From: Candidatus Didemnitutus sp.
GTDB lineage: Bacteria > Verrucomicrobiota > Verrucomicrobiia > Opitutales > Opitutaceae
DNA: 64,000 nt
Assembly: GCA_023701285.1 (NCBI GenBank)
Contig: JAMPXH010000003.1
Location: 1-64,000 of the forward strand
Reading direction: 5' to 3'
The notes beneath the pieces are model-generated. The model did no database searches, was not told the origin of the DNA, and worked only from the letters and a program-made list of their open reading frames with translations. A program made the translations under genes and the position numbers. Below are positions 1 to 64,000 of the stretch, piece by piece. Numbering within the stretch: position 1 is the first letter of the stretch; each line of letters starts with the position of its first letter.

Positions 1-221
1 GTGGCGCCGAGGTCGAAGAGGAGGCCGGCTCCGGAGGCGAGGTTAAGGTTGTTGGACAGCGTGATGGTCTCCGCCGTGGTGTCGGAGCCGACGCCGAGCG
101 TGCCGGTGAAGAGACCGGTGCCGGCGACCTCGAGGTTCTGGCCCGTGACGAGGCGGAAGCCGCCCGTGCGCGCGCTGACGTCGAAGTTGGCGCCGTCGGC
201 GATGGAGATCTCGGAGCTGGC
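1..221. repeat. Near-identical tract, copy 1
   Basis: This stretch matches 1937-2157 at a constant offset of 1936 bp, with only three changed bases in the first 207 (130, 147 and 148). It encodes the same ISIADGANFDVSARTGGFRL block in both tandem paralogues. Copy 1 may continue beyond the window. Confidence 0.9.
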
Positions 222-1598
222 AAGGCCGCCGGTGGCGCCGAGCGCGAGCGTGCCGCCGGAGATGACGGTGCGACCGGTATAGGTGTTGGCGGCGGAGAGC
301 CTCAGGGTATTCGCGCCGGCCTTGGTGAGGTCGCCGGAGCCGCGGATGACGGAGTCGATGGTGGCGATGCCGTTGGTCGTGCCGGTGTTGATGGAGCCGG
401 TGTTGATGGTGGCGCCACCGGAGGCGATGCTGATGTGGTTGGCGGCGGTGTCCTTGAAGCCGGTCATGAAGCCGTTGAGGTGGTCCTGCGTGGCGGCGGC
501 GCTGACGACGAGCGTGCCGCCGTTGAAGACGAACTTCGCGGTGACATCGGTGGTGGCGTAGGGATTGGCGAGGATGTCGGTGGTGGTGAGGGTGCCGCCG
601 TTGAGGTTGAACGTGCCGCCGGAGAGACCGGTGGCGGTCGTGGCCGCGTCGGCGGTGAGCACGGTTGGGTCGATCGCGAAGACGACGCCGTGCTTGCCCT
701 GGCCGTAGGTGCCGCCGTTGGCACCGGTGCCGGGGAGGGCGGTCAGCGTGCCGCTGTTGAGATTGACGACGGACGGCGTGTAACCGGCCGCGGTCGTGCC
801 GACCGTGCCGATGAAAAGGGCAGAATTGCCGCGCGCGCTGTTGGCGCCGGCAGTGACGCCGAGGGAAACGGCGCCGCCATTGATGTTGAGCGCGCCATTC
901 GCGAGTTGCAGCCGCGGCGCCGTGATCGTCGCGCCGGCGGTGGCGGTGAGCGAGGTCGCGAGGCTGGCTGCGCCCACGCGCACATGCCCGTTCGCGCTTG
1001 TGCCCTGCACGTCGACATTCTTGCCGAGACTGATGCTACCGCCACCGGTAAAAAGCAGCGATGGATTGGCGGAGTTGTTCGTGCCGGACTTGAGCACGAT
1101 GCGGTTGGTTTCGCCGGTATCGGTGCCCGCGACCACGCTTAGGCTCTTGCCGGCGGAGGAGGACACCACGACGCCGATCGAGCTCGTGGTGCTGCCAAGT
1201 TCAGCCGTGTTGGTAGAGGCGGCATCACGCGTGAGGATGTAGTCGCCTTGAAAGAACAGGTTGAACGTCGTGCTCGCTGCAGTCGCGAGCGTGCTGGAGA
1301 GATTCGTCGTCACCGTGTAAGGTGCGACCTGCCCTGCCCCACCGAAGTAGAGATTGTAGTAGGTGGCGATCGATGTGGTGTTGACCCAGGTGTGCTGCAC
1401 GGCGCCGTCGCCCGTATACCAAGCGTTGGCGGAAGAGGTGTTCCATGTGCCGGTGCCGCCGGCGGTCGTGGTGTTGGTATCATTCGGATCCCAATAGAGG
1501 TTGTGATCCGTGGCATTGGCTGACGCGACGTTGGCCGACAACAGCAGCGCCGACGAAATGAAGGCGATGCGAACAGGGAGTTTGGAGACGAGGTGCAT
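1..1598 (-). CDS. Autotransporter-associated beta-strand repeat protein, 3' end outside window
   Basis: An open frame runs leftward from an ATG at 1598 to the window edge, so at least 532 residues are visible and the C-terminus is missing. The N-terminus has a signal peptide ending near residues 24-28 (LLLSANVASA), followed by a YWDP motif and a GTGTWN motif typical of large Opitutaceae surface proteins. The rest is rich in G, T, S, N and A, with repeated GGTL and NGGTL strands expected of a passenger-type beta-helix. The family is secreted, and a PEP-CTERM or autotransporter end is expected beyond the window. It lies 34 bp downstream of a paralogue (1633-3462) and shares an almost identical DNA tract with it. 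Function is unknown; a surface adhesin or glycan-binding role is only a guess. Confidence 0.8.
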   Translation of the reverse strand, partial: MHLVSKLPVRIAFISSALLLSANVASANATDHNLYWDPNDTNTTTAGGTGTWNTSSANAWYTGDGAVQHTWVNTTSIATYYNLYFGGAGQVAPYTVTTNLSSTLATAASTTFNLFFQGDYILTRDAASTNTAELGSTTSSIGVVVSSSAGKSLSVVAGTDTGETNRIVLKSGTNNSANPSLLFTGGGSISLGKNVDVQGTSANGHVRVGAASLATSLTATAGATITAPRLQLANGALNINGGAVSLGVTAGANSARGNSALFIGTVGTTAAGYTPSVVNLNSGTLTALPGTGANGGTYGQGKHGVVFAIDPTVLTADAATTATGLSGGTFNLNGGTLTTTDILANPYATTDVTAKFVFNGGTLVVSAAATQDHLNGFMTGFKDTAANHISIASGGATINTGSINTGTTNGIATIDSVIRGSGDLTKAGANTLRLSAANTYTGRTVISGGTLALGATGGLASSEISIADGANFDVSARTGGFRLVTGQNLEVAGTGLFTGTLGVGSDTTAETITLSNNLNLASGAGLLFDLGA

Positions 1599-1632
1599 GG
1601 GGGGCAGAAGAGCGTGGTTGCGACGCGAATTT

Positions 1633-3462
1633 TCAGGCCCGCGTGCGGCGGCGCCAGACGGCGAGGCCGAGGGTGAGCACACCAGCAAGGAGCGCGTAGG
1701 TGGACGGCTCCGGGATGGCGGTGACGGCGAGCTGCAGGGAGCTGCCGGAGGTGAGGAGGTTGTAATTGTAGCCCTCGAGCAGGCCGCCTTCGTCGAGGAC
1801 GAAGAGGCCGGGATCGGTGATGAGCGCGGCGCTCATCAGCGTGTAGGTGCCGGTGGTGAAGCCAGCGAGGAAGTTGAGGTGCACGCTGACGTTGCCGGCG
1901 GCGCTGACGTTGCCCGTGACGGCGAGTTGGTCGCCGGTGGCGCCGAGGTCGAAGAGGAGGCCGGCTCCGGAGGCGAGGTTAAGGTTGTTGGACAGCGTGA
2001 TGGTCTCCGCCGTGGTGTCGGAGCCGACGCCGAGCGTGCCGGTGAAGAGACCGGTGCCGGCGACCGCGAGGTTCTGGCCCGTAGCGAGGCGGAAGCCGCC
2101 CGTGCGCGCGCTGACGTCGAAGTTGGCGCCGTCGGCGATGGAGATCTGGGAACTGGCGAGGCCACCGTTGGCTCCGAGCGCGAAAGTTCCGACGGAAACA
2201 GCTGTGGTGCCGGTGTAATCCGCCACGCTGTTGAGGGTGAATTGGGCGGTGCCGATCTTGCTGAGGCCACCGGCACCCGTAAGCGCTCCGTTCCAGACGG
2301 CAGCGGTCCTGATGTCGAACGTGACGTTGCCGGAACTCAAGGTGGCCGTGCGGGCCGCGTTGATCTCCGTCAACATGGCAGAGGTCAGGTGCTGCACGAT
2401 GAAAGTCGTGTCTGCGGCAAAGGTGAGGCTGTTGCTGGCAGCTCCGAGTGCTCCGTCCCCGGCGCGCGTGCGCAGGGTGCCCTGGTCCACTTGAATGCCG
2501 CCGGAGTGCGTGCTCTCAGCGTTATTGAGGGACAGGGTGCTTGATCCCGTCTTAGTCAACTGCCCCTCTCCGGACACCACACCATACCAATTGACGAAGC
2601 CGTTCGTCTGCACGGTGGCATCGCCATTCATAATCAGGCCACGCTGCGAACTCGAGGTATTGAATGCGTCCGTCACGATGAAGCTGGTCCCTTGCGCCAG
2701 GGTCAGACTGGTTCCGGAAGCGCCAAGATTGGCGTCGGTGGCTACTTGGAGCTTACCGCTGTTGACGTAGGTGCCGCCTGAGTAGGAGTTCACCCCGTTC
2801 AGCTGCAAGGTCCCCAAGCTCGATTGCACGACGCGCACCTGGCCCGCTCCATCACTGATCGAGCCGCTCGTGGCATTGATCGTGGCGTTACCCAGCGAAC
2901 TGCCGCTAAACGTAAGCGTTTTGAGCCCGGGAGTCGCGGCGCTCCACTGGCCCCTCAAATCGAGGAATCGGCTGGCGGTGGTCTTGTCATTTTGGATCGT
3001 GACGTTGTCACCGAGCAAAACCGAACCGACGATTGCGGTGTTGCTCGCAGACGGAACGTTATGGAAGAGCGCGCCTGCGCCGTTGTTATCGAAGATGAGC
3101 GCATACCCGGTCGAAACCGAAATATTCAGCGCGTTAGTGGTGTCTGTATCACCGAGCAAAAGCGTGCCAACGGTGACGTTGGAGGTATTGATATTAGCCT
3201 GGACGGTGCCGCTGATATTCACCGTGCTGAGATCAGCGATCGAACCAGCCCCGCCGGCGACGATACCCCCGGACCAGTTGGCCGTGTTATTCCAGCCGCT
3301 GCTGCTAGTCCCTGTCCAGGTGCCGTTGATCGGCTGCGCGTGGATCAGCAGTGCGCTGCTCAGTCCGGCGACGAGGAGACCGAGTTGCAGGAACGCACGC
3401 GCGAGCGCCGGAAATCCGGGCTGGGCACTGCGGTGGGTGGGGGCGGATGATATGGTGATCAT
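1633..3462 (-). CDS. PEP-CTERM autotransporter-type beta-strand repeat protein
   Basis: This 609-residue secreted protein starts with a long signal peptide (hydrophobic around residues 25-42, ending ALLIHAQ). A GTWTGTSSSGWNNTANW motif follows, then beta-helix-like repeats such as YSGGTYVNSGKLQV and HSGGIQVDQGTLR. The C-terminus carries a full PEP-CTERM signal: IPEPSTYALLAG, a hydrophobic helix, and the basic tail WRRRTRA. In known systems this signal directs sorting by an exosortase; none is encoded here. It lies 32 bp downstream of the acetylesterase gene and 34 bp upstream of its paralogue, so it probably ends a four-gene operon starting at 6361. A surface structural or binding role is inferred; no enzymatic motif is visible. 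Confidence 0.9.
   Translation of the reverse strand: MITISSAPTHRSAQPGFPALARAFLQLGLLVAGLSSALLIHAQPINGTWTGTSSSGWNNTANWSGGIVAGGAGSIADLSTVNISGTVQANINTSNVTVGTLLLGDTDTTNALNISVSTGYALIFDNNGAGALFHNVPSASNTAIVGSVLLGDNVTIQNDKTTASRFLDLRGQWSAATPGLKTLTFSGSSLGNATINATSGSISDGAGQVRVVQSSLGTLQLNGVNSYSGGTYVNSGKLQVATDANLGASGTSLTLAQGTSFIVTDAFNTSSSQRGLIMNGDATVQTNGFVNWYGVVSGEGQLTKTGSSTLSLNNAESTHSGGIQVDQGTLRTRAGDGALGAASNSLTFAADTTFIVQHLTSAMLTEINAARTATLSSGNVTFDIRTAAVWNGALTGAGGLSKIGTAQFTLNSVADYTGTTAVSVGTFALGANGGLASSQISIADGANFDVSARTGGFRLATGQNLAVAGTGLFTGTLGVGSDTTAETITLSNNLNLASGAGLLFDLGATGDQLAVTGNVSAAGNVSVHLNFLAGFTTGTYTLMSAALITDPGLFVLDEGGLLEGYNYNLLTSGSSLQLAVTAIPEPSTYALLAGVLTLGLAVWRRRTRA
1937..2157. repeat. Near-identical tract, copy 2
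   Basis: This is the partner of bases 1-221, inside the PEP-CTERM gene. Identity drops sharply after about 2145, where the flanking beta-strand repeats differ. A bounded patch of identity fits recent duplication or gene conversion between the tandem paralogues. Confidence 0.9.
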
Positions 3463-3494
3463 GGGGTGTGGGGCGTTAGCGGGTCACTGCGCTG

Positions 3495-5009
3495 CTATAA
3501 CGATTTCGGGTAGGTCAAAAAAGGGGCCGCGGGCAAGCCGTGGGTGTCGAAGAGCGAGACGCTGGGGTTGTTGTGCCAGGCGTAGCGGACGCTCGTGGGC
3601 TCCGGGGCAGCGGGGGCGGTCAGCACGACGGAGGTGCCGTCGAGACGGGCCGTGGCGGCGTGATAAACGCCGTCCGCGCCGGCGATCTCGAAGCCGGGCA
3701 GAGCCGGGTCGCGGGCAACGAGTTCGCCAGCCGTGCGGAAGGCGACGCGCAGGGCCGCGCCTTCGCGCGTGACGGAGGCGACGGCGGGACCCTCGTCCGC
3801 GCGGGCGAGGCCGTAGGATCGGTTCAAGGCCAGCAGCGCGAGTCGTCGACCGACCTCCTGCTTGTTCTTCGGGTGGATGTCATCGGCTTCGCCGATATCG
3901 ATCGTCACGGCCATGCCCGTGGCGGGCAATTTGAGCGCCTCGGTCTGCGCTTCGCGCTGCCAGGCCCACTGTTCGCCGGTCGCATCGCGCGGGCGTTCGA
4001 GGTTGGCCAGTTGCACGAAGTAGAACGGCAGGTCTCCTTGCGCGAAATCGGCGCGCCACTGGCGGATCATCGCGGGGAAGAGCGTGCGGTATTCCGTGAA
4101 GCGCTCGGCGTTGCTCTCACCCTGATACCAGATGACGCCGCGGATCGACGCGGGCACGAGCGGAGCGATCATCGCGTTGTAGATGCCGGCCGGCTGCCAG
4201 CGGCTGCCGGCGCCTTCGGGGCGCGTGGGCTTGCGGCGGGTGTAGGGCTGGCCCTTCGCCTTGGCCTCGCGGCTGGCCTCCGTCCACGCGGCGAGCTTCT
4301 GCTCGTATTCCGCCTGCGCGGCCGGGAAGCCGTCGAGGCGCTCCTGCCAGCGACGCTGGATCTCGGCATAGGCCGGATCGGCGCGCAGCGTCGGCTCGCT
4401 CATCCAGGATTCGATCTGGGTGCCGCCCCACGAGCTGTTGATCAGGCCGATCGGCACCTGCACCTCCGCCTGCACCGTGCGGGCGAAGTAGTAGGCCACC
4501 GCGGAAAATTCGCCCACCGTGGCCGGCGAACACGTCACCCATTCCCCATCCACTCCCCGGGTGGGTTGCTCGGCCACGGTGTGCGGAAGCTTGAAATGCC
4601 GGATCAACGGATGCTTGGCCGCCGCCATCTCCTCCTCGGCGCGGGCGGACTGCATGACCCGCATCTCCATGTTGGATTGCCCGGAGCACAGCCACACGTC
4701 GCCGACGAGGACGTCGCGCACGGTGACGGTGTTGCGGCCTTGCACGACCAAGTCGGCAGGCTGGTCCGAAGCAGGCGCGGGCGACAGGATCGCCAGCCAG
4801 TGTCCGGTCGGCGCGAGCGCCGCGGCGACCGTCTCGCCGCGGAAGCTGACGGAGACCTTCTCCCCGGGTGCGGCCTGGCCGAAGATGCGCAGCGGCTTGT
4901 CGCGCTGCAGCACGCAGCCGTCGCGGAAGACCGGCCCCAGAATGACATCGGCCCGCGCCGCCAGAGCGGCACCGAGCAAGGCGAGAAGGAGGATAATCGG
5001 ACGCATCAT
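3495..5009 (-). CDS. Sialate O-acetylesterase family (SASA) carbohydrate esterase
   Basis: The predicted 504-residue secreted esterase removes O-acetyl groups from sugars, either sialic acids or acetylated polysaccharides. A signal peptide (MMRPIILLLALLGAALAARA) is followed by VLQRDKPLRIFG, the usual N-terminal beta-domain of the family. The SGNH nucleophile motif GQSNM lies at residues 110-114 (Ser112). A late DIHPKNK segment supplies the expected Asp-x-x-His pair. The ATG at 5009 overlaps the TGA of the upstream BNR gene by one base (TGATG), which indicates translational coupling and fixes this start. The downstream PEP-CTERM gene begins 32 bp later. A fused version of the same pair occurs at 24355-27033. 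The real substrate cannot be read from the sequence. Confidence 0.9.
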   Translation of the reverse strand: MMRPIILLLALLGAALAARADVILGPVFRDGCVLQRDKPLRIFGQAAPGEKVSVSFRGETVAAALAPTGHWLAILSPAPASDQPADLVVQGRNTVTVRDVLVGDVWLCSGQSNMEMRVMQSARAEEEMAAAKHPLIRHFKLPHTVAEQPTRGVDGEWVTCSPATVGEFSAVAYYFARTVQAEVQVPIGLINSSWGGTQIESWMSEPTLRADPAYAEIQRRWQERLDGFPAAQAEYEQKLAAWTEASREAKAKGQPYTRRKPTRPEGAGSRWQPAGIYNAMIAPLVPASIRGVIWYQGESNAERFTEYRTLFPAMIRQWRADFAQGDLPFYFVQLANLERPRDATGEQWAWQREAQTEALKLPATGMAVTIDIGEADDIHPKNKQEVGRRLALLALNRSYGLARADEGPAVASVTREGAALRVAFRTAGELVARDPALPGFEIAGADGVYHAATARLDGTSVVLTAPAAPEPTSVRYAWHNNPSVSLFDTHGLPAAPFLTYPKSL

Positions 5010-6361
5010 CAGTAAACCAGTTCGCGGAAGTTTTTCACCCGGTGGAAGGTGATGATATTGCCCTCGTGCGCGCTCTCGGCGCGGGCGTCGCCGCTGCGCG
5101 ACAGGATCACGAGGTCGGAGCCGTCGATCGCCATGCTGGCGTAGTGTCGCGCCTGGCGCGGCGAGTCCGTGCTGTCCACGAGCCCGGCGAAACACCAGTC
5201 GACGAGATTCTTCGAGAAGTGCAGCACCATGCGATGCCGCTCGTTGTTCGGCAGATCGAAGCGATCGGGCGGCAGCAACTCGATGCGGGTCATGGAATCC
5301 GTGGCCTGCGAACTCAGCAGCCAATACAGGCGCGTCTCCGCATCGTAGAGGATGTGGAACCGCATCTGTCCGCCCGGCATCGGCACGAACAGCATCGGCA
5401 CCCCGGAAGGCGCGTGTTCGAGCGACATCGTCATGCGGCCGTCCGCATCCTCGACCACCTTGGTGACGCACGCGTAGCCGGTGCCGCCCGTGTGGGCCCG
5501 CGCCAGGATGTGGAAGGTCTTGCCGGTCGGATCATACCAATAATGGTTGGGGTCCATCACCTGCACGACCATCGGCTCCACCCATCCCATCGGCGACATG
5601 CTGCGCGTGGGGTTGGTGCTGAGGACCTGGCGGTTCGGATAATTCTGCGGGAAGAACGGGACGCCGAAGTAGTCGAGCGCCGGGTCATTCTCCCTGACGC
5701 CGGGCACCACGTCGGCGAACACGAGCTCGCTCGAAAAGGTCCACGCGGAAGCCTGGGTGAGATCGTCGGTCACGCGGGCGCTCAGCAGCACCAAGGCCTT
5801 CACGCTCGGGCCCCAGGCATCGATTACCGCGCTCCGCCGCTCGTAGGCCAGATAGACGCGGCCGTTGGCGTGCCACACATTCGCGGGCGTCTGCTGCCAG
5901 ACGAGCGCCGGATCGGTGAGCAATACAGGCTCCGACCACGTCTCGCCCGCATCCGTCGAGCGCATGGCCGACATGCCTGCCCCGGTGGAAAGATAATAGA
6001 TGACGCCCGCCGCTTCGAACAGTCGGCCTTGCAGAGGAGAGGAACGCGCGCGCTCCGTCCAAGTGAGCCCACCATCATCGGAGGTGAGAAAAATTTCCTG
6101 CCCGGGCCCGTTTTCTTCGAGATCCTTGCTCGCCAGCGTGTAGCAGGCCACCAAGCGCCCCGAATCAAGCCGGATGATCGACGGGGAGTAGAGCGGCATC
6201 GAGTTCGGATCGGGCGATTCCGCCACCAAGACGTAATTCGGCGCCAGCGCCTGCACCGGCCCGCCCACCTGCCCGACTGCCAGCGTGGCCACCATGACGG
6301 CACAGCCCAGCACTCCGCTTGCGCAGAGGGCGCGCCATGGCTTACGGGCGACGGACTTCAT
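5009..6361 (-). CDS. Secreted BNR/sialidase-like beta-propeller protein
   Basis: This 450-residue protein has a signal peptide (MKSVARKPWRALCASGVLGC, continuing to AVGQ). Asp-boxes of the S-x-D-x-G-x-T-W type occur at TSDDGGLTWTER (93-104) and RSTDAGETWSEP. Propellers of this fold include sialidases but also several lyases and other glycosidases. The ATG at 6361 was chosen because signal-like sequence begins there; longer in-frame starts add an unlikely basic extension. The C-terminus ITFHRVKNFRELVY is shared with three other proteins in the window. It is the first gene of a leftward operon with the acetylesterase, and a LacI-type palindrome lies 40 bp upstream. Catalytic residues could not be assigned, so sialidase activity is uncertain. 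Confidence 0.85.
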   Translation of the reverse strand: MKSVARKPWRALCASGVLGCAVMVATLAVGQVGGPVQALAPNYVLVAESPDPNSMPLYSPSIIRLDSGRLVACYTLASKDLEENGPGQEIFLTSDDGGLTWTERARSSPLQGRLFEAAGVIYYLSTGAGMSAMRSTDAGETWSEPVLLTDPALVWQQTPANVWHANGRVYLAYERRSAVIDAWGPSVKALVLLSARVTDDLTQASAWTFSSELVFADVVPGVRENDPALDYFGVPFFPQNYPNRQVLSTNPTRSMSPMGWVEPMVVQVMDPNHYWYDPTGKTFHILARAHTGGTGYACVTKVVEDADGRMTMSLEHAPSGVPMLFVPMPGGQMRFHILYDAETRLYWLLSSQATDSMTRIELLPPDRFDLPNNERHRMVLHFSKNLVDWCFAGLVDSTDSPRQARHYASMAIDGSDLVILSRSGDARAESAHEGNIITFHRVKNFRELVY

Positions 6362-6395
6362 CGGGGCGACAGGGGGTGAAAACGAGACCAATAAC

Positions 6396-6418
6396 AGCTT
6401 GCTAAACCGTTTTTGCAA
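6396..6418 (-). promoter_or_regulatory. Putative promoter with LacI-type operator (6401-6416)
   Basis: On the minus strand a TTGCAA box (6417-6412) lies 16 bp before TGTTAT (6395-6390). The palindrome GCTAAACCGTTTTTGC at 6401-6416 overlaps this box and spacer and matches its own reverse complement at 6 of 8 paired positions. It sits between the BNR operon (start 6361) and the divergent LacI gene (start 6489). One repressor could therefore control both directions. Confidence 0.5.
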
Positions 6419-6488
6419 ATTCGGCCTTGAAGACAAGCGCAAATTGAAGGGAATGCGTTTCTGCGGCTCCGCCGGCCTGCTGTCCCTT

Positions 6489-7556
6489 ATGCCCGCCCCC
6501 ACCCCTGTCGTCCGGTTGCGGCACGTTGCCGAGGCCTGCGCCGTCTCCCTGATGACGGTGTCGCGCGTGCTGAACAACTCTCCCCATGTGCAGGCGGAGA
6601 CCCGGGTGAAGGTGCAACAGGCGCTGGAGCGCCTCGGCTACCGGCCCGACCCCCAGATCGCCCGTCTGATGTCGCGCGTGCGCAGTTGCCGGCGGCGCCG
6701 GGTGGACTCCGTGATCGGCGTCGTGCGCGACGACGTGCCGGACGACGCGTTGCACGATCCGGCCTACCGCTATGTCTCGATCGACGACATCCGCCACCGC
6801 GCCGAGTTGCACGGCTACCGGGCGGAGGACTTCCACGTGGGGCGCGGCGGCCTGACCGCCGGACGGCTTGGCCGCATCCTGGAGACGCGCGGCATCGAGG
6901 GTCTCATCGTCTCGCCACAATCCTCCCGCGCGCTGGTCGCCCAGCTCGATTACGCGCGGTTCGCCACCGCCACCTTCGGCTACGGCCTGCAATCGCCCGA
7001 CTTGCACCGCGCGAGCACCAACATGACGCGCGGCATCCTCTCGGTCGCGGCCGACCTCGAGGCCCGGGGCTATCGGCGGATCGGCCTGGCCGTTTCCCAG
7101 TGGATCGACGACCGCTCGGATCACACCTACTCGGGAGCCATGTTGAATTACCAGCACACGGTCGCCCCGGCCCGGCGGGTGCCGCTGCTGCTCTTTCCCG
7201 ACAACCGCATCCGCGAACACGGCAGCCTGTTCTGCGCGTGGATGAAGAAGCACCGCCCCGACGCGCTCATCTCCTTCGACGCCTATGTGCCGGAGTGGAT
7301 CACCAAGCGGCTGAAACTCCGCATCCCCGAGGACGTGGGGCTGGTGGTGCACGATTGGGTGGGCTCCCTCGCCGGTCTGGCCGGCATCGACCATCGCCGG
7401 GCCGAAGTCGCGGCGGCGGCGGTCGACCTCATCGCCACGCAACTCATGCAGAACGAGCGCGGCATCCCCGCCGTGCCGCGGCAAATCCTCATCCCGCCGC
7501 GCTGGGTCGAGGGCGGCTCCGTGCGCCCGCGCGCATCCGGCAGCAGCGCGTCCTGA
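6489..7556 (+). CDS. LacI-family transcriptional regulator
   Basis: The product is a 355-residue DNA-binding repressor or activator. Its N-terminal helix-turn-helix reads VRLRHVAEACAVSLMTVSRVLN (about residues 8-29, shown only to place the domain). The hinge helix follows near YRPDPQIARLMS, and then the periplasmic-binding-protein-like ligand domain. The ATG at 6489 places the HTH at the usual distance from the start; a longer frame back to 6285 would overlap the divergent gene. It is transcribed away from the BNR/SASA operon. The intergenic gap holds a palindrome typical of LacI operators, so control of that operon and autoregulation are likely. The effector is unknown, probably a sugar or sugar acid released by the island's enzymes. 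Confidence 0.92.
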   Translation: MPAPTPVVRLRHVAEACAVSLMTVSRVLNNSPHVQAETRVKVQQALERLGYRPDPQIARLMSRVRSCRRRRVDSVIGVVRDDVPDDALHDPAYRYVSIDDIRHRAELHGYRAEDFHVGRGGLTAGRLGRILETRGIEGLIVSPQSSRALVAQLDYARFATATFGYGLQSPDLHRASTNMTRGILSVAADLEARGYRRIGLAVSQWIDDRSDHTYSGAMLNYQHTVAPARRVPLLLFPDNRIREHGSLFCAWMKKHRPDALISFDAYVPEWITKRLKLRIPEDVGLVVHDWVGSLAGLAGIDHRRAEVAAAAVDLIATQLMQNERGIPAVPRQILIPPRWVEGGSVRPRASGSSAS

Positions 7557-7575
7557 GGTTTACCGCTTCAAATCA

Positions 7576-7593
7576 CCAGCGCTGGCCCGCTGG
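7576..7593 (+). terminator. Hairpin after the LacI gene
   Basis: CCAGCG at 7576-7581 pairs with CGCTGG at 7588-7593 around a 6-nt loop, 20 nt after the stop codon. There is no U-tract, so termination is tentative. The remaining bases up to 7701, between two convergent genes, show nothing else convincing. Confidence 0.3.
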
Positions 7594-7701
7594 CAGGATA
7601 AGTTGTGCCCGATGAACCGCTCGTCAACGCGGCTCATTCGGAGAATTCGCCCTACCACGCAGCGCAGGGCCGCCACGAGCATCGCTCCCCTGCCCTCGCG
7701 T

Positions 7702-9054
7702 TCAATAGACCAGATCGCGGAAATTTTTCACGCGATGGAACGTGATGAGGTTCCCATCGTGCGCGCTCTTCGCCGCCGCATCGCCGCTGCGCGAGAGGAT
7801 CACGAGATCGTCGCCGGCGATGTCCATGCTCGCGTAGTGCCGCGCCTCCTTCGGCGAACCGCCGGCGGCCACAAGACCGGCAAAGCACCAATCGACGAGG
7901 TTGCGGGAGAAATGCAGCACGAGCCGGTGCCGCTCGTTGTCGGGCGTGCCGAAGCGCTCCGGCGGCAACAGTTCGGCGCGGGTCATCGAGTCCGTGGCCT
8001 GCGAGCCGAGCAACCAGTAGAGTTGGGTCGCCGCGTCGTAGAGCAGGTGAAACCGCATCTGTCCGCCCGGCATCGGCAGGAACAACTGCGTGCCGCCCGC
8101 CGGCGTGCGCTGCAGCGAGGTTTTCAACGAGCCGTCCGGCTGCTCCGTCACCACCGCGAGCGCCGCATAGCCGGTCATCCCCGTGTTGGCCCGCAACAGC
8201 AGGTGGAACGTGCGACCCGTCGGATCGTGCCAGAAATGATCGGGGTCGAGCACCTGCACGACATTGGTCTCCAGCCAACCCAGCGGCGAGAAGGAACGTT
8301 TGCCCCCGATGTCCGTGCGTCCCGGGTAGGACTGCGCGAAGAATGGCACGCCGAACGGACCGGTCGCGGGCGTTTTTTCCCGGTAGCCCGGGATGATGTC
8401 GGCAAACATCAGCTCGTCCGAGAAACGCCAGTTCGCCGCCACCCGCAGATCCGCGTTCTCGTCGCCGCTGAGCAACACCGGCGCCAGCTCGCCGACCGAC
8501 CACGCGTCGATCTCCCGCTCCACGCGCCGCTCCAAGGCCAGCCACACGCGCCCGCGCGCATGCCAGACGTTCGAGGCCGTCTGATGCCAGGCCCGCGCAT
8601 CGAGCACCACCGGCTCGCTCCACGTCGTGCCGTCGTCCTCCGAGCGCATGATCCGCATGCGCGAACCGGAACCCAGATAGTAAAGCGCACCACCCGCCGC
8701 GAACAACCGCGCCTGCCCGACCGGCGCCCGCGCCCGCTCGATCCACGTCAACCCGCCGTCGTCGGACGTGAGCACGAGGCTCGTGGACTGCGACGCGTCG
8801 ACCTTGTCGCTGTGCACGTAACCCGCCACCAGCCGCCCCGTCGGCAGCGCGAGGATCGTCGGGTTGTAGAGGATGATGTTTTGCGGGTCCGGCGAGGCCG
8901 CAACCACGACATGATCCTGCGCGAGCGGCCGGACCGGTCCGGCCGCGACTGCGCCCGTCATGAGCAGCGCGAGCGCAACCAGCCGGGCGAGCCGATCGCT
9001 GCACCGCGACCGGCCGCGCGAGCGAGCCAGCCGGCATGTGGCGGGCAACGTCAT
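7702..9054 (-). CDS. Secreted BNR/sialidase-like beta-propeller protein
   Basis: This 450-residue protein has exactly the length of the one at 5009-6361 and is clearly its paralogue. Shared blocks include [58 protein letters not shown] and the terminal ITFHRVKNFRDLVY. An arginine-rich N-terminus precedes a hydrophobic stretch (LARLVALALLMTGAVAAG), consistent with a signal peptide. The ATG at 9054 begins one base after the TGA of the upstream gene (TGAGATG), which argues for coupled translation and against longer starts. It is the last gene of a three-gene leftward operon from 10704. Enzymatic activity on a terminal sugar is inferred from the fold only. Confidence 0.85.
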   Translation of the reverse strand: MTLPATCRLARSRGRSRCSDRLARLVALALLMTGAVAAGPVRPLAQDHVVVAASPDPQNIILYNPTILALPTGRLVAGYVHSDKVDASQSTSLVLTSDDGGLTWIERARAPVGQARLFAAGGALYYLGSGSRMRIMRSEDDGTTWSEPVVLDARAWHQTASNVWHARGRVWLALERRVEREIDAWSVGELAPVLLSGDENADLRVAANWRFSDELMFADIIPGYREKTPATGPFGVPFFAQSYPGRTDIGGKRSFSPLGWLETNVVQVLDPDHFWHDPTGRTFHLLLRANTGMTGYAALAVVTEQPDGSLKTSLQRTPAGGTQLFLPMPGGQMRFHLLYDAATQLYWLLGSQATDSMTRAELLPPERFGTPDNERHRLVLHFSRNLVDWCFAGLVAAGGSPKEARHYASMDIAGDDLVILSRSGDAAAKSAHDGNLITFHRVKNFRDLVY

Positions 9055-9055
9055 C

Positions 9056-9835
9056 TCACGCCTCCGGCTCCACCCGGATCTCGACACCTTCGAGCGCGAC
9101 GGACGACAGGCCGGTCTGCAAAGCGATCAACAAGGTGTCGAACTGCGCCGGCACCGGACCGCCATCCAGCGCGACATGCATGTGACGCGAGCGCATGGCC
9201 GGCGCGATCGACGCACTCAGCCGTCCGCTCCCGTCCGCGCGCCGCTGCACCACGATCTCGAGTTCATGCGTCTCGCCGTCCCGCAGCGCGCTGCGTTTGG
9301 CCCGTCCTTCGAACGGCAACGCCGGATAAAGTCCGCTCGCCAGCGCGGCGATCCACGCCCCGCCCTGCGTCGTGCGCTTGCGCAGCGCGATGCCGCCATT
9401 TTCCGGGTTCACCGTGACGACATAACCCTCCGCCACGCCGCTGGGCACGGCGCCGTCCCGCGCCATGCGTTGCGCGCCGACGTGCAGCAAGCCGACCCGC
9501 AAGCCGTTCACCGCCCCGCCGATCGGGCCGCGCACCTGCAGGCGCAGTTTCGCCACCAAGCGTGCGCCCGCAGGCAACGCGACGGCTTCGCCCGGCGCGG
9601 CCAGGTGCGCCACCGCGGTCGCCACGCCTTTGGCCGGCGCCGTCAGCACCAACGTGCGGTCCTGCATTTGCACCGCCGAAGCGCTGGAAACGCGCCAGGC
9701 AAGCGAGCCGGGCGGCGCGAAGGTCTGCCGCTCGCCGTCGGCGAACGTCTCCTGCGCCACGAAAAGGGAGGACTGTGCCGCCATGCACAGCGGCAGGCAC
9801 AGTCCCATGATGAGCACCCCAAAAATTTGCTTCAT
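9056..9835 (-). CDS. Secreted protein of unknown function, related to the adjacent PEP-CTERM protein
   Basis: The 259-residue product has a signal peptide (MKQIFGVLIMGLCLPLCMAAQ) and no recognised catalytic motif. Its mature N-terminus, ETFADGERQTFAPPGSLAW, closely resembles that of the upstream protein (ESFADGERATQSPPNSLQW). A GLRVGLL segment and a FDTLLIALQ segment also align in order. It lacks the PEP-CTERM tail that its neighbour carries. The fold may be a lectin-like jelly roll, but that is a guess from the alternating strand pattern. The gene lies 11 bp after its neighbour and 1 bp before the BNR gene, so all three are probably co-transcribed. Confidence 0.75.
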   Translation of the reverse strand: MKQIFGVLIMGLCLPLCMAAQSSLFVAQETFADGERQTFAPPGSLAWRVSSASAVQMQDRTLVLTAPAKGVATAVAHLAAPGEAVALPAGARLVAKLRLQVRGPIGGAVNGLRVGLLHVGAQRMARDGAVPSGVAEGYVVTVNPENGGIALRKRTTQGGAWIAALASGLYPALPFEGRAKRSALRDGETHELEIVVQRRADGSGRLSASIAPAMRSRHMHVALDGGPVPAQFDTLLIALQTGLSSVALEGVEIRVEPEA

Positions 9836-9846
9836 GGCCCGCGAGT

Positions 9847-10704
9847 TCAGACGGCCGCACGACGGCGACGCCAGCCGCAGACGCCGAGCAACGCGACGGC
9901 GCCGACGAGCAAGGCATAGGTGCCGGGCTCGGGGATCGCAGCGACGCTCACGGTGAAATTCGTGAAATCGGTGGCGGTCATGTCGCTGTTCAAGCCGAAC
10001 GAGATGGTGTCGAACTGCGTCACGAAGCTCGCCGTGTCCTCGCCCACGAAGGAATACGTGCCGAGGTTGCCGCCGCTGAGGCTGAAACCGATCAGCCACT
10101 GGTTGGCCAGTGTGCGTGTGACCGTCAGCGAGGCCGTGTAGCTTTCACCCGCCTCGAAGTTCAGCGTGCCCGTCGTGCCGACGCCCGAGGCGATCGGGGT
10201 CGCGTCATAGACGCCCGCCGAAAGCGACGTGAGCAGCGCGCCCGTGCCGATTCGCTCCGAGATGCGCGCGTTGCTCGTCAGCGGATTCACGAACGCCGCG
10301 TAGCCGCGGTAGGCATTGTCGGTCGGGTTCGCATCGCCCGTGAGCCGCACGCCGCCCGAATCGAACACCCCGAAACGCAGCCCGTTGGGCGAGGTCAACG
10401 TGGCCGTGCCCGTAGGCGCGAACGTCAGCGAAAGCGTGAGCACCTCGCCCAGTCCCAGCGCCACCGGGCTGCCGACGCTGGTGAAATACGCCGTGCCAGC
10501 GCGCACGGTCGCACTGGTCGGGGAGATCCGCATCGCCCCGGGACTGACGCTCATCGAGGAGGCGAAGGTGGAATACCATTGCAGCGAATTCGGCGGCGAC
10601 TGCGTGGCGCGCTCGCCATCGGCGAACGACTCGGAAACCAACTGAGCGAGGGCGCCGGCGGGCAGCAACGCGGCCAGCGCGAACCAACGGAATGTCTTTT
10701 TCAT
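9847..10704 (-). CDS. PEP-CTERM sorting domain protein
   Basis: This 285-residue secreted protein has a signal peptide (MKKTFRWFALAALLPAGALA) and a C-terminal sorting signal: IPEPGTYALLVGAVALLG, then WRRRRAAV. The central region is rich in small and beta-forming residues with no enzymatic motif. It is the first gene of a leftward three-gene operon with 9056-9835 and 7702-9054, and is divergent from the TonB receptor at 10917. Co-expression with a BNR protein suggests surface display or substrate capture for the same glycan, which is inference. Confidence 0.88.
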   Translation of the reverse strand: MKKTFRWFALAALLPAGALAQLVSESFADGERATQSPPNSLQWYSTFASSMSVSPGAMRISPTSATVRAGTAYFTSVGSPVALGLGEVLTLSLTFAPTGTATLTSPNGLRFGVFDSGGVRLTGDANPTDNAYRGYAAFVNPLTSNARISERIGTGALLTSLSAGVYDATPIASGVGTTGTLNFEAGESYTASLTVTRTLANQWLIGFSLSGGNLGTYSFVGEDTASFVTQFDTISFGLNSDMTATDFTNFTVSVAAIPEPGTYALLVGAVALLGVCGWRRRRAAV

Positions 10705-10791
10705 GGGGAGTGGGGTCGAAGCGTCCCGGCACGCGCCGGAACGTGCCCCTCACATGCGCCCCGCCCGCCGCCGCGGCAAACCCGCTGGCGT

Positions 10792-10828
10792 GTTATGGTA
10801 TCAGACAGCCGGCTTGTTAATATATCAG
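10792..10828. promoter_or_regulatory. Divergent promoter region with TATCAG direct repeats
   Basis: The 212-bp gap 10705-10916 separates two divergent operons. On the minus strand TTAACA (10820-10815) and CATAAC (10797-10792) are 17 bp apart and could serve the gene starting at 10704. TATCAG occurs at 10799-10804 and 10823-10828, flanking the palindrome AGCCGGCT (10807-10814). The AT-rich TTAATATATC may hold a rightward -10 box, but no good -35 was found. No GCTAAA-type operator is present here. Confidence 0.35.
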
Positions 10829-10916
10829 GACGGAGCGATTGCGGCCCGCCGCGGTCGCCGTATGCCTGCGGGCGCTGTCTCGCGTCCTGCCTCGGTCACC
10901 CCCGTTTTCCCACCCC

Positions 10917-13133
10917 ATGAAGATCACCTCCCGCGCCTTCGCGCGCCTGCTGTTCCTCGCGCCCCTCGCGGCGCTCGCCCAAACCACCGGAGACGAGCCC
11001 GTCGTCGAACTCTCGCCCTTCGAGGTCAGCGCCAACAACACCGAGGGCTACGTCGCCTCCGAGACGCTCTCCGGCACCCGCATCCGCGCCCAGATCAAGG
11101 ATCTGCCGTTCAACGTGAACGTCATCACCGCGGAGTTCTTCCAGGATTTCGACAAGTTCGAGATGGAGGACGCGCTGGCCTTCACCAGCTCCGTCAGCCC
11201 GAACGACATCACGCCGAGCTCCGTCAACCTGCGCGGCTTCGGTTCGCAGACGACGCGCAACGGCATGAGCTTCTTCGGACTCAACACGCGCTCCAACCTC
11301 GACCGCGTCGAGGTCGTCAAGGGCCCCTACGCCGCCATCTACGGCAAGACCAACCCCGGCGGCCTCGTCAACCTCATCACCAAGCGCCCGACCGCGCGGC
11401 CGGAGGAGAAACTGAGCCTCACCATCGGCTCGCTCGATTACTACCGCGCGGAGCTCTCGCTCTCCGGCCCGGTCACCGCCGACAAAAAGCTCCGCTACCG
11501 CGTCGACCTCGGTCACAACGAGAAGGGTGGCACGCAGGACTTCGCCAAATCCCGCCGCTCCGAATACTCCGCCGCCGTCTCCTACCATTTCAGCGACCGC
11601 ACCATGGCGCTGCTCGAGGTCAGCCGCATGGACAACTACGCCAGCCGCCAGTCCCCCGTCGTCTGGCTCCGCGACCCCGTCACCAACCAGTATGTCGGCA
11701 AGCTCACCGACATGTTCTACTTCAACCGCTCAGGCCCGAGCGGCAACGACCGCGTCCACCAGGATTGGATGACCGACAACATCTACGGCTACGTCGACCA
11801 CCGCCTCAACGACGTCTTCTCCGTCCGCCTCTCCGCCGTCTGGTGGGACCGCGTCTCGCCCGCCCTCGCCGCCGGCGGCAACACCTTCGTCTACACCAAC
11901 AGCCGCCAGATCACCGCGCAGAACTGGAGCCTCTCCGACATCGCCCGCGACAACCTCCAGGTGCTCGCCGACCTCCTCGCCGAATACAAGACCGGCCCCG
12001 TCGCCCACAAGACCCTCATCTCCCTCACCCGCTCCGAGGAGAGCGAGGGCACGTGGACCCGCGCGCTGCCCACCGCCACCCTCGCCAACACCGCGCTCGT
12101 CAACCGCGTCATCAACCTCGACAACCCCACCTGGCTCTACCCCGCCTTCGGCGACTTCAACGCCTACTCCAGCCTCACCCGCGATCGCACGCAGGTGACG
12201 ACCACCGAAGGCGCCTTCATCAGCCAGCGCTCCGACTTCTTCAACGGCCGCTTGAAGACCTTCGCCGGCGGGCGTTTCGAGCAGATCACCAGCGAGCTCA
12301 CCGACCGCCTCACCGGCCTGCTCGAGGAAACCAAGTCCACCGCCTTCACCCCGCAGTTCGGCCTCAACTTCGCCCTCGGCCGGCCCGTCTCCTTCTTCGC
12401 CAACTACAGCCGCTCCTACCTCCCGCAGTCCCAGGTGCGCTCCAACACCCAGGAACTCTACCCGAACGAGGAAGGCGTCGGCGTCGAAGCGGGCTTCAAG
12501 GCCGCGCTCCTCGACGGCAAGCTCAACGCCGTCCTCTCCTTCTACAAGATCGAGCGCAATAACGTCATCCAGTCCTACTTCAGCGAGGAGCTCGGCATGA
12601 CCACGACCGACGTCGACGGCCAGGTGAAGACCGACGGCGTCGAACTCGACTTCAACTGGCAGGCCACGCCCGCGCTCCAGCTCATCGGCGGCGGCAGCGT
12701 CATGGACAACCGCGTGACCAAGAACCGCGAGAGCCCGTGGATCGTCGGCCAGATGGTCGCCCGCGGCCCCGCGCCCTACAACTACGGCCTCGCCGCCGTC
12801 TACCGCTTCCAAAACTCGCGCCTCAAGGGCCTCACGCTCCGCGCCGATCTGTCCGGCCAGGGCGAGTCGCTCGGCGAATACGGCGGCGGCCCTTACACCC
12901 GCAGCGGCATCACCTACGCCAACGACGGCCGCGTGAACGTGAAGCAGCCCGGCTACACCCTCTACAACGTCGGTGCCAGCTACAGCTGGCGCGCCAAGGG
13001 CGCCGACAAACGCAACTGGCGTCACACGCTCGCGCTGAATATGAAGAATCTCACCAACAAGCAGTATTCCCGCGGCAACTGGATCCCTGCCGACGGCTTC
13101 TCGACCAGCCTCACCTACACGCTCAAACACTGA
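10917..13133 (+). CDS. TonB-dependent outer-membrane receptor
   Basis: The 738-residue receptor imports large ligands across the outer membrane using TonB energy. A signal peptide (MKITSRAFARLLFLAPLAALAQ) precedes VVELSPFEVSANN, a mature N-terminus common to Opitutaceae receptors. The plug domain spans roughly residues 45-170, with TLSGTRIRAQIKDLPFNVNV and RVEVVKGPYAAIYGKTNPGG. The rest fits a 22-strand barrel and ends in an aromatic beta-signal (SLTYTLKH). There is no carboxypeptidase-like N-terminal domain, unlike the receptor at 37411. It is the first gene of a rightward operon with a BNR protein, aldolases, KDG kinase and a transporter, so an oligosaccharide containing uronic or related acids is the probable ligand. 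The ATG at 10917 opens the signal peptide. Confidence 0.93.
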   Translation: MKITSRAFARLLFLAPLAALAQTTGDEPVVELSPFEVSANNTEGYVASETLSGTRIRAQIKDLPFNVNVITAEFFQDFDKFEMEDALAFTSSVSPNDITPSSVNLRGFGSQTTRNGMSFFGLNTRSNLDRVEVVKGPYAAIYGKTNPGGLVNLITKRPTARPEEKLSLTIGSLDYYRAELSLSGPVTADKKLRYRVDLGHNEKGGTQDFAKSRRSEYSAAVSYHFSDRTMALLEVSRMDNYASRQSPVVWLRDPVTNQYVGKLTDMFYFNRSGPSGNDRVHQDWMTDNIYGYVDHRLNDVFSVRLSAVWWDRVSPALAAGGNTFVYTNSRQITAQNWSLSDIARDNLQVLADLLAEYKTGPVAHKTLISLTRSEESEGTWTRALPTATLANTALVNRVINLDNPTWLYPAFGDFNAYSSLTRDRTQVTTTEGAFISQRSDFFNGRLKTFAGGRFEQITSELTDRLTGLLEETKSTAFTPQFGLNFALGRPVSFFANYSRSYLPQSQVRSNTQELYPNEEGVGVEAGFKAALLDGKLNAVLSFYKIERNNVIQSYFSEELGMTTTDVDGQVKTDGVELDFNWQATPALQLIGGGSVMDNRVTKNRESPWIVGQMVARGPAPYNYGLAAVYRFQNSRLKGLTLRADLSGQGESLGEYGGGPYTRSGITYANDGRVNVKQPGYTLYNVGASYSWRAKGADKRNWRHTLALNMKNLTNKQYSRGNWIPADGFSTSLTYTLKH

Positions 13134-13156
13134 GCCGCTTCGTTTCCCGCTCCGAC

Positions 13157-14386
13157 ATGCGTCGTCTCCGCCTTCTCCTCCCCGTCCTGCTCCTGCCGCT
13201 CGCCGCGCTGGCCGCCGATCCCGCGCTCGCTCCGGCCCGCCTCGCCGCCCACGCCCCCGACGCCGCGCTGCCCGACGCCCGCCAGTTCCAAGGCATCCCC
13301 GGCATCGCGGTCACGCCCGGCGGCCGCTGGTGGGCCACGTGGTATGGCGGCGGCAACGACGAAGGCGCGACCAACTACTGCATGCTCGCGAGCAGCGACG
13401 ACGCCGGCGCCACGTGGTCGCCCATCCGCTTCGTCCTCGATCATCCCGCACCCGCCGTCCGGACCTTCGATCCCGTGCTCTGGACCGATCCGCAGGGCAC
13501 GCTCTGGTTGTTCTACGCGCAAAGTCACACCTTCTGGGACGGCCGCGCCGGCGTGTGGGCCGTCACCTGCGAGAATCCCGATGCCGATACGCCCCGCTGG
13601 TCCGAGCCGCGCCGCCTCGCCGACGGCATCATGATGAACAAACCCACCGTCACGCGCGACGGCCGCTGGCTCTTCCCCATCGCCCTCTGGAGCCACGCCC
13701 CCAAGACCGATCCGAAGGACACGCGCCGCTACGTGCCCCCGGAGTTCTCCCACTGGCGCAAGGCCGACGCCGGCACGAAGGTCTACGTCTCCACCGACCG
13801 CGCCCGCACCCTGACCCTGCTCGCCTCGCTCACCATCCCCGACGTCCTCTTCGACGAACACATGCTCGTCGAGCGGCGCGACGGTTCCCTCTGGCTCCTC
13901 GCCCGCACGCGCAGCGGCATCTCCGAATCCACCTCCGCCGACGGCGGCCGCACGTGGACGAAACCCGCCCCGGCGAAGATCCCGCACATCAACTCGCGTT
14001 TCTTCATCCGCCGGCTCGCCTCCGGCGCGCTGCTCCTCGTGAAGCACAACCCGACCATCGACACGCTCTGGCTCAATCCCGGCGCCACGCCCGCGCCCAA
14101 GGGCAAGCCGTGGGAACAACGTTCGCACCTCACCGCCTACCTCTCCGACGACGATGGCGCGACGTGGCGCGGCGGCCTGCTGCTCGATGCCCGGCTCGGT
14201 GTCTCCTACCCCGACGGCGACCAGGCGGCCGACGGACGCATCTTCCTCATCTACGACCGCAACCGGAAGACCGATGGCGAGATCCTGCTCGCCACCTTCA
14301 CGGAGGCTGACGTCGCCGCCGCCGAGTGGCGCGACCCCGCCTCCCGCGCCCGCGTCAACGTGAACCGGATGCCTGCGCAGAACTGA
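13157..14386 (+). CDS. Secreted BNR/sialidase-like propeller protein, divergent subfamily
   Basis: The 409-residue product has a signal peptide (MRRLRLLLPVLLLPLAALAA) and Asp-box-like repeats: SSDDAGATWSPI, STSADGGRTWTKP and LSDDDGATWRGG. It differs from the five-member BNR group elsewhere in the window, since it lacks their shared C-terminus and has the motif FQGIPGIAVTPGGRWWATWY. In classical sialidases the equivalent segment is the F/Y-R-I-P motif with a catalytic arginine; here it reads G-I-P. It may therefore be a different glycosidase or lyase on the same fold. It lies 23 bp after the TonB gene and 6 bp before an aldolase gene, so it is part of that operon. The start is the ATG that opens the signal peptide. 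Confidence 0.85.
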   Translation: MRRLRLLLPVLLLPLAALAADPALAPARLAAHAPDAALPDARQFQGIPGIAVTPGGRWWATWYGGGNDEGATNYCMLASSDDAGATWSPIRFVLDHPAPAVRTFDPVLWTDPQGTLWLFYAQSHTFWDGRAGVWAVTCENPDADTPRWSEPRRLADGIMMNKPTVTRDGRWLFPIALWSHAPKTDPKDTRRYVPPEFSHWRKADAGTKVYVSTDRARTLTLLASLTIPDVLFDEHMLVERRDGSLWLLARTRSGISESTSADGGRTWTKPAPAKIPHINSRFFIRRLASGALLLVKHNPTIDTLWLNPGATPAPKGKPWEQRSHLTAYLSDDDGATWRGGLLLDARLGVSYPDGDQAADGRIFLIYDRNRKTDGEILLATFTEADVAAAEWRDPASRARVNVNRMPAQN

Positions 14387-14392
14387 GCCCGC

Positions 14393-15355
14393 ATGCACGC
14401 GTCCCCTGCTTCCCCCGGTTCGCCTCGTGCTTCCGGGCTGCCGCGCGGCCTCGTGCCGGTGGTGCAGGTCGCGTTCACTGCGGATGACCAGCTCGACCAC
14501 GCCGCCGTGCGGCGCCTGATCGAGGACGCCCTCGCCGCCGGCGCGGACGGTTTCCTCGTTCCCGCCGTCGCATCGGAAGTCGGGTTCCTCAGCAGTGCGG
14601 AGCGCGTGGCGCTGGTGGAGACCGTGCTCGACGCAACCCGCTCCCGCGCACCGGTGGTGCTCGGCATCTCCGACACCACGCCTGCAGGTTGCCTGGCACA
14701 CGCGCACGCCGCGCGAGCGCTGCCGGTCGCAGCGCATCTCGCCGCGGTGCCGGCCGCGCTTTATGCGCGGGAAACGGACGTGCCGGCCTTCTTCGCGGAA
14801 ATCTGCGCCGGCCTGAAGACACCCCTGATCGTGCAGGACCTGCAATTCGACGGCCCGGGATTGTCCGCCGCAACGCTCGCCGCGCTGCTCGAGCTGCCGG
14901 GCATCGCCGGTTTCAAGATCGAGACGGTGCCCGCCGGACCGAAATATACGCAAGTCCGCGCGCTGGCCGGCGCGCGCAGCTGGATCGCGGGCGGCTGGGC
15001 CGTGCCGCAGATGATCGAGGCGCTCGACCGCGGCGTCGACGCCCTCGTGCCCGAGTGCGCGATGATCCGCGTCTACCAATCCATCGCGCAACGCCATCGC
15101 CGCGGCGACCGCGCCGGGGCCGTCGCTCTGTTTCGCGAGCTGCTGCCCGTGCTCGCCTTCGCCAATCAGGAAATCGCCACCTCCGTCGCCTTCTTCAAAC
15201 GCCTGCTCGTGCGCAAGGGCATCTTCCCGAGCGCGGCCCAGCGCCTGCCGCTCCCGGCGTGGGACGACACCAGCGAGCGCATCGCGCAGGAGCTCATCAC
15301 GCATTACCTGCGGCTCGAAGCCTCGCTCGCCGCGTCAGAATCCACCTCTGCATGA
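14393..15355 (+). CDS. Dihydrodipicolinate synthase/N-acetylneuraminate lyase family protein
   Basis: The 320-residue cytoplasmic protein is a class I aldolase or dehydratase of the DapA/NanA TIM-barrel family. The Schiff-base lysine is probably Lys175 in GFKIET. The usual G-x-x-G-E phosphate/carboxylate motif is replaced by PAVASEVGFLS (Glu62). No Pro-Tyr-Tyr motif is present; Tyr124 in AALYARET is the nearest candidate for the catalytic tyrosine. Such changes argue against a true DapA. The next genes encode KDPG aldolase and KDG kinase, so a role on a 2-keto-3-deoxy sugar acid, or dehydration of a related acid, is plausible. Its stop overlaps the next start (ATGA), which indicates coupling. 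Confidence 0.85.
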   Translation: MHASPASPGSPRASGLPRGLVPVVQVAFTADDQLDHAAVRRLIEDALAAGADGFLVPAVASEVGFLSSAERVALVETVLDATRSRAPVVLGISDTTPAGCLAHAHAARALPVAAHLAAVPAALYARETDVPAFFAEICAGLKTPLIVQDLQFDGPGLSAATLAALLELPGIAGFKIETVPAGPKYTQVRALAGARSWIAGGWAVPQMIEALDRGVDALVPECAMIRVYQSIAQRHRRGDRAGAVALFRELLPVLAFANQEIATSVAFFKRLLVRKGIFPSAAQRLPLPAWDDTSERIAQELITHYLRLEASLAASESTSA

Positions 15356-15990
15356 ACCTCGAATCCCGTCTCCGCGCCGCGCGCATCCTCGCCGTCGTCA
15401 CGATCGACGATGTCGCCGCCGTCGCCCCGCTGACCGAGGCGCTCGTCGGTGGCGGCCTGCGCGCCGTCGAGCTGGCGCTGCGCACGCCCATCGCGCTGGA
15501 GGCGTTGCGTGCGATGCGCACCGCGGCTCCGGACCTGCTGCTCGGCGCCGGCACCGTGTTGTCGCCCGCCCAGGCCGATGCCGTGCTGGCCGCGGGTGCG
15601 GACTTCGCGCTGGCGCCCGGCTGGGACCCGGCGACAGCGCGCCACTGCGCGGACATCGGGTTGCCCTTCGTCCCGGGCGTGGCGACGGCCTCCGAGATCC
15701 AGGCCGCCGTCGCGCACGGTTGCCGCATCCTGAAACTTTTCCCGGCCGAGCCGCTCGGCGGCGTGCGCGGTCTGCGCGTGCTGGCGGCGCCTTTCGCGCA
15801 TCTCGGTGTGCGCTTCGTGCCGCTCGGCGGCATCACCGCCGAATCGAGCGCCGCGTATCTGGCCGAGCCGCTCGTGGCGGCCGTGGGCGGCTCGTGGATC
15901 GCGACGCCCGAGGCCATCCGCCGCCGCGCGTGGGACGAGATCCGGCAGAACGCCGCCCGCACCGCGCCGGCCCCCACCCTTTCCGCATGA
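15352..15990 (+). CDS. eda: 2-keto-3-deoxy-6-phosphogluconate (KDPG) aldolase
   Basis: The 212-residue cytoplasmic enzyme cleaves KDPG to pyruvate and glyceraldehyde 3-phosphate, the last step of uronate and Entner-Doudoroff breakdown. Glu40 in AVELALRT and the Schiff-base Lys128 in ILKLFPAE are both present. GAGTV (about 65-69) and the late glycine motif PLGGI also fit the family. The length is normal. The ATG at 15352 overlaps the preceding TGA by four bases, and its own stop overlaps the kinase start the same way. The order aldolase, then kinase, then transporter strongly supports KDG metabolism. KDPGal aldolase is the main alternative. Confidence 0.93.
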   Translation: MNLESRLRAARILAVVTIDDVAAVAPLTEALVGGGLRAVELALRTPIALEALRAMRTAAPDLLLGAGTVLSPAQADAVLAAGADFALAPGWDPATARHCADIGLPFVPGVATASEIQAAVAHGCRILKLFPAEPLGGVRGLRVLAAPFAHLGVRFVPLGGITAESSAAYLAEPLVAAVGGSWIATPEAIRRRAWDEIRQNAARTAPAPTLSA

Positions 15991-17069
15991 AAACGGTCGT
16001 TTGTTTCGGTGAGATCATGGCGCGGCTTTCGCCGCGCGCGCGGCTCCGCCTCCAGCAGGCCATGCCCGGCGAACTCGAGGTCACCTTCGCGGGGGCCGAG
16101 GCGAACGTCGCCGTGATCCTCGCGCAGCTCGGCGCCCGCGCCGACTTCGTCAGCGCCTTCCCGCGCAACGCCGTGGCCGAGGCCTGCGCCGCCAATCTCC
16201 GCGCCACGGGCGTCGGCGTCGAACGGCTGCGCTGGCTCGATCACGGCCGCTTCGGCGTCTTCTTCCTCGAACCGGGCTCCAGCCAGCGCAGCGGCGAGGT
16301 GCTCTACGATCGCGACGGCACCAGTTTCGCGGTGGCCGGCCCCGCCGATTATCCGTGGGAGACGATCTTCCGCGACGCGGGCTGGTTCCACTTCAGCGGC
16401 ATCGCCGCGGGGGTCTCCGCGGTGGCCGCCGAGGCGACGCGGGCCGCAGTGGCCGGCGCACGCGCAGCGGGGCTGACGGTGTCGTGCGACCTGAATTTCC
16501 GGCGCAAACTCTGGCAGTGGCAGCCCGGCACGCCCGCGTCGCAACTCTTCGCCGCCACGATGGCGCCGTTGCTGGAATCGGCCGACCTGCTCGTGGGCAA
16601 CGCCTGCGACCTCGCCGCGGTGCTCGGCGAGACCTTCGTGACGGACCCCGCCAATCCGGAGTCGCACCGGCCGCTGCTGCGGCGCTGTGCGGAGCGTTTT
16701 CCCCGGCTGCACTGGATCGCGCTCACGCTGCGTCAGACGCGCTCGGCGGATCACCACGCGTTCGGCGCGCTGCTTTATCTGCCCGCGGAGGACCGGCTCG
16801 TCTTCGCCCCGCGCGCCGGCGACGGCGCGCGTTACGCACCTTATGAGATCGGGCAGATCGTGGACCGGCTCGGCACCGGCGACGCGTTCACCGGCGCACT
16901 GATCTTCGCGCTCAACACGCCGGAGCTGGCCGCGCCGGACCGCGCCGTGGCGTTCGCCAGCGCAGCCTCGTGCTTCGCCCACACCGTGCCCGGCGACTTC
17001 TGCCTGTGCCGGCGCGCCGAGATCGAGTCCCTGATGAACGGCAACACCGGCGGACACGTGTCGCGCTGA
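15987..17069 (+). CDS. kdgK: 2-keto-3-deoxygluconate kinase, PfkB family
   Basis: The 360-residue cytoplasmic kinase probably phosphorylates 2-keto-3-deoxygluconate with ATP to give KDPG, the substrate of the aldolase encoded just upstream. It starts with the ribokinase-type VVCFGEIMARLSP, and GAEANVAVILAQLG at about residues 36-49 is the PfkB N-terminal signature region. DRLGTGDAFTGAL contains the anion hole and catalytic Asp299. The start at 15987 overlaps the upstream stop (ATGA). It is somewhat longer than the usual 310-330 residues because of an insertion near residues 170-225. Another sugar-acid substrate cannot be excluded. Confidence 0.92.
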   Translation: MKTVVCFGEIMARLSPRARLRLQQAMPGELEVTFAGAEANVAVILAQLGARADFVSAFPRNAVAEACAANLRATGVGVERLRWLDHGRFGVFFLEPGSSQRSGEVLYDRDGTSFAVAGPADYPWETIFRDAGWFHFSGIAAGVSAVAAEATRAAVAGARAAGLTVSCDLNFRRKLWQWQPGTPASQLFAATMAPLLESADLLVGNACDLAAVLGETFVTDPANPESHRPLLRRCAERFPRLHWIALTLRQTRSADHHAFGALLYLPAEDRLVFAPRAGDGARYAPYEIGQIVDRLGTGDAFTGALIFALNTPELAAPDRAVAFASAASCFAHTVPGDFCLCRRAEIESLMNGNTGGHVSR

Positions 17070-17081
17070 CCCATTTTCCCC

Positions 17082-18323
17082 GTGAAATACCGCCACCGCG
17101 TCCTCGGCTTCCTGTTTTTCCTCGCGATCATCACCTACATCGACCGCGTCTGCATCTCGGTCGCAGGCACGGCGATCAAGGAGGACCTCGGGCTCTCCTC
17201 CACGCAATGGGGCTGGGTGATGGGCGCCTTCATCATCGCCTACGGCATGTTCGAGGTGCCGAGCGGCGCGATGGGCGACCGCGTGGGCCCGCGGCGCGTG
17301 CTGACGCGGATCGTGGCCTGGTGGTCGGGCTTCACGATGCTGACGGGAGCGGTGACGAATTTCTGGCAGATGGTCGTGGTGCGTTTTCTCTTCGGCGCGG
17401 GCGAGGCGGGAGCATTTCCGAATGCTTCCGCGACGATCGCCCGCTGGTTTCCGCTGCGCGAGCGCGCGCGGGCGCAGGGCTTCGTGTGGATGGCGAGCCG
17501 GCTCGGCGGCGCGCTGGCGCCGGTGCTCGTGATCCCGTTGCAGCACGCCTTCGGGTGGCGCATGAGTTTCCTTGTGTTCGGCGTGGCCGGGCTCGTTTGG
17601 GCCGTGACGTGGTATCTGTGGTTCCGCGACACGCCGCGCGAGAAGGCGGGCGTGAGCGAGGAAGAGTGCCGCGAGATCGCCGAGGGCAACCCCACGGGCG
17701 CGCAGCCGCATCTGCCGTGGCGGGAACTGCTCCGTCACCGGAACCTGTGGTGGATCATGCTCATGTATGGCACCTACAGCTGGTCGGGCTATTTCTACCT
17801 GACGTGGCTTTATCTCTTCCTCGAGAATGGGCGCGGCTACAGCGCAGCCGAGCTGGTGTCGTTCTCCTGGCTGCCCTTCGTCTTCGGTGCCGTAGCCAAC
17901 TTGCTCGGCGGCGCCGCGAGCGATGCCTTGGTGAAGCGCATCGGATTGAAATGGGGCCGACGCCTGCTCGGCATCGGCGGCCTTGCGGCCTCCGCCGTCT
18001 TCATCGCGTGCGCCTTCGGCACGCAGGACAAAGTCTGGACCGTGATCTTCCTCGCGCTCGGCTACGCGGGCTCGGACTTCATGCTGCCGGTCGCGTGGGC
18101 CGTGTGCCTCGACGTCGGCGGACGCCACGCCGGAGCGGTCACGGGGGCGATGAACATGGCCGGACAAGTGGGCGCGTTTTCGACGACGGTCATCTTCGGC
18201 TACGTCGTCACGGCGACGGGCAGCTACGATGCACCGCTGATCCCGATGGTCGTGATGACGACGGTCGCCGCGCTGCTCTGGTTCAAGATCGACCCGACGA
18301 AGCCGCTCGTGGCGCAGAGTTGA
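17082..18323 (+). CDS. MFS transporter of the anion:cation symporter (hexuronate) type
   Basis: This 413-residue inner-membrane protein has about 12 hydrophobic segments. FLAIITYIDRVCISVAG near residues 14-30 and the motif-A loop GAMGDRVGPRR (62-72) are typical of the ACS family, which moves hexuronates, glucarate and other organic acids with protons. It probably imports the sugar acid that the preceding kinase and aldolases consume. The start is GTG at 17082, since no ATG fits, and lies 12 bp after the kinase stop. No Shine-Dalgarno sequence is evident. It is the last gene of the rightward operon beginning with the TonB receptor. Confidence 0.9.
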   Translation: MKYRHRVLGFLFFLAIITYIDRVCISVAGTAIKEDLGLSSTQWGWVMGAFIIAYGMFEVPSGAMGDRVGPRRVLTRIVAWWSGFTMLTGAVTNFWQMVVVRFLFGAGEAGAFPNASATIARWFPLRERARAQGFVWMASRLGGALAPVLVIPLQHAFGWRMSFLVFGVAGLVWAVTWYLWFRDTPREKAGVSEEECREIAEGNPTGAQPHLPWRELLRHRNLWWIMLMYGTYSWSGYFYLTWLYLFLENGRGYSAAELVSFSWLPFVFGAVANLLGGAASDALVKRIGLKWGRRLLGIGGLAASAVFIACAFGTQDKVWTVIFLALGYAGSDFMLPVAWAVCLDVGGRHAGAVTGAMNMAGQVGAFSTTVIFGYVVTATGSYDAPLIPMVVMTTVAALLWFKIDPTKPLVAQS

Positions 18324-18393
18324 AGGGCGGCGCGCGGGCGGGAGCGGAATACGGCGGCGACGGATGCCGTCATCACGCAAAACTCGCGCGCGC

Positions 18394-18413
18394 GAAACCG
18401 AACGGGTGGTTTC
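18394..18413 (+). terminator. Weak hairpin in the convergent gap
   Basis: GAAACC at 18394-18399 pairs with GGTTTC at 18408-18413 across an 8-nt loop, followed by AAAATG rather than a U-run. It lies in the 232-bp gap (18324-18555) between converging operons. The gap holds no credible ORF. Confidence 0.25.
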
Positions 18414-18555
18414 AAAATGCGGCGGCGTGCGCAACGTCCGTCGTCCGCGACATCATCGCGCCGTGGCGGTCGGGACGACCGCCGCTACCTGGCGGCAGGG
18501 CCGAGGCGGAGTCCGGCGACTCCGTCCGACATCCGCTCCGCGGTGCGCGCGAGGT

Positions 18556-20586
18556 TCAGTAGGTCAGATCGCGGAAATTGCGCAGCCGGCGGAAGGTGAT
18601 CAGGTCGGGTTGCGAGGCGCTGCCGCGCGTGCGCGAGACGAGGGCGAGATCGAGATTGTCGATCTCCAGCGCGGCATCGACGACGTCGCCGAGCGTGTTG
18701 TCCGCGACGATGGCGGCGAAGCACCAGTCGACGAGATTGCGCGAGAAGTGGAGCGTGAGCACGCGCCGTGCGGCGAGGCCGCCGCCGCGATCGGGGCGGC
18801 GCATCGAATCCTCCGGCTGCGTGGAGAGCAGCCAGTAGAGACCGGAAACGGAATCGTAGCGGATGTTGAAGCGCTCCTCGCCGCCCGGGAGCGGCAGCAA
18901 AACGGTCTTCTTGCCCGAGGGCACCACCTCGGGCGCGGCTTGGAGCGAACCGTCGGGTTGCTGCACGACCTTGAGCAAGGCCGCGAAGCCCGCGCTGCCC
19001 GTTTGGGCGCGCGTGAGCACATGCCAGGTGGGCGCGGCGGCGTTGTGCCAATAGTGCTGCGGATCGAGGAGCTGCACGACATTCGCATCGAGCCAGCCGA
19101 CCGGCGCGAGCGCCTGCCGCTGGAACGCATCGCCTTCCGCCGCGGCGGAGGGCTGGCGGAACGGCACGCCGAAGTAGCGGCCGGCCTTGCCCTCGGAATC
19201 GAATTTGTCGAACAGGTCGCTGAAGCTGACGGCATCGGAGCGCGTCCAGTTGGCGAGTTGCGTCAGGTCCGCGCCGGCGGGCGCGCGCCACACGACCGGT
19301 GCGAGTTCGCCGTGCGTCCAGCCTTCGCGATTGCGCGTGATGCGCTGCATCAGAGCGACGGCGACGTGCTCGGAGGTTTGCCAGACGTTGCCGAGGGAGC
19401 GGTTCCAAGTCTGGCCCGTGCCGAAGGCGATGGGAGCGGACCACGTGGCGCCGTCGTCGAGCGAGCGCGCGATCACGAGATCTTCGGCGAGTCCGAGCAC
19501 GTGCGCACCGGTCGCGGTGGCGATGAGTCGGGCGGAGCCGAGCGCGAGGGTGGCGCGCGGCGTCCAGTTGATGCCGCCGTCGTCGGACGAAGAGATCACC
19601 GTCGCGGCGGTGTCGTCCTTGGCGTCCACCGGCCGCTGCTCGTGGCTGGCGAGGAGCCGGCCGCTGGCGAGGCGCACGATCTGCGCCGCACCGAGGGTTT
19701 GCGCGCTGTCGGCCGCCGCGATCACGGCGAAATCCGGCGCCATCGGGCGGAGCGGGCCGCCTGTCGGCAGGACCGAGGGCACGGCGGCGTCGCTCTGACG
19801 GAGCGTCTCGAGCTCGGCCTTGGTCAACGCGCCGTCGTAGAGGCGGAAATTATCGAACAGACCGTCGAGGCCGCGGTTGAAGGCGGAGGTGTTGCCGAGG
19901 ATCAGGTTGCCCGTGTTATTGACGATCGGGCCGGTGAACGCCCCGCTGCCGGCCAGCACCACGCGGTAGTCGCGGCCGCCGCAATAATACTGGATGGTGC
20001 TGCCGTCCCAAGTGAGCGCGACGAAGATCCAGGAGTTGATCTTGTTGTAGCCGCTGCCGAAGGGGAAATCGAAGGAGTTGATCACCGCCTCGCCCGCGGG
20101 CCCGGCGATGCGCAGCTCCAAACGCCCCGAGAAGGAGCGCAACGTGAGCCCCTGCCCGACCGGCGTGGTGGCGCGGTCGGCCTTGTAGACGAGGCGCGTG
20201 GCGGCGTCGGCGTCGAGCGACTGTTCCGTCCGGAACCAGAACGCGATGGTGAAGCCCGTCAGCTGGCTGAGATCCAGTCCGGTGGCGGGCGTGGTGAGCG
20301 CGGCGTTGTTCGCCGGCGTCACCGCGCCCTGCGTGGTGTTGGCGCTGGCGTCCCAAGCCCGGTCGCCCGGCAGGCCGCTGACGCCGCTGGCATCGGCGCC
20401 GGCGCCCTGGAAATTGCCACGCGACGTGAGCGGCACGGCCAGCTCGCCCGAACTCGCGTAGGTCGTCGTGCTCTCGTCGAACGTGTAAGCCAGCTTCAAC
20501 GTCTGCGCGGACAGCGACGACGCGAGCGCACACAGGCCGGCGGTCAGCACCACCAGACGGCGCAAACGGGAGAGCGGGTGTTTCAT
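18556..20586 (-). CDS. LamG domain fused to BNR/sialidase-like propeller
   Basis: This 676-residue secreted protein has a signal peptide (MKHPLSRLRRLVVLTAGLCA to LSAQ). A LamG/concanavalin-like domain follows (about residues 27-260; YTFDESTTTY, GFTIAFWFRTEQSL, NRGLDGLFDNFRLYDGAL). The C-terminal half (about 275-676) is a BNR propeller related to those at 5009, 7702 and 24355. It has [40 protein letters not shown] and the terminal LITFRRLRNFRDLTY. The LamG part resembles the whole protein encoded just upstream (20648-21499). LamG may anchor the propeller to a carbohydrate. It is the last gene of the leftward run, 61 bp after its neighbour. Confidence 0.87.
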   Translation of the reverse strand: MKHPLSRLRRLVVLTAGLCALASSLSAQTLKLAYTFDESTTTYASSGELAVPLTSRGNFQGAGADASGVSGLPGDRAWDASANTTQGAVTPANNAALTTPATGLDLSQLTGFTIAFWFRTEQSLDADAATRLVYKADRATTPVGQGLTLRSFSGRLELRIAGPAGEAVINSFDFPFGSGYNKINSWIFVALTWDGSTIQYYCGGRDYRVVLAGSGAFTGPIVNNTGNLILGNTSAFNRGLDGLFDNFRLYDGALTKAELETLRQSDAAVPSVLPTGGPLRPMAPDFAVIAAADSAQTLGAAQIVRLASGRLLASHEQRPVDAKDDTAATVISSSDDGGINWTPRATLALGSARLIATATGAHVLGLAEDLVIARSLDDGATWSAPIAFGTGQTWNRSLGNVWQTSEHVAVALMQRITRNREGWTHGELAPVVWRAPAGADLTQLANWTRSDAVSFSDLFDKFDSEGKAGRYFGVPFRQPSAAAEGDAFQRQALAPVGWLDANVVQLLDPQHYWHNAAAPTWHVLTRAQTGSAGFAALLKVVQQPDGSLQAAPEVVPSGKKTVLLPLPGGEERFNIRYDSVSGLYWLLSTQPEDSMRRPDRGGGLAARRVLTLHFSRNLVDWCFAAIVADNTLGDVVDAALEIDNLDLALVSRTRGSASQPDLITFRRLRNFRDLTY

Positions 20587-20647
20587 GGGAGCGGAGGGAC
20601 GACGGAGGAGTGCGGGGAACAGGACAGGGCGTGACGCGGCGGCGGGC

Positions 20648-21499
20648 TCAGGCGCCGGGCTGGCCGGCAACGTCGGCGGTGCGGAGCGCCTCGATCGCGA
20701 CCGGCGAGAGCGCGCCGTCGTAGAGGCGGAAGTTGTCGAGTTTGCCGTCGAAGCCGCGGTTGCCCGCGCCGGTGTTGCCGAGCACGAGGGCCTGTTTCTC
20801 GTCGCCGAGCTGGCCGGCGAAGACGCCCGAGCCGGCGGGCTTGGCCGCGCTGTGCCGATCGCCGACGTAGAAATCGATGCGACCGCCGTTCCAAGTGATC
20901 GCGACGAAGACCCACTCGCCGACCTTGGCGTAGCCGGAGCCGGCGGAGAAATACTGCGAAATGACGGGCTTGCTCTCGGCGCCGTTCAGGCAGGGGAAGA
21001 ATTCCAGTGCCTGCGAGCGGCGCGCGCCGTTGCCGCGCGACACGGCGCGCACGTAGTAGCCGTGCGTGGCTTTCGTGGCGGAGCTGGCGTTGAAGACGAA
21101 GCGGTTGGCGGCGCTGGAGAGCGGCTGGTCGGCGTGGAACCAGAAGACGAGCGTCATGGCTTTCAGGTCGTCGATCGCGTTCTCGTCCTTGTCGTGCGCG
21201 AGCGCGTTGCGGTTCACGGCCTTCGACTCGGTGTCGAGCGCCTGCACGGTGGCAGCGGAGGCATCCCATGAGCGGTCGGCGGGCTGGCCGCTGACGCCCG
21301 AGCCGGGCTCGCCGGCCTTCTGCTCCTTGCCTTTGCCCTTCAGCTTGGCCTTCAACGAGCCCGCGCTGGCATAGACCGGCGACGCCTCGTTGAAGTCGTA
21401 GGAGAGGACGAGATTTTGCGCCGCGAGCGGGCCGGCGACGAGGAGCGCGGCCAGAAGAGCGATGGGGCGGAGCGAGCGGTGGGTGGGTAGGTTTTTCAT
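20648..21499 (-). CDS. Secreted LamG-domain (concanavalin-like) protein
   Basis: The 283-residue protein has a signal peptide (MKNLPTHRSLRPIALLAALL to GPLAAQ) and a single LamG-like domain. YDFNEASPVYASAG, MTLVFWFHADQPL, VGEWVFVAITWNGGRIDFYVG and GNRGFDGKLDNFRLYDGAL mark the domain. A short lysine-rich stretch (KAKLKGKGKEQK) near residue 50 is unusual. The same LamG layout forms the N-terminal half of the next protein downstream. A carbohydrate-binding role at the cell surface is inferred. The ATG at 21499 is preferred to an upstream TTG (21523) because the signal peptide begins there. A LacI-type palindrome ends 4 bp before this start. Confidence 0.83.
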   Translation of the reverse strand: MKNLPTHRSLRPIALLAALLVAGPLAAQNLVLSYDFNEASPVYASAGSLKAKLKGKGKEQKAGEPGSGVSGQPADRSWDASAATVQALDTESKAVNRNALAHDKDENAIDDLKAMTLVFWFHADQPLSSAANRFVFNASSATKATHGYYVRAVSRGNGARRSQALEFFPCLNGAESKPVISQYFSAGSGYAKVGEWVFVAITWNGGRIDFYVGDRHSAAKPAGSGVFAGQLGDEKQALVLGNTGAGNRGFDGKLDNFRLYDGALSPVAIEALRTADVAGQPGA

Positions 21500-21502
21500 T
21501 TT

Positions 21503-21518
21503 GCTAAAACGATTGGGC
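21503..21518 (-). promoter_or_regulatory. Putative LacI-type operator
   Basis: GCTAAAACGATTGGGC shares the GCTAAA half-site with operators at 6401 and 40543, but its second half is degraded (5 of 8 pairs). It lies 4 bp upstream of the LamG start and 39 bp after the stop of the LacI gene. No clear -35/-10 pair surrounds it. Confidence 0.4.
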
Positions 21519-21556
21519 CTCAAGGGAAGCGCAGGCGAACGGGACGGGAGGTGAGA

Positions 21557-22615
21557 TCAGCGGCCCTTGGCGGGCGAAGCGGAGGCGCGCATGTTTTCCA
21601 CAACCGGCATGGCGACCTGCAGACGCGGCGCGCCCGGGTGAGCCAGCTGTTCGAGCAGGAGCTCGCTGGCCTTGTCGGCCATGGCGCGGTGACACACGCC
21701 CACGGAGGCGAGCGGAGGATCGAAGTAAGGGCCGGTGTCGTAGTCGCCGACACCGAGCACGGCGATGTCGCGCGGGATGAGCTGGTCGAACTCCTTCAGC
21801 GCCTGGTAGGCGCCGAGCGCGAGCGCGTCCGACACGGCGTAAAGTCCGTCGAGCCGGCGTCCGCTGCGGAGGAAGGCGCGCATCGCCTGATAGCCACCTT
21901 CGGCGGAGAGGTTCTCCGTGGGGATCTCGGCGGGTTGTTGTCCGAGCGTGGCCGAGGCAGCGCGGAGGAAGCTGTCGACGCGGGCCTGCGTGATCTGCGT
22001 CAGCGGCGTGCCGTGCAGCACGCCGAGTTGCACGCGGCGTGCGCCGGTGAGGATGGCGGCGGCGCGACCACCGGCGAGCCCGTCCTCGAAGACCGCGGCG
22101 TAGCCGGGGACCGAACGGTTCACCAGCACCGCCGGGTAAGGCAGGTGCGAGCGCTGGAGGAACTGGTCATCCTCCGCCGTGGTGTTGAGGATCATCGCGG
22201 CGTTGAAGTGGTCGCCGGTGAGGATGCCGGGCAGGTCGCGGAGGCGGCCGGCGGAGAACATCTCCACCATCACGGACACGGTGCCGTTCGCGAGGCTGGC
22301 ATGGCGGCCGGCGGCGTTGCGCAACGCGAAGATGAAGTGGTTGATCAGCGGGATGGGCGCCTCGAAGCTCGTCACCAGCGCGAGCACGATGCTGTTGCGC
22401 GAACTGGCCCGGCTGCGCAGGCGCCGCGCGCTGATGTTGGGCATGTAGCCGAGCTTGGAGGCCGCCTCGCGGATCTTCAGGACGGTCTCGGCCGAGATCC
22501 GCCGCTCGAGGTGCCGGTTGTTGAGCACGGACGAGACCGCGCCGATCGAGACGCCGGCATATTCGGCGATGTTCTGCACAGTCACTCGCGCGGGCAGGTT
22601 CGACGATTTAGGCAT
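21557..22615 (-). CDS. LacI-family transcriptional regulator
   Basis: The 352-residue regulator has an N-terminal helix-turn-helix (VTVQNIAEYAGVSIGAVSSVLN, about residues 11-32), a hinge near GYMPNISARRLRS, and a periplasmic-binding-like sensor domain with LYAVSDALALGAYQAL. Its recognition helix (SIGAVSSVLN) differs from that of the other LacI protein (SLMTVSRVLN at 6489), so the two may read different operators. It sits inside the leftward run, 45 bp after the FGGY kinase gene and 57 bp before the LamG gene, an embedded position common for local sugar regulators. The ATG at 22615 gives a normal spacing to the HTH. The effector is unknown. Confidence 0.92.
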   Translation of the reverse strand: MPKSSNLPARVTVQNIAEYAGVSIGAVSSVLNNRHLERRISAETVLKIREAASKLGYMPNISARRLRSRASSRNSIVLALVTSFEAPIPLINHFIFALRNAAGRHASLANGTVSVMVEMFSAGRLRDLPGILTGDHFNAAMILNTTAEDDQFLQRSHLPYPAVLVNRSVPGYAAVFEDGLAGGRAAAILTGARRVQLGVLHGTPLTQITQARVDSFLRAASATLGQQPAEIPTENLSAEGGYQAMRAFLRSGRRLDGLYAVSDALALGAYQALKEFDQLIPRDIAVLGVGDYDTGPYFDPPLASVGVCHRAMADKASELLLEQLAHPGAPRLQVAMPVVENMRASASPAKGR

Positions 22616-22660
22616 ATGCGGATTCGGCGGGAGGATTCAGGCGCGGCCAAGAAAGCGCGC

Positions 22661-24343
22661 TCAGGGGTTCATAGTGCGGCGGCTACGCAGGAATGCTTTA
22701 TGAAGATCATGATAGACGCGATATTTCCGTGCATGGAAAGCGGCGATTTTACCGCCTTGGGGCGGAATGGAACGCCCGGGGGCGCTCATCGCAGCCATGC
22801 CTTCCGCAACGCTGCCTTGAGCCCCCGCCGCGACGGCGCCGAGGACGGCCGAACCGAGCAGGACCGCCTCGGAGACCTTGGGTAGCACGATCGTGCAGCC
22901 GGTGATGTTGGCGTGTTCCTGCAGGAAGAGCGGATTTTTGGTGCCGCCACCGCAAGCGATAACGGTCCGGATGTCATAACCGCGCGCATTCAACGCCTCA
23001 AGGATGTGCCGCGTGCCATAGGCGACCGCTTGGATCGCCGCGAGGTAGAGCAACGCGAGATCGTCAAGCGTGGCGGAGAGCGTCAACCCGCTCACGACGC
23101 CCTTCAGCGTCGGGTCGGCGCGCGGGGAACGGTTGCCGTGGAAATCGCCCTGCACATGCAGGTCGGCGGTGAGCAGGCCGGGGGACGGGAGCCGGGCCGC
23201 CTGCGCCAGTTGGGTGACGCGGTCGTTCAACACCTCGTAAACCGTGCGCTTCTGTTCCTGGGCGAGCGCGCGCAACTCCGCCGTGGCCGCGTGGGTGTGG
23301 ATGACGTGGTCGATCAACGCGCCGGTGGCGGACTGGCCGCCCTCGGTGAGCCAGAAGCCCGGCACCATCGCCGAGGCATAGGGGCCCCACACGCCCTTGA
23401 TGAAGCGCGCCTGCTTGGACACCGCCATGTGGCACGACGAGGTGCCGCCGATCAGTGCCAGCCGGTGGTCGAAGTCGCCCTCGCGCACCGCACGGCCGCC
23501 GACCTTCATGCCGAGCACGCCCACGCCGCCGGCGTGCGCATCGATGATGGAGACGCCCACGGCAATGCCGGGACGCAACCCCCACTCGTTCGCCACTTCG
23601 GCCGAGAGCCCGGCTCCGATCGCCTCGCCCATCGGGCGGATGCGCGTGCCGAGGCGGGCGAAGCCTTCCGTGGCGAGATCGCCGAGGCCGATTTGCTGGA
23701 AATAGCTCCGGTCCCAACCGGCACCGTCGAGGCCTTTGTGCCCGAGGTAAGTCCACTTGCAGACCACGCTGCAGAGCGAGCGGGTCTCGTCGCCCGTGGC
23801 GCGGAAGGTGAGATAATCCGGCAAGTCGAAGAACTTCGCCGCGCGCTTCCATGCCTTCGGCAGGTGGCGTTTCAACCAAAGCAGCTTGGGCGTCTGCATC
23901 TCCGGCGAGATGGTGCCGCCAACGTAGCGTAGCACGGCGTGGCCGCGGCGGTTGATCTCGTCGGCCTCGGCGACGGCGCGGTGGTCCATCCAGACGACCA
24001 CGTTCTGCGCGTCGTCCCCGCCGGGGCTGACGCTCACGGGCCGGTTGGCGGCATCGAGCACGACAAGCGAGCAGGTGGCGTCGAAGCCGATGCCCGCGAT
24101 GCGCTCGGGGCCGACACCGGCCTGTGCCATGGCGCCGCGCACGGCCTGACCGCAGGCCTGCCAGATGTCGTCGGAAGACTGCTCGACGAAGTCGGGCTGG
24201 TCGCGCCACATGCGGATCGCCTGGCTGGCGGTGCCGAGCAACGCGCCGCGCGCGGAGAACACGCCGGCCCGGGCGCTGCCGGTGCCGACGTCGATGCCGA
24301 GGAAACAAGCCTGAGGAGAGCGGGGTGAGACGCTGGGTTTCAT
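22661..24343 (-). CDS. FGGY-family carbohydrate kinase (pentulose/ribulokinase-like)
   Basis: The 560-residue cytoplasmic kinase begins with the phosphate-binding strand [17 protein letters not shown] (about residues 14-30). Later it has [14 protein letters not shown] and the C-terminal adenosine-site segment [20 protein letters not shown]. This length and the WMDHRA segment resemble the FGGY pentulose kinases that phosphorylate D-ribulose or L-ribulose. In the island it would phosphorylate a keto-sugar released from the glycan. The gene starts 11 bp after the SASA-BNR stop, so it is in the same transcription unit. The substrate is not settled; xylulose or another ketose remains possible. Confidence 0.88.
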
Positions 24344-24354
24344 GGGAGATTCAA

Positions 24355-27033
24355 TCAGTAGGTGAGCGCACGGAAATTACGCACGCGGTGGAAGGTGATG
24401 ATGTTGCCGTTGTGGGCGTCCTTCGCGCGGATGTCGCCGCTGCGCGAAAGGATGACGAGGTCGTCGCCATCGAAGTCCATGCACGCATAGTGCCGGGCCT
24501 GGCGCGTGCCGCCGCCGATGGCGACGACGCCGGCGAAGTTCCAATCGACGAGGTTGCGCGAGAAGTGGAGCACGAGGCGGTGGCGTTCCTCGTTGGGCAG
24601 CGCGTAGCGGTCGGCGGGGAGCAGCTCCGCGCGGATCATGGAATCGGTCGCCTGCGAGCTGAGCAGCCAGTAAAGTTTCTGCTGCGGATCGTAGAGCACA
24701 TGGAATTTCATCTGCCCGCCGGGCAGCGGCAGGAAGAGCTGCGAACGACCGGCCGGCGACTGCTCGAGCAGGCTGAGCATGCTGCCGTCGGGTTGCTCCA
24801 CGACCTTGAGCAACCCGGCGTAGCCGGTGCCGCCGGTGTTGGCGCGCATGAGGAGATGAAAGGTCCGGCCCGTCTCGTCATACCACGCGTGGTCGGGGGC
24901 CATGACCTGCACGACGTTCGTCTCGAGCCAGCCCATCGGGTGGAACTTGCGCGTGCCGCCGACGGGATTCGACGTGGGATAGGCCTGCGTGAAGAACGGC
25001 ACGCCGAAGTGATCCAGCTCGGGAGCGTTTTCGCGGAAGCCCGGGATGATGTCGCGGAACACGATGCGGCTCGACTGCGTCCAGCTCGACGGTTGCAGCA
25101 AGTCGGCGGTCTCGGGCGCGCGCCAGACCACGGGCGCGAAAGTCGAGACGCTCCAAGCGTCGATGTCCTCGTCCTGCCATTCCAAGCCGAGGTAGACGTG
25201 GCCGTCCTTTTTCCAGACGTTCGCCGGCGTCGTCTGCCAGCGCTGGCCGGTCGTCAATTCCACGGCGTCGCTCCACGTCTCGCCCTGATCGGCGGAGACC
25301 GCGATGCGGACGTTGGAATACTGGCCGAGCAGGTAGATCTTGCCGCCCGCCGTGAAGAAGCGCGCCTGCGTGAGGCGGCTGGCGCCGAAATACTCGCGGC
25401 GCACCGTCCACGTGTGGCCGCCGTCGTCGGACGTGAGCACGCGCTGGCTGGGCAGGCCGAGCTCCGCCGTGGGGCCGTTCAAGGTGTAGGACGCGAGCAA
25501 CCGGCCGGAATCGAGCCGCAGGATCGCGGGGTTGAAGAGTTGCACGGTCAGCGGATCGGGCGATTCGCCGACGGCGACGTAGTCGCGCGCGAGCTCGCGC
25601 ACCGGACCGCCGGAACTGGCGACCGTGCCGAACCACACTCCGGTGCGGAACGGCGAGGCGGGCAGGCCCGCGGCGTTATAGAGGGAACGGGCGGGATTGT
25701 TGCGCCACGCATAGCGCACGTAGCGCGGGTCGGCGATCGTGGCGGCAGACAGCCGCACCGTCTCGCCCTCGATCACCGCGTCCGCGGCGACGAACTGCAA
25801 ATCGGCGCCCGCGATCTCGAACTCGGGCACGGGCTGCGTCGCAGCGTGAAGACCCGTCGCGTGGGTGAACCGCACGCGCAACGCGGAGCCTTCGCGGTCG
25901 AGCCCGGCGAAGACCGGGCCGGAATACTCGACCTCGACGCCGTAGTCGCGCGCGAGGGCATTGAGTGCGAGGCGCCGGCCGACGTCCTGCTTGTTCGTCG
26001 GATGGATGTTGTTGTCCTCGCCCAGATCGATGGCGACCGCGACGCCGGTGTTCGGGAGCGTGAGTCCTTGCATCTGCGCCTCGCGCTGGAACGCCCACTG
26101 CATCCCGGTCGGATCGTTCGAGCGGTTCATGTTGGCGAGCTGCACGAAATAGAACGGGAGGTCGCCCTGCTGGAACTTCGCCCGCCACTCGCGGATCATC
26201 GCGGGGAAGAGCTTGCGATACTCGTCGTAGCGCGGCGCGTTCTCCTCGCCCTGATACCAAGTCACGCCCCGCAGCGCGAACGGGAACAGCGGGTGGATCA
26301 TGCCGTTGTAGAGGCCGGTCGACATTTTCTTCGTCACCGAGTCGTCCCAGCGGTCGAACACGGGCGAGAACGCGGGATCGCTCTGGAGATTCTCGAGGCT
26401 CATCCACGCCTCGACCGGCGTGCCGCCCCACGCCGCATCCATCACCGCGACGGGGATGCCGAGCCGCTGGTGCAGCTCGCGGGCGAAATAGTAGGCGACG
26501 GCGGAGAACTTCGGCACGGTCGCGGGCTGACACTCGGCCCAGGTCACGCCGACGGTCTCGGCGGGCGTGAAGCCGATCACCTGCGCCACGGTGGCAAGGC
26601 GGATGAGCGGGTAATTCGCGGCGGCAATCTCGGCCGCCGCATCGTTCGCATCCTCGACCTCCCACTCCATGTTGGACTGGCCGGAACACAGCCACACTTC
26701 GCCCACGAGCACGTTGGTGAGCGTCACGGTGTTGGTGCCGGTCACCGTCAAGTCGCGCGGCGTCGCCGAGGCGGCGAGCGCGGGGAGTTCGACGCGCCAG
26801 CGTCCGTTCGCGTCGGCCGTGGTCGCGATAGTCTGGCCGGCGAAGTCCACGCTGACCGCCTCCGCGGGCGCCGCCGTGCCCCAGACGGGCACGGGCTTGC
26901 CGCGCTGCAGCACCATGTTGTTGCCGAACGGCGAGGCGAGCTGCACGGCCGCGGCCACCGCGCCGACTTCTGTCAGCAAAATCGCGGACAGGAGCAGGGA
27001 ACGGACAGGGAGCCGGAAACGGGGAAACATCAT
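24355..27033 (-). CDS. SASA acetylesterase fused to BNR/sialidase-like propeller
   Basis: This 892-residue secreted bifunctional protein has a signal peptide ([20 protein letters not shown] onward). The SASA half (about residues 30-470) has [17 protein letters not shown] at 118-122 (Ser120) and the late segment [18 protein letters not shown]. The BNR half (about 480-892) starts at [15 protein letters not shown] and has [26 protein letters not shown] and the terminal [15 protein letters not shown]. The same two activities are encoded by separate overlapping genes at 3495-6361, in the opposite order. The fusion suggests that de-acetylation and propeller action occur on the same chain end. Its start overlaps the stop of the DUF3748 gene by four bases. 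Confidence 0.92.
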
Positions 27034-28466
27034 GGCAACAGATCCGCCAGATCCGGCGGCAAGGTGACGGTGAAAATTTGAGCGAAAACAGTGCCGCCTG
27101 CATCAGGCACCGACCGTTGATAGGCGATGTGCCGGCCATCCGGCGAGAAGACGCAGGCCAGCGGCAGCGGGGCCGCAGCGGGCTCGCGGCGCGGCGTCAG
27201 ACGCAGGGTCGCGCCCGTGCGCGCACTCGTCACACAGACGCTGCCGTCCATCGCGTGGGCGATCAGGCGGCCATCGGAGCTCCAGCTGAAGGCAGAGGCG
27301 ATGTCCGCGGGATTGCGCGTGAGCTGGTGCGGTTCGCCGCCGTTCGGCGACACCGTCCAGAGCTGCACCACGCCGGCATCGTCCTTCATCAGGAAGGCGA
27401 TGCGGCTGCCGTCGGGCGAACTCCGCAACCAATGCCGCGGACCCTGCAGGCCGCGCGCCGCGCGTGCCTCGGTGAAAGTCAGTCGTCGCTGCTGCACGCC
27501 GCGCGGCGGCGCGGGCCGGAGAGTCGCCGTCCCTTCGAGCGGCGTCTCGCCGGGTTGCGTGAGATCGTCCGGCAAATCCACGATGAACACCTCGGCGTGC
27601 TCGCGGCCGTCGCCCGCCACGACCGTGCCCTGGAAGGCCAGCGCGTGTCGCTGCGGCGTGCCATCCGCGCGCGTGTAGCCGTCGATGCCGATCCAACCTT
27701 CCTCGCAGGCGCGATTGATCTCGTCGCTGCCCGGCCGCGGCGTGGCCACGGTGCGCGTCACGAGCACGGAGAACCACTCGCCGTCGTGATTGCGCGGGTG
27801 GTTGCGATTCACCGGAACCGGGCCGGCCGGCACCGCGACGCCGACGTTGCGCTGATTCGGCTCGCGCGCGAGCCCGTCAGCCGGCGGGCGCGAAAGGAGC
27901 TCGTCGTCGTAGGTGAAGCTGACCCGCGTGCCGTCGGGGCTGAATTGATGGACGTGCGAACCGCCGCGCAACGCGCCGGGCGCGAAAGGCGGCGCGTAAT
28001 TCGCCGCGTCGAGCGCGTGCCCCGTGCCGTCGCCGCCGAAGTCCACCATCACGCCGCGCCGCCGGCTCGCGCCGTAGCTCCACGTCTCGGTCTCCGGCTC
28101 CGGCCCTTGGATGAAGATCACGCGCGGCTGGACAGGATGCCACGTCACGACGCCGCAATGCGACCCGAGCGGCGCGGTGTAGAGAGTGCGGACGACACCG
28201 GTGGCGACGTTGATCGCCTCGATGCGGGTGCCGGTAAAGTTCTCGGAAACCGCGCGCAAGTCGTAGGCGAGCCACTGCCCGTCGGGCGACCAGACCGCGT
28301 GGTTGGTGAGCACGTGACCCTGCGCGGCCTGCGTGACTTGTCGCTCGACGGCGACCACGGGCAACGCATCGGCGCGCGCCGAGCCCGTCGCCCCAAACGC
28401 GAGCACCGCCGAGGCGAACACCGTGCCGCGCACCCAAGCGGGGGAGTTGTCGCCCGCCGCGTTCAT
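27030..28466 (-). CDS. DUF3748 (YidR-like) TolB-type beta-propeller protein
   Basis: The 478-residue protein has a signal-like N-terminus (about residues 12-33, ending GSARADA). Five WD40/TolB-type blades are visible: AVWSPDGQWLAYD, HQFSPDGTRVSFTYDDE, RSSPDGSRIAFLMKDD, FSWSSDGRLIAHAMDG and CVFSPDGRHIAYQRS. Its layout matches the DUF3748 family that includes E. coli YidR, whose function is not established. The start at 28466 overlaps the upstream hydrolase stop by four bases, and its own stop overlaps the SASA-BNR start, so it is tightly embedded in the glycan operon. A periplasmic binding or lactonase-like role is possible, but no catalytic residues were recognised. Confidence 0.82.
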   Translation of the reverse strand: MNAAGDNSPAWVRGTVFASAVLAFGATGSARADALPVVAVERQVTQAAQGHVLTNHAVWSPDGQWLAYDLRAVSENFTGTRIEAINVATGVVRTLYTAPLGSHCGVVTWHPVQPRVIFIQGPEPETETWSYGASRRRGVMVDFGGDGTGHALDAANYAPPFAPGALRGGSHVHQFSPDGTRVSFTYDDELLSRPPADGLAREPNQRNVGVAVPAGPVPVNRNHPRNHDGEWFSVLVTRTVATPRPGSDEINRACEEGWIGIDGYTRADGTPQRHALAFQGTVVAGDGREHAEVFIVDLPDDLTQPGETPLEGTATLRPAPPRGVQQRRLTFTEARAARGLQGPRHWLRSSPDGSRIAFLMKDDAGVVQLWTVSPNGGEPHQLTRNPADIASAFSWSSDGRLIAHAMDGSVCVTSARTGATLRLTPRREPAAAPLPLACVFSPDGRHIAYQRSVPDAGGTVFAQIFTVTLPPDLADLLP

Positions 28467-29410
28467 CGACCGCCTTTCGCTGCGGCCAGGCCGAGGTGCC
28501 GACATAGGAAGTCCACGCGGGCGGAGTTGGCGTTGCCGCCCTCGTCCTTGTGCCGGAAGATACATTCGAGGCCGAGCGCCTGCATGCGCTGCTGGAGAAG
28601 GAGGCCGAGATTCGGATGGTGGATGCCCGTGCCCGCACGGCTGCCCGCCGGCACCGCCGCACGCGGCTCGGAATAATACGCGAACACCGGCGGATCGTCG
28701 GCCGTGAGATGCGTGAGCGGCGCCGAGGCGGTGTAGAGCGCGTGCGCCTTGGGCGTGTCCAATTCGTCCTCCGACAATCCGTGCAGCGAGGCGAACACCG
28801 CATGCCGCGCGGCGCTCTCGCCGGCCAGCTCGCGGATCACGCGGCGGTCGTAGGTCGGCTGCGCGCCGGCAACGACGACGCACGAGACCCGCGTCGACTG
28901 GCGTGCGACGGGATCGTCGGACCCGGCTTCGGCCAAGTCGTCGTGGAACGCGATCCACAGCGCCATCGCCGCGCCCGCCGAGCTGCCGCCCAACGCCACG
29001 CGCGCCAGATCGATATTCCACTCGGCCGCCCGGGAACGGGCAAATTGCAACGCCCGCGCGCCGTCGCGGTAGTGCGCCGGGAAGACGACTTCCGGCGAAA
29101 AGCGATAATTGGCCGACGCGACCGAGATGCCGGTCTTCAGGCAGGCATCCAACACGCTGCGCGGGAGATTTTCCTTCCGGCCGGTGACGAACCCGCCGCC
29201 GTGAAAATAGATCAGCAGCGGCGCCGGAGCCGGCGTGTGTGCGATCCACACATCCATGACGTGCCGTTCATGCGAGCCGTAGGCGACGTTGGCGAAGTCG
29301 GGCGGCGGCAATTTCGACGCGCCGGTCTCGCGATCCTGCGCTGCGACGGAAATCAGCGCCCCAAGGAAAGTCCCGATCAGGAAGCTCGCGTAGGCGAACC
29401 GGCGTTTCAT
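28463..29410 (-). CDS. Secreted alpha/beta hydrolase (carbohydrate esterase-like)
   Basis: The 315-residue hydrolase has a signal peptide (MKRRFAYASFLIGTFLGALI to SVAAQ). The oxyanion-hole motif HGGG is at residues 70-73 and the nucleophile elbow GGSSAG is at 141-146 (Ser144). Asp239 or Asp240 and a histidine in GTGIHHPN (264-265) could complete the triad. This layout fits BD-FAE-like and HSL-like esterases, which often remove acetyl or feruloyl groups from plant polysaccharides. It overlaps both neighbours by four bases (ATGA), so it is translationally coupled to the GH32-like and DUF3748 genes. Another ester substrate cannot be excluded. Confidence 0.87.
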   Translation of the reverse strand: MKRRFAYASFLIGTFLGALISVAAQDRETGASKLPPPDFANVAYGSHERHVMDVWIAHTPAPAPLLIYFHGGGFVTGRKENLPRSVLDACLKTGISVASANYRFSPEVVFPAHYRDGARALQFARSRAAEWNIDLARVALGGSSAGAAMALWIAFHDDLAEAGSDDPVARQSTRVSCVVVAGAQPTYDRRVIRELAGESAARHAVFASLHGLSEDELDTPKAHALYTASAPLTHLTADDPPVFAYYSEPRAAVPAGSRAGTGIHHPNLGLLLQQRMQALGLECIFRHKDEGGNANSARVDFLCRHLGLAAAKGGR

Positions 29411-31611
29411 GGCTGCGCCTCCTTCCAGGCTGAGTTGAGTTCGTAGCCGGCCAGAGCGAGCAACTCGCACGCGCCGCGCTCAGTCGCGAGCGTGACGCCG
29501 CGCACGCCGTCGCGTGCCACGTGCGCGAGTGGCAGATAGACGAGTCCGTCCTGCGCGAAAACCTCCACGGTCGTGCGATCCGCAATCACGCGCAACCGCA
29601 GCCCGCCGGCCTCCAAGAGGACGGGAGCGACCACCTTGCCACACTGCAACTCGGAGCGCGCCGCGTCGTAAGTGATCGCACAGCCGAGCACGTCCAGCGT
29701 CACGCGGGCATCCGGTCCCGGACGCAGCGTGAGTTCGATATCGAGCGGCGCATCGGCCACAGTCAGAGTGGTTTTCTCGCCCGCCGCCAAAGTCCGGGCC
29801 GGGAGCGCAAACGCGGCGCCACGCAGCTGCGCAAACTCGGGCACGGGCCACGAGGCGACACGCCAACCGGCGGACGTCTCGCGCAATGAAAGCTCCAGCG
29901 GCACGCTCAGGCATTGCATGAACGGCATGCCCGGCGCCGGCGCGCGGAGAAAGTGAATCTGCACGACGCGGCCGGAGGGCTCGTCGTTGAAGGTCTGCCC
30001 CGCGTAGGCGCGGCCGAAAAACGCCGGCAGCTTCACCGCCTCGGCGTGGAACGCGGCGCCGTCGAAGGCGCCGAGCGCGTATTCGCCGTTGGCGCCCCAG
30101 AGCACCCATTTCCGTTCGCCGGGGCGGCCCGGCACGGGCAACGGGAAGATGTCCGGACACTCGTAGAGGAAGCGGTCCGGCCCGAGCCCGCCGGCAAATT
30201 CGCTGGCGAGCGTCCAGTCGCGCAGGTTGGGCGACGTGTAGAATTGCACGGTGTGGCGCGGCAACTCCTCGCCGGCCGCGGTTTTCTCCGGCGGGCTGAC
30301 GTAGAGCGCCATGACCCAGCGTGCGGTCGGCTCATGCCAGAAGACCTTGGGGTCGCGGTTGAGCGACGTGACGTTGGGCAGGACGGGATTGCCGGCGAAC
30401 TTGGTGAAGGTGCGACCGTCCGTGCTGTAAGCGAGGCATTGCACGCGCGGGGCGTTGGCCGCGGTGTAAATGAGCACGAGCGGCGGCTCGCCGTCGCGGC
30501 CGAAGCCGCTGGTGTTGTGCCAGTCGACGACGGCGCTGCCGCTATACATCATGCCCATCGCATCGGGGCGCAGCGCCTCGCCGAGTTCGGTCCAGTGGAT
30601 GAGATCGCGGCTGACGGCGTGGCCCCAGTGCTTGTTGGCCGAGCGCACGCCGACCGGGTTGTGCTGGAAGAAGAGGTGATACTCGCCGCGGTAGAAGACG
30701 AGACCGTTGGGATCGTTGATGTAGCCGCGCCGTGGCGTGAAATGCACCTGCGGGCGCAGTGGCTCGCGGTAGAGTTGCGCGGTGTCGGGCCGTTCGTCGC
30801 GCAGTTGAAAACCGGGCAGAGCCGCCAGCGCAGTCGGCAAGGCCTCGGCGCGCAGCTCCAACGTCCGGCCGCGCCAGGGGCCGAGGTCGAGCGGGGCGAA
30901 CCACGCGGGCTCGCCGGCAGCGAGCTCGACGTCGAAGGTGTTCACCAGTTCGCCACCGACGCGCAGCTCGATGCGCCGCAGCGCCGCGCCGGGCTGGACC
31001 GGCACCCAGAGCCAGCGGCCGTCGACGGGCCAGGTGCGGACGACTTCGCGCAAACCGGCCGGAGCATCCGTGAACACGATGTGATCGACGGTGATGTGCC
31101 CCCACCCGCTCGTCGCGCTGTCGACGATTTCGAGTTGCGCGCGGCGACCGGCGAATTCGGCGACGTTCCAGCCGTCGGCCTGCAATTCCTCGCGACCGCC
31201 CTTCTGCGTGTTCGGCCCGACCGCGGTGCGAACCACGCGCCCGTCGACGAGGAGGTTGAGACAAGTCTTCTGCGGCCAGCCGCCACCGCCGATCCGGAAC
31301 GCGATGAAGCGGCGGTCGATGACGAATTCCGGCGAGCGCAGGCGGCCCGTGGCCTTGTCGCGCTGCGCCGCCGTGTAGGTGTTGACCAAGCCGCGCCCCG
31401 CGAAACCGGTGACCGGACGCTGCCCGCCGTTGGCGCCGCGCGAGGGGCCGGCCGCAAAGGCATCGCCCTCCGCTTGCCAGCCGGCGAAATCGGCGCCCTC
31501 GAAATCCGCGAACACCACGTCGGCGCGGGCCTCGCCAGCGGCGAGCCCAACCGGTGCCAGCAGCCCAAGCAGGGCCGCGCAGAGCGGCAACGTGGCGCGG
31601 CGGCGGTTCAT
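29407..31611 (-). CDS. GH32-type glycoside hydrolase (levanase/inulinase/invertase family)
   Basis: This 734-residue secreted enzyme has a signal peptide (MNRRRATLPLCAALLGLLAP to GLAAG). An N-terminal beta-domain of about 250 residues follows (DFEGADFAGWQAEGDAF, TYTAAQRDKATGRLRSPEF), as in levanase-type proteins. All three GH32 active-site motifs are present: NDPNG with nucleophile Asp300, RDPK with stabiliser Asp420, and YECPD with acid/base Glu484. A C-terminal beta-sandwich follows (about 590-734; DRTTVEVFAQDG). The family hydrolyses beta-fructofuranosides. No fructose-specific transporter or fructokinase is nearby, so fructan use is not confirmed by context. It overlaps both neighbouring genes by four bases. 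Confidence 0.93.
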   Translation of the reverse strand: MNRRRATLPLCAALLGLLAPVGLAAGEARADVVFADFEGADFAGWQAEGDAFAAGPSRGANGGQRPVTGFAGRGLVNTYTAAQRDKATGRLRSPEFVIDRRFIAFRIGGGGWPQKTCLNLLVDGRVVRTAVGPNTQKGGREELQADGWNVAEFAGRRAQLEIVDSATSGWGHITVDHIVFTDAPAGLREVVRTWPVDGRWLWVPVQPGAALRRIELRVGGELVNTFDVELAAGEPAWFAPLDLGPWRGRTLELRAEALPTALAALPGFQLRDERPDTAQLYREPLRPQVHFTPRRGYINDPNGLVFYRGEYHLFFQHNPVGVRSANKHWGHAVSRDLIHWTELGEALRPDAMGMMYSGSAVVDWHNTSGFGRDGEPPLVLIYTAANAPRVQCLAYSTDGRTFTKFAGNPVLPNVTSLNRDPKVFWHEPTARWVMALYVSPPEKTAAGEELPRHTVQFYTSPNLRDWTLASEFAGGLGPDRFLYECPDIFPLPVPGRPGERKWVLWGANGEYALGAFDGAAFHAEAVKLPAFFGRAYAGQTFNDEPSGRVVQIHFLRAPAPGMPFMQCLSVPLELSLRETSAGWRVASWPVPEFAQLRGAAFALPARTLAAGEKTTLTVADAPLDIELTLRPGPDARVTLDVLGCAITYDAARSELQCGKVVAPVLLEAGGLRLRVIADRTTVEVFAQDGLVYLPLAHVARDGVRGVTLATERGACELLALAGYELNSAWKEAQP

Positions 31612-32876
31612 GGCTTCATGTCCGGCGTCACGAGCGGCGGCGTCGAATCCGCGGGCGTGAGGGTCCGGAAGTTGGCGATGCGGTGAAAGGTGACGAGGTT
31701 GGTGTTGTGGTAATTCTCGGCGTCCCATGCCGTGCGGCAGACGGCCACGAGGTCGTCGCCGTCGAACTGCCAATCCACGTATTGAAACCCGACGCGCGCC
31801 TTGCTGGTGATCTTCTCGCCTTCGCGCCAGCGCAGCACGGTGGAGCGCTCCTCCCATTGGCGCAGGTCGGTCGAGGTCGTGAGCACGAGCACGTTGCGCT
31901 GCACGCTCGGGAGCTGGCGGCCGATCTCGCGGCCCGGCGCGGTGATCTTCTGCACGAGCGACCAGTAGCGGCCTGTGCGCGGATCGCGGCGGACGGTGAA
32001 TTTCGACTGCGAGCCGGGGAAATGGATCAGCCCCGTCTCGGGCGCGAAGGACAAAGTGCGCCCGTCGGGTGTGAGCGCGAGCAGCGCGCCGACCTCGTAG
32101 CGCGGGATCGCGGCAGCGGTGCCGGGCAGCTCGAACGGCACCTCGGGCGTCCAGTTGGCCTGCAGGCGCATGAGGTTCGCGAGCTGACCGGTCGGCGTGA
32201 CGACGATGTTGCCCTCGAGCCAGCCGGTGCGTTCGCCGGGCACCCAGTTGCCGTCGAAATTCAGGCCGGTGCTGCGGCGCCAGTTCTCCGCGACGAGCAG
32301 ATCCGCCTCGGCCGGCGCGGACAGGACGAAGGCCTTGAAGTAGCGACCGGACCACTTGCCGTCGGGGCCGGTGTATTCCTCGAACGCGCGCCAGACGCGC
32401 CCGCCGTGCGTGACGACGGGCACCGGCGCACAGTGAAAGTGCCCGCTCAGCAGGCGACCGCTGCGCTCGTCGCGCGGAGTCGTCCACGTCAGGCCGCCGT
32501 CGTCGGAGCGGCGGATGACGATGTCTTCATACTCGCCCTCGCAACCGAGCAGATAGAGCGCGCCGCGGTGGGTGAAGAGCGTGGACCAGAACTGGCGTTT
32601 CAATTCGGCGGCCGGCGTCCAGGTGGCGCCGCGATCGGTGGAGCGGAAGATGCGCGTCGAGTGCAGCCGACGCGCATCCTTGCCGAAGAAATCGTGCGAC
32701 GCCACGTAGGTGCCGTCGGCAAGGATGACGAGGCTCGGCGAACCGATGAAGTCCGTGCGCGGCTCCGGCGACGCCGCCACGACTACGCCGGGCGGCGGCG
32801 GCCAGGGTTCGCGGGCTCCCCCCGCGGCGGCGCTCAGTGCGACGGAGAGCAGGACGACGAGCGCGCGCAGCAGCAT
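31608..32876 (-). CDS. Secreted BNR/sialidase-like propeller protein
   Basis: This 422-residue protein has a signal peptide (MLLRALVVLLSVALSAAAGG). Asp-boxes occur in FRSTDRGATWTPA and RRSDDGGLTWTTP. It is the most divergent of the five-member BNR group: the tail reads LVTFHRIANFRTLTPADS, so the NFR..L core is kept but the final tyrosine is lost and the protein continues further. VVVAASPEPRTDF echoes the SPDP segment of the others. The start at 32876 lies 10 bp after the symporter stop, and the stop overlaps the GH32-like start by four bases. It probably trims a terminal residue of the same glycan; the residue is unknown. Confidence 0.85.
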   Translation of the reverse strand: MLLRALVVLLSVALSAAAGGAREPWPPPPGVVVAASPEPRTDFIGSPSLVILADGTYVASHDFFGKDARRLHSTRIFRSTDRGATWTPAAELKRQFWSTLFTHRGALYLLGCEGEYEDIVIRRSDDGGLTWTTPRDERSGRLLSGHFHCAPVPVVTHGGRVWRAFEEYTGPDGKWSGRYFKAFVLSAPAEADLLVAENWRRSTGLNFDGNWVPGERTGWLEGNIVVTPTGQLANLMRLQANWTPEVPFELPGTAAAIPRYEVGALLALTPDGRTLSFAPETGLIHFPGSQSKFTVRRDPRTGRYWSLVQKITAPGREIGRQLPSVQRNVLVLTTSTDLRQWEERSTVLRWREGEKITSKARVGFQYVDWQFDGDDLVAVCRTAWDAENYHNTNLVTFHRIANFRTLTPADSTPPLVTPDMKP

Positions 32877-32886
32877 CGGCCCCTCC

Positions 32887-34389
32887 TTATTTCACCTGTT
32901 CGTCGTTCCGGCGCGGGAGGAACATCGTCAGGAACAGGCCGACGAGCATGATCGCTGCCGTGCCGAAGACGATGATGAGGAACCCGTGGAACGGGCTGCG
33001 GAAGGCCTGCGGCAGCGAAGTGGCGTTGGACGAAAGCGTCATCCACAGGATGGTGAGCACGCCCGCGGTCACGCCGCCGACCGCCGCGCGATTACCCGTG
33101 CGCGGGGAGAGGAAACCGAGCAGGAAGAGGCCGAGCGTGCCGCCGCCGAAGATGCCGGCGAGCGTCCACCACGCATCGAGCGCGCTGCGCACCTTCGTCA
33201 TGGCGAGCGCGATGATCGTGCCGAGCACGCCGATCGCGATGGTCGTGACATAGAGCACGCGCATGGATTGCTTCTCCGTGGCGGAGCGGTTGAAGAAGCG
33301 CTTGTAGTAATCGGTGAGGACGATCGTGGCCGAGGAGTTGAGGCTGCCCGAGACGGTGCTCATGGCGGCGGCGAACACGGCGGCGATCAGCAGGCCGGTG
33401 ATGCCCGGGGGCAGACCTGTGACCATGAAATACGGGAAGACGGAGTCCGAGCGCGCCGGGTCGCGATACATCTCGGGCAACAGGTCGGGTTGCGCGGTGT
33501 AGTAGGCGAAGAGCGCGGTGCCGATGAAGAAGAAGACGGCGGACAGCGGCAGGTAGAGCAGGCCGCCGATCCAGACGCTCTTGCGGGCCTCGGCGTCGGA
33601 CTTGGCCGTGTGGTAGCGCTGCACGTAGCTCTGATCGATGCCGAAGTTCTGCAGGTTGATCACCAGGCTGTAGACGAGCACGACCCAGAAGGTGTTGGAG
33701 GTGAGATCGAGCCCGAATTCGCCGAGCGAGAATTTATTGTGCTCCGCCGCGATGCGGAACATCTGCGACGGCCCCTCGGGCAGGCCGAGCACGAGCAGCG
33801 CGGCGCAGAGCAGCGCGCCGCCGACGAGCACGACGGTCTGGATGGCATCAGTCCAGATGACGGCGAGGATGCCGCCGACGAAGGTGTAGAGCGTGACGGA
33901 GATGCCGGTCGCGATGATGATCCAGCGGATGTCCCAGCCGAGGAGCACGTTCATCGGCAGCGCCATGAGATACATGACGGCGCCGGTGCGCGCGAGCTGC
34001 GTAAGCAGGTAGCAGGCGCTGGCGTAGATGCGCGCCCACTTGCCGAAGCGCTCCTCGAGGTGCACGTAGGCGGAGATGTGGCCGCCGTTGCGGTAGAAGG
34101 GCAGGAACCATTTCACCGCGATCCACGTGGCGAGCGGCAGCGCGAGGGAGAAGACGAAGGGATTCCAGTTGGTCGCGAAGGCCTTGCCCGGCAGCGCGAG
34201 GAAACTGATGCTGCTGACGTAGGTCGCGAGGATCGACAGGCCGGTGAGCCAGCCCGGCATGCTGCGCTCGGCGGCGGTGTAGCCCTCGACGGTCCGGCTG
34301 CCGCGGTGCACGAGGAGGCCGATGGCCATCGTCGCGAGGAAATACACGCCGAGCACGAGCCCGTCGAGAAAGGTGAAATGAGTTTCCAT
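32887..34389 (-). CDS. Sodium:solute symporter (SSS family)
   Basis: The 500-residue inner-membrane transporter has about 13 hydrophobic helices and the SSS layout: an N-terminal [37 protein letters not shown] (about residues 37-56), [16 protein letters not shown] in the central loop, and [20 protein letters not shown] near the sodium site. Family members import sugars, sialic acid, amino acids or organic acids with Na+. Placed next to a NanA-like lyase, sialic acid or a 2-keto-3-deoxy sugar acid is the likely cargo. The ATG at 34389 is separated from the lyase stop by a strong hairpin, which may set its expression relative to upstream genes. Confidence 0.9.
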
Positions 34390-34410
34390 GAAGGGGGTTG
34401 GGGAAAATGA

Positions 34411-34439
34411 CCGGGAGCGCGCAGCCTGCGCGCTCCCGG
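34411..34439 (-). terminator. Strong intra-operon hairpin between lyase and symporter genes
   Basis: The 29-base stretch is a near-perfect palindrome: its first 14 bases (CCGGGAGCGCGCAG) pair with its last 14 around one central base. In RNA it would form a stem of about 12 bp with a small loop. On the minus strand TCATTTTCCCC follows, a weak U-tract. It begins 16 nt after the lyase stop and ends 22 nt before the symporter start. It could act as a partial terminator or an mRNA-processing and stability element inside the operon. Confidence 0.6.
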
Positions 34440-34454
34440 AACAGCGGAATCAAT

Positions 34455-35411
34455 TCAAAGGACCGGCAGACCCCAGGCGCGGAACTGCGCCTGGAAATCG
34501 GCCACGATCTTGCGATACATCGTCGCAGAGTCGGCGGACAGCACCGTCTTCGGCGCGCCGGGATCGAAGCCGCGGGCCTCGACGCCGCAGGCGACGTTGA
34601 GCGGGAACTTCATCTGGTCGACGACCTGGCCGACCTCGACCATGCGCTTCGCGGGCAACGTGACGTCGCCGGGACGGCCTTCGCGGCAGATGCGGTAGAT
34701 CTCGACCATGAGCTCGGGCACGATGTTGACCAGGCCGCCGATGGCGCCGGCCGCACCGAAGCCGAAGACCTCCGGCAGGCGCGTGTCCGAGCCGGAGAAG
34801 ACGGAGAAGTTCTTCTGGCGGCCGAGCGCGATGAGTTCGTGGTGATACTGGAACTCGCCGCCGCTCTGCTTGATGCCGGCCATGTTGGCGCGGTCGGCGA
34901 AGGCCGAGACGGTCTCGATGCCGATGCGGTTGCCGGTGAGCTCGGGGAAATTGTAGAGATAGAACGGCAGGTCGACGCCGTCGGCCGCGCGGAGGAAGAA
35001 CTCGAGCATGTCGGCCTGCGAGACGGGATAAAAGCTGGGCGGCATGAGCGAGGCGCCGACGGCGCCGAGGCGGATGGCGGTGCGGCCGAGCGAGACGACC
35101 TCGTCGAGGCGGATGGAGCTGAGGTTGGCGATGACGGGGAGCGGCGCGGCGAGCTCGATGATCGCGGCCAGCACCTCCTCGCGCTCGCGCAGGCTCATGC
35201 GGGCGAACTCGCCGGTGCTGCCCAGCGCGAGCACGCCGTGGATGCCGGTCGTCTTCAGCCAGCCGAGATGGCGGGCGAGCGCGTCGCGCTTGAGCTTGCC
35301 GGCGGCGTCGGTCGGCACCCAGAGGGCCGCCAACACGCCGGAGCGCAGGGCCGCCGGGGCGGCCGCCTTGGATTCAGTTTCGATCGCGGGATGAAGTCGC
35401 GCTGTTTGCAT
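34455..35411 (-). CDS. N-acetylneuraminate lyase-like aldolase (DapA/NanA family)
   Basis: The 318-residue cytoplasmic class I aldolase has GSTGEF at residues 64-69, the Tyr153 motif YNFPE, and the Schiff-base lysine Lys181 in AGIKQSGGEF. These are the canonical positions for NanA and DHDPS enzymes, unlike the altered motifs of the paralogue at 14393. Candidate reactions are sialic acid cleavage to ManNAc and pyruvate, or cleavage of 2-keto-3-deoxygluconate or a related keto acid. No nanE, nanK or nagAB genes are in the window, which weakens the sialic-acid reading. The first 20 residues extend beyond the core fold, and the start codon lies inside the end of the FG-GAP gene (38-bp overlap). 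Confidence 0.87.
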   Translation of the reverse strand: MQTARLHPAIETESKAAAPAALRSGVLAALWVPTDAAGKLKRDALARHLGWLKTTGIHGVLALGSTGEFARMSLREREEVLAAIIELAAPLPVIANLSSIRLDEVVSLGRTAIRLGAVGASLMPPSFYPVSQADMLEFFLRAADGVDLPFYLYNFPELTGNRIGIETVSAFADRANMAGIKQSGGEFQYHHELIALGRQKNFSVFSGSDTRLPEVFGFGAAGAIGGLVNIVPELMVEIYRICREGRPGDVTLPAKRMVEVGQVVDQMKFPLNVACGVEARGFDPGAPKTVLSADSATMYRKIVADFQAQFRAWGLPVL

Positions 35412-37398
35412 GAGAGTTGATCAGGTGATAAAAGAAACCGTCCTCGGCGCCGACGAGCAGGTCGGGGCGGCCGTCCGCATCCCAGTCGACGATCGCGGGC
35501 GTGGTGCTGTGACCGGCGAGCTTGGTGCCGTCGACGGGACCGAGGTCCTCGAAGAGCCATTCGCCGGGCTGCGTGCCGATGTTGCGGAGGAAGTTCACGT
35601 TCACGCTGTTCACCAGCAGGTCGACGCGGCCGTCCTGGTCCCAGTCGACGAAACAATACGTGCGGCGGCCGCTCTTGCCGGCGGCGCCGTTGTTGAGGCG
35701 GAGGAGACCGTCGCCGCCGTCCTGCGCGACGTGCTTCGAGTCGAACGCGGAAGGCGTGCCGGGCTTCATGCGGAAGACGCGCTGGCCGGGCAGCGTCACG
35801 CGGCGGCCGTCGCGCTCGACGCGCCGGAACCACGCGAGATAGCCCTCGTGGTCGACGGTGATGAGGTCGTCGAGACCGTCGCGATCGAGGTCGTAAACGT
35901 GGGGCGAGCAGCGCCATTGCACGACGAGGTCGCGCGCGGCGGGGCTCCACCAATTCCACGCGGGCTTGGGCGCGGCGCCCTCCCACTCCACCTCGACGGG
36001 TTGCGCCGGGGCGAGTTGCGGCGCGGTGCGCGTGCCGACGTTGCGGTGCCAGACGATCTGGCCGAGGATGGAACCAACGACGACGTCGGGCAGGCCGTCG
36101 CCGTCCCAGTCGCCGACGCCGATGTTGGTGTAGCCCCACTTCGACTCGGCCGGGCCCTGGATGGAGCCGTTGTAGCCGGCCATGATGCGGATCGGCCGGC
36201 CGGCGGCGGTGAGTGCCTGCGGCTCGGCCCAGCGCGGCGGCGTGCCGCCGAGGTTGCGGATGAAGGCGAGTTCGCCGGCGGCGTTGCCGGTGAGGATGTC
36301 GACGCGGCCGTCGCCGTCCCAATCGACGCTGACGGGCGAGGTGAGCACGCCGAACTTCACGTGCTCGGCCTGCTGGCGGAAGAAGAGCGGCTCGCGGAAA
36401 CGCGGCTGGTCGTCGACGATCTGGCCGGTGTGCTCGAGCAGCGCGACGCGGCCGTCCTCCTGGGCGACGACGAGGTCGAGCCAGCCGTCGGCGTTCCAGT
36501 CGTAGGCGGTGACGATGATCATCTCGAGCGGCATCGTGAGGACGCCGCCGGCGCCGCGGAGGCGCTGGCCGGGGCCGTAGCTGGGCGCGGTGCGCGTGCC
36601 GACGTTGGGGAAGAACGTGAGACCATCGACGAACTCGCCGCAGATGAGGTCGAGTTTGCCGGTCTGGCGGAAATCGCCGAACACGGGCGAGGGCGTGCCG
36701 TAGACGTCGATGTCGCGGCCGTCGGCCTGCAGGCGTTGGGCGGCGGCGTAGACGGGCTTGGCGTTGGTGCCAGTGTTGCGCTGGAGATAGACGAAGCCGT
36801 GGAGCGGACCGTTGGTCCAGCGGCCGTTGGCGTCGTAGGCGTTGTCCCAGCCGTAATCGGTCCAGTCGCCGACGCCGGTGATGGCATCGAGCAGGCCGTC
36901 GCCGTCGTAGTCGACGTAGCTGACCTGGTTGCCACGGATGCGTCCGCTGGTGGCGTGGATTTTTTTGCCGTCGAGCGGGATCTTGGTGCGCTTCTCGAGG
37001 CCCGTGCGGAGGAAGTCGGGGTGCTCGAAGCCCGGCGTGGTGACGCGTAGGCCCTGCGGCGTGTAGGACGGCGTGACGTCGACGCGGCCGTCGCTCAGGC
37101 GCACGCCCTTCGCCATGATGGGCGCGCCGGTGCGCGGGTCGCGCGCGCCGGTGTTCTCGAAATAATAGACGCCGCGATGAGGAGAGGCGGCCGCGACCAT
37201 GATCAGGTCGGGCCGCCCATCCTCATTGCGATCGCATGGCACCGGGTATCCCCATAGCCCGACGCCAAGATCGGTGACCAGCGACGCATCGCCGTGGTCG
37301 ACCCGCTGGAAGCGGGCCGGAAGGGTCGAGGCGGGCTCGGCGGCGGAAGCCGCCACGGCCGTCAGCGTGAGTCCGAGAGAGAGGCGAAGCGCGCGCAT
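35374..37398 (-). CDS. Secreted FG-GAP/VCBS repeat propeller protein
   Basis: The 674-residue protein has a signal peptide (MRALRLSLGLTLTAVAASAA). Many D-x-D-x-D-G calcium-loop repeats follow: DRNEDGRPDL, DYDGDGLLDA, DWNADGWLDL, DWDGDGRVDI, DWDGDGLPDV, DLDRDGLDDL, DWDQDGRVDL and DWDADGRPDL. These are characteristic of integrin-like FG-GAP propellers. No catalytic motif is seen. The gene directly follows the TonB receptor (12-bp gap), the position that SusD-type glycan-binding lipoproteins occupy in Bacteroidetes, so it may capture substrate for the receptor. There is no lipobox, so it is likely periplasmic or surface-associated by contacts. Its end overlaps the lyase gene by 38 bp. Confidence 0.88.
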   Translation of the reverse strand: MRALRLSLGLTLTAVAASAAEPASTLPARFQRVDHGDASLVTDLGVGLWGYPVPCDRNEDGRPDLIMVAAASPHRGVYYFENTGARDPRTGAPIMAKGVRLSDGRVDVTPSYTPQGLRVTTPGFEHPDFLRTGLEKRTKIPLDGKKIHATSGRIRGNQVSYVDYDGDGLLDAITGVGDWTDYGWDNAYDANGRWTNGPLHGFVYLQRNTGTNAKPVYAAAQRLQADGRDIDVYGTPSPVFGDFRQTGKLDLICGEFVDGLTFFPNVGTRTAPSYGPGQRLRGAGGVLTMPLEMIIVTAYDWNADGWLDLVVAQEDGRVALLEHTGQIVDDQPRFREPLFFRQQAEHVKFGVLTSPVSVDWDGDGRVDILTGNAAGELAFIRNLGGTPPRWAEPQALTAAGRPIRIMAGYNGSIQGPAESKWGYTNIGVGDWDGDGLPDVVVGSILGQIVWHRNVGTRTAPQLAPAQPVEVEWEGAAPKPAWNWWSPAARDLVVQWRCSPHVYDLDRDGLDDLITVDHEGYLAWFRRVERDGRRVTLPGQRVFRMKPGTPSAFDSKHVAQDGGDGLLRLNNGAAGKSGRRTYCFVDWDQDGRVDLLVNSVNVNFLRNIGTQPGEWLFEDLGPVDGTKLAGHSTTPAIVDWDADGRPDLLVGAEDGFFYHLINSHANSATSSRDRN

Positions 37399-37410
37399 GG
37401 GAGCAGTCGG

Positions 37411-40400
37411 TCAGAAGCGGCCGGAGACGCCGAAGGTGACGGACATGGCGTTGTAGACGTGGCGGTCGAAGCGATCGCCCTCGGCGCCCTTGCGGAACCA
37501 CTCCTGCGGCTGGTTGAGCGCGTTGTTGAAGCTCACGAAGACGGTCGCGTAGCGCTGGAACGCGTAGGAGACCGTGGAGTTGGCGACCCAGCGGCTGCTG
37601 CGGTAGATGCGGCGCATCGGATCGCTCGAGTAGGTGTCGAGGTAGTCGCTGTTGTAGTTGGCGGCGACGTCGACGGTGAACTTGCGGTAACGGAACTTGA
37701 AACCGGCGTTGCCGGAGCGCGGCACGAAGTCGGCGACTTCGCCGTTCTGGCCGTCGTCGTAATTGCCCTCGGTCTCGAGCTGCGTGTAGTTCGCGTAGAG
37801 GCTGAGGCCGCGGAGGATGCCGGGCAGGAAGGTGAGCTGGTGCTGGTAGCCGAGCTCGAAGCCCTCGACCGTGGCGCGACCGCCGTTGAGCTTGGTGCGC
37901 AGCTGGAAGCCGGCGAAATCCGGCCCGAGCACGTCGCCCGCGTCGCCGGTGTCCTCGGTGTAGATGAAGTCGCTGATCTCCTTGCGGAAGGCGCCGGCCG
38001 AGAACACGCCGTAGGGCTTGAAGTAATATTCGGCCGTGAAGTCGTAGTTGCGGCTGTATTGGGCCTTCAGGTCCGGATTGTTGAGCGTGACGAAGGAGAA
38101 GTAAGTGCCATCCGAGCTCGCACCGGAGTCGCGGCCGGGGGCGATGTCGGTGAGGTTCGGCCGACCCATGCTGGTCGAGTAGCTGGCGCGGAAGATGAGG
38201 CGGTCGAGCGGCTCATACTTGAGGTGCAGGCCGGGGAAATAGTCCGTGTAGCTGCGCGAGTAGCGGGTCGGACGGTTGTATTTGGCCTCGAGCGCGGCGA
38301 GATCCGTAGAATACGACAGATCGGGCGCGAGGACGTTCTGCTCGTAACCGAAGGCGTTGGTGCGGGTGCGCTCGACGCGGACGCCGCCGAGGGCCTGCAG
38401 CTTGCCGAAGACGAAGGTCGCCTGGAGGTAGCCGGCATCGACGCGCTCCTTGACGATCTTGGTGCCGTTGTAGGTGGCGTCGTAGTTGTAATCCAAGTCC
38501 GTGCCCCAGTCGGCGGGATTGGCCAGGATGTCGGCGGTGATGAGCGGCACGGAGAGCATGGGATACTGCTGGCGCTGCGTGCCCCAGTAGGTCTGGCGGC
38601 CGATGTCCTGGAACTTCGTGACGTCGGTCTTGGTGTAGTAGTAGTCGCGCTCGTTGAAGATGGCATCGACCTGCTGCTTGCGGATGTTGACGCCGGCCTT
38701 GAGCTGGACGGGGACGGTGGTGTCGAGCGAGCGGGCGAGATCGAGGTTGCCGCTGGCGATCTTGGTGTCGCGGATGCGCTGGCGGGAGCGGTAGTGCAGG
38801 CGCGAGTCGAGGTTGCTGTTGCTGGAGCCCGAAGCGCCGCCGTAGTTGACCAGATCGAGCATCGAGGCGCCCTGCGTCTGGGTGATGGTCGGCATCGTGG
38901 GATCGACGGTGCCGTCGTAGGTGAAGGCGGTGCCGGTGGTGCTGCTGGTGCTGCCGGCGGTCTTCAGCTCGGTGTAGGCGCCGCCGGTGCCGGTCTCGGG
39001 CGTGTCGTCCATGTTCACCTTCGTCTGCGAGAGGTTGAGGCCGCCGGTGATCATCAGGTCGCCCGCGCGGTGCTCGCCGCCGAATTGGAGGCGACGGTCG
39101 CGTTGGTCGAAGGTGTTGATCGTGGAGTTGAGCTGGCTCCGGCCGCCGCTGCGCAGCTGGACGAAGCTCGGCGAGAACGGGACGCCGTTGGCGAGGCGCG
39201 TGCCGTAGCTCAGGATGGTGCCGTCGGGGTTGTAGGTCTCCGTCTGGCGCGAGAAGAAGAAGCGCTGCTGGTAGATGTATTGGCCGTTCTCGATGGCGTC
39301 GTTGACGATGCCGGTCAGCCAGAAGCGGGTGTCGTCGGAGACCTTGAACTCGAGGCGGAGATTGGCAGAGGTCTGGACACGGTTGTTGTAGAGGTCGCGC
39401 ATCTTGACCTCATACGGGTAGGTGTTCTGCCAGTAGAAGGGGCGGTTGGTGTTGCCCTGGTTGGGAAGCGCCGCAGTGGAGGAGGCGTAGGAATAGAGGT
39501 TCTGGATCGAGTAGGCGCTGTTGGCGTTCTCGCTGTAGAAGCCCTTGAGGGAGACGCCGAGGTTGCGGTGGCCGCCGAGGACGCTGTAGACGCCTTGGTA
39601 ACCGAGGTTGAGCAAGGGATGGAGCGGGTGTTTCTCGGCCATCGGCGTGCGGTCGACGAAATCGGGCGTCCACTTGCCGCTGACGCGGAAGTCGAAACGG
39701 TGATCCTCCTTCATGCGCAGCGGGCTGCGGGACTTGAAGTTCACGGCGCCGCCGAGACCTTCGGCGTCCATGTCGGGCGTCTGCGCCTTGGTGACTTCGA
39801 TCTCCTCGAAGAGCGCGCCGGAGATGGAGTTCATGCGGAAATCGCGGTTCAGGCCGCCGGAGCTCGACATCTTGTCGCCGTCGATGGCGACGTTGTTGCT
39901 GCCCGGCTGGAAGCCGCGGATGGAGACGCCCGTGACGCTGCCCTCTTCATCGAGGCGCGGGGCAACGCCCGGCATGCGCACGAGCAGCTCGCCGGCGTTG
40001 TCGTTCGGGAGGATGCCCAGCGCGTCGAGCGCGAGCACGTTCTTCACGTTCTGCGCGTTCTTTTGGGATTGGATTGCGGCGGCGTTGCCCTCGCGCTCGG
40101 AGACGACGGTGAACTCAGCCAGCTCGACCACTTCGCTGTCCAATTCGATGCGGACGATCGTGGTCTCGCCCGGCTTGACCTCGACGGTTTCGGAGTCGGT
40201 CTGCAAGCCGGTGTAAGTGGAGGTCAGGTTCTGGGTGCCCGACGGGACGTTGGTGAGTTGGAAGCGACCGAGTTCATCGGTGACGACCTGCTGGTTGGTG
40301 CCTTCCAGCCGGACCCGGGCGCCGGCCAGGACCTCGCCCGTGAAGCGATTGATCAACAAGCCGCTGATCGTGCCTTCCGCCGGTGCGGCGGCGGTCGATT

Positions 40401-40494
40401 GCGCGAACAAGGCCGGTGCCAGGAGCGCCAAGGCTACACAGAGGGTGGAGAACCGGCAGCAACGCCGGAGGGCGGAACGGGTCGGGGTGTGCAT
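37411..40494 (-). CDS. TonB-dependent receptor with N-terminal carboxypeptidase-like domain
   Basis: This 1027-residue outer-membrane importer has a signal peptide (about residues 10-32, ending APALFAQ). A CarboxypepD_reg-like beta-sandwich follows at about 40-120 (GTISGLLINRFTGEVLAGAR). The plug is at about 135-270, with NAGELLVRMPGVAPR and VTGVSIRGFQPGSNNVAIDG. The barrel ends in an aromatic beta-signal (AMSVTFGVSGRF). It is about 290 residues longer than the receptor at 10917, so the two probably take different ligands. It is the first gene of the leftward 13-gene run. A promoter with an embedded LacI-type operator lies 43-72 bp upstream. The ATG at 40494 opens the signal peptide. Confidence 0.94.
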   Translation of the reverse strand: MHTPTRSALRRCCRFSTLCVALALLAPALFAQSTAAAPAEGTISGLLINRFTGEVLAGARVRLEGTNQQVVTDELGRFQLTNVPSGTQNLTSTYTGLQTDSETVEVKPGETTIVRIELDSEVVELAEFTVVSEREGNAAAIQSQKNAQNVKNVLALDALGILPNDNAGELLVRMPGVAPRLDEEGSVTGVSIRGFQPGSNNVAIDGDKMSSSGGLNRDFRMNSISGALFEEIEVTKAQTPDMDAEGLGGAVNFKSRSPLRMKEDHRFDFRVSGKWTPDFVDRTPMAEKHPLHPLLNLGYQGVYSVLGGHRNLGVSLKGFYSENANSAYSIQNLYSYASSTAALPNQGNTNRPFYWQNTYPYEVKMRDLYNNRVQTSANLRLEFKVSDDTRFWLTGIVNDAIENGQYIYQQRFFFSRQTETYNPDGTILSYGTRLANGVPFSPSFVQLRSGGRSQLNSTINTFDQRDRRLQFGGEHRAGDLMITGGLNLSQTKVNMDDTPETGTGGAYTELKTAGSTSSTTGTAFTYDGTVDPTMPTITQTQGASMLDLVNYGGASGSSNSNLDSRLHYRSRQRIRDTKIASGNLDLARSLDTTVPVQLKAGVNIRKQQVDAIFNERDYYYTKTDVTKFQDIGRQTYWGTQRQQYPMLSVPLITADILANPADWGTDLDYNYDATYNGTKIVKERVDAGYLQATFVFGKLQALGGVRVERTRTNAFGYEQNVLAPDLSYSTDLAALEAKYNRPTRYSRSYTDYFPGLHLKYEPLDRLIFRASYSTSMGRPNLTDIAPGRDSGASSDGTYFSFVTLNNPDLKAQYSRNYDFTAEYYFKPYGVFSAGAFRKEISDFIYTEDTGDAGDVLGPDFAGFQLRTKLNGGRATVEGFELGYQHQLTFLPGILRGLSLYANYTQLETEGNYDDGQNGEVADFVPRSGNAGFKFRYRKFTVDVAANYNSDYLDTYSSDPMRRIYRSSRWVANSTVSYAFQRYATVFVSFNNALNQPQEWFRKGAEGDRFDRHVYNAMSVTFGVSGRF

Positions 40495-40536
40495 GAAGTG
40501 AAGGGGGCGGAAAGCAGTCGAAACAACAGCGCGATG

Positions 40537-40566
40537 GTTAAAGCTAAATGGTTTTAGCATTGTCAA
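40537..40566 (-). promoter_or_regulatory. Promoter with LacI-type operator filling the spacer
   Basis: Reading leftward, TTGACA (40566-40561) matches the consensus -35 exactly. TTTAAC (40542-40537) is a plausible -10 at 18-bp spacing. The spacer is occupied by GCTAAATGGTTTTAGC (40543-40558), whose 6-bp arms are perfectly inverted around TGGT. A repressor bound there would block RNA polymerase. Transcription would start about 30 bp before the TonB ATG at 40494. Confidence 0.7.
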
Positions 40567-40693
40567 GGCCTTTTCCCTCATTCCTTGCGTAGAATCCACG
40601 ATCGCGGACCGCGACGCCCCGTCCTCCGAAGCGTCGCCGGGCAATCCCGCCGCGACGCCAATTTCGCCCAGCGCGCGCAGCGAGTCAACCGCA

Positions 40694-40710
40694 GCGCAGT
40701 CCGGCTGCGC
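40694..40710 (-). terminator. Hairpin downstream of the lyase gene
   Basis: GCGCAG (40694-40699) pairs with CTGCGC (40705-40710) around a 5-nt loop, 24 nt after the heparinase-like gene. There is no U-tract, so it may be only a weak terminator before the TonB promoter. Confidence 0.3.
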
Positions 40711-40734
40711 CTCACTAAACCGGCGCGCTTGCGC

Positions 40735-43700
40735 TCAAGGTGTCCCGGCAAGCGAGCGCGCCCGGTAGAAACGCCGGTCGCCGGGCGGGATCGCCGGCTC
40801 CGTATAGGTTTCCCCGCCGGCGCCCACCGTGCCGGTGGCGACCGTCTCCCATGTCACCAGATCGCTCGAGCGTTCGAGCGCGTAGGCCAGGCCCGCCGTG
40901 CCCGTGACGGCGAATTGCATGCGTCCATCCGGTGTCAACGCAAGGTCGGTGAGGTCGAGTCGCGACGCGGCCGGCGCATCCACCGTGAGCACGCCCTGCG
41001 CATCCACGAGATACCCGCCCTCCTGCGCCGGCGTGAGCACCGCCGTGCCATCGACCACGTCGAGATGATAGCGCGCTCCGGCCGTCAGGTTGAAAAGCCG
41101 CAGCTTTGCCCCCCGCATGCGATCGAGCGGGAAGGCGATCGGGCCCGCCGGGGCAGCGCCATCGGCGGCGGCGGAAAAAAGCACGATCTCGTCGCGCAAC
41201 ATCCGCGGGATGCGCGCCCCGATGACACCGAGCCCTTCGACCGCGGTCGCCAGTTGCACGGCGGGATCCGTCTGCAAGCGCGGGTGCAACACGGTCACGA
41301 ACACGTGGTCGAGCGCCTCGTCGGCGGGTTCGAGTTCCAGCCGCCATTCGCCGTAGGGTTGCGGATCGAAATCGCCGGTCGGCCGCGGCTGCGGCTCGTC
41401 GGGGCTCCAGTGCCAATCGACGTTCGTGCCGAAGACCCAATGGCTCTTCTGGCCGCGCCCGCCGACCTTGCGCACGTTGCGCTGCTGCGGATGGAGGAAT
41501 TGGAAGACGAGATGCCCCGTGCCCGCGCTCGCCTCCGCCACGCTGCCGTTGGCGTAGAGCGTCTCACCGGGACTGAGTGCCGCGCCGGCGCCGGCGCCGG
41601 CGACCGTGGGCTCGTTGAGCGTGTGGAAAAGGAGCTTCGTGTTCGCGCCGCTGAACTGCGGCTGCGTGACGCCGACGCGGTCGACGATGACGATTTTCTC
41701 GTCGGTCGAGGCGCCAGGCTGGTCGGGATCGCGCAGGTAGAGGAATTCGCGCACGAAGCGTGTCACCTTCGCCGTGTTGCCCGCGAGCAGCGTGTCCTGC
41801 GCCTGGTGGTAGAGCGTGCTGTTGTAGGCACGCGTGGCATCGCCCACGGCGTAGGTGAACTCGGGCGTGTCCGCAAAACGCGTGATGCGACCGCGCCGGT
41901 AGGCCTGGTAGTTGGCCTCGTAGTAATCGATCGTCGTCGGCGAGCGGCTGGCCGGCGCGAACGTGCGCTGCCCGCCGTCGTTGAGAACGGCATCCGGGCG
42001 CGCGGAGGAAAAATCCTCGGTCGGATTGTAGACGACGAGGGTGTTGTGCGCGATGGTGCGCACGTAGTAGTCGACGTCGTGGAACGAGAGGCCCTCGCCG
42101 CTGTAGACGCCGCTGTCGATGAGCAGGTCCCCACCCTTCCAGAGCGTGAAACTGTTCTGGTCGAAGTGCTGGTGATACGAGAAGTGGTCGCCCGACTGGA
42201 ACAGCAGGTGCGTGGTGCCAGCCTCGTCGTCGAGGGCGCCGCGAGGCCAGCCGGAGCGGAGGAAGACCGTGCCGGTGCCCGCCGCGTGCACGGTGCGCGT
42301 GACCGGAGCCGCGGCCGGCCGCGCCGCGTCGAACCAAATGAACTCATCCGCCGCGACGAAGTTGAGCACGGTGTTCGCCGGCAGCGCGGCGAGCGTCGCC
42401 TGCAACTCGGCGGCGTGCGGCGCATCGGGGAACTGCTCGCCGAGCACGAGGCCGATGACGCGCGCGTAGTTCTGGATGCTGTGGCGGAAGCGCTCCGCAT
42501 CGCCGATCGACGGATAGATGCGATACGGCCGGCCGTATTCGTAGGCGATGCCGGGCCACGTCTGCATGAGCAGCGTGCCGAAGCGCTCGCGGAACCACGG
42601 CGTGCTGCGGAACAGGTCCTCGCCGGTGGCGTGCTTCCAAGCCGCCAGGGAGAGCACCTTCGGATAATTCGCGATCCAGTCGTAGATCGTGCCCTCCGGC
42701 CAGTTGCCGCCGGCGGCGATGCGGTCGTGCAAGGGCGCGTCGATCGCCACCCAGCGGTCGTCGCGGAACTTCGTCATCGCCGCCAGCGCCGCGGGCGAAT
42801 CGCCCCACAGCGCGAGACCGGTGAGCGCCCACGAAAGCGACCAGCGCGGCCAGTAATTGCCCCAGCCGGGCAAGTCGTAGAGCTTTTCCGGCACCGCGAT
42901 CCACGCCTCGAACCACGCGATGAATTGCGCGCGTTGCTCCGGCGTGAGCCGCGGGTGGCACCAATCGTAGATCAGCGCCAGATCGGCGGCCTTCGTGCTG
43001 TTGTTGTTCGTGTCCGCGAGCCGGACGAGCGCGGCGGCGATGGCCTGGTCGGCGTAATGCGCCTGGCCGGTGACGAGGTAGGCGAGCGCCTTGTTGCGCA
43101 TCTCGCCGCCGCTGGTGTTGGCGTTGTTCAACACGAGCTGCCAGCGCGGGTCGTTCGCGGCGGCGCGCGCCTGCAACGCGGCGAGCTTCTGCGGCGTCAG
43201 ATAAAGGCGCGGGCGGCCCGTGGCCACGTTCCAGAGCCGCGCCCGCACGCGGTCCGTGGCGGATTCGGCCTGCCCGTTCGTGACCGTGAGCTCGAACTCC
43301 CAATCGCCCGCCACATCCGGCGCAAACGTCGCGCCCGCCTCCGTGGCGACCAGCGCGCCGGACGCAAACGCGGAACCGTAGGCCGCGCGCACGATGCGCC
43401 ACGCGTAAGTGAGCGCCGCGCTGTTGCCGCCGGGATGGTCGCCGCTCGCGATGCCATCGAGCGCGAGCGTCTGGCCGGGCACCCAGTCGTAGCGCGCCAC
43501 ATCCGCACCCGCCTCGGCCCGCGGCGTGTCGGGATTGTGCACGATGACGAGGCGCGGACGCAACGCGGCATCCCCGGCATACTGGCTTGAGTGGAACGTG
43601 CGCTGATCGGGGTTGTTGACCTGATAACCTGTGAGGTCGCGGAGCATGACGCCGTGGTTCGGCGCCGTGCCGCGCACCCAGGCCGCGACGAGCGCGGTGA

Positions 43701-44247
43701 TGTCCCACGCATGCCAGCCGGTCAGGGCGACATCGGTCTTCGCCGCGCCGGGCATCGCGTAATCCACGCCCGCGGCCATGCCGACCGCGCCCCACGGCAC
43801 CGAGGTGCCTTCGCCGGCGAAATACTGCGTCGCGAACTGCCCCGTCGCACCGACGCGGCCGGCGGCATCGATCGCCGCGCCGTTCTGGTTGCCCTCCGTC
43901 CACGGCGTCAGCACGCGATAGGCCTCCAGCGAACGGGCGAGGCCCTGCGGATTGGGCGTGGTGTGGTGGAGCTCGAGCGTCGCCGAGACGATCGTGCTGT
44001 GCGCGGGGATGGCGCCGAGATCGAAGCGCAGAAGCAGGTTGTCACCACCATCGCGGCTCAGGAAAAGCGCCGCGCTCTGCCCGTGGTTGAGCGTCGCCTG
44101 CGGTGGCGTGGCCCAGGTCGCCTTGCTCACGAAGGTGTCGGCAACGCCCGCGTAGCCGGCGAGACCTTGCTGCAACACGAGTTCGACCGACGCAGCCGAC
44201 AAGCCGCAGGCCAAGGCGCAAAAGGGCAGGAGGACACGGAGTGACAT
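40735..44247 (-). CDS. Heparinase II/III-like polysaccharide lyase with DNRLRE and PKD-like domains
   Basis: This 1170-residue secreted protein has a signal peptide (MSLRVLLPFCALACGLSAAS). A DNRLRE-type beta-sandwich spans about residues 21-240 (TLNHGQSAALFLSRDGGDNL, LELHHTTPN, WDITALVAAWVRG). A PKD/Ig-like domain (about 243-340) follows, then an alpha/alpha-toroid lyase domain (about 345-640). The heparinase II/III C-terminal domain contains SYHQHFDQNSF with His692 and His694. Lyases of this type cut uronic-acid polysaccharides by beta-elimination and release unsaturated uronates, which become 2-keto-3-deoxy acids, matching the KDG genes at 15-17 kb. The C-terminus is an added beta-rich segment. 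Exact substrate (heparin-like, alginate-like or other) is unknown. Confidence 0.85.
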   Translation of the reverse strand: MSLRVLLPFCALACGLSAASVELVLQQGLAGYAGVADTFVSKATWATPPQATLNHGQSAALFLSRDGGDNLLLRFDLGAIPAHSTIVSATLELHHTTPNPQGLARSLEAYRVLTPWTEGNQNGAAIDAAGRVGATGQFATQYFAGEGTSVPWGAVGMAAGVDYAMPGAAKTDVALTGWHAWDITALVAAWVRGTAPNHGVMLRDLTGYQVNNPDQRTFHSSQYAGDAALRPRLVIVHNPDTPRAEAGADVARYDWVPGQTLALDGIASGDHPGGNSAALTYAWRIVRAAYGSAFASGALVATEAGATFAPDVAGDWEFELTVTNGQAESATDRVRARLWNVATGRPRLYLTPQKLAALQARAAANDPRWQLVLNNANTSGGEMRNKALAYLVTGQAHYADQAIAAALVRLADTNNNSTKAADLALIYDWCHPRLTPEQRAQFIAWFEAWIAVPEKLYDLPGWGNYWPRWSLSWALTGLALWGDSPAALAAMTKFRDDRWVAIDAPLHDRIAAGGNWPEGTIYDWIANYPKVLSLAAWKHATGEDLFRSTPWFRERFGTLLMQTWPGIAYEYGRPYRIYPSIGDAERFRHSIQNYARVIGLVLGEQFPDAPHAAELQATLAALPANTVLNFVAADEFIWFDAARPAAAPVTRTVHAAGTGTVFLRSGWPRGALDDEAGTTHLLFQSGDHFSYHQHFDQNSFTLWKGGDLLIDSGVYSGEGLSFHDVDYYVRTIAHNTLVVYNPTEDFSSARPDAVLNDGGQRTFAPASRSPTTIDYYEANYQAYRRGRITRFADTPEFTYAVGDATRAYNSTLYHQAQDTLLAGNTAKVTRFVREFLYLRDPDQPGASTDEKIVIVDRVGVTQPQFSGANTKLLFHTLNEPTVAGAGAGAALSPGETLYANGSVAEASAGTGHLVFQFLHPQQRNVRKVGGRGQKSHWVFGTNVDWHWSPDEPQPRPTGDFDPQPYGEWRLELEPADEALDHVFVTVLHPRLQTDPAVQLATAVEGLGVIGARIPRMLRDEIVLFSAAADGAAPAGPIAFPLDRMRGAKLRLFNLTAGARYHLDVVDGTAVLTPAQEGGYLVDAQGVLTVDAPAASRLDLTDLALTPDGRMQFAVTGTAGLAYALERSSDLVTWETVATGTVGAGGETYTEPAIPPGDRRFYRARSLAGTP

Positions 44248-44340
44248 CCGGCCAGTCTATCACCACCGCCCGCGGCTCCCCATGCGCCCTTGGTAGGGTG
44301 TCCGTTTGCCCAACGTAGGCTTCGCCTCGAAGGTGCCGGA

Positions 44341-44417
44341 TGGTGGACGCCACTGGACTCGAACCAGTGACCCCCTGCGTGTGAAGCAGGTGCTCTAACC
44401 AACTGAGCTAGGCGTCC
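44341..44417 (-). tRNA. tRNA-Val (anticodon CAC)
   Basis: The minus strand folds as a complete cloverleaf: acceptor GGACGCC (44417-44411) pairs with GGCGTCC, the D-arm contains TAGCTCAGTTGGTTAGAGC, and the anticodon loop TTCACAC gives CAC. The T-arm contains GGTTCGAGTCC. The discriminator A and CCA are encoded (44344-44341). It reads GTG valine codons. The flanks (44248-44340, 44418-44595) hold no other gene. Confidence 0.97.
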
Positions 44418-44595
44418 AAAGAAAACAGGCGAGCGGCGACGGTTGCGAACGCGCCCCCCGAAATCAAATCCTTTCTTTTCAGCCCGTTTTCACCCCATTT
44501 ATCCCGTGGCTGGCGCGCTCCGCCCGCGCACTCCGCGACCGGGACGGGACGGCGGCTTCCCTCGCGACACGCTGCGCCACGGCGATGCGGATCGC

Positions 44596-47500
44596 TCAGA
44601 CCGACCGGCCCTTGAGCAACTCGCCGATGGTCTGGAAAAAGTCCGAGACGGTGAAGGGTTTCCGCAGCAACGAAACCTTGTGCGGGCTCAGGTTGTGCAA
44701 CGCGGCTTGGACGGCGTCCTGCTCCATCAGCCCGGACATGAAGAGCACGGGCAGTCCCGGCTCGCGGCGCAGCATCTCAGCGGCGGCCCGGTCTCCCGTC
44801 ATCAACGGCATCATGATGTCGATGACCACGGCGTGAATCTGGCCTTCGTGCTGCAAATACGTCGCCAGCGCCTCCTGCCCGTTGGTCGCCTCCAACACCA
44901 GGAAGCCCCGTTGGCGCAACATCAGTGCGGCCAGCTCGCGGATCGGCGCCTCATCGTCGCAGACCAGCACCGTGCGCCCCTCGCCCGCCAAGGCCGCTGG
45001 CGCGGACAGTGCGGGGACGTCGGTCTCTTCCTCGTCGATCGCCGGCAAATAAACACGGAAGTCCGAACCCACGCCCACGGCGGAGTCGACTTCGACGAAT
45101 CCTCCGTGGCTGCGCACGATGCCGAGGACCGTCGCGAGGCCGAGGCCGGTGCCCTTGCCGCGCGGCTTGGTGGTGAAGAACGGCTCGAAGAGACGGTCGC
45201 GCACCTCCGGCGACATGCCCTCGCCCGTGTCGCGCACGGACAGCATCACGTAACGCCCGGACTTGACCTCCCCCATGAGGCTCGACCGGCCCCGGGGAAC
45301 ATCCACGGCCTTCACCTCGAAGGTGAGCTGGCCGCCGTTGGGCATGGCATCGCGGGCGTTGACCGCCAGGTTCAGCAAGACTTGGTGCAGTTGCGTGGTG
45401 TCGCCGAGCACGAGCGAGACGCGTTCGCCGGCCACGCGGCGGATCTCGATGTCGCGCGGGAAGGTCTCCTCGATGATCATCACAAGCTCGCGCACGACGT
45501 CGCGCAGCCGCAGGGGAGCCCGCTCGCCATCAATGCCGCGGGCGAAGGTCAGCACCTGCCGCACCACTCCGGCGCCGCGGCGCGCGGCGGCCTCGATCAC
45601 GTCGAGGCTGCGGCGCAACGCCGGTTGCTCGACGGTGGCGCGGAGCAGCTCCGCGCTGAGCAGGATCGGGGCGAGCACGTTGTTCAGGTCGTGCGCGATG
45701 CCGCCGGCGAGCAGGCCGATGCCCTCCATGCGCTGGGAGCGAAGGAGTTGCCGCTCCATCTGTTTCTGCTCGGTGATGTCCTGCTTGACCGCGATGAAGT
45801 GTGTGATGCCCGTCTTCTCGTGCGAGACCGGGGCGATGACCATGCGCTCGGTGTATTCGGTGCCGTCCTTGCGCCGGTTGACGAGTTCGCCGCTCCAAAC
45901 TTGGCCTTTCAGGATCGTATCCCAGAGCCGGGCGTAAAAATCGACCGCATGACGCCCGGATTTCAGCAGGTTCGGTTTCCCGCCGACCGCCTCGTCGAGC
46001 CCGTAACCGGTCAGCTGGGTGAAGCCGTGGTTCGCCCACTGGATGTGGCCGTCCTTGTCCGTGATGACGATGCCGGCGGGCATGGCCTGCAGCGCGGTGT
46101 CGAGCAGCGCCATGCGCTCCGAGGCTTTGTGGCGCTCGGTCACGTCCGTGAAGATGCAGGCGAAGTGATTCTCCTCGGGCCGGAAGGCGGCGACCTCGAA
46201 GTGGCGGCCGAGATGCTCGGCGTAGTTGGTGAAGAAGGCCGGCTCGCCCGTCTTGGCGACGGTGCCGTAGCGGTCGATCCATTCCTGGCTCAGCGTCGGC
46301 ATCACCTCCCGCGCGGTGCGCCCGACCACCTCCTGTGCCCGCAACCCGGTCATGCGCTCGAAGGCGGGATTCACGCGGAGAAAACGGTAATCCACCGGCC
46401 GGCCCTCGGCATCGTAGATCATCTCGTGCAGCGCGAAGCCCTCCAGCATCGAGCGGAAGAGCATTTCATAATCATCCTCGGCGCGCATCCGGTCGGTGAC
46501 GTCGTGGATGTAGCCATGCCAGAGGATGCTCCCGTCCTCGAGTTTCTGGGGTGAACTCTGGCCGCGCACCCAGATCGTCTTCCCGGCGGACAGGTTGACA
46601 CGGTAGGTGTCGCTCCATGCGGTCAAGGTGCGCGCGGAGTCCTCGATCGACGCCGCCACGCGCGCCCGGTCGTCGGGATGGAGCACGGCGAAGACCCCGC
46701 TGGCATCCGTCTGCACCTCCTCGGGCGAGAGGCCGTAGATGTCGCGGAGGCCGACGCTGGCGTAGGGGAAATGGGAGGTGCCGTCCGGCCGCAGCCGGTA
46801 TTGGTAGATCACGCCGGGGATGTTGTCGGCGATGCGTGTGAGCCGCTCCAACAAGTCGCGCCGTTCGCGCTCGGCCTCTTTTTGCGCCGTGAGGTCGGAG
46901 AAGGTGCCGATGATCCGGCTCGGCCGGCCGTCGGCGCTGCTGGTCACGACCATGCCGCGACTCAGGATCCAACGATAATTGCCATCCTTGCCGCGCACGC
47001 GGTGCTCGACTTCCAGGTGCGGCATGCCGCCGGCGAGACACGCCGCGAGCCGCTCCCGCACAGCAGCCTGATCGTCGGGATGGACGCGCATCTCCCACTC
47101 TTCGATGCGCCCGGCGATCTCGGAGGGCGAGTAGCCGAAGAGGCCCGCCAACTGGGCGGAGAAAAACGCGTCGCCCGTCTCCACGTTCCAGTCCCACACG
47201 CCCTGCCCCGCACCCTCGAGGGCGAATTGCCAGCGCTGCTCGCTCTCGCGCAGGGCGAGCAGGGCCTGCCGGCGCTGCGTGGCGTCGCGGAACAGCCCCA
47301 GCAACCGCGTCTCGCTTTGGAAGCGGAAGGGCACGAAACTCATCTCGAGGAACAGCCGCCCGCCCGCGGGCGTCACCACTTCGCCTTCGTGCCGCACCTC
47401 CTTGCCCGAGGCCAGCGCCTGCTCGGCGCACTGCAGCATGCCGTGGCGGCGCCACGAATCCAATTCGCGAAAATTCAACCGGCGCAGCTCACCCTCCGTA

Positions 47501-49803
47501 GCGCCGACCATTCTCGCGAGGGCGGCATTGACGTTCACCACCGGCCCGCTTTCCAGCAGGATGGCCATGCCGATCGGGGAGGAATCGAACACCGTCTGGA
47601 ACAACGCCAGCGCGTCCGCCACCTGCTGCTCGGCCTCCTTCCGCGCGGTGATGTCGGTGTGCGTGCCGATGATGCGCCGGCCATCTTCGAGCGTGCTGCC
47701 GCGGGCGAGGATCCAGCGGTAGTGGCCGCCCTTCGCCTGCATCCGGTATTCGCAGGTGTAGAGCCCTTCGCGCGCGGCCAGATAGCGATCCATCTCCTGC
47801 CGCACCCGCGGCCGATCCTCCGGATGCACCAGGTTCCACCAGACCTCCTGCGTGGCTCCGATCTCGTCGTCGGCGTAGCCGAGCATGGCCTTCCACCGGG
47901 ACGAGTAGAACGACTCGCCGGTCTCGAGATTGGTCTCCCACACTCCGTCGCCCGAGCCTTCGAGGGCAAACTGCCAGCGCCGCTCGCTCACACGCAGCGC
48001 CTGCTCGATGCGCCGCCGCTCGGAAATGTCGTGCACGATCGAGTAGAGCAACGGGCGCCCCTCCACCACGATGGGCCCGCTGAACAGCTCCACGTCGCGC
48101 GTGCTGCCGTCGGCCAGTCGGTGCACGAACTGGAACGAGCTGCGCTGCTGCCGCTGCGCGAACTCGAGCGCGCGACCGATCTCCTCGGGTGGCAGCGTGT
48201 TCACGTCGGAGATCTTGCGCCCCTGGAGCTGGGCGCGCGTCCAGCCGTAGAAATCGCACGCGGCCTTGTTGCCGTCGACGATGACACCGGCCACGGGATC
48301 GACCAGCAGCATGACCGCGTAGTTGTTCTCGAACAGGCTGCGGTAACGCGCCTCGCTCTCGCGCAGGATGCCCTCGGTGCGCTTGCGCTCCGTGATGTCG
48401 CGGTAGATGCCGAGCACCATGCGCCGGCCGTCGAGATCCACCGCCCGACCGCTGATCTCCACGGGGAAGGTCGTGCCGTCGCGCCGCCGGTGCGTGGTCT
48501 CGAATACCGCGCCGCCGAGCGAATTGAGGCGCTCGAGATCCTCCGCGGTCTCCTCGCGCCCTTCTGCGCGCAGGCCGCCCGGCGGCAGCTGCTGGAGCTC
48601 GGCCAGCGAATAGCCGTAGGTCGCGAGGGCGCGCTCGTTCGCCTCGATGACGCGTCCCGTCTCGTCGAGGAGCAGCACGATGTCGTTGGCGTGGCGCGTC
48701 AGCAACGCGAGGTGCTCGGCCAGGCGGCGGTTCTCGCGCTCGATCGCGAGCGCATCCTGCAGCACGTGCTCGTGCCGCACCTGCCAGTAGAAAGCGACGC
48801 CGCCTCCGATCACCAGCAGCAACAGGAAGATGCCGCCGGCCACGATCCACGTCTGCAACACCACCGGCGCGTAGGCCTCGGCCTCGTCGATCTTCACCAC
48901 CAGGCACCACGGAGACTCCGGGATCTTCCTCAAGGCAGCCAGCACGGGCTCGCCGCGATAATCGAGGCTGGCACACACGCCCGTCTCGCCCCGCGCCGCC
49001 CGCGCCGCAGGGATGTCCACCTCGATCGACACCCGATGACTCAACGGCCCCGACGGCTCGTGCCGCAATCGGTTCAGGAAAACCACCTCCCCCTCCTCGA
49101 CCTGCACCAGCAGGGTCTCGCCCGTGTCGCTCGCCTTGGGCCAGTGCGCCACGATCGGAAGCAGCACTTGGGACGGATCGATGCGCAACACCACGACGGC
49201 CAGCGGCGCCTCTTCGGGGGACACCGTCGCCCGCCCGGCCGGACGCGGCGAAAAAATGGGCACCAATAGTTCCAGGTGCGGCGTCGGGACCCACTCCGTT
49301 TGATGAAGAGGCGTGAGCATCACTTCCCGCGTGCCCAACGCCCGCCGGATGTTGTCCGCGAGTCGCGGGGGCAGCTGAGACTCCTCCAGCCCGATGCCGA
49401 TCCGCAGCTGCAGGTCGCGATCGATGATCGCAGCCCCCACGTAGCGGTCGCCCATCATCAGCTCGAGCCACTCGCGGACACTCGCCTCGCTGGCGGCGTC
49501 TCGCGGATGTGCGAGCAGGGCCGCGACCTGCCGCGCGGCATTGTTCGAGAGGGAAAGCACCCGCCCGTCATCCAGTCGCTCGATCCGCCAGCGCATGATC
49601 TGCGCCTCCTTCAGGTCGGCGATCGTCTCCAGGTTTCTCCAGACCTGCTGACGCATGCGCTGCCGGGCGGACAGGTGGAAGAACACGATGCCTGCCGCCA
49701 CCACTCCCATCACGGCAATCAGCAGCAAGACGAGCCGCCAGCGCAGCGAGCGGCGGGAAGGTGACGCGGATGGGTTCACGGATCGAGCCCGGGTGACGGG
49801 CAC
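44596..49803 (-). CDS. Hybrid sensor histidine kinase with about eight PAS domains and a receiver
   Basis: This 1735-residue membrane sensor has two transmembrane helices (about residues 22-43 and 318-339). They flank a periplasmic sensor of about 275 residues (DLKEAQIMRWRIERLDDGRV, GAAIIDRDLQLRIGIG). About eight PAS modules follow (363-1350), several with the RWQFALEGSGDGVWE pattern. The phosphorylated histidine lies in [13 protein letters not shown], then comes a HATPase_c domain with DTGEGMSPEVRDRLFEPFFT and GKGTGLGLATV. The C-terminal receiver has VLVCDDEAP and VVIDIMMP with its phospho-aspartate, and a conserved KP motif. It stands alone without a DNA-binding regulator, and its paralogue is next to it. 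Ligand and output are unknown. Confidence 0.93.
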   Translation of the reverse strand: MPVTRARSVNPSASPSRRSLRWRLVLLLIAVMGVVAAGIVFFHLSARQRMRQQVWRNLETIADLKEAQIMRWRIERLDDGRVLSLSNNAARQVAALLAHPRDAASEASVREWLELMMGDRYVGAAIIDRDLQLRIGIGLEESQLPPRLADNIRRALGTREVMLTPLHQTEWVPTPHLELLVPIFSPRPAGRATVSPEEAPLAVVVLRIDPSQVLLPIVAHWPKASDTGETLLVQVEEGEVVFLNRLRHEPSGPLSHRVSIEVDIPAARAARGETGVCASLDYRGEPVLAALRKIPESPWCLVVKIDEAEAYAPVVLQTWIVAGGIFLLLLVIGGGVAFYWQVRHEHVLQDALAIERENRRLAEHLALLTRHANDIVLLLDETGRVIEANERALATYGYSLAELQQLPPGGLRAEGREETAEDLERLNSLGGAVFETTHRRRDGTTFPVEISGRAVDLDGRRMVLGIYRDITERKRTEGILRESEARYRSLFENNYAVMLLVDPVAGVIVDGNKAACDFYGWTRAQLQGRKISDVNTLPPEEIGRALEFAQRQQRSSFQFVHRLADGSTRDVELFSGPIVVEGRPLLYSIVHDISERRRIEQALRVSERRWQFALEGSGDGVWETNLETGESFYSSRWKAMLGYADDEIGATQEVWWNLVHPEDRPRVRQEMDRYLAAREGLYTCEYRMQAKGGHYRWILARGSTLEDGRRIIGTHTDITARKEAEQQVADALALFQTVFDSSPIGMAILLESGPVVNVNAALARMVGATEGELRRLNFRELDSWRRHGMLQCAEQALASGKEVRHEGEVVTPAGGRLFLEMSFVPFRFQSETRLLGLFRDATQRRQALLALRESEQRWQFALEGAGQGVWDWNVETGDAFFSAQLAGLFGYSPSEIAGRIEEWEMRVHPDDQAAVRERLAACLAGGMPHLEVEHRVRGKDGNYRWILSRGMVVTSSADGRPSRIIGTFSDLTAQKEAERERRDLLERLTRIADNIPGVIYQYRLRPDGTSHFPYASVGLRDIYGLSPEEVQTDASGVFAVLHPDDRARVAASIEDSARTLTAWSDTYRVNLSAGKTIWVRGQSSPQKLEDGSILWHGYIHDVTDRMRAEDDYEMLFRSMLEGFALHEMIYDAEGRPVDYRFLRVNPAFERMTGLRAQEVVGRTAREVMPTLSQEWIDRYGTVAKTGEPAFFTNYAEHLGRHFEVAAFRPEENHFACIFTDVTERHKASERMALLDTALQAMPAGIVITDKDGHIQWANHGFTQLTGYGLDEAVGGKPNLLKSGRHAVDFYARLWDTILKGQVWSGELVNRRKDGTEYTERMVIAPVSHEKTGITHFIAVKQDITEQKQMERQLLRSQRMEGIGLLAGGIAHDLNNVLAPILLSAELLRATVEQPALRRSLDVIEAAARRGAGVVRQVLTFARGIDGERAPLRLRDVVRELVMIIEETFPRDIEIRRVAGERVSLVLGDTTQLHQVLLNLAVNARDAMPNGGQLTFEVKAVDVPRGRSSLMGEVKSGRYVMLSVRDTGEGMSPEVRDRLFEPFFTTKPRGKGTGLGLATVLGIVRSHGGFVEVDSAVGVGSDFRVYLPAIDEEETDVPALSAPAALAGEGRTVLVCDDEAPIRELAALMLRQRGFLVLEATNGQEALATYLQHEGQIHAVVIDIMMPLMTGDRAAAEMLRREPGLPVLFMSGLMEQDAVQAALHNLSPHKVSLLRKPFTVSDFFQTIGELLKGRSV

Positions 49804-50021
49804 GCACCATCATGCCCGACCGTGTGCCCCGGGGCTGCGCACGCCTTGCGGGTCTGCGGTCGGCTTTTGTGCTGCCTGCCCGGCCCCGCCGCTCAGCCGG
49901 GATCATGCAGGAGGTGGGCGTCGGTGTCCCGACCGACGCCTGTCGCCGCTGGGACAGCGGCGACCACCCCATGCTCAGGAGCTCATCAGTCGGAAATCGC
50001 GTCCAACTGCCTGAGTCCGGC

Positions 50022-52952
50022 TCAGGCGTCGCCCGGCACGCCCCGCACCAGCAACGGAGCCAATATCCGCACCAGCTCCGCCTCGTGGAAGGGCTTGGGC
50101 AACTTCTTGTCGAAGACCTGCAGTTCCTGCGACGGCCGCGCGGCGCCGGCCGGGATCACCTCGGACAGCATGCCCGACATCCCCACCACCGGCAGATCGG
50201 GCGCCATGCGTTTCAACTCCTGCGCCAACGCCGCACCATCCATCCGCGGCATCATCATGTCCGTGATCGCCAGCGCCCAAGCGGACACCGGCCGCAAACG
50301 AAACAACGACAAGGCCTCCAGCCCGTCCTCCGCCTGCACGGTGACGAAGCCGCGGCGATGCAGGAGCTGGCTCAGCGCCTCGCGGATCGCCGGCTCGTCG
50401 TCCACGATCAACACGAGGCGGCTGTCGCCGCTGAGTTCCCTCTCCTCGGATACCGCGACCGCCGACGGCTGATGCTGTTCGAGGGCGGGCAAGAGCAGTG
50501 CGAACTCGGTGCCAACGCCCAGATGCGATTGCACCTCCACAGCGCCGCCGTGACCGCGCACGATGCCGTAAACCGCCGACAAGCCGAGCCCCGTGCCCTG
50601 CCCGCGCGGCTTCGTGCTGAAGAAGGGATCGAAGATGCGGTCGAGCAACTGCGCGGGGATGCCGACGCCGGTGTCGACGACACTCAACTCCACGTAACGG
50701 CCCGGCGGGAGCGCGTTGCGGCGCGCCCGATCCTCGTCGAGCAGCACTTCGCGCCGGCGCAAGGTCAGCCGACCGCCCTCGGGCATCGCGTCGCGCGCAT
50801 TGACCACGAGGTTGAGCAAGGCCTGGTGCAGCTGCGTGATGTCGCCCTCGACCAACCAGCCATCCTCGTCCGTGCCCTCGATGCGCACCGCGATGTTGCG
50901 CGGCAGGGTCTCGCGCGCGAGCTGGCCGACCTCCTTGAGCACGAGGCTGGGCTGGAGCGTGCTGTGCTCGCCCTCCACGCCGCGGGCGAAGGTGAGCACC
51001 TGCCGGACGATGCCCGCGCCGCGCTTGGCCGCCTGCTCGACGAGCTTCAGCTTCGCCCCCGCCTCCTCGCCCGGGAACTCCGCCTTGAGGAACTCCACGC
51101 AGAGCAGGATGGGCGTGAGCACGTTGTTCAGATCGTGCGCGATGCCGCTGGCGAGCATGCCGATGCTCTCCAGCCGTTGGGCGCGGGAAAGCTGCTGCTC
51201 AAGCTGACGCTCCGCGGTGATCTCCTGCTTGGTCGAGACGAAGTGCGAGATCCGGCCGCTCGCGTCGCGCACCGGCGCCACGGTCATCCGCTCGTCGTAG
51301 AGCGTGCCGTCCTTGCGGCGGTTCTGCAACTCGCCGCGCCAGACCTCGCCGCGCAGGATCGTCTCCCACATGCGGGCATAGAAGCGCCCGTCCTGCCGCC
51401 CGGAGCGGAGCAGGCGCGGATTGCGCCCGATCACCTCGTCCGGCTCGTAGCCGGTCATGCGCGAGAAGCCGGGGTTCACCCACTCGATCGCGCCCTGCGC
51501 ATCGGTGATCACCCACCCGTCCGCCGTGGCGTGCAACGCCGCGTTCAGCAGCTGCAGGCGCTCGTGCAGGCGCTTCCGCTCCGTCACGTCGCGCACCACG
51601 ATGATGTAGCCGTCCTCATGCGGGGCCTTGAGCGCGCTGACGGTCACTTCGCTGACGAAGGACGTGCCATCGCAACGCAACAGCGTCCACTCCAACGGCC
51701 CCACGGGCCGCGCCGCCACCTCCTGGATCACCGCGCGTGCGCGCGGCCGGGACTCGCTGCCGTCGGGCTGATGGGACGGGAAAAAATCCACCACCCAGCG
51801 CCCGATGATATCCAGCGCCGTGCCGCCGAAAATCTCCAGCGCCCGCTGGTTGCAATCGGTGATGCGGGCCTGCGCATCGATCAGGAAGATGGCATCGTTC
51901 GCCCCGTGGAAGATCGCGCTGAAACGCTGCCGGCTCTCCTCCAGCGCGCGCCGGCTCTCCGTCTGCTCGGTCACATCGCGCGCCTGCACGACACGCGCGC
52001 GGCGGCCGGCCCACGTCAGCGGCTGCGAGGTGATCTCCACGATGAGCCGGGAGCCATCCGCAACACGATGTTCCCAGATGTGACCGGTCTGGATGCCCTG
52101 CTCATGGAGCAACGTCTCGCGGAGACGAGCCGCCTCCTCGGGCGTGCGCAGGTCGAGGATGGTCAGGGTGAGGAACTGCTCGCGGGAGTAGCCGTAGCGC
52201 TGCACGGCCGACTCGTTCACGGCCATGATCTGCAACGTCTCCAGATCGTAGATCCACATCGGGTTGGGATTCGCATCGAAGAGATCGCGGTAACGTTGCG
52301 CCGCCTCCGCCACCTCCTGCGCCGCCTGCCGGGAGACGGTGATGTCGGTGTGCGTGCCGATGAGCCGGGTGGGCCGCCCCTTCCCGTCCACCGCCACAAC
52401 GCGGCCGCGGCTCAGCAGCCAGCGGTAGCCGCCCGCCTTCGTCCGCACACGCAATTCGCAGCTGTAGCGCATCGCCGGCTCCCGCGCGAAGCGTTCGACC
52501 TCGCCGCGCAGCTGCGCGCGATCGTCGGGGTGCACCCACGCGAGCCAATCCTCCCACCTGCCGCCGAAATCCCGGGGTTCGTAGCCGAGCCGGGCCAGCC
52601 ACTCGGTCGACAAGGTGGTCTTCCAACCGGGCAGCGTGACCTCCCACATGCCGTCGCCGGCCGCTTCCAGCGCCTGCCGCCAGCGGGTCTCCTGCTCGCG
52701 CCACGCCCGGTCGCGCAGGGCGAAGGCCCGGAAGACTCGCTCCGCGACCAGGTGCACGACCCCCGCCGTCACCACGACGAAGAGCGCCGCCTTCACCAGC
52801 AAGTGACCCCACAGATCCATCGAGCCATCCAGACTCAGGTCGGCGAGTGTTTCGGCCGCGAAAAGGCAGACCAAGGCGGCGAGCGCATACGACAACGTGA
52901 TGCGCCAAGGGGCGGAGAAAACGAAGCGGGGCATGGGTGTCGTCCCCATCAT
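50022..52952 (-). CDS. Hybrid sensor histidine kinase with four PAS domains and a receiver
   Basis: The 976-residue protein has two N-terminal hydrophobic helices ([19 protein letters not shown] and [20 protein letters not shown]) with only a short loop between them. Four PAS modules follow ([64 protein letters not shown]). The phospho-acceptor is in [13 protein letters not shown]; HATPase_c has [20 protein letters not shown], and the receiver has VLIVDDEPA and AITDMMMP. It resembles the C-terminal half of the upstream kinase. The start is uncertain: 52952, 52949 and 52934 are all ATG. It may sense a membrane or cytoplasmic signal rather than a periplasmic one. It diverges from a chemotaxis-type receptor. 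Confidence 0.92.
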
Positions 52953-53190
52953 CGCTTTTTTTCCGCGCCGGCTCTGCGCATGCCTTGCCGGGAACATCGC
53001 CGGACTTGCGCGCGGATCGCACGCGCACCGAGCCGCATCGTGCGCCGGTCATAAGCCGGCCTTGCGCAATATCTGCGCCGGGTCCGGGGCCCGGACTTTA
53101 AGGGGCCGATTGGACCGGCTTATTATCGCACTCGTTTTGTCAACCCGCCCGGCCTTTGCGCCGATGAGTCCAAGGCAGCTACCTCTACCC

Positions 53191-55137
53191 ATGAAAACCC
53201 TGACTGTCTCCCAGCGTATCAGCTTGGGCTTTGCGCTCCTCCTTATCCTCACCTCCGTCATCGGCGGTATCGCGGCCTGGCAGATGAAGCGCGCCGCCAC
53301 CGGCGCCTCCTTTCTCGCCTCCGCGGTCGTCCCGCAGGCGAATGTCACCTCCACCCTCAGCGAAGCCTCGGCGCAGACGCAGCTCGCCGTCCGCACCTTC
53401 GGTTTCACGGGCGACAAACAACAACTGGAACTCGCCGAGCAGCACCTCAAGGAAGTCGACCGCGCGCTCGACGCCTGCCGCCAGCTCTTCGCCGCGCAAC
53501 CCTCCCTCGTCGCCCTCGGCGAAGGCATCCAAGCCGCCGATGCCGCGCTCGCCGATTACCGCCGGGGTTTCGAGGCGACCCGCACCAACCTCACCGAGCT
53601 CGAGAAGATCCGGCAGGCCTTGGACAAGAACGCCGGCACCTTCATCCAAGCCATCACCGACTACATCGATTCACAGGACAAGGCTCTCGCCGACGAGATC
53701 GCCGCCGGCACCGCGCCTGAGAAGCTCGAGGAGCGCCGCCGCAAAGTCGCCGTGGCCAATCACATCATCGACGCGGGCAACGCCATCCGTATCGCCAACT
53801 TCAAATCTCAATCCACGCGCGAAGCGCAATGGATTGAGCAGGCCGAGAGCGAATTCGCGCTCATCGAACGGTCGCTCGCCGAGCTCCGCTCGACCACCCG
53901 CCAGGAGGCCAACCTCCGCCAGCTCACCCTGGTCGACCAAGCCGCCAAGGCCTATCACGCGGAAGTCGCCGGCATCATCCAGAGCATGCGCACCGCAACC
54001 CAGATCGCCGCGCAACGCGCCAAGGCAGCCGACGCCTTCGACCACGTCGTCACCGGCGTGCTCCAGCGCTCCATCGAGCGCACTTCCGACGTCGCCACCG
54101 GCAGCGCCTCCTCCCTCTCCCGCGCCACGACGATCGTGCTCGGCGGCATCCTCACCGCTGTGTGCGCCGGTGTCGTCGTGAGCCTGCTGATCATCCTCCG
54201 CCTCAACCGCACGCTGCGCGACACCTCCGGCACCCTCACCCAGGGCGCCGTGCAGATCGCCGCCGCCTCCGGCCAGGTCTCCGCCACCAGCCAGAGCCTC
54301 GCCGAGGGCGCGAGCGAGCAGGCCGCCTCCCTCGAGGAGATCAGCTCCTCCCTCGAGGAACTCGCCAGCACCACCAAGCACAACGCCGAGAACGCCGCCT
54401 CCGCCAAGCTCTCCGCCGACGCCGCCCGCTCCTCCGCCGAGCACGGCGCCGACGAGATGCGCAAGATGGAAGCCGCCATGACCGGCATCCGCGAGTCGTC
54501 CAGCGACATTTCGAAGATCATCAAGACCATCGACGAGATCGCCTTCCAGACCAACATCCTCGCCCTCAACGCCGCCGTCGAGGCCGCCCGCGCCGGCGAG
54601 GCCGGCGCCGGGTTCGCCGTCGTCGCCGACGAAGTCCGCTCCCTCGCCCAACGCTGCGCCGTCGCCGCCCGCGAGACCACCGACAAGATTTCCGACGCCG
54701 CCCGCCGCAGCGAGGAAGGCGTCACGCTCAGCGTCAGCGTCGCCTCCAGCCTCCAGGAGATCGTCGTCAAATCCCGCGAAGTCGACCGCCTCGTCGCCGA
54801 AGTCGCCAACGCCTCGCGCGAACAGAGCAACGGCATCGAGCAGGTGAACACCGCCGTCAGCCAGATGGACAAGGTCACCCAGACCAACGCCGCCAGCGCC
54901 GAGGAATCCGCCAGCGCCTCCGAGGAGCTCAACGCCCAGTCCACCGAGTTGCGCCACGCCGCCCGCGACCTCGCGGCCCTCGTCGGCCTCAGGCTCGACG
55001 ACGGCGGCGACGCCCGCCCCGCCCGCGCCACCGGCCCGAAGACCCGCGCCACCGAATCCGCTCCCATCCGCACGCCGCGCAAGCCCGTCCTGGCCGCCGC
55101 CCCGAGCGAGAAGGACCTCGAGATGCATTTCCGCTGA
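53191..55137 (+). CDS. Methyl-accepting chemotaxis-type receptor, apparently without HAMP
   Basis: This 648-residue receptor has a transmembrane helix (about residues 9-27), a helical periplasmic domain of about 280 residues resembling a 4HB or longer bundle, and a second membrane helix (about 310-335). After TM2 the sequence passes quickly into heptad-like helices with no recognisable HAMP pattern. The signalling tip [20 protein letters not shown] is intact, followed by [14 protein letters not shown]. No C-terminal CheB/CheR-docking pentapeptide is visible. No che genes are in the window, so the output pathway must be elsewhere. The ATG at 53191 opens the TM1 region; an in-frame ATG at 53164 is an alternative. 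The 238-bp gap before it holds no convincing promoter. Confidence 0.9.
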
Positions 55138-55160
55138 TTAGGGGTAGTCAGCGCACTGCA

Positions 55161-55191
55161 CGCCGCCGGTGCCCGCGAGGGACCGGCGGCG
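55161..55191. terminator. Bidirectional hairpin terminator
   Basis: CGCCGCCGGT (55161-55170) pairs perfectly with ACCGGCGGCG (55182-55191), a 10-bp GC-rich stem with an 11-nt loop. TTACGTT follows on the plus strand. It lies between the converging receptor and endonuclease genes, so it could stop transcription from both sides. Confidence 0.65.
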
Positions 55192-55220
55192 TTACGTTGG
55201 GCGGAGCCGCCGGGGCAGCC

Positions 55221-55889
55221 TCACTTGCGCGTCACCACGCCCCGCCGCCGCGCCGGGAACAGCGTGCGGCACAACTCGCAGACCGTGCCGTCGCAACCGT
55301 GCGCTGTGCAATGCTCTCGCCCGTAAAAGATGATGCGCAGGTGCAGCCGGTTCCACTCCTCGCGCGGGAAGAGGCGCTTCAGGTCGCGCTCCGTCTGCTC
55401 GACGCTGCGCCCGTCCGTCAGCTTCCAACGCTGCGCCAGCCGGTGGATGTGCGTGTCGACCGGGAAGGCCGGCACGCCGAACGCCTGCGCCATCACCACC
55501 GAGGCCGTCTTGTGCCCGACGCCCGGCAACGCCTCCAACTCCTCGAACGTCCGCGGCACCGCGCCGCCGTGCCGCTCGAGCAACAGGTGCGACAGCCCGG
55601 AGATCGCCTTCGATTTCTGCGGCGACAAACCGCAGGGCCGGATGATCTCGCGGATGCGCTCCACGGGCACGCGCGCCATCGCCACCGGGTTGTCCGCCTC
55701 CGCCCAGAGGCGCGGCGTGACTTCGTTGACGCGCTTGTCCGTGCATTGCGCCGAGAGCAGCACGGCGATCAGCAGCGTGTAGGCGTCGCGGTGATCGAGC
55801 GGCACCGGCGTCTCCGGATAAAGCTCCGCCAGCCGCCGCGCCACATGGTCGGCGCGGCCTTGTTTCGTGCGGAAATCGGGCGGGCTCAT
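55221..55889 (-). CDS. nth: Endonuclease III, DNA glycosylase/AP lyase
   Basis: The 222-residue enzyme excises oxidised pyrimidines from DNA and cuts the abasic site. The helix-hairpin-helix motif LPGVGHKTASVV contains catalytic Lys127, and Asp145 lies in FPVDTHIHRLAQRW. The iron-sulfur loop region has four cysteines (194, 199, 204, 207) spaced C-X4-C-X4-C-X2-C. The usual spacing in E. coli Nth is C-X6-C-X2-C-X5-C. The ATG at 55889 gives the normal length; longer frames run into unrelated basic sequence. It is probably a single-gene unit, convergent with the chemotaxis receptor. The 177-bp gap upstream to 56066 holds no gene or riboswitch that I can recognise. Confidence 0.93.
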   Translation of the reverse strand: MSPPDFRTKQGRADHVARRLAELYPETPVPLDHRDAYTLLIAVLLSAQCTDKRVNEVTPRLWAEADNPVAMARVPVERIREIIRPCGLSPQKSKAISGLSHLLLERHGGAVPRTFEELEALPGVGHKTASVVMAQAFGVPAFPVDTHIHRLAQRWKLTDGRSVEQTERDLKRLFPREEWNRLHLRIIFYGREHCTAHGCDGTVCELCRTLFPARRRGVVTRK

Positions 55890-56066
55890 GCGCGCCTCCG
55901 TCGGTAGCCGCCCGCGCGCCCGCCGCAAGCGCGTTACGGCTTTCCCAACGCCAAACCGGCCGCAAGGACAGCAGCACCGCTTTCCCGCGCAAAAACCCGC
56001 CTTAATGGCCCGCCTTGGTTCCAAATCTCAGTTGCGCGGCCATTCGACCGGGTCCTAGGTTCGCGC

Positions 56067-58967
<2,901 letters not shown>

Positions 58968-59015
58968 GGCGTATGCGCAAAACGCCAACCAACCCACGAC
59001 CGCGTAACCGGTAGG

Positions 59016-59035
59016 GGCGGTTGTCCCCAACCGCC
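59016..59035 (+). terminator. Hairpin after gcvP
   Basis: GGCGGTTG (59016-59023) pairs exactly with CAACCGCC (59028-59035) around the loop TCCC. It begins 49 nt after the gcvP stop, and is followed by TTCGCCTTTCC. A role as terminator or a dispersed hairpin element is likely. Confidence 0.55.
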
Positions 59036-59102
59036 TTCGCCTTTCCCGCAGCGCGCTCTGCGAGCGCCAACCAAGCTCCGCCACCCGCGGGGCTTTTCAC
59101 GC

Positions 59103-59234
59103 TCACGATTTCAGCCGCTCTGTCCTGACCATTTCGGTGAATCCGACGAAATGGTTACGCTCGTTGAGAACCATCTCGAGGAATCCCTCGGCATGGTGCT
59201 GTTCGTTCAACCATATTGCGCATTCGCACAACAT
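59103..59234 (-). CDS. Possible small protein downstream of the helicase gene
   Basis: An ATG-initiated frame of 43 residues runs from 59234 to a TGA at 59103, beginning 36 nt after the helicase stop and in the same frame. The product reads MLCECAIWLNEQHHAEGFLE and continues to a basic end with two similar EMV-containing segments. No family is recognised, and no Shine-Dalgarno sequence is evident. The composition is balanced and not arginine-rich, unlike shadow frames here. It may be a real accessory gene, a remnant of a longer gene, or chance. Confidence 0.25.
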   Translation of the reverse strand: MLCECAIWLNEQHHAEGFLEMVLNERNHFVGFTEMVRTERLKS

Positions 59235-59270
59235 GGTGCCGAGCGACAAGCTAGTAGCCGCGTTACGTCC

Positions 59271-63392
<4,122 letters not shown>

Positions 63393-63396
<4 letters not shown>

Positions 63397-64000
63397 AGCG
63401 TCGCCTCCTGCGGGAGCGCCGCCAGCTCGCCCACGGTCATGGGCGGGTAGGTCCTGGTCGGCGTGAAGATTTCGTGTTTGCCGAGCTGGGCGAAGAGCGA
63501 GCCCTCGGCGCTGAAGGCCGAGGACTGCGTGAGGCTCTCGAGGCGGAAGTCGCGCCGCTGGAACCGGCCCTTCCAAAGGTAGGCCCACTCGGCGAAGGTG
63601 ATCGGCAGGCCGTCCCAGCCGCGCATCGTGAGGGCGTCGCCGTGGATGAGGTTGAGCGCGAGCACGCGGACGGAGGCGCGGTGGAAATCGTCGGCCGGGT
63701 CGAGGCGCAGATAGCCGGTGAACACCTCCAGCAGGTTGGCGCGGCACTCGGCGATGTTGTCGGGCAGCAGCTCGATGCCATAGACGCACATCAGCGCGAG
63801 CAGCGCGTAGTGCCGCCGCTCGAAATCGGACTGGCCGTAGCGGATCTCCACGGCGGCCAGCTTCCGCTGGAGGACCGGGACGAGGAAGTTGCCGCTGCCG
63901 CAAGCCGGCTCCAAAAAACGCGAATCAATGCGCTCCGTCTCGCCCTTCACGAGGTCGAGCATGGCTCCGACCATCCACGCCGGAGTGAAAACTTCCCCGT
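63393..64000 (-). CDS. DNA methyltransferase-like protein, 5' end outside window
   Basis: The frame is open to the window edge, and at least 201 residues are visible. It starts with GEVFTPAWMVGAMLDLV, then has the canonical SAM motif I FLEPACGSGNFL. GDALTMRGWDGLPITFAEWA follows where NPPY methylases normally have their catalytic motif, but no NPPY is present. The protein ends soon after (LAALPQEATL). It therefore looks like a SAM-binding half without a catalytic half. The ATG at 63974 is probably internal, since coding sequence continues upstream. The downstream methyltransferase overlaps it by four bases. It may be a partner subunit or a decayed copy. Confidence 0.82.

Follow-up and report, generated by a model that had tools for sequence, protein, structure and literature searches.

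Lyases of the DHDPS/NAL superfamily split sugar acids into pyruvate and an aldehyde: Neu5Ac gives ManNAc, KDN mannose, KDG glyceraldehyde and Kdo D-arabinose, and of these four substrates only Kdo yields a pentose. Kdo is present in nearly every Gram-negative outer membrane. Kdo aldolase (EC 4.1.2.23) is an activity known as an enzyme without a sequence, and to our knowledge there is no sequence of it to compare with. Its reaction, from Kdo to D-arabinose and pyruvate, has been described (PMC4412817), and Kdo, which is also found in plant rhamnogalacturonan II (RG-II), is cleaved by E. coli NanA and human NPL according to PMC13220900. The E. coli NAL accepts D-arabinose at 1.2% of the ManNAc rate, as reported in PMC4016182, where the NAL sugar-binding motif is given as G[FYPV]DE, with its Glu binding O8 and O9 of Neu5Ac. 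Among the papers covered by our literature search, none dealt with genes for Kdo catabolism.

The locus described here resembles these systems in part. Its lyase, lyA, has the superfamily, the catalytic Lys and Tyr and the GSTGE loop in common with NanA, the class I aldolase that is the E. coli NAL (28% identity), but it lacks the GxDE sugar-binding motif, falls into a separate clade and has other neighbours. YagE, a 2-keto-3-deoxygluconate/galactonate aldolase of the same superfamily, is among the best solved matches of lyA (95 bits, 25.9% identity), yet it carries His at position 193, where lyA carries Arg. The reaction we propose for lyA is the one attributed to Kdo aldolase in PMC4412817. 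According to PMC12307932, the D-arabinose/D-ribulose routes of DarK, encoded in a locus with fucose isomerase, and of RblK of Citrobacter rodentium rely on an FGGY D-ribulokinase as proposed here; in our case, by contrast, the kinase is accompanied by a lyase for 2-keto-3-deoxy acids and by genes of glycan breakdown. We suggest that the operon serves the uptake and catabolism of a 2-keto-3-deoxy sugar acid, which is not sialic acid but most likely Kdo, a reading that we favour tentatively, at a little short of an even chance. What can be read from the sequence in this proposal is which genes are present and in what order, the pattern of residues and the linkage.

Two catabolic modules in the window

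The window, by which we mean the whole stretch of DNA analysed, covers 64 kb out of a 77 kb contig (C35) of Candidatus Didemnitutus sp.; the assembly comprises 4.02 Mb in 220 contigs, with a completeness of 95.4%. Gene calling and Pfam scans place two catabolic modules in it, one on the plus strand (10917-18323) and one on the minus strand, running from 40644 down to 21557. The latter is an operon of 11 genes, given here in their order below the gene that precedes them:

40735..44247, minus strand: heparinase II (PL21)-like protein, with a gap of 90 bases to the operon downstream; 98 bits to 2fuq
37411..40644, minus strand: TonB-dependent receptor (TBDT2), first gene of the operon; TIGR01782 366 bits, cut-off 310; family in 14/43 lyA loci
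35374..37398, minus strand: FG-GAP repeat protein, upstream of lyA; PF13517; family in 22/43 lyA loci
34455..35411, minus strand: lyA, class I aldolase of the DHDPS/NAL superfamily, in a separate clade; PF00701 157.4 bits; clade support 100/100
32887..34389, minus strand: sodium:solute symporter (SSS); nearest solved relative 5nv9, 238 bits
31608..32876, minus strand: BNR4 propeller with a signal-peptide-like start and a sialidase fold; model pLDDT 86, structure match 3h71
29407..31611, minus strand: GH32 protein, 734 aa; PF00251 201 bits; NDPNG, RDP and YECPD motifs
28463..29410, minus strand: alpha/beta hydrolase of BD-FAE/esterase type; PF20434 81.8 bits
27030..28466, minus strand: DUF3748 propeller; PF12566 and structure model
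24355..27033, minus strand: SASA acetylesterase domain fused to a BNR1/2-type propeller; PF03629 70.3 bits; BNR_2 23 bits, under cut-off
22661..24343, minus strand: FGGY pentulose kinase, predicted D-ribulokinase; TIGR01315 690.7 bits, cut-off 408.7
21557..22615, minus strand: LacI-type regulator, last gene of the operon; PF00356 and PF13377; family in 13/43 lyA loci

From receptor to LacI, the ten gaps span -38 to 65 bases and take the value -4 four times; because the operon is so tightly packed, the lyase and the kinase are probably on shared transcripts. The fusion protein is 58% identical to a BNR2-family protein of one related locus (L013). A preliminary description had read the NanA-like lyase, the symporter, the sialidase-type propellers and the acetylesterase as signs of sialic-acid use; all four were found by the Pfam scans, and the uronate-type lyase it mentioned corresponds to the heparinase II relative at 40735-44247. 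Outside the two modules, the regions 44596-52997 and 59271-63903 hold, between them, a pair of large hybrid histidine kinases with multiple PAS domains and a methylase of Eco57I type that adjoins a T5orf172/ResIII protein.

The plus-strand module consists of the following:

10917..18323, plus strand: KDG module with TonB receptor, BNR_2 propeller, lyB, KDPG aldolase, KDG-kinase-like PfkB and MFS
14393-15355, plus strand: lyB, DHDPS-family protein with Gln at the catalytic Tyr137 position
15352-15990, plus strand: KDPG aldolase; 192.8 bits
15987-17069, plus strand: PfkB/KDG-kinase-like gene, below every curated cut-off listed

We considered lyB as a second NAL-type aldolase and rejected this, as it has Gln in place of Tyr137 and a changed loop; its reaction may be dehydratase-like. 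The KDG genes named in the preliminary description are thus present, as a KDPG aldolase and a PfkB/KDG-kinase-like gene, but they belong to a module separate from the lyase operon. Could the operon nevertheless be part of a general uronate route that feeds them? We regard this as highly improbable. Both genes do lie within 20 kb, a PL21-like protein stands upstream of the operon and one relative's locus (L071) contains a chondroitinase-B-family gene. However, the KDG genes lie on the opposite strand and have a TonB receptor and transporter of their own, and relatives of both the KDPG aldolase and the PfkB gene occur near the lyase in 1/43 loci (L013); on these grounds we rejected a single pathway of KDG genes and lyase.

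The lyase forms a clade without the NAL sugar-binding motif

The lyA frame is open for 318 aa and overlaps the upstream FG-GAP gene by 38 bases; the start preferred by the gene caller, at 35336, gives 293 aa. PF00701 places the protein in the DHDPS superfamily, and the Schiff-base Lys and catalytic Tyr are present. It stays below the NAL equivalog cut-offs (NF003164, 96 of 281 bits; TIGR00683, 86 of 382), below that for KDG aldolase (NF040954, 87 of 390) and below that for DapA (TIGR00674, 124 of 206).

Residues were compared across 46 clade sequences: 44 from the fetched loci, the window's own and a paralogue on contig C123. In NanA numbering, Lys165 and Tyr137 are unchanged in all 46, and the GSTGE loop is largely kept, with Ser47 and Gly49 in 46/46, Thr48 in 44/46 and Glu50 in 41/46. 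The sugar-binding site, on the other hand, reads G-S-D-T in lyA and departs from the NAL motif G[FYPV]DE: Glu192 is replaced in every member (Thr 44, Val 1, Cys 1), and the Ser208 position is Gly in 46/46. The loss of this tail-binding Glu would suit a substrate one carbon shorter than Neu5Ac.

Residue 193, Arg211 in window numbering, is Arg in all 46 sequences. A second carboxylate could be bound by this invariant Arg, which would suggest a diacid, for example DHA. It underlies a different reading of the operon, in which the lyase acts on another 2-keto-3-deoxy acid, either a diacid (for instance the DHA of RG-II, gripped by the Arg) or a short acid (for instance KDG), and the kinase handles a pentulose released from another part of the glycan. 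That the nearest solved relatives of lyA include the KDG aldolase YagE also speaks for this reading; taken with the neighbourhood evidence below, we judge it rather unlikely.

The lyase tree has 33 rows, including 22 of the 44 locus sequences, set against NanA, YagE, DapA and other family members. The 24 lyA-clade sequences in it form a group with support 100/100; because the branches outside this clade are long, the outer order is unsure. Among the relatives found in named genomes, eight of nine come from Verrucomicrobiota (several Opitutaceae or Opitutus MAGs; 55-70% identity), and the ninth is a Rokubacteriota protein at 29%. The C123 paralogue (G000:C123:1-16000, L026) is 75-77% identical to lyA and has another setting, with an FGE-sulfatase-BNR fusion, a TonB receptor, SSS, nucleoside hydrolase, PfkB, PhyH and xylose-isomerase-like genes.

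The sialic-acid gene set in the genome and its relatives

That the sialic-acid set is incomplete, as the preliminary description stated, holds for the window; in the whole genome the set is incomplete but not empty. A search of the full assembly returned no match for nanE (PF04131; 8/14 control genomes were positive) and, for nagA (TIGR00221), no match above the 225.65-bit cut-off, the five matches obtained being weak (21-26 bits). The absence of nagB, by contrast, did not extend beyond the window: one copy, over cut-off, lies on another contig (C62:9249-9941). Next to it is the only GlcNAc 2-epimerase (AGE)-family gene (C62:10132-11139), which reaches 347.5 bits on the N-acylglucosamine 2-epimerase model, under its 600-bit cut-off. 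Both are part of a second 'sialic-like' cluster (G000:C62:2386-12011, L025) that contains an SSS symporter with Tyr in place of the SiaT arginine, a BNR_2 protein, a GDSL esterase, a 446 aa protein, NagB fused to a PIG-L deacetylase and the AGE gene, with an HpcH/HpaI aldolase where NanA would be expected. The idea of a genome without any amino-sugar route was rejected, as C62 carries AGE, NagB-PIG-L and the HpcH/HpaI aldolase.

This leaves the reading of a divergent sialic acid operon, with lyA as the NAL and ManNAc processed by the C62 epimerase and NagB-PIG-L, which we consider improbable. It has in its favour the NAL-superfamily lyase, a symporter closest to 5nv9, the sialidase-fold propeller, the SASA esterase domain, the C62 AGE and NagB genes with the scores given above, and the promiscuity of E. 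coli NanA itself (according to PMC13220900). Against it stand, beyond the low NAL model scores of lyA and the Glu missing in 46/46 clade members, the neighbours: searches with E. coli NanE and NanK and with the AGE and NagB-PIG-L proteins of this genome found no relative (E 1e-8 or better) at any of the 43 lyase loci, which cover 5.5-19.9 kb each, an absence that covers only what was seen at some loci, because these stop at contig ends. The doubt about sialic acid voiced in the preliminary description thus gained support from both motif and neighbourhood. None of the genome's five DHDPS-family proteins has GxDE at the NAL sugar-binding site, which reads G-S-D-T in lyA, G-A-D-T on C123, G-M-D-D on C13, G-L-G-A on C90 and G-W-A-V in lyB. 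In the 200 family genomes, nanE is over cut-off in two lyase genomes (counting the 48 among the matches listed) and in one of the others; in the former two, G002 and G051, nanE and lyase are on different contigs or 44 kb apart.

What does a sialic acid locus look like in this family? One genome (G037:C20, L130) encodes a separate NanA-like protein with a GVDE motif, 33% identical to E. coli NanA, one gene from AGE and NagB-PIG-L; in the tree it groups with E. coli NanA, outside the lyA clade, with moderate support and long branches. By these features, L130 is likely a true sialic acid locus, and its arrangement suggests a model for such loci in the family.

The transport and exported proteins also bear on the sialic acid reading. 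The closest solved symporter, 5nv9, is presumably the sialic acid symporter SiaT. Its Ser60, Thr63 and Arg135, which we take to be the carboxylate-binding residues, are kept in the window symporter as Ser59, Ser62 and Arg134, whereas Thr58 and Gln82 are replaced by Tyr (Tyr57) and Leu (Leu82). The BNR4 model (pLDDT 86) matches GH33 sialidases over residues 28-410 with Z ~30, and 3h71 with Z 31.4 and an rmsd of 3.3 over 318 aligned residues, consistent with a sialidase propeller fold; the recurring BNR_2 family matches sialidases by profile (best 8.5e-15). Because 0/21 BNR4 members have an Arg in the ten columns around the FRIP arginine site, as placed by a weak profile alignment, 'sialidase-like' is for these propellers a description of the fold only.

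Distribution and genomic partners of the lyase

Lyase genomes were counted by hand at a best E < 1e-60 among the matches listed, and by this measure the clade occurs in 48/200 family genomes; its full-length members are at least 53% identical, other matches ~34% or less, again among the matches listed. A 91-residue piece in G183 (48% identity, E 1.8e-21) was left out of the count. The 43 loci represent 40 matches in 39/48 lyase genomes plus three named loci, with the window as the 40th genome and the lyase regions of eight genomes left out; their genes were called with a homology-seeded gene caller. Cross-genome counts were taken genome by genome, uncorrected for relatedness.

The DUF3748 propeller is the partner most strongly associated with lyA among the partners counted (26/48 lyase genomes vs 5/152 others, p 8e-15, among the matches listed). 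On the same basis, the FGGY kinase is present in 18/48 lyase genomes vs 20/152 others (Fisher p 5e-4), and the fucose-isomerase-like protein in 40/48 vs 97/152 (p 0.012), a weak link. Of the 18 genomes with both kinase and lyase, among the matches listed, 15 have the two 1.1-12.1 kb apart, and in the remaining three, which are drafts, they are on different contigs.

At the 43 loci the commonest neighbour families are FG-GAP (22), the BNR_2 propeller (22), MFS (18) and SSS (16), followed by DUF3748 (15), the TBDT2-type receptor (14), FGGY (13) and LacI (13). The order receptor-lyase-DUF3748-propeller-MFS-kinase is repeated in L016 and L018; L015 and L019, covered from the lyase onward, have the same order over that part. 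In L071, an alcohol dehydrogenase, an SDR and a xylose-isomerase-like barrel follow the lyase in place of the kinase.

The reading of another 2-keto-3-deoxy acid as substrate, with the kinase serving a different sugar, draws on these neighbourhoods too. In L079, L085, L087 and L088 the lyase has a gene for an HpcH/HpaI aldolase in its vicinity, and lyase islands contain genes of two families that we take to belong to RG-II breakdown, apiosidase-like (7 loci) and GH95 (4 loci). Yet it leaves unexplained why the kinase lies within 12.1 kb of the lyase in 15/18 genomes among the matches listed, and why kinase and isomerase form a pair in three lyase islands. As a separate observation, a PhyH oxygenase and a conserved ~830 aa protein without a Pfam match are found near lyA, DUF3748 or FGGY genes in L085, L087 and L118, in the first two with an HpcH/HpaI aldolase between them.

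The pentulose kinase and the fucose-isomerase-like protein

The window kinase scores well above the cut-off of the FGGY pentulose kinase model but does not pass the models for L-ribulokinase, xylulokinase and L-fuculokinase. Among solved structures it matches 3gg4/3l0q best, labelled glycerol or xylulose kinase (689 bits); the ribulokinase 3qdk scores 160. A TCSLV motif, presumably the D-ribulokinase signature, is present in 33/34 kinase homologues including the window's, the exception being in L127.

The isomerase is common in the family (137/200 genomes) and is found in 35/38 kinase genomes vs 102/162 others (p 3.5e-4). The two genes adjoin in G006, G060, G064 and G127; the pairs of G006, G060 and G064 belong to lyase islands, and that of G127 comes without a lyase. 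The G060 isomerase is split in two pieces. The G006 island holds the lyase, MFS, a TonB receptor, two propellers, a GH32-like gene, DUF3748, SASA, the kinase, the fucose-isomerase-like gene, LacI and FG-GAP. In the window's own genome the isomerase lies on contig C8 and is 72% identical to the G006 copy. Its resemblance to FucI is distant: 22.8% over 246 residues of E. coli FucI (E 0.018), with PF02952 at 33-36 bits (33.3 against a cut-off of 29.3, just over) and PF07881 at 21.6 (under 28). The G006 copy has 26 bits on PF02952, under the cut-off, and the L125 copy is under both (26.3 and 22.1). By eye, the C-terminal region aligns in part with the E-D-H region of E. coli FucI, residues that we take to be the metal site. 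D-arabinose is a further substrate of E. coli FucI.

In 20 genomes, counting lyases among the matches listed, the kinase is present and the lyase absent; in all 17 kinase regions fetched from these it lies among other genes. Because of these other settings in lyase-negative genomes, the kinase is not dedicated to the lyase, a point that also favours the reading in which it serves a pentulose from elsewhere in the glycan. An arylsulfatase-like gene is near the kinase in three lyase-negative genomes (L110, L111, L115). Only one of the 17 fetched regions, L122 (G041:C2), has another DHDPS-family lyase close to the kinase; that lyase is 26% identical to NanA and 29% to lyA, and a BNR propeller is nearby.

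A proposed route for Kdo

Returning to Kdo, the route we propose runs as follows. The exported propellers, esterases and GH32 protein would free the acid from a glycan, and the symporter, in which the carboxylate-binding residues of SiaT are kept, would import it. The lyase would then form a Schiff base at Lys181 and split the acid into pyruvate and D-arabinose. The fucose-isomerase-like enzyme, encoded on C8 here and beside the kinase in some relatives, would convert D-arabinose to D-ribulose, and the FGGY kinase would phosphorylate this to D-ribulose-5-phosphate, which would pass to the pentose phosphate pathway. We prefer Kdo because only a D-arabinose product accounts for the lyase having an isomerase and a pentulose kinase next to it. 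Whether lyA represents a new class I aldolase clade that splits Kdo, coupled to a D-ribulokinase and, in the same island of some relatives, to a D-arabinose isomerase, is on balance doubtful, if quite conceivable.

Several observations speak against Kdo. The kinase is missing from 30/48 lyase genomes among the matches listed, the nearest solved kinase is labelled glycerol/xylulose kinase, and the isomerase is only distantly FucI-like. In addition, BNR4 is, as far as the alignment places the site, without the FRIP arginine expected of a carboxylate-gripping enzyme, and the GH32 protein is without an obvious role in the route.

A polymer is a plausible target, given the TonB receptors, secreted propellers and PL21-like protein; plant RG-II, Kdo-rich algal walls and LPS debris are guesses. 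The preliminary description had proposed a uronic or ulosonic acid polymer: an ulosonic acid fits the lyase operon with its kinase and, in relatives, its isomerase, but the KDG genes cited for the proposal are separate. If the Kdo reading is true, Kdo-aldolase activity would be given a gene, with a clade in about a quarter of the family genomes searched (48/200, among the matches listed). Genes automatically annotated as dihydrodipicolinate synthase, N-acetylneuraminate lyase or sialidase would then be misread as sialic acid use in many genomes, and the bacteria so misread may never meet a sialylated host.

DUF3748 and GH32

The DUF3748 model matches 3pe7, a PL22 oligogalacturonate lyase, with Z 26.8, an S9 peptidase with 28.3 and a WD40 propeller with 26.5; with PL22 matching no better than these S9-peptidase and WD40 propellers, we rejected the view that DUF3748 is a proven lyase. 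The GH32 (fructan-type) enzyme inside the operon keeps its motifs, and a GH32-like gene (30%) is also present in the G006 island.
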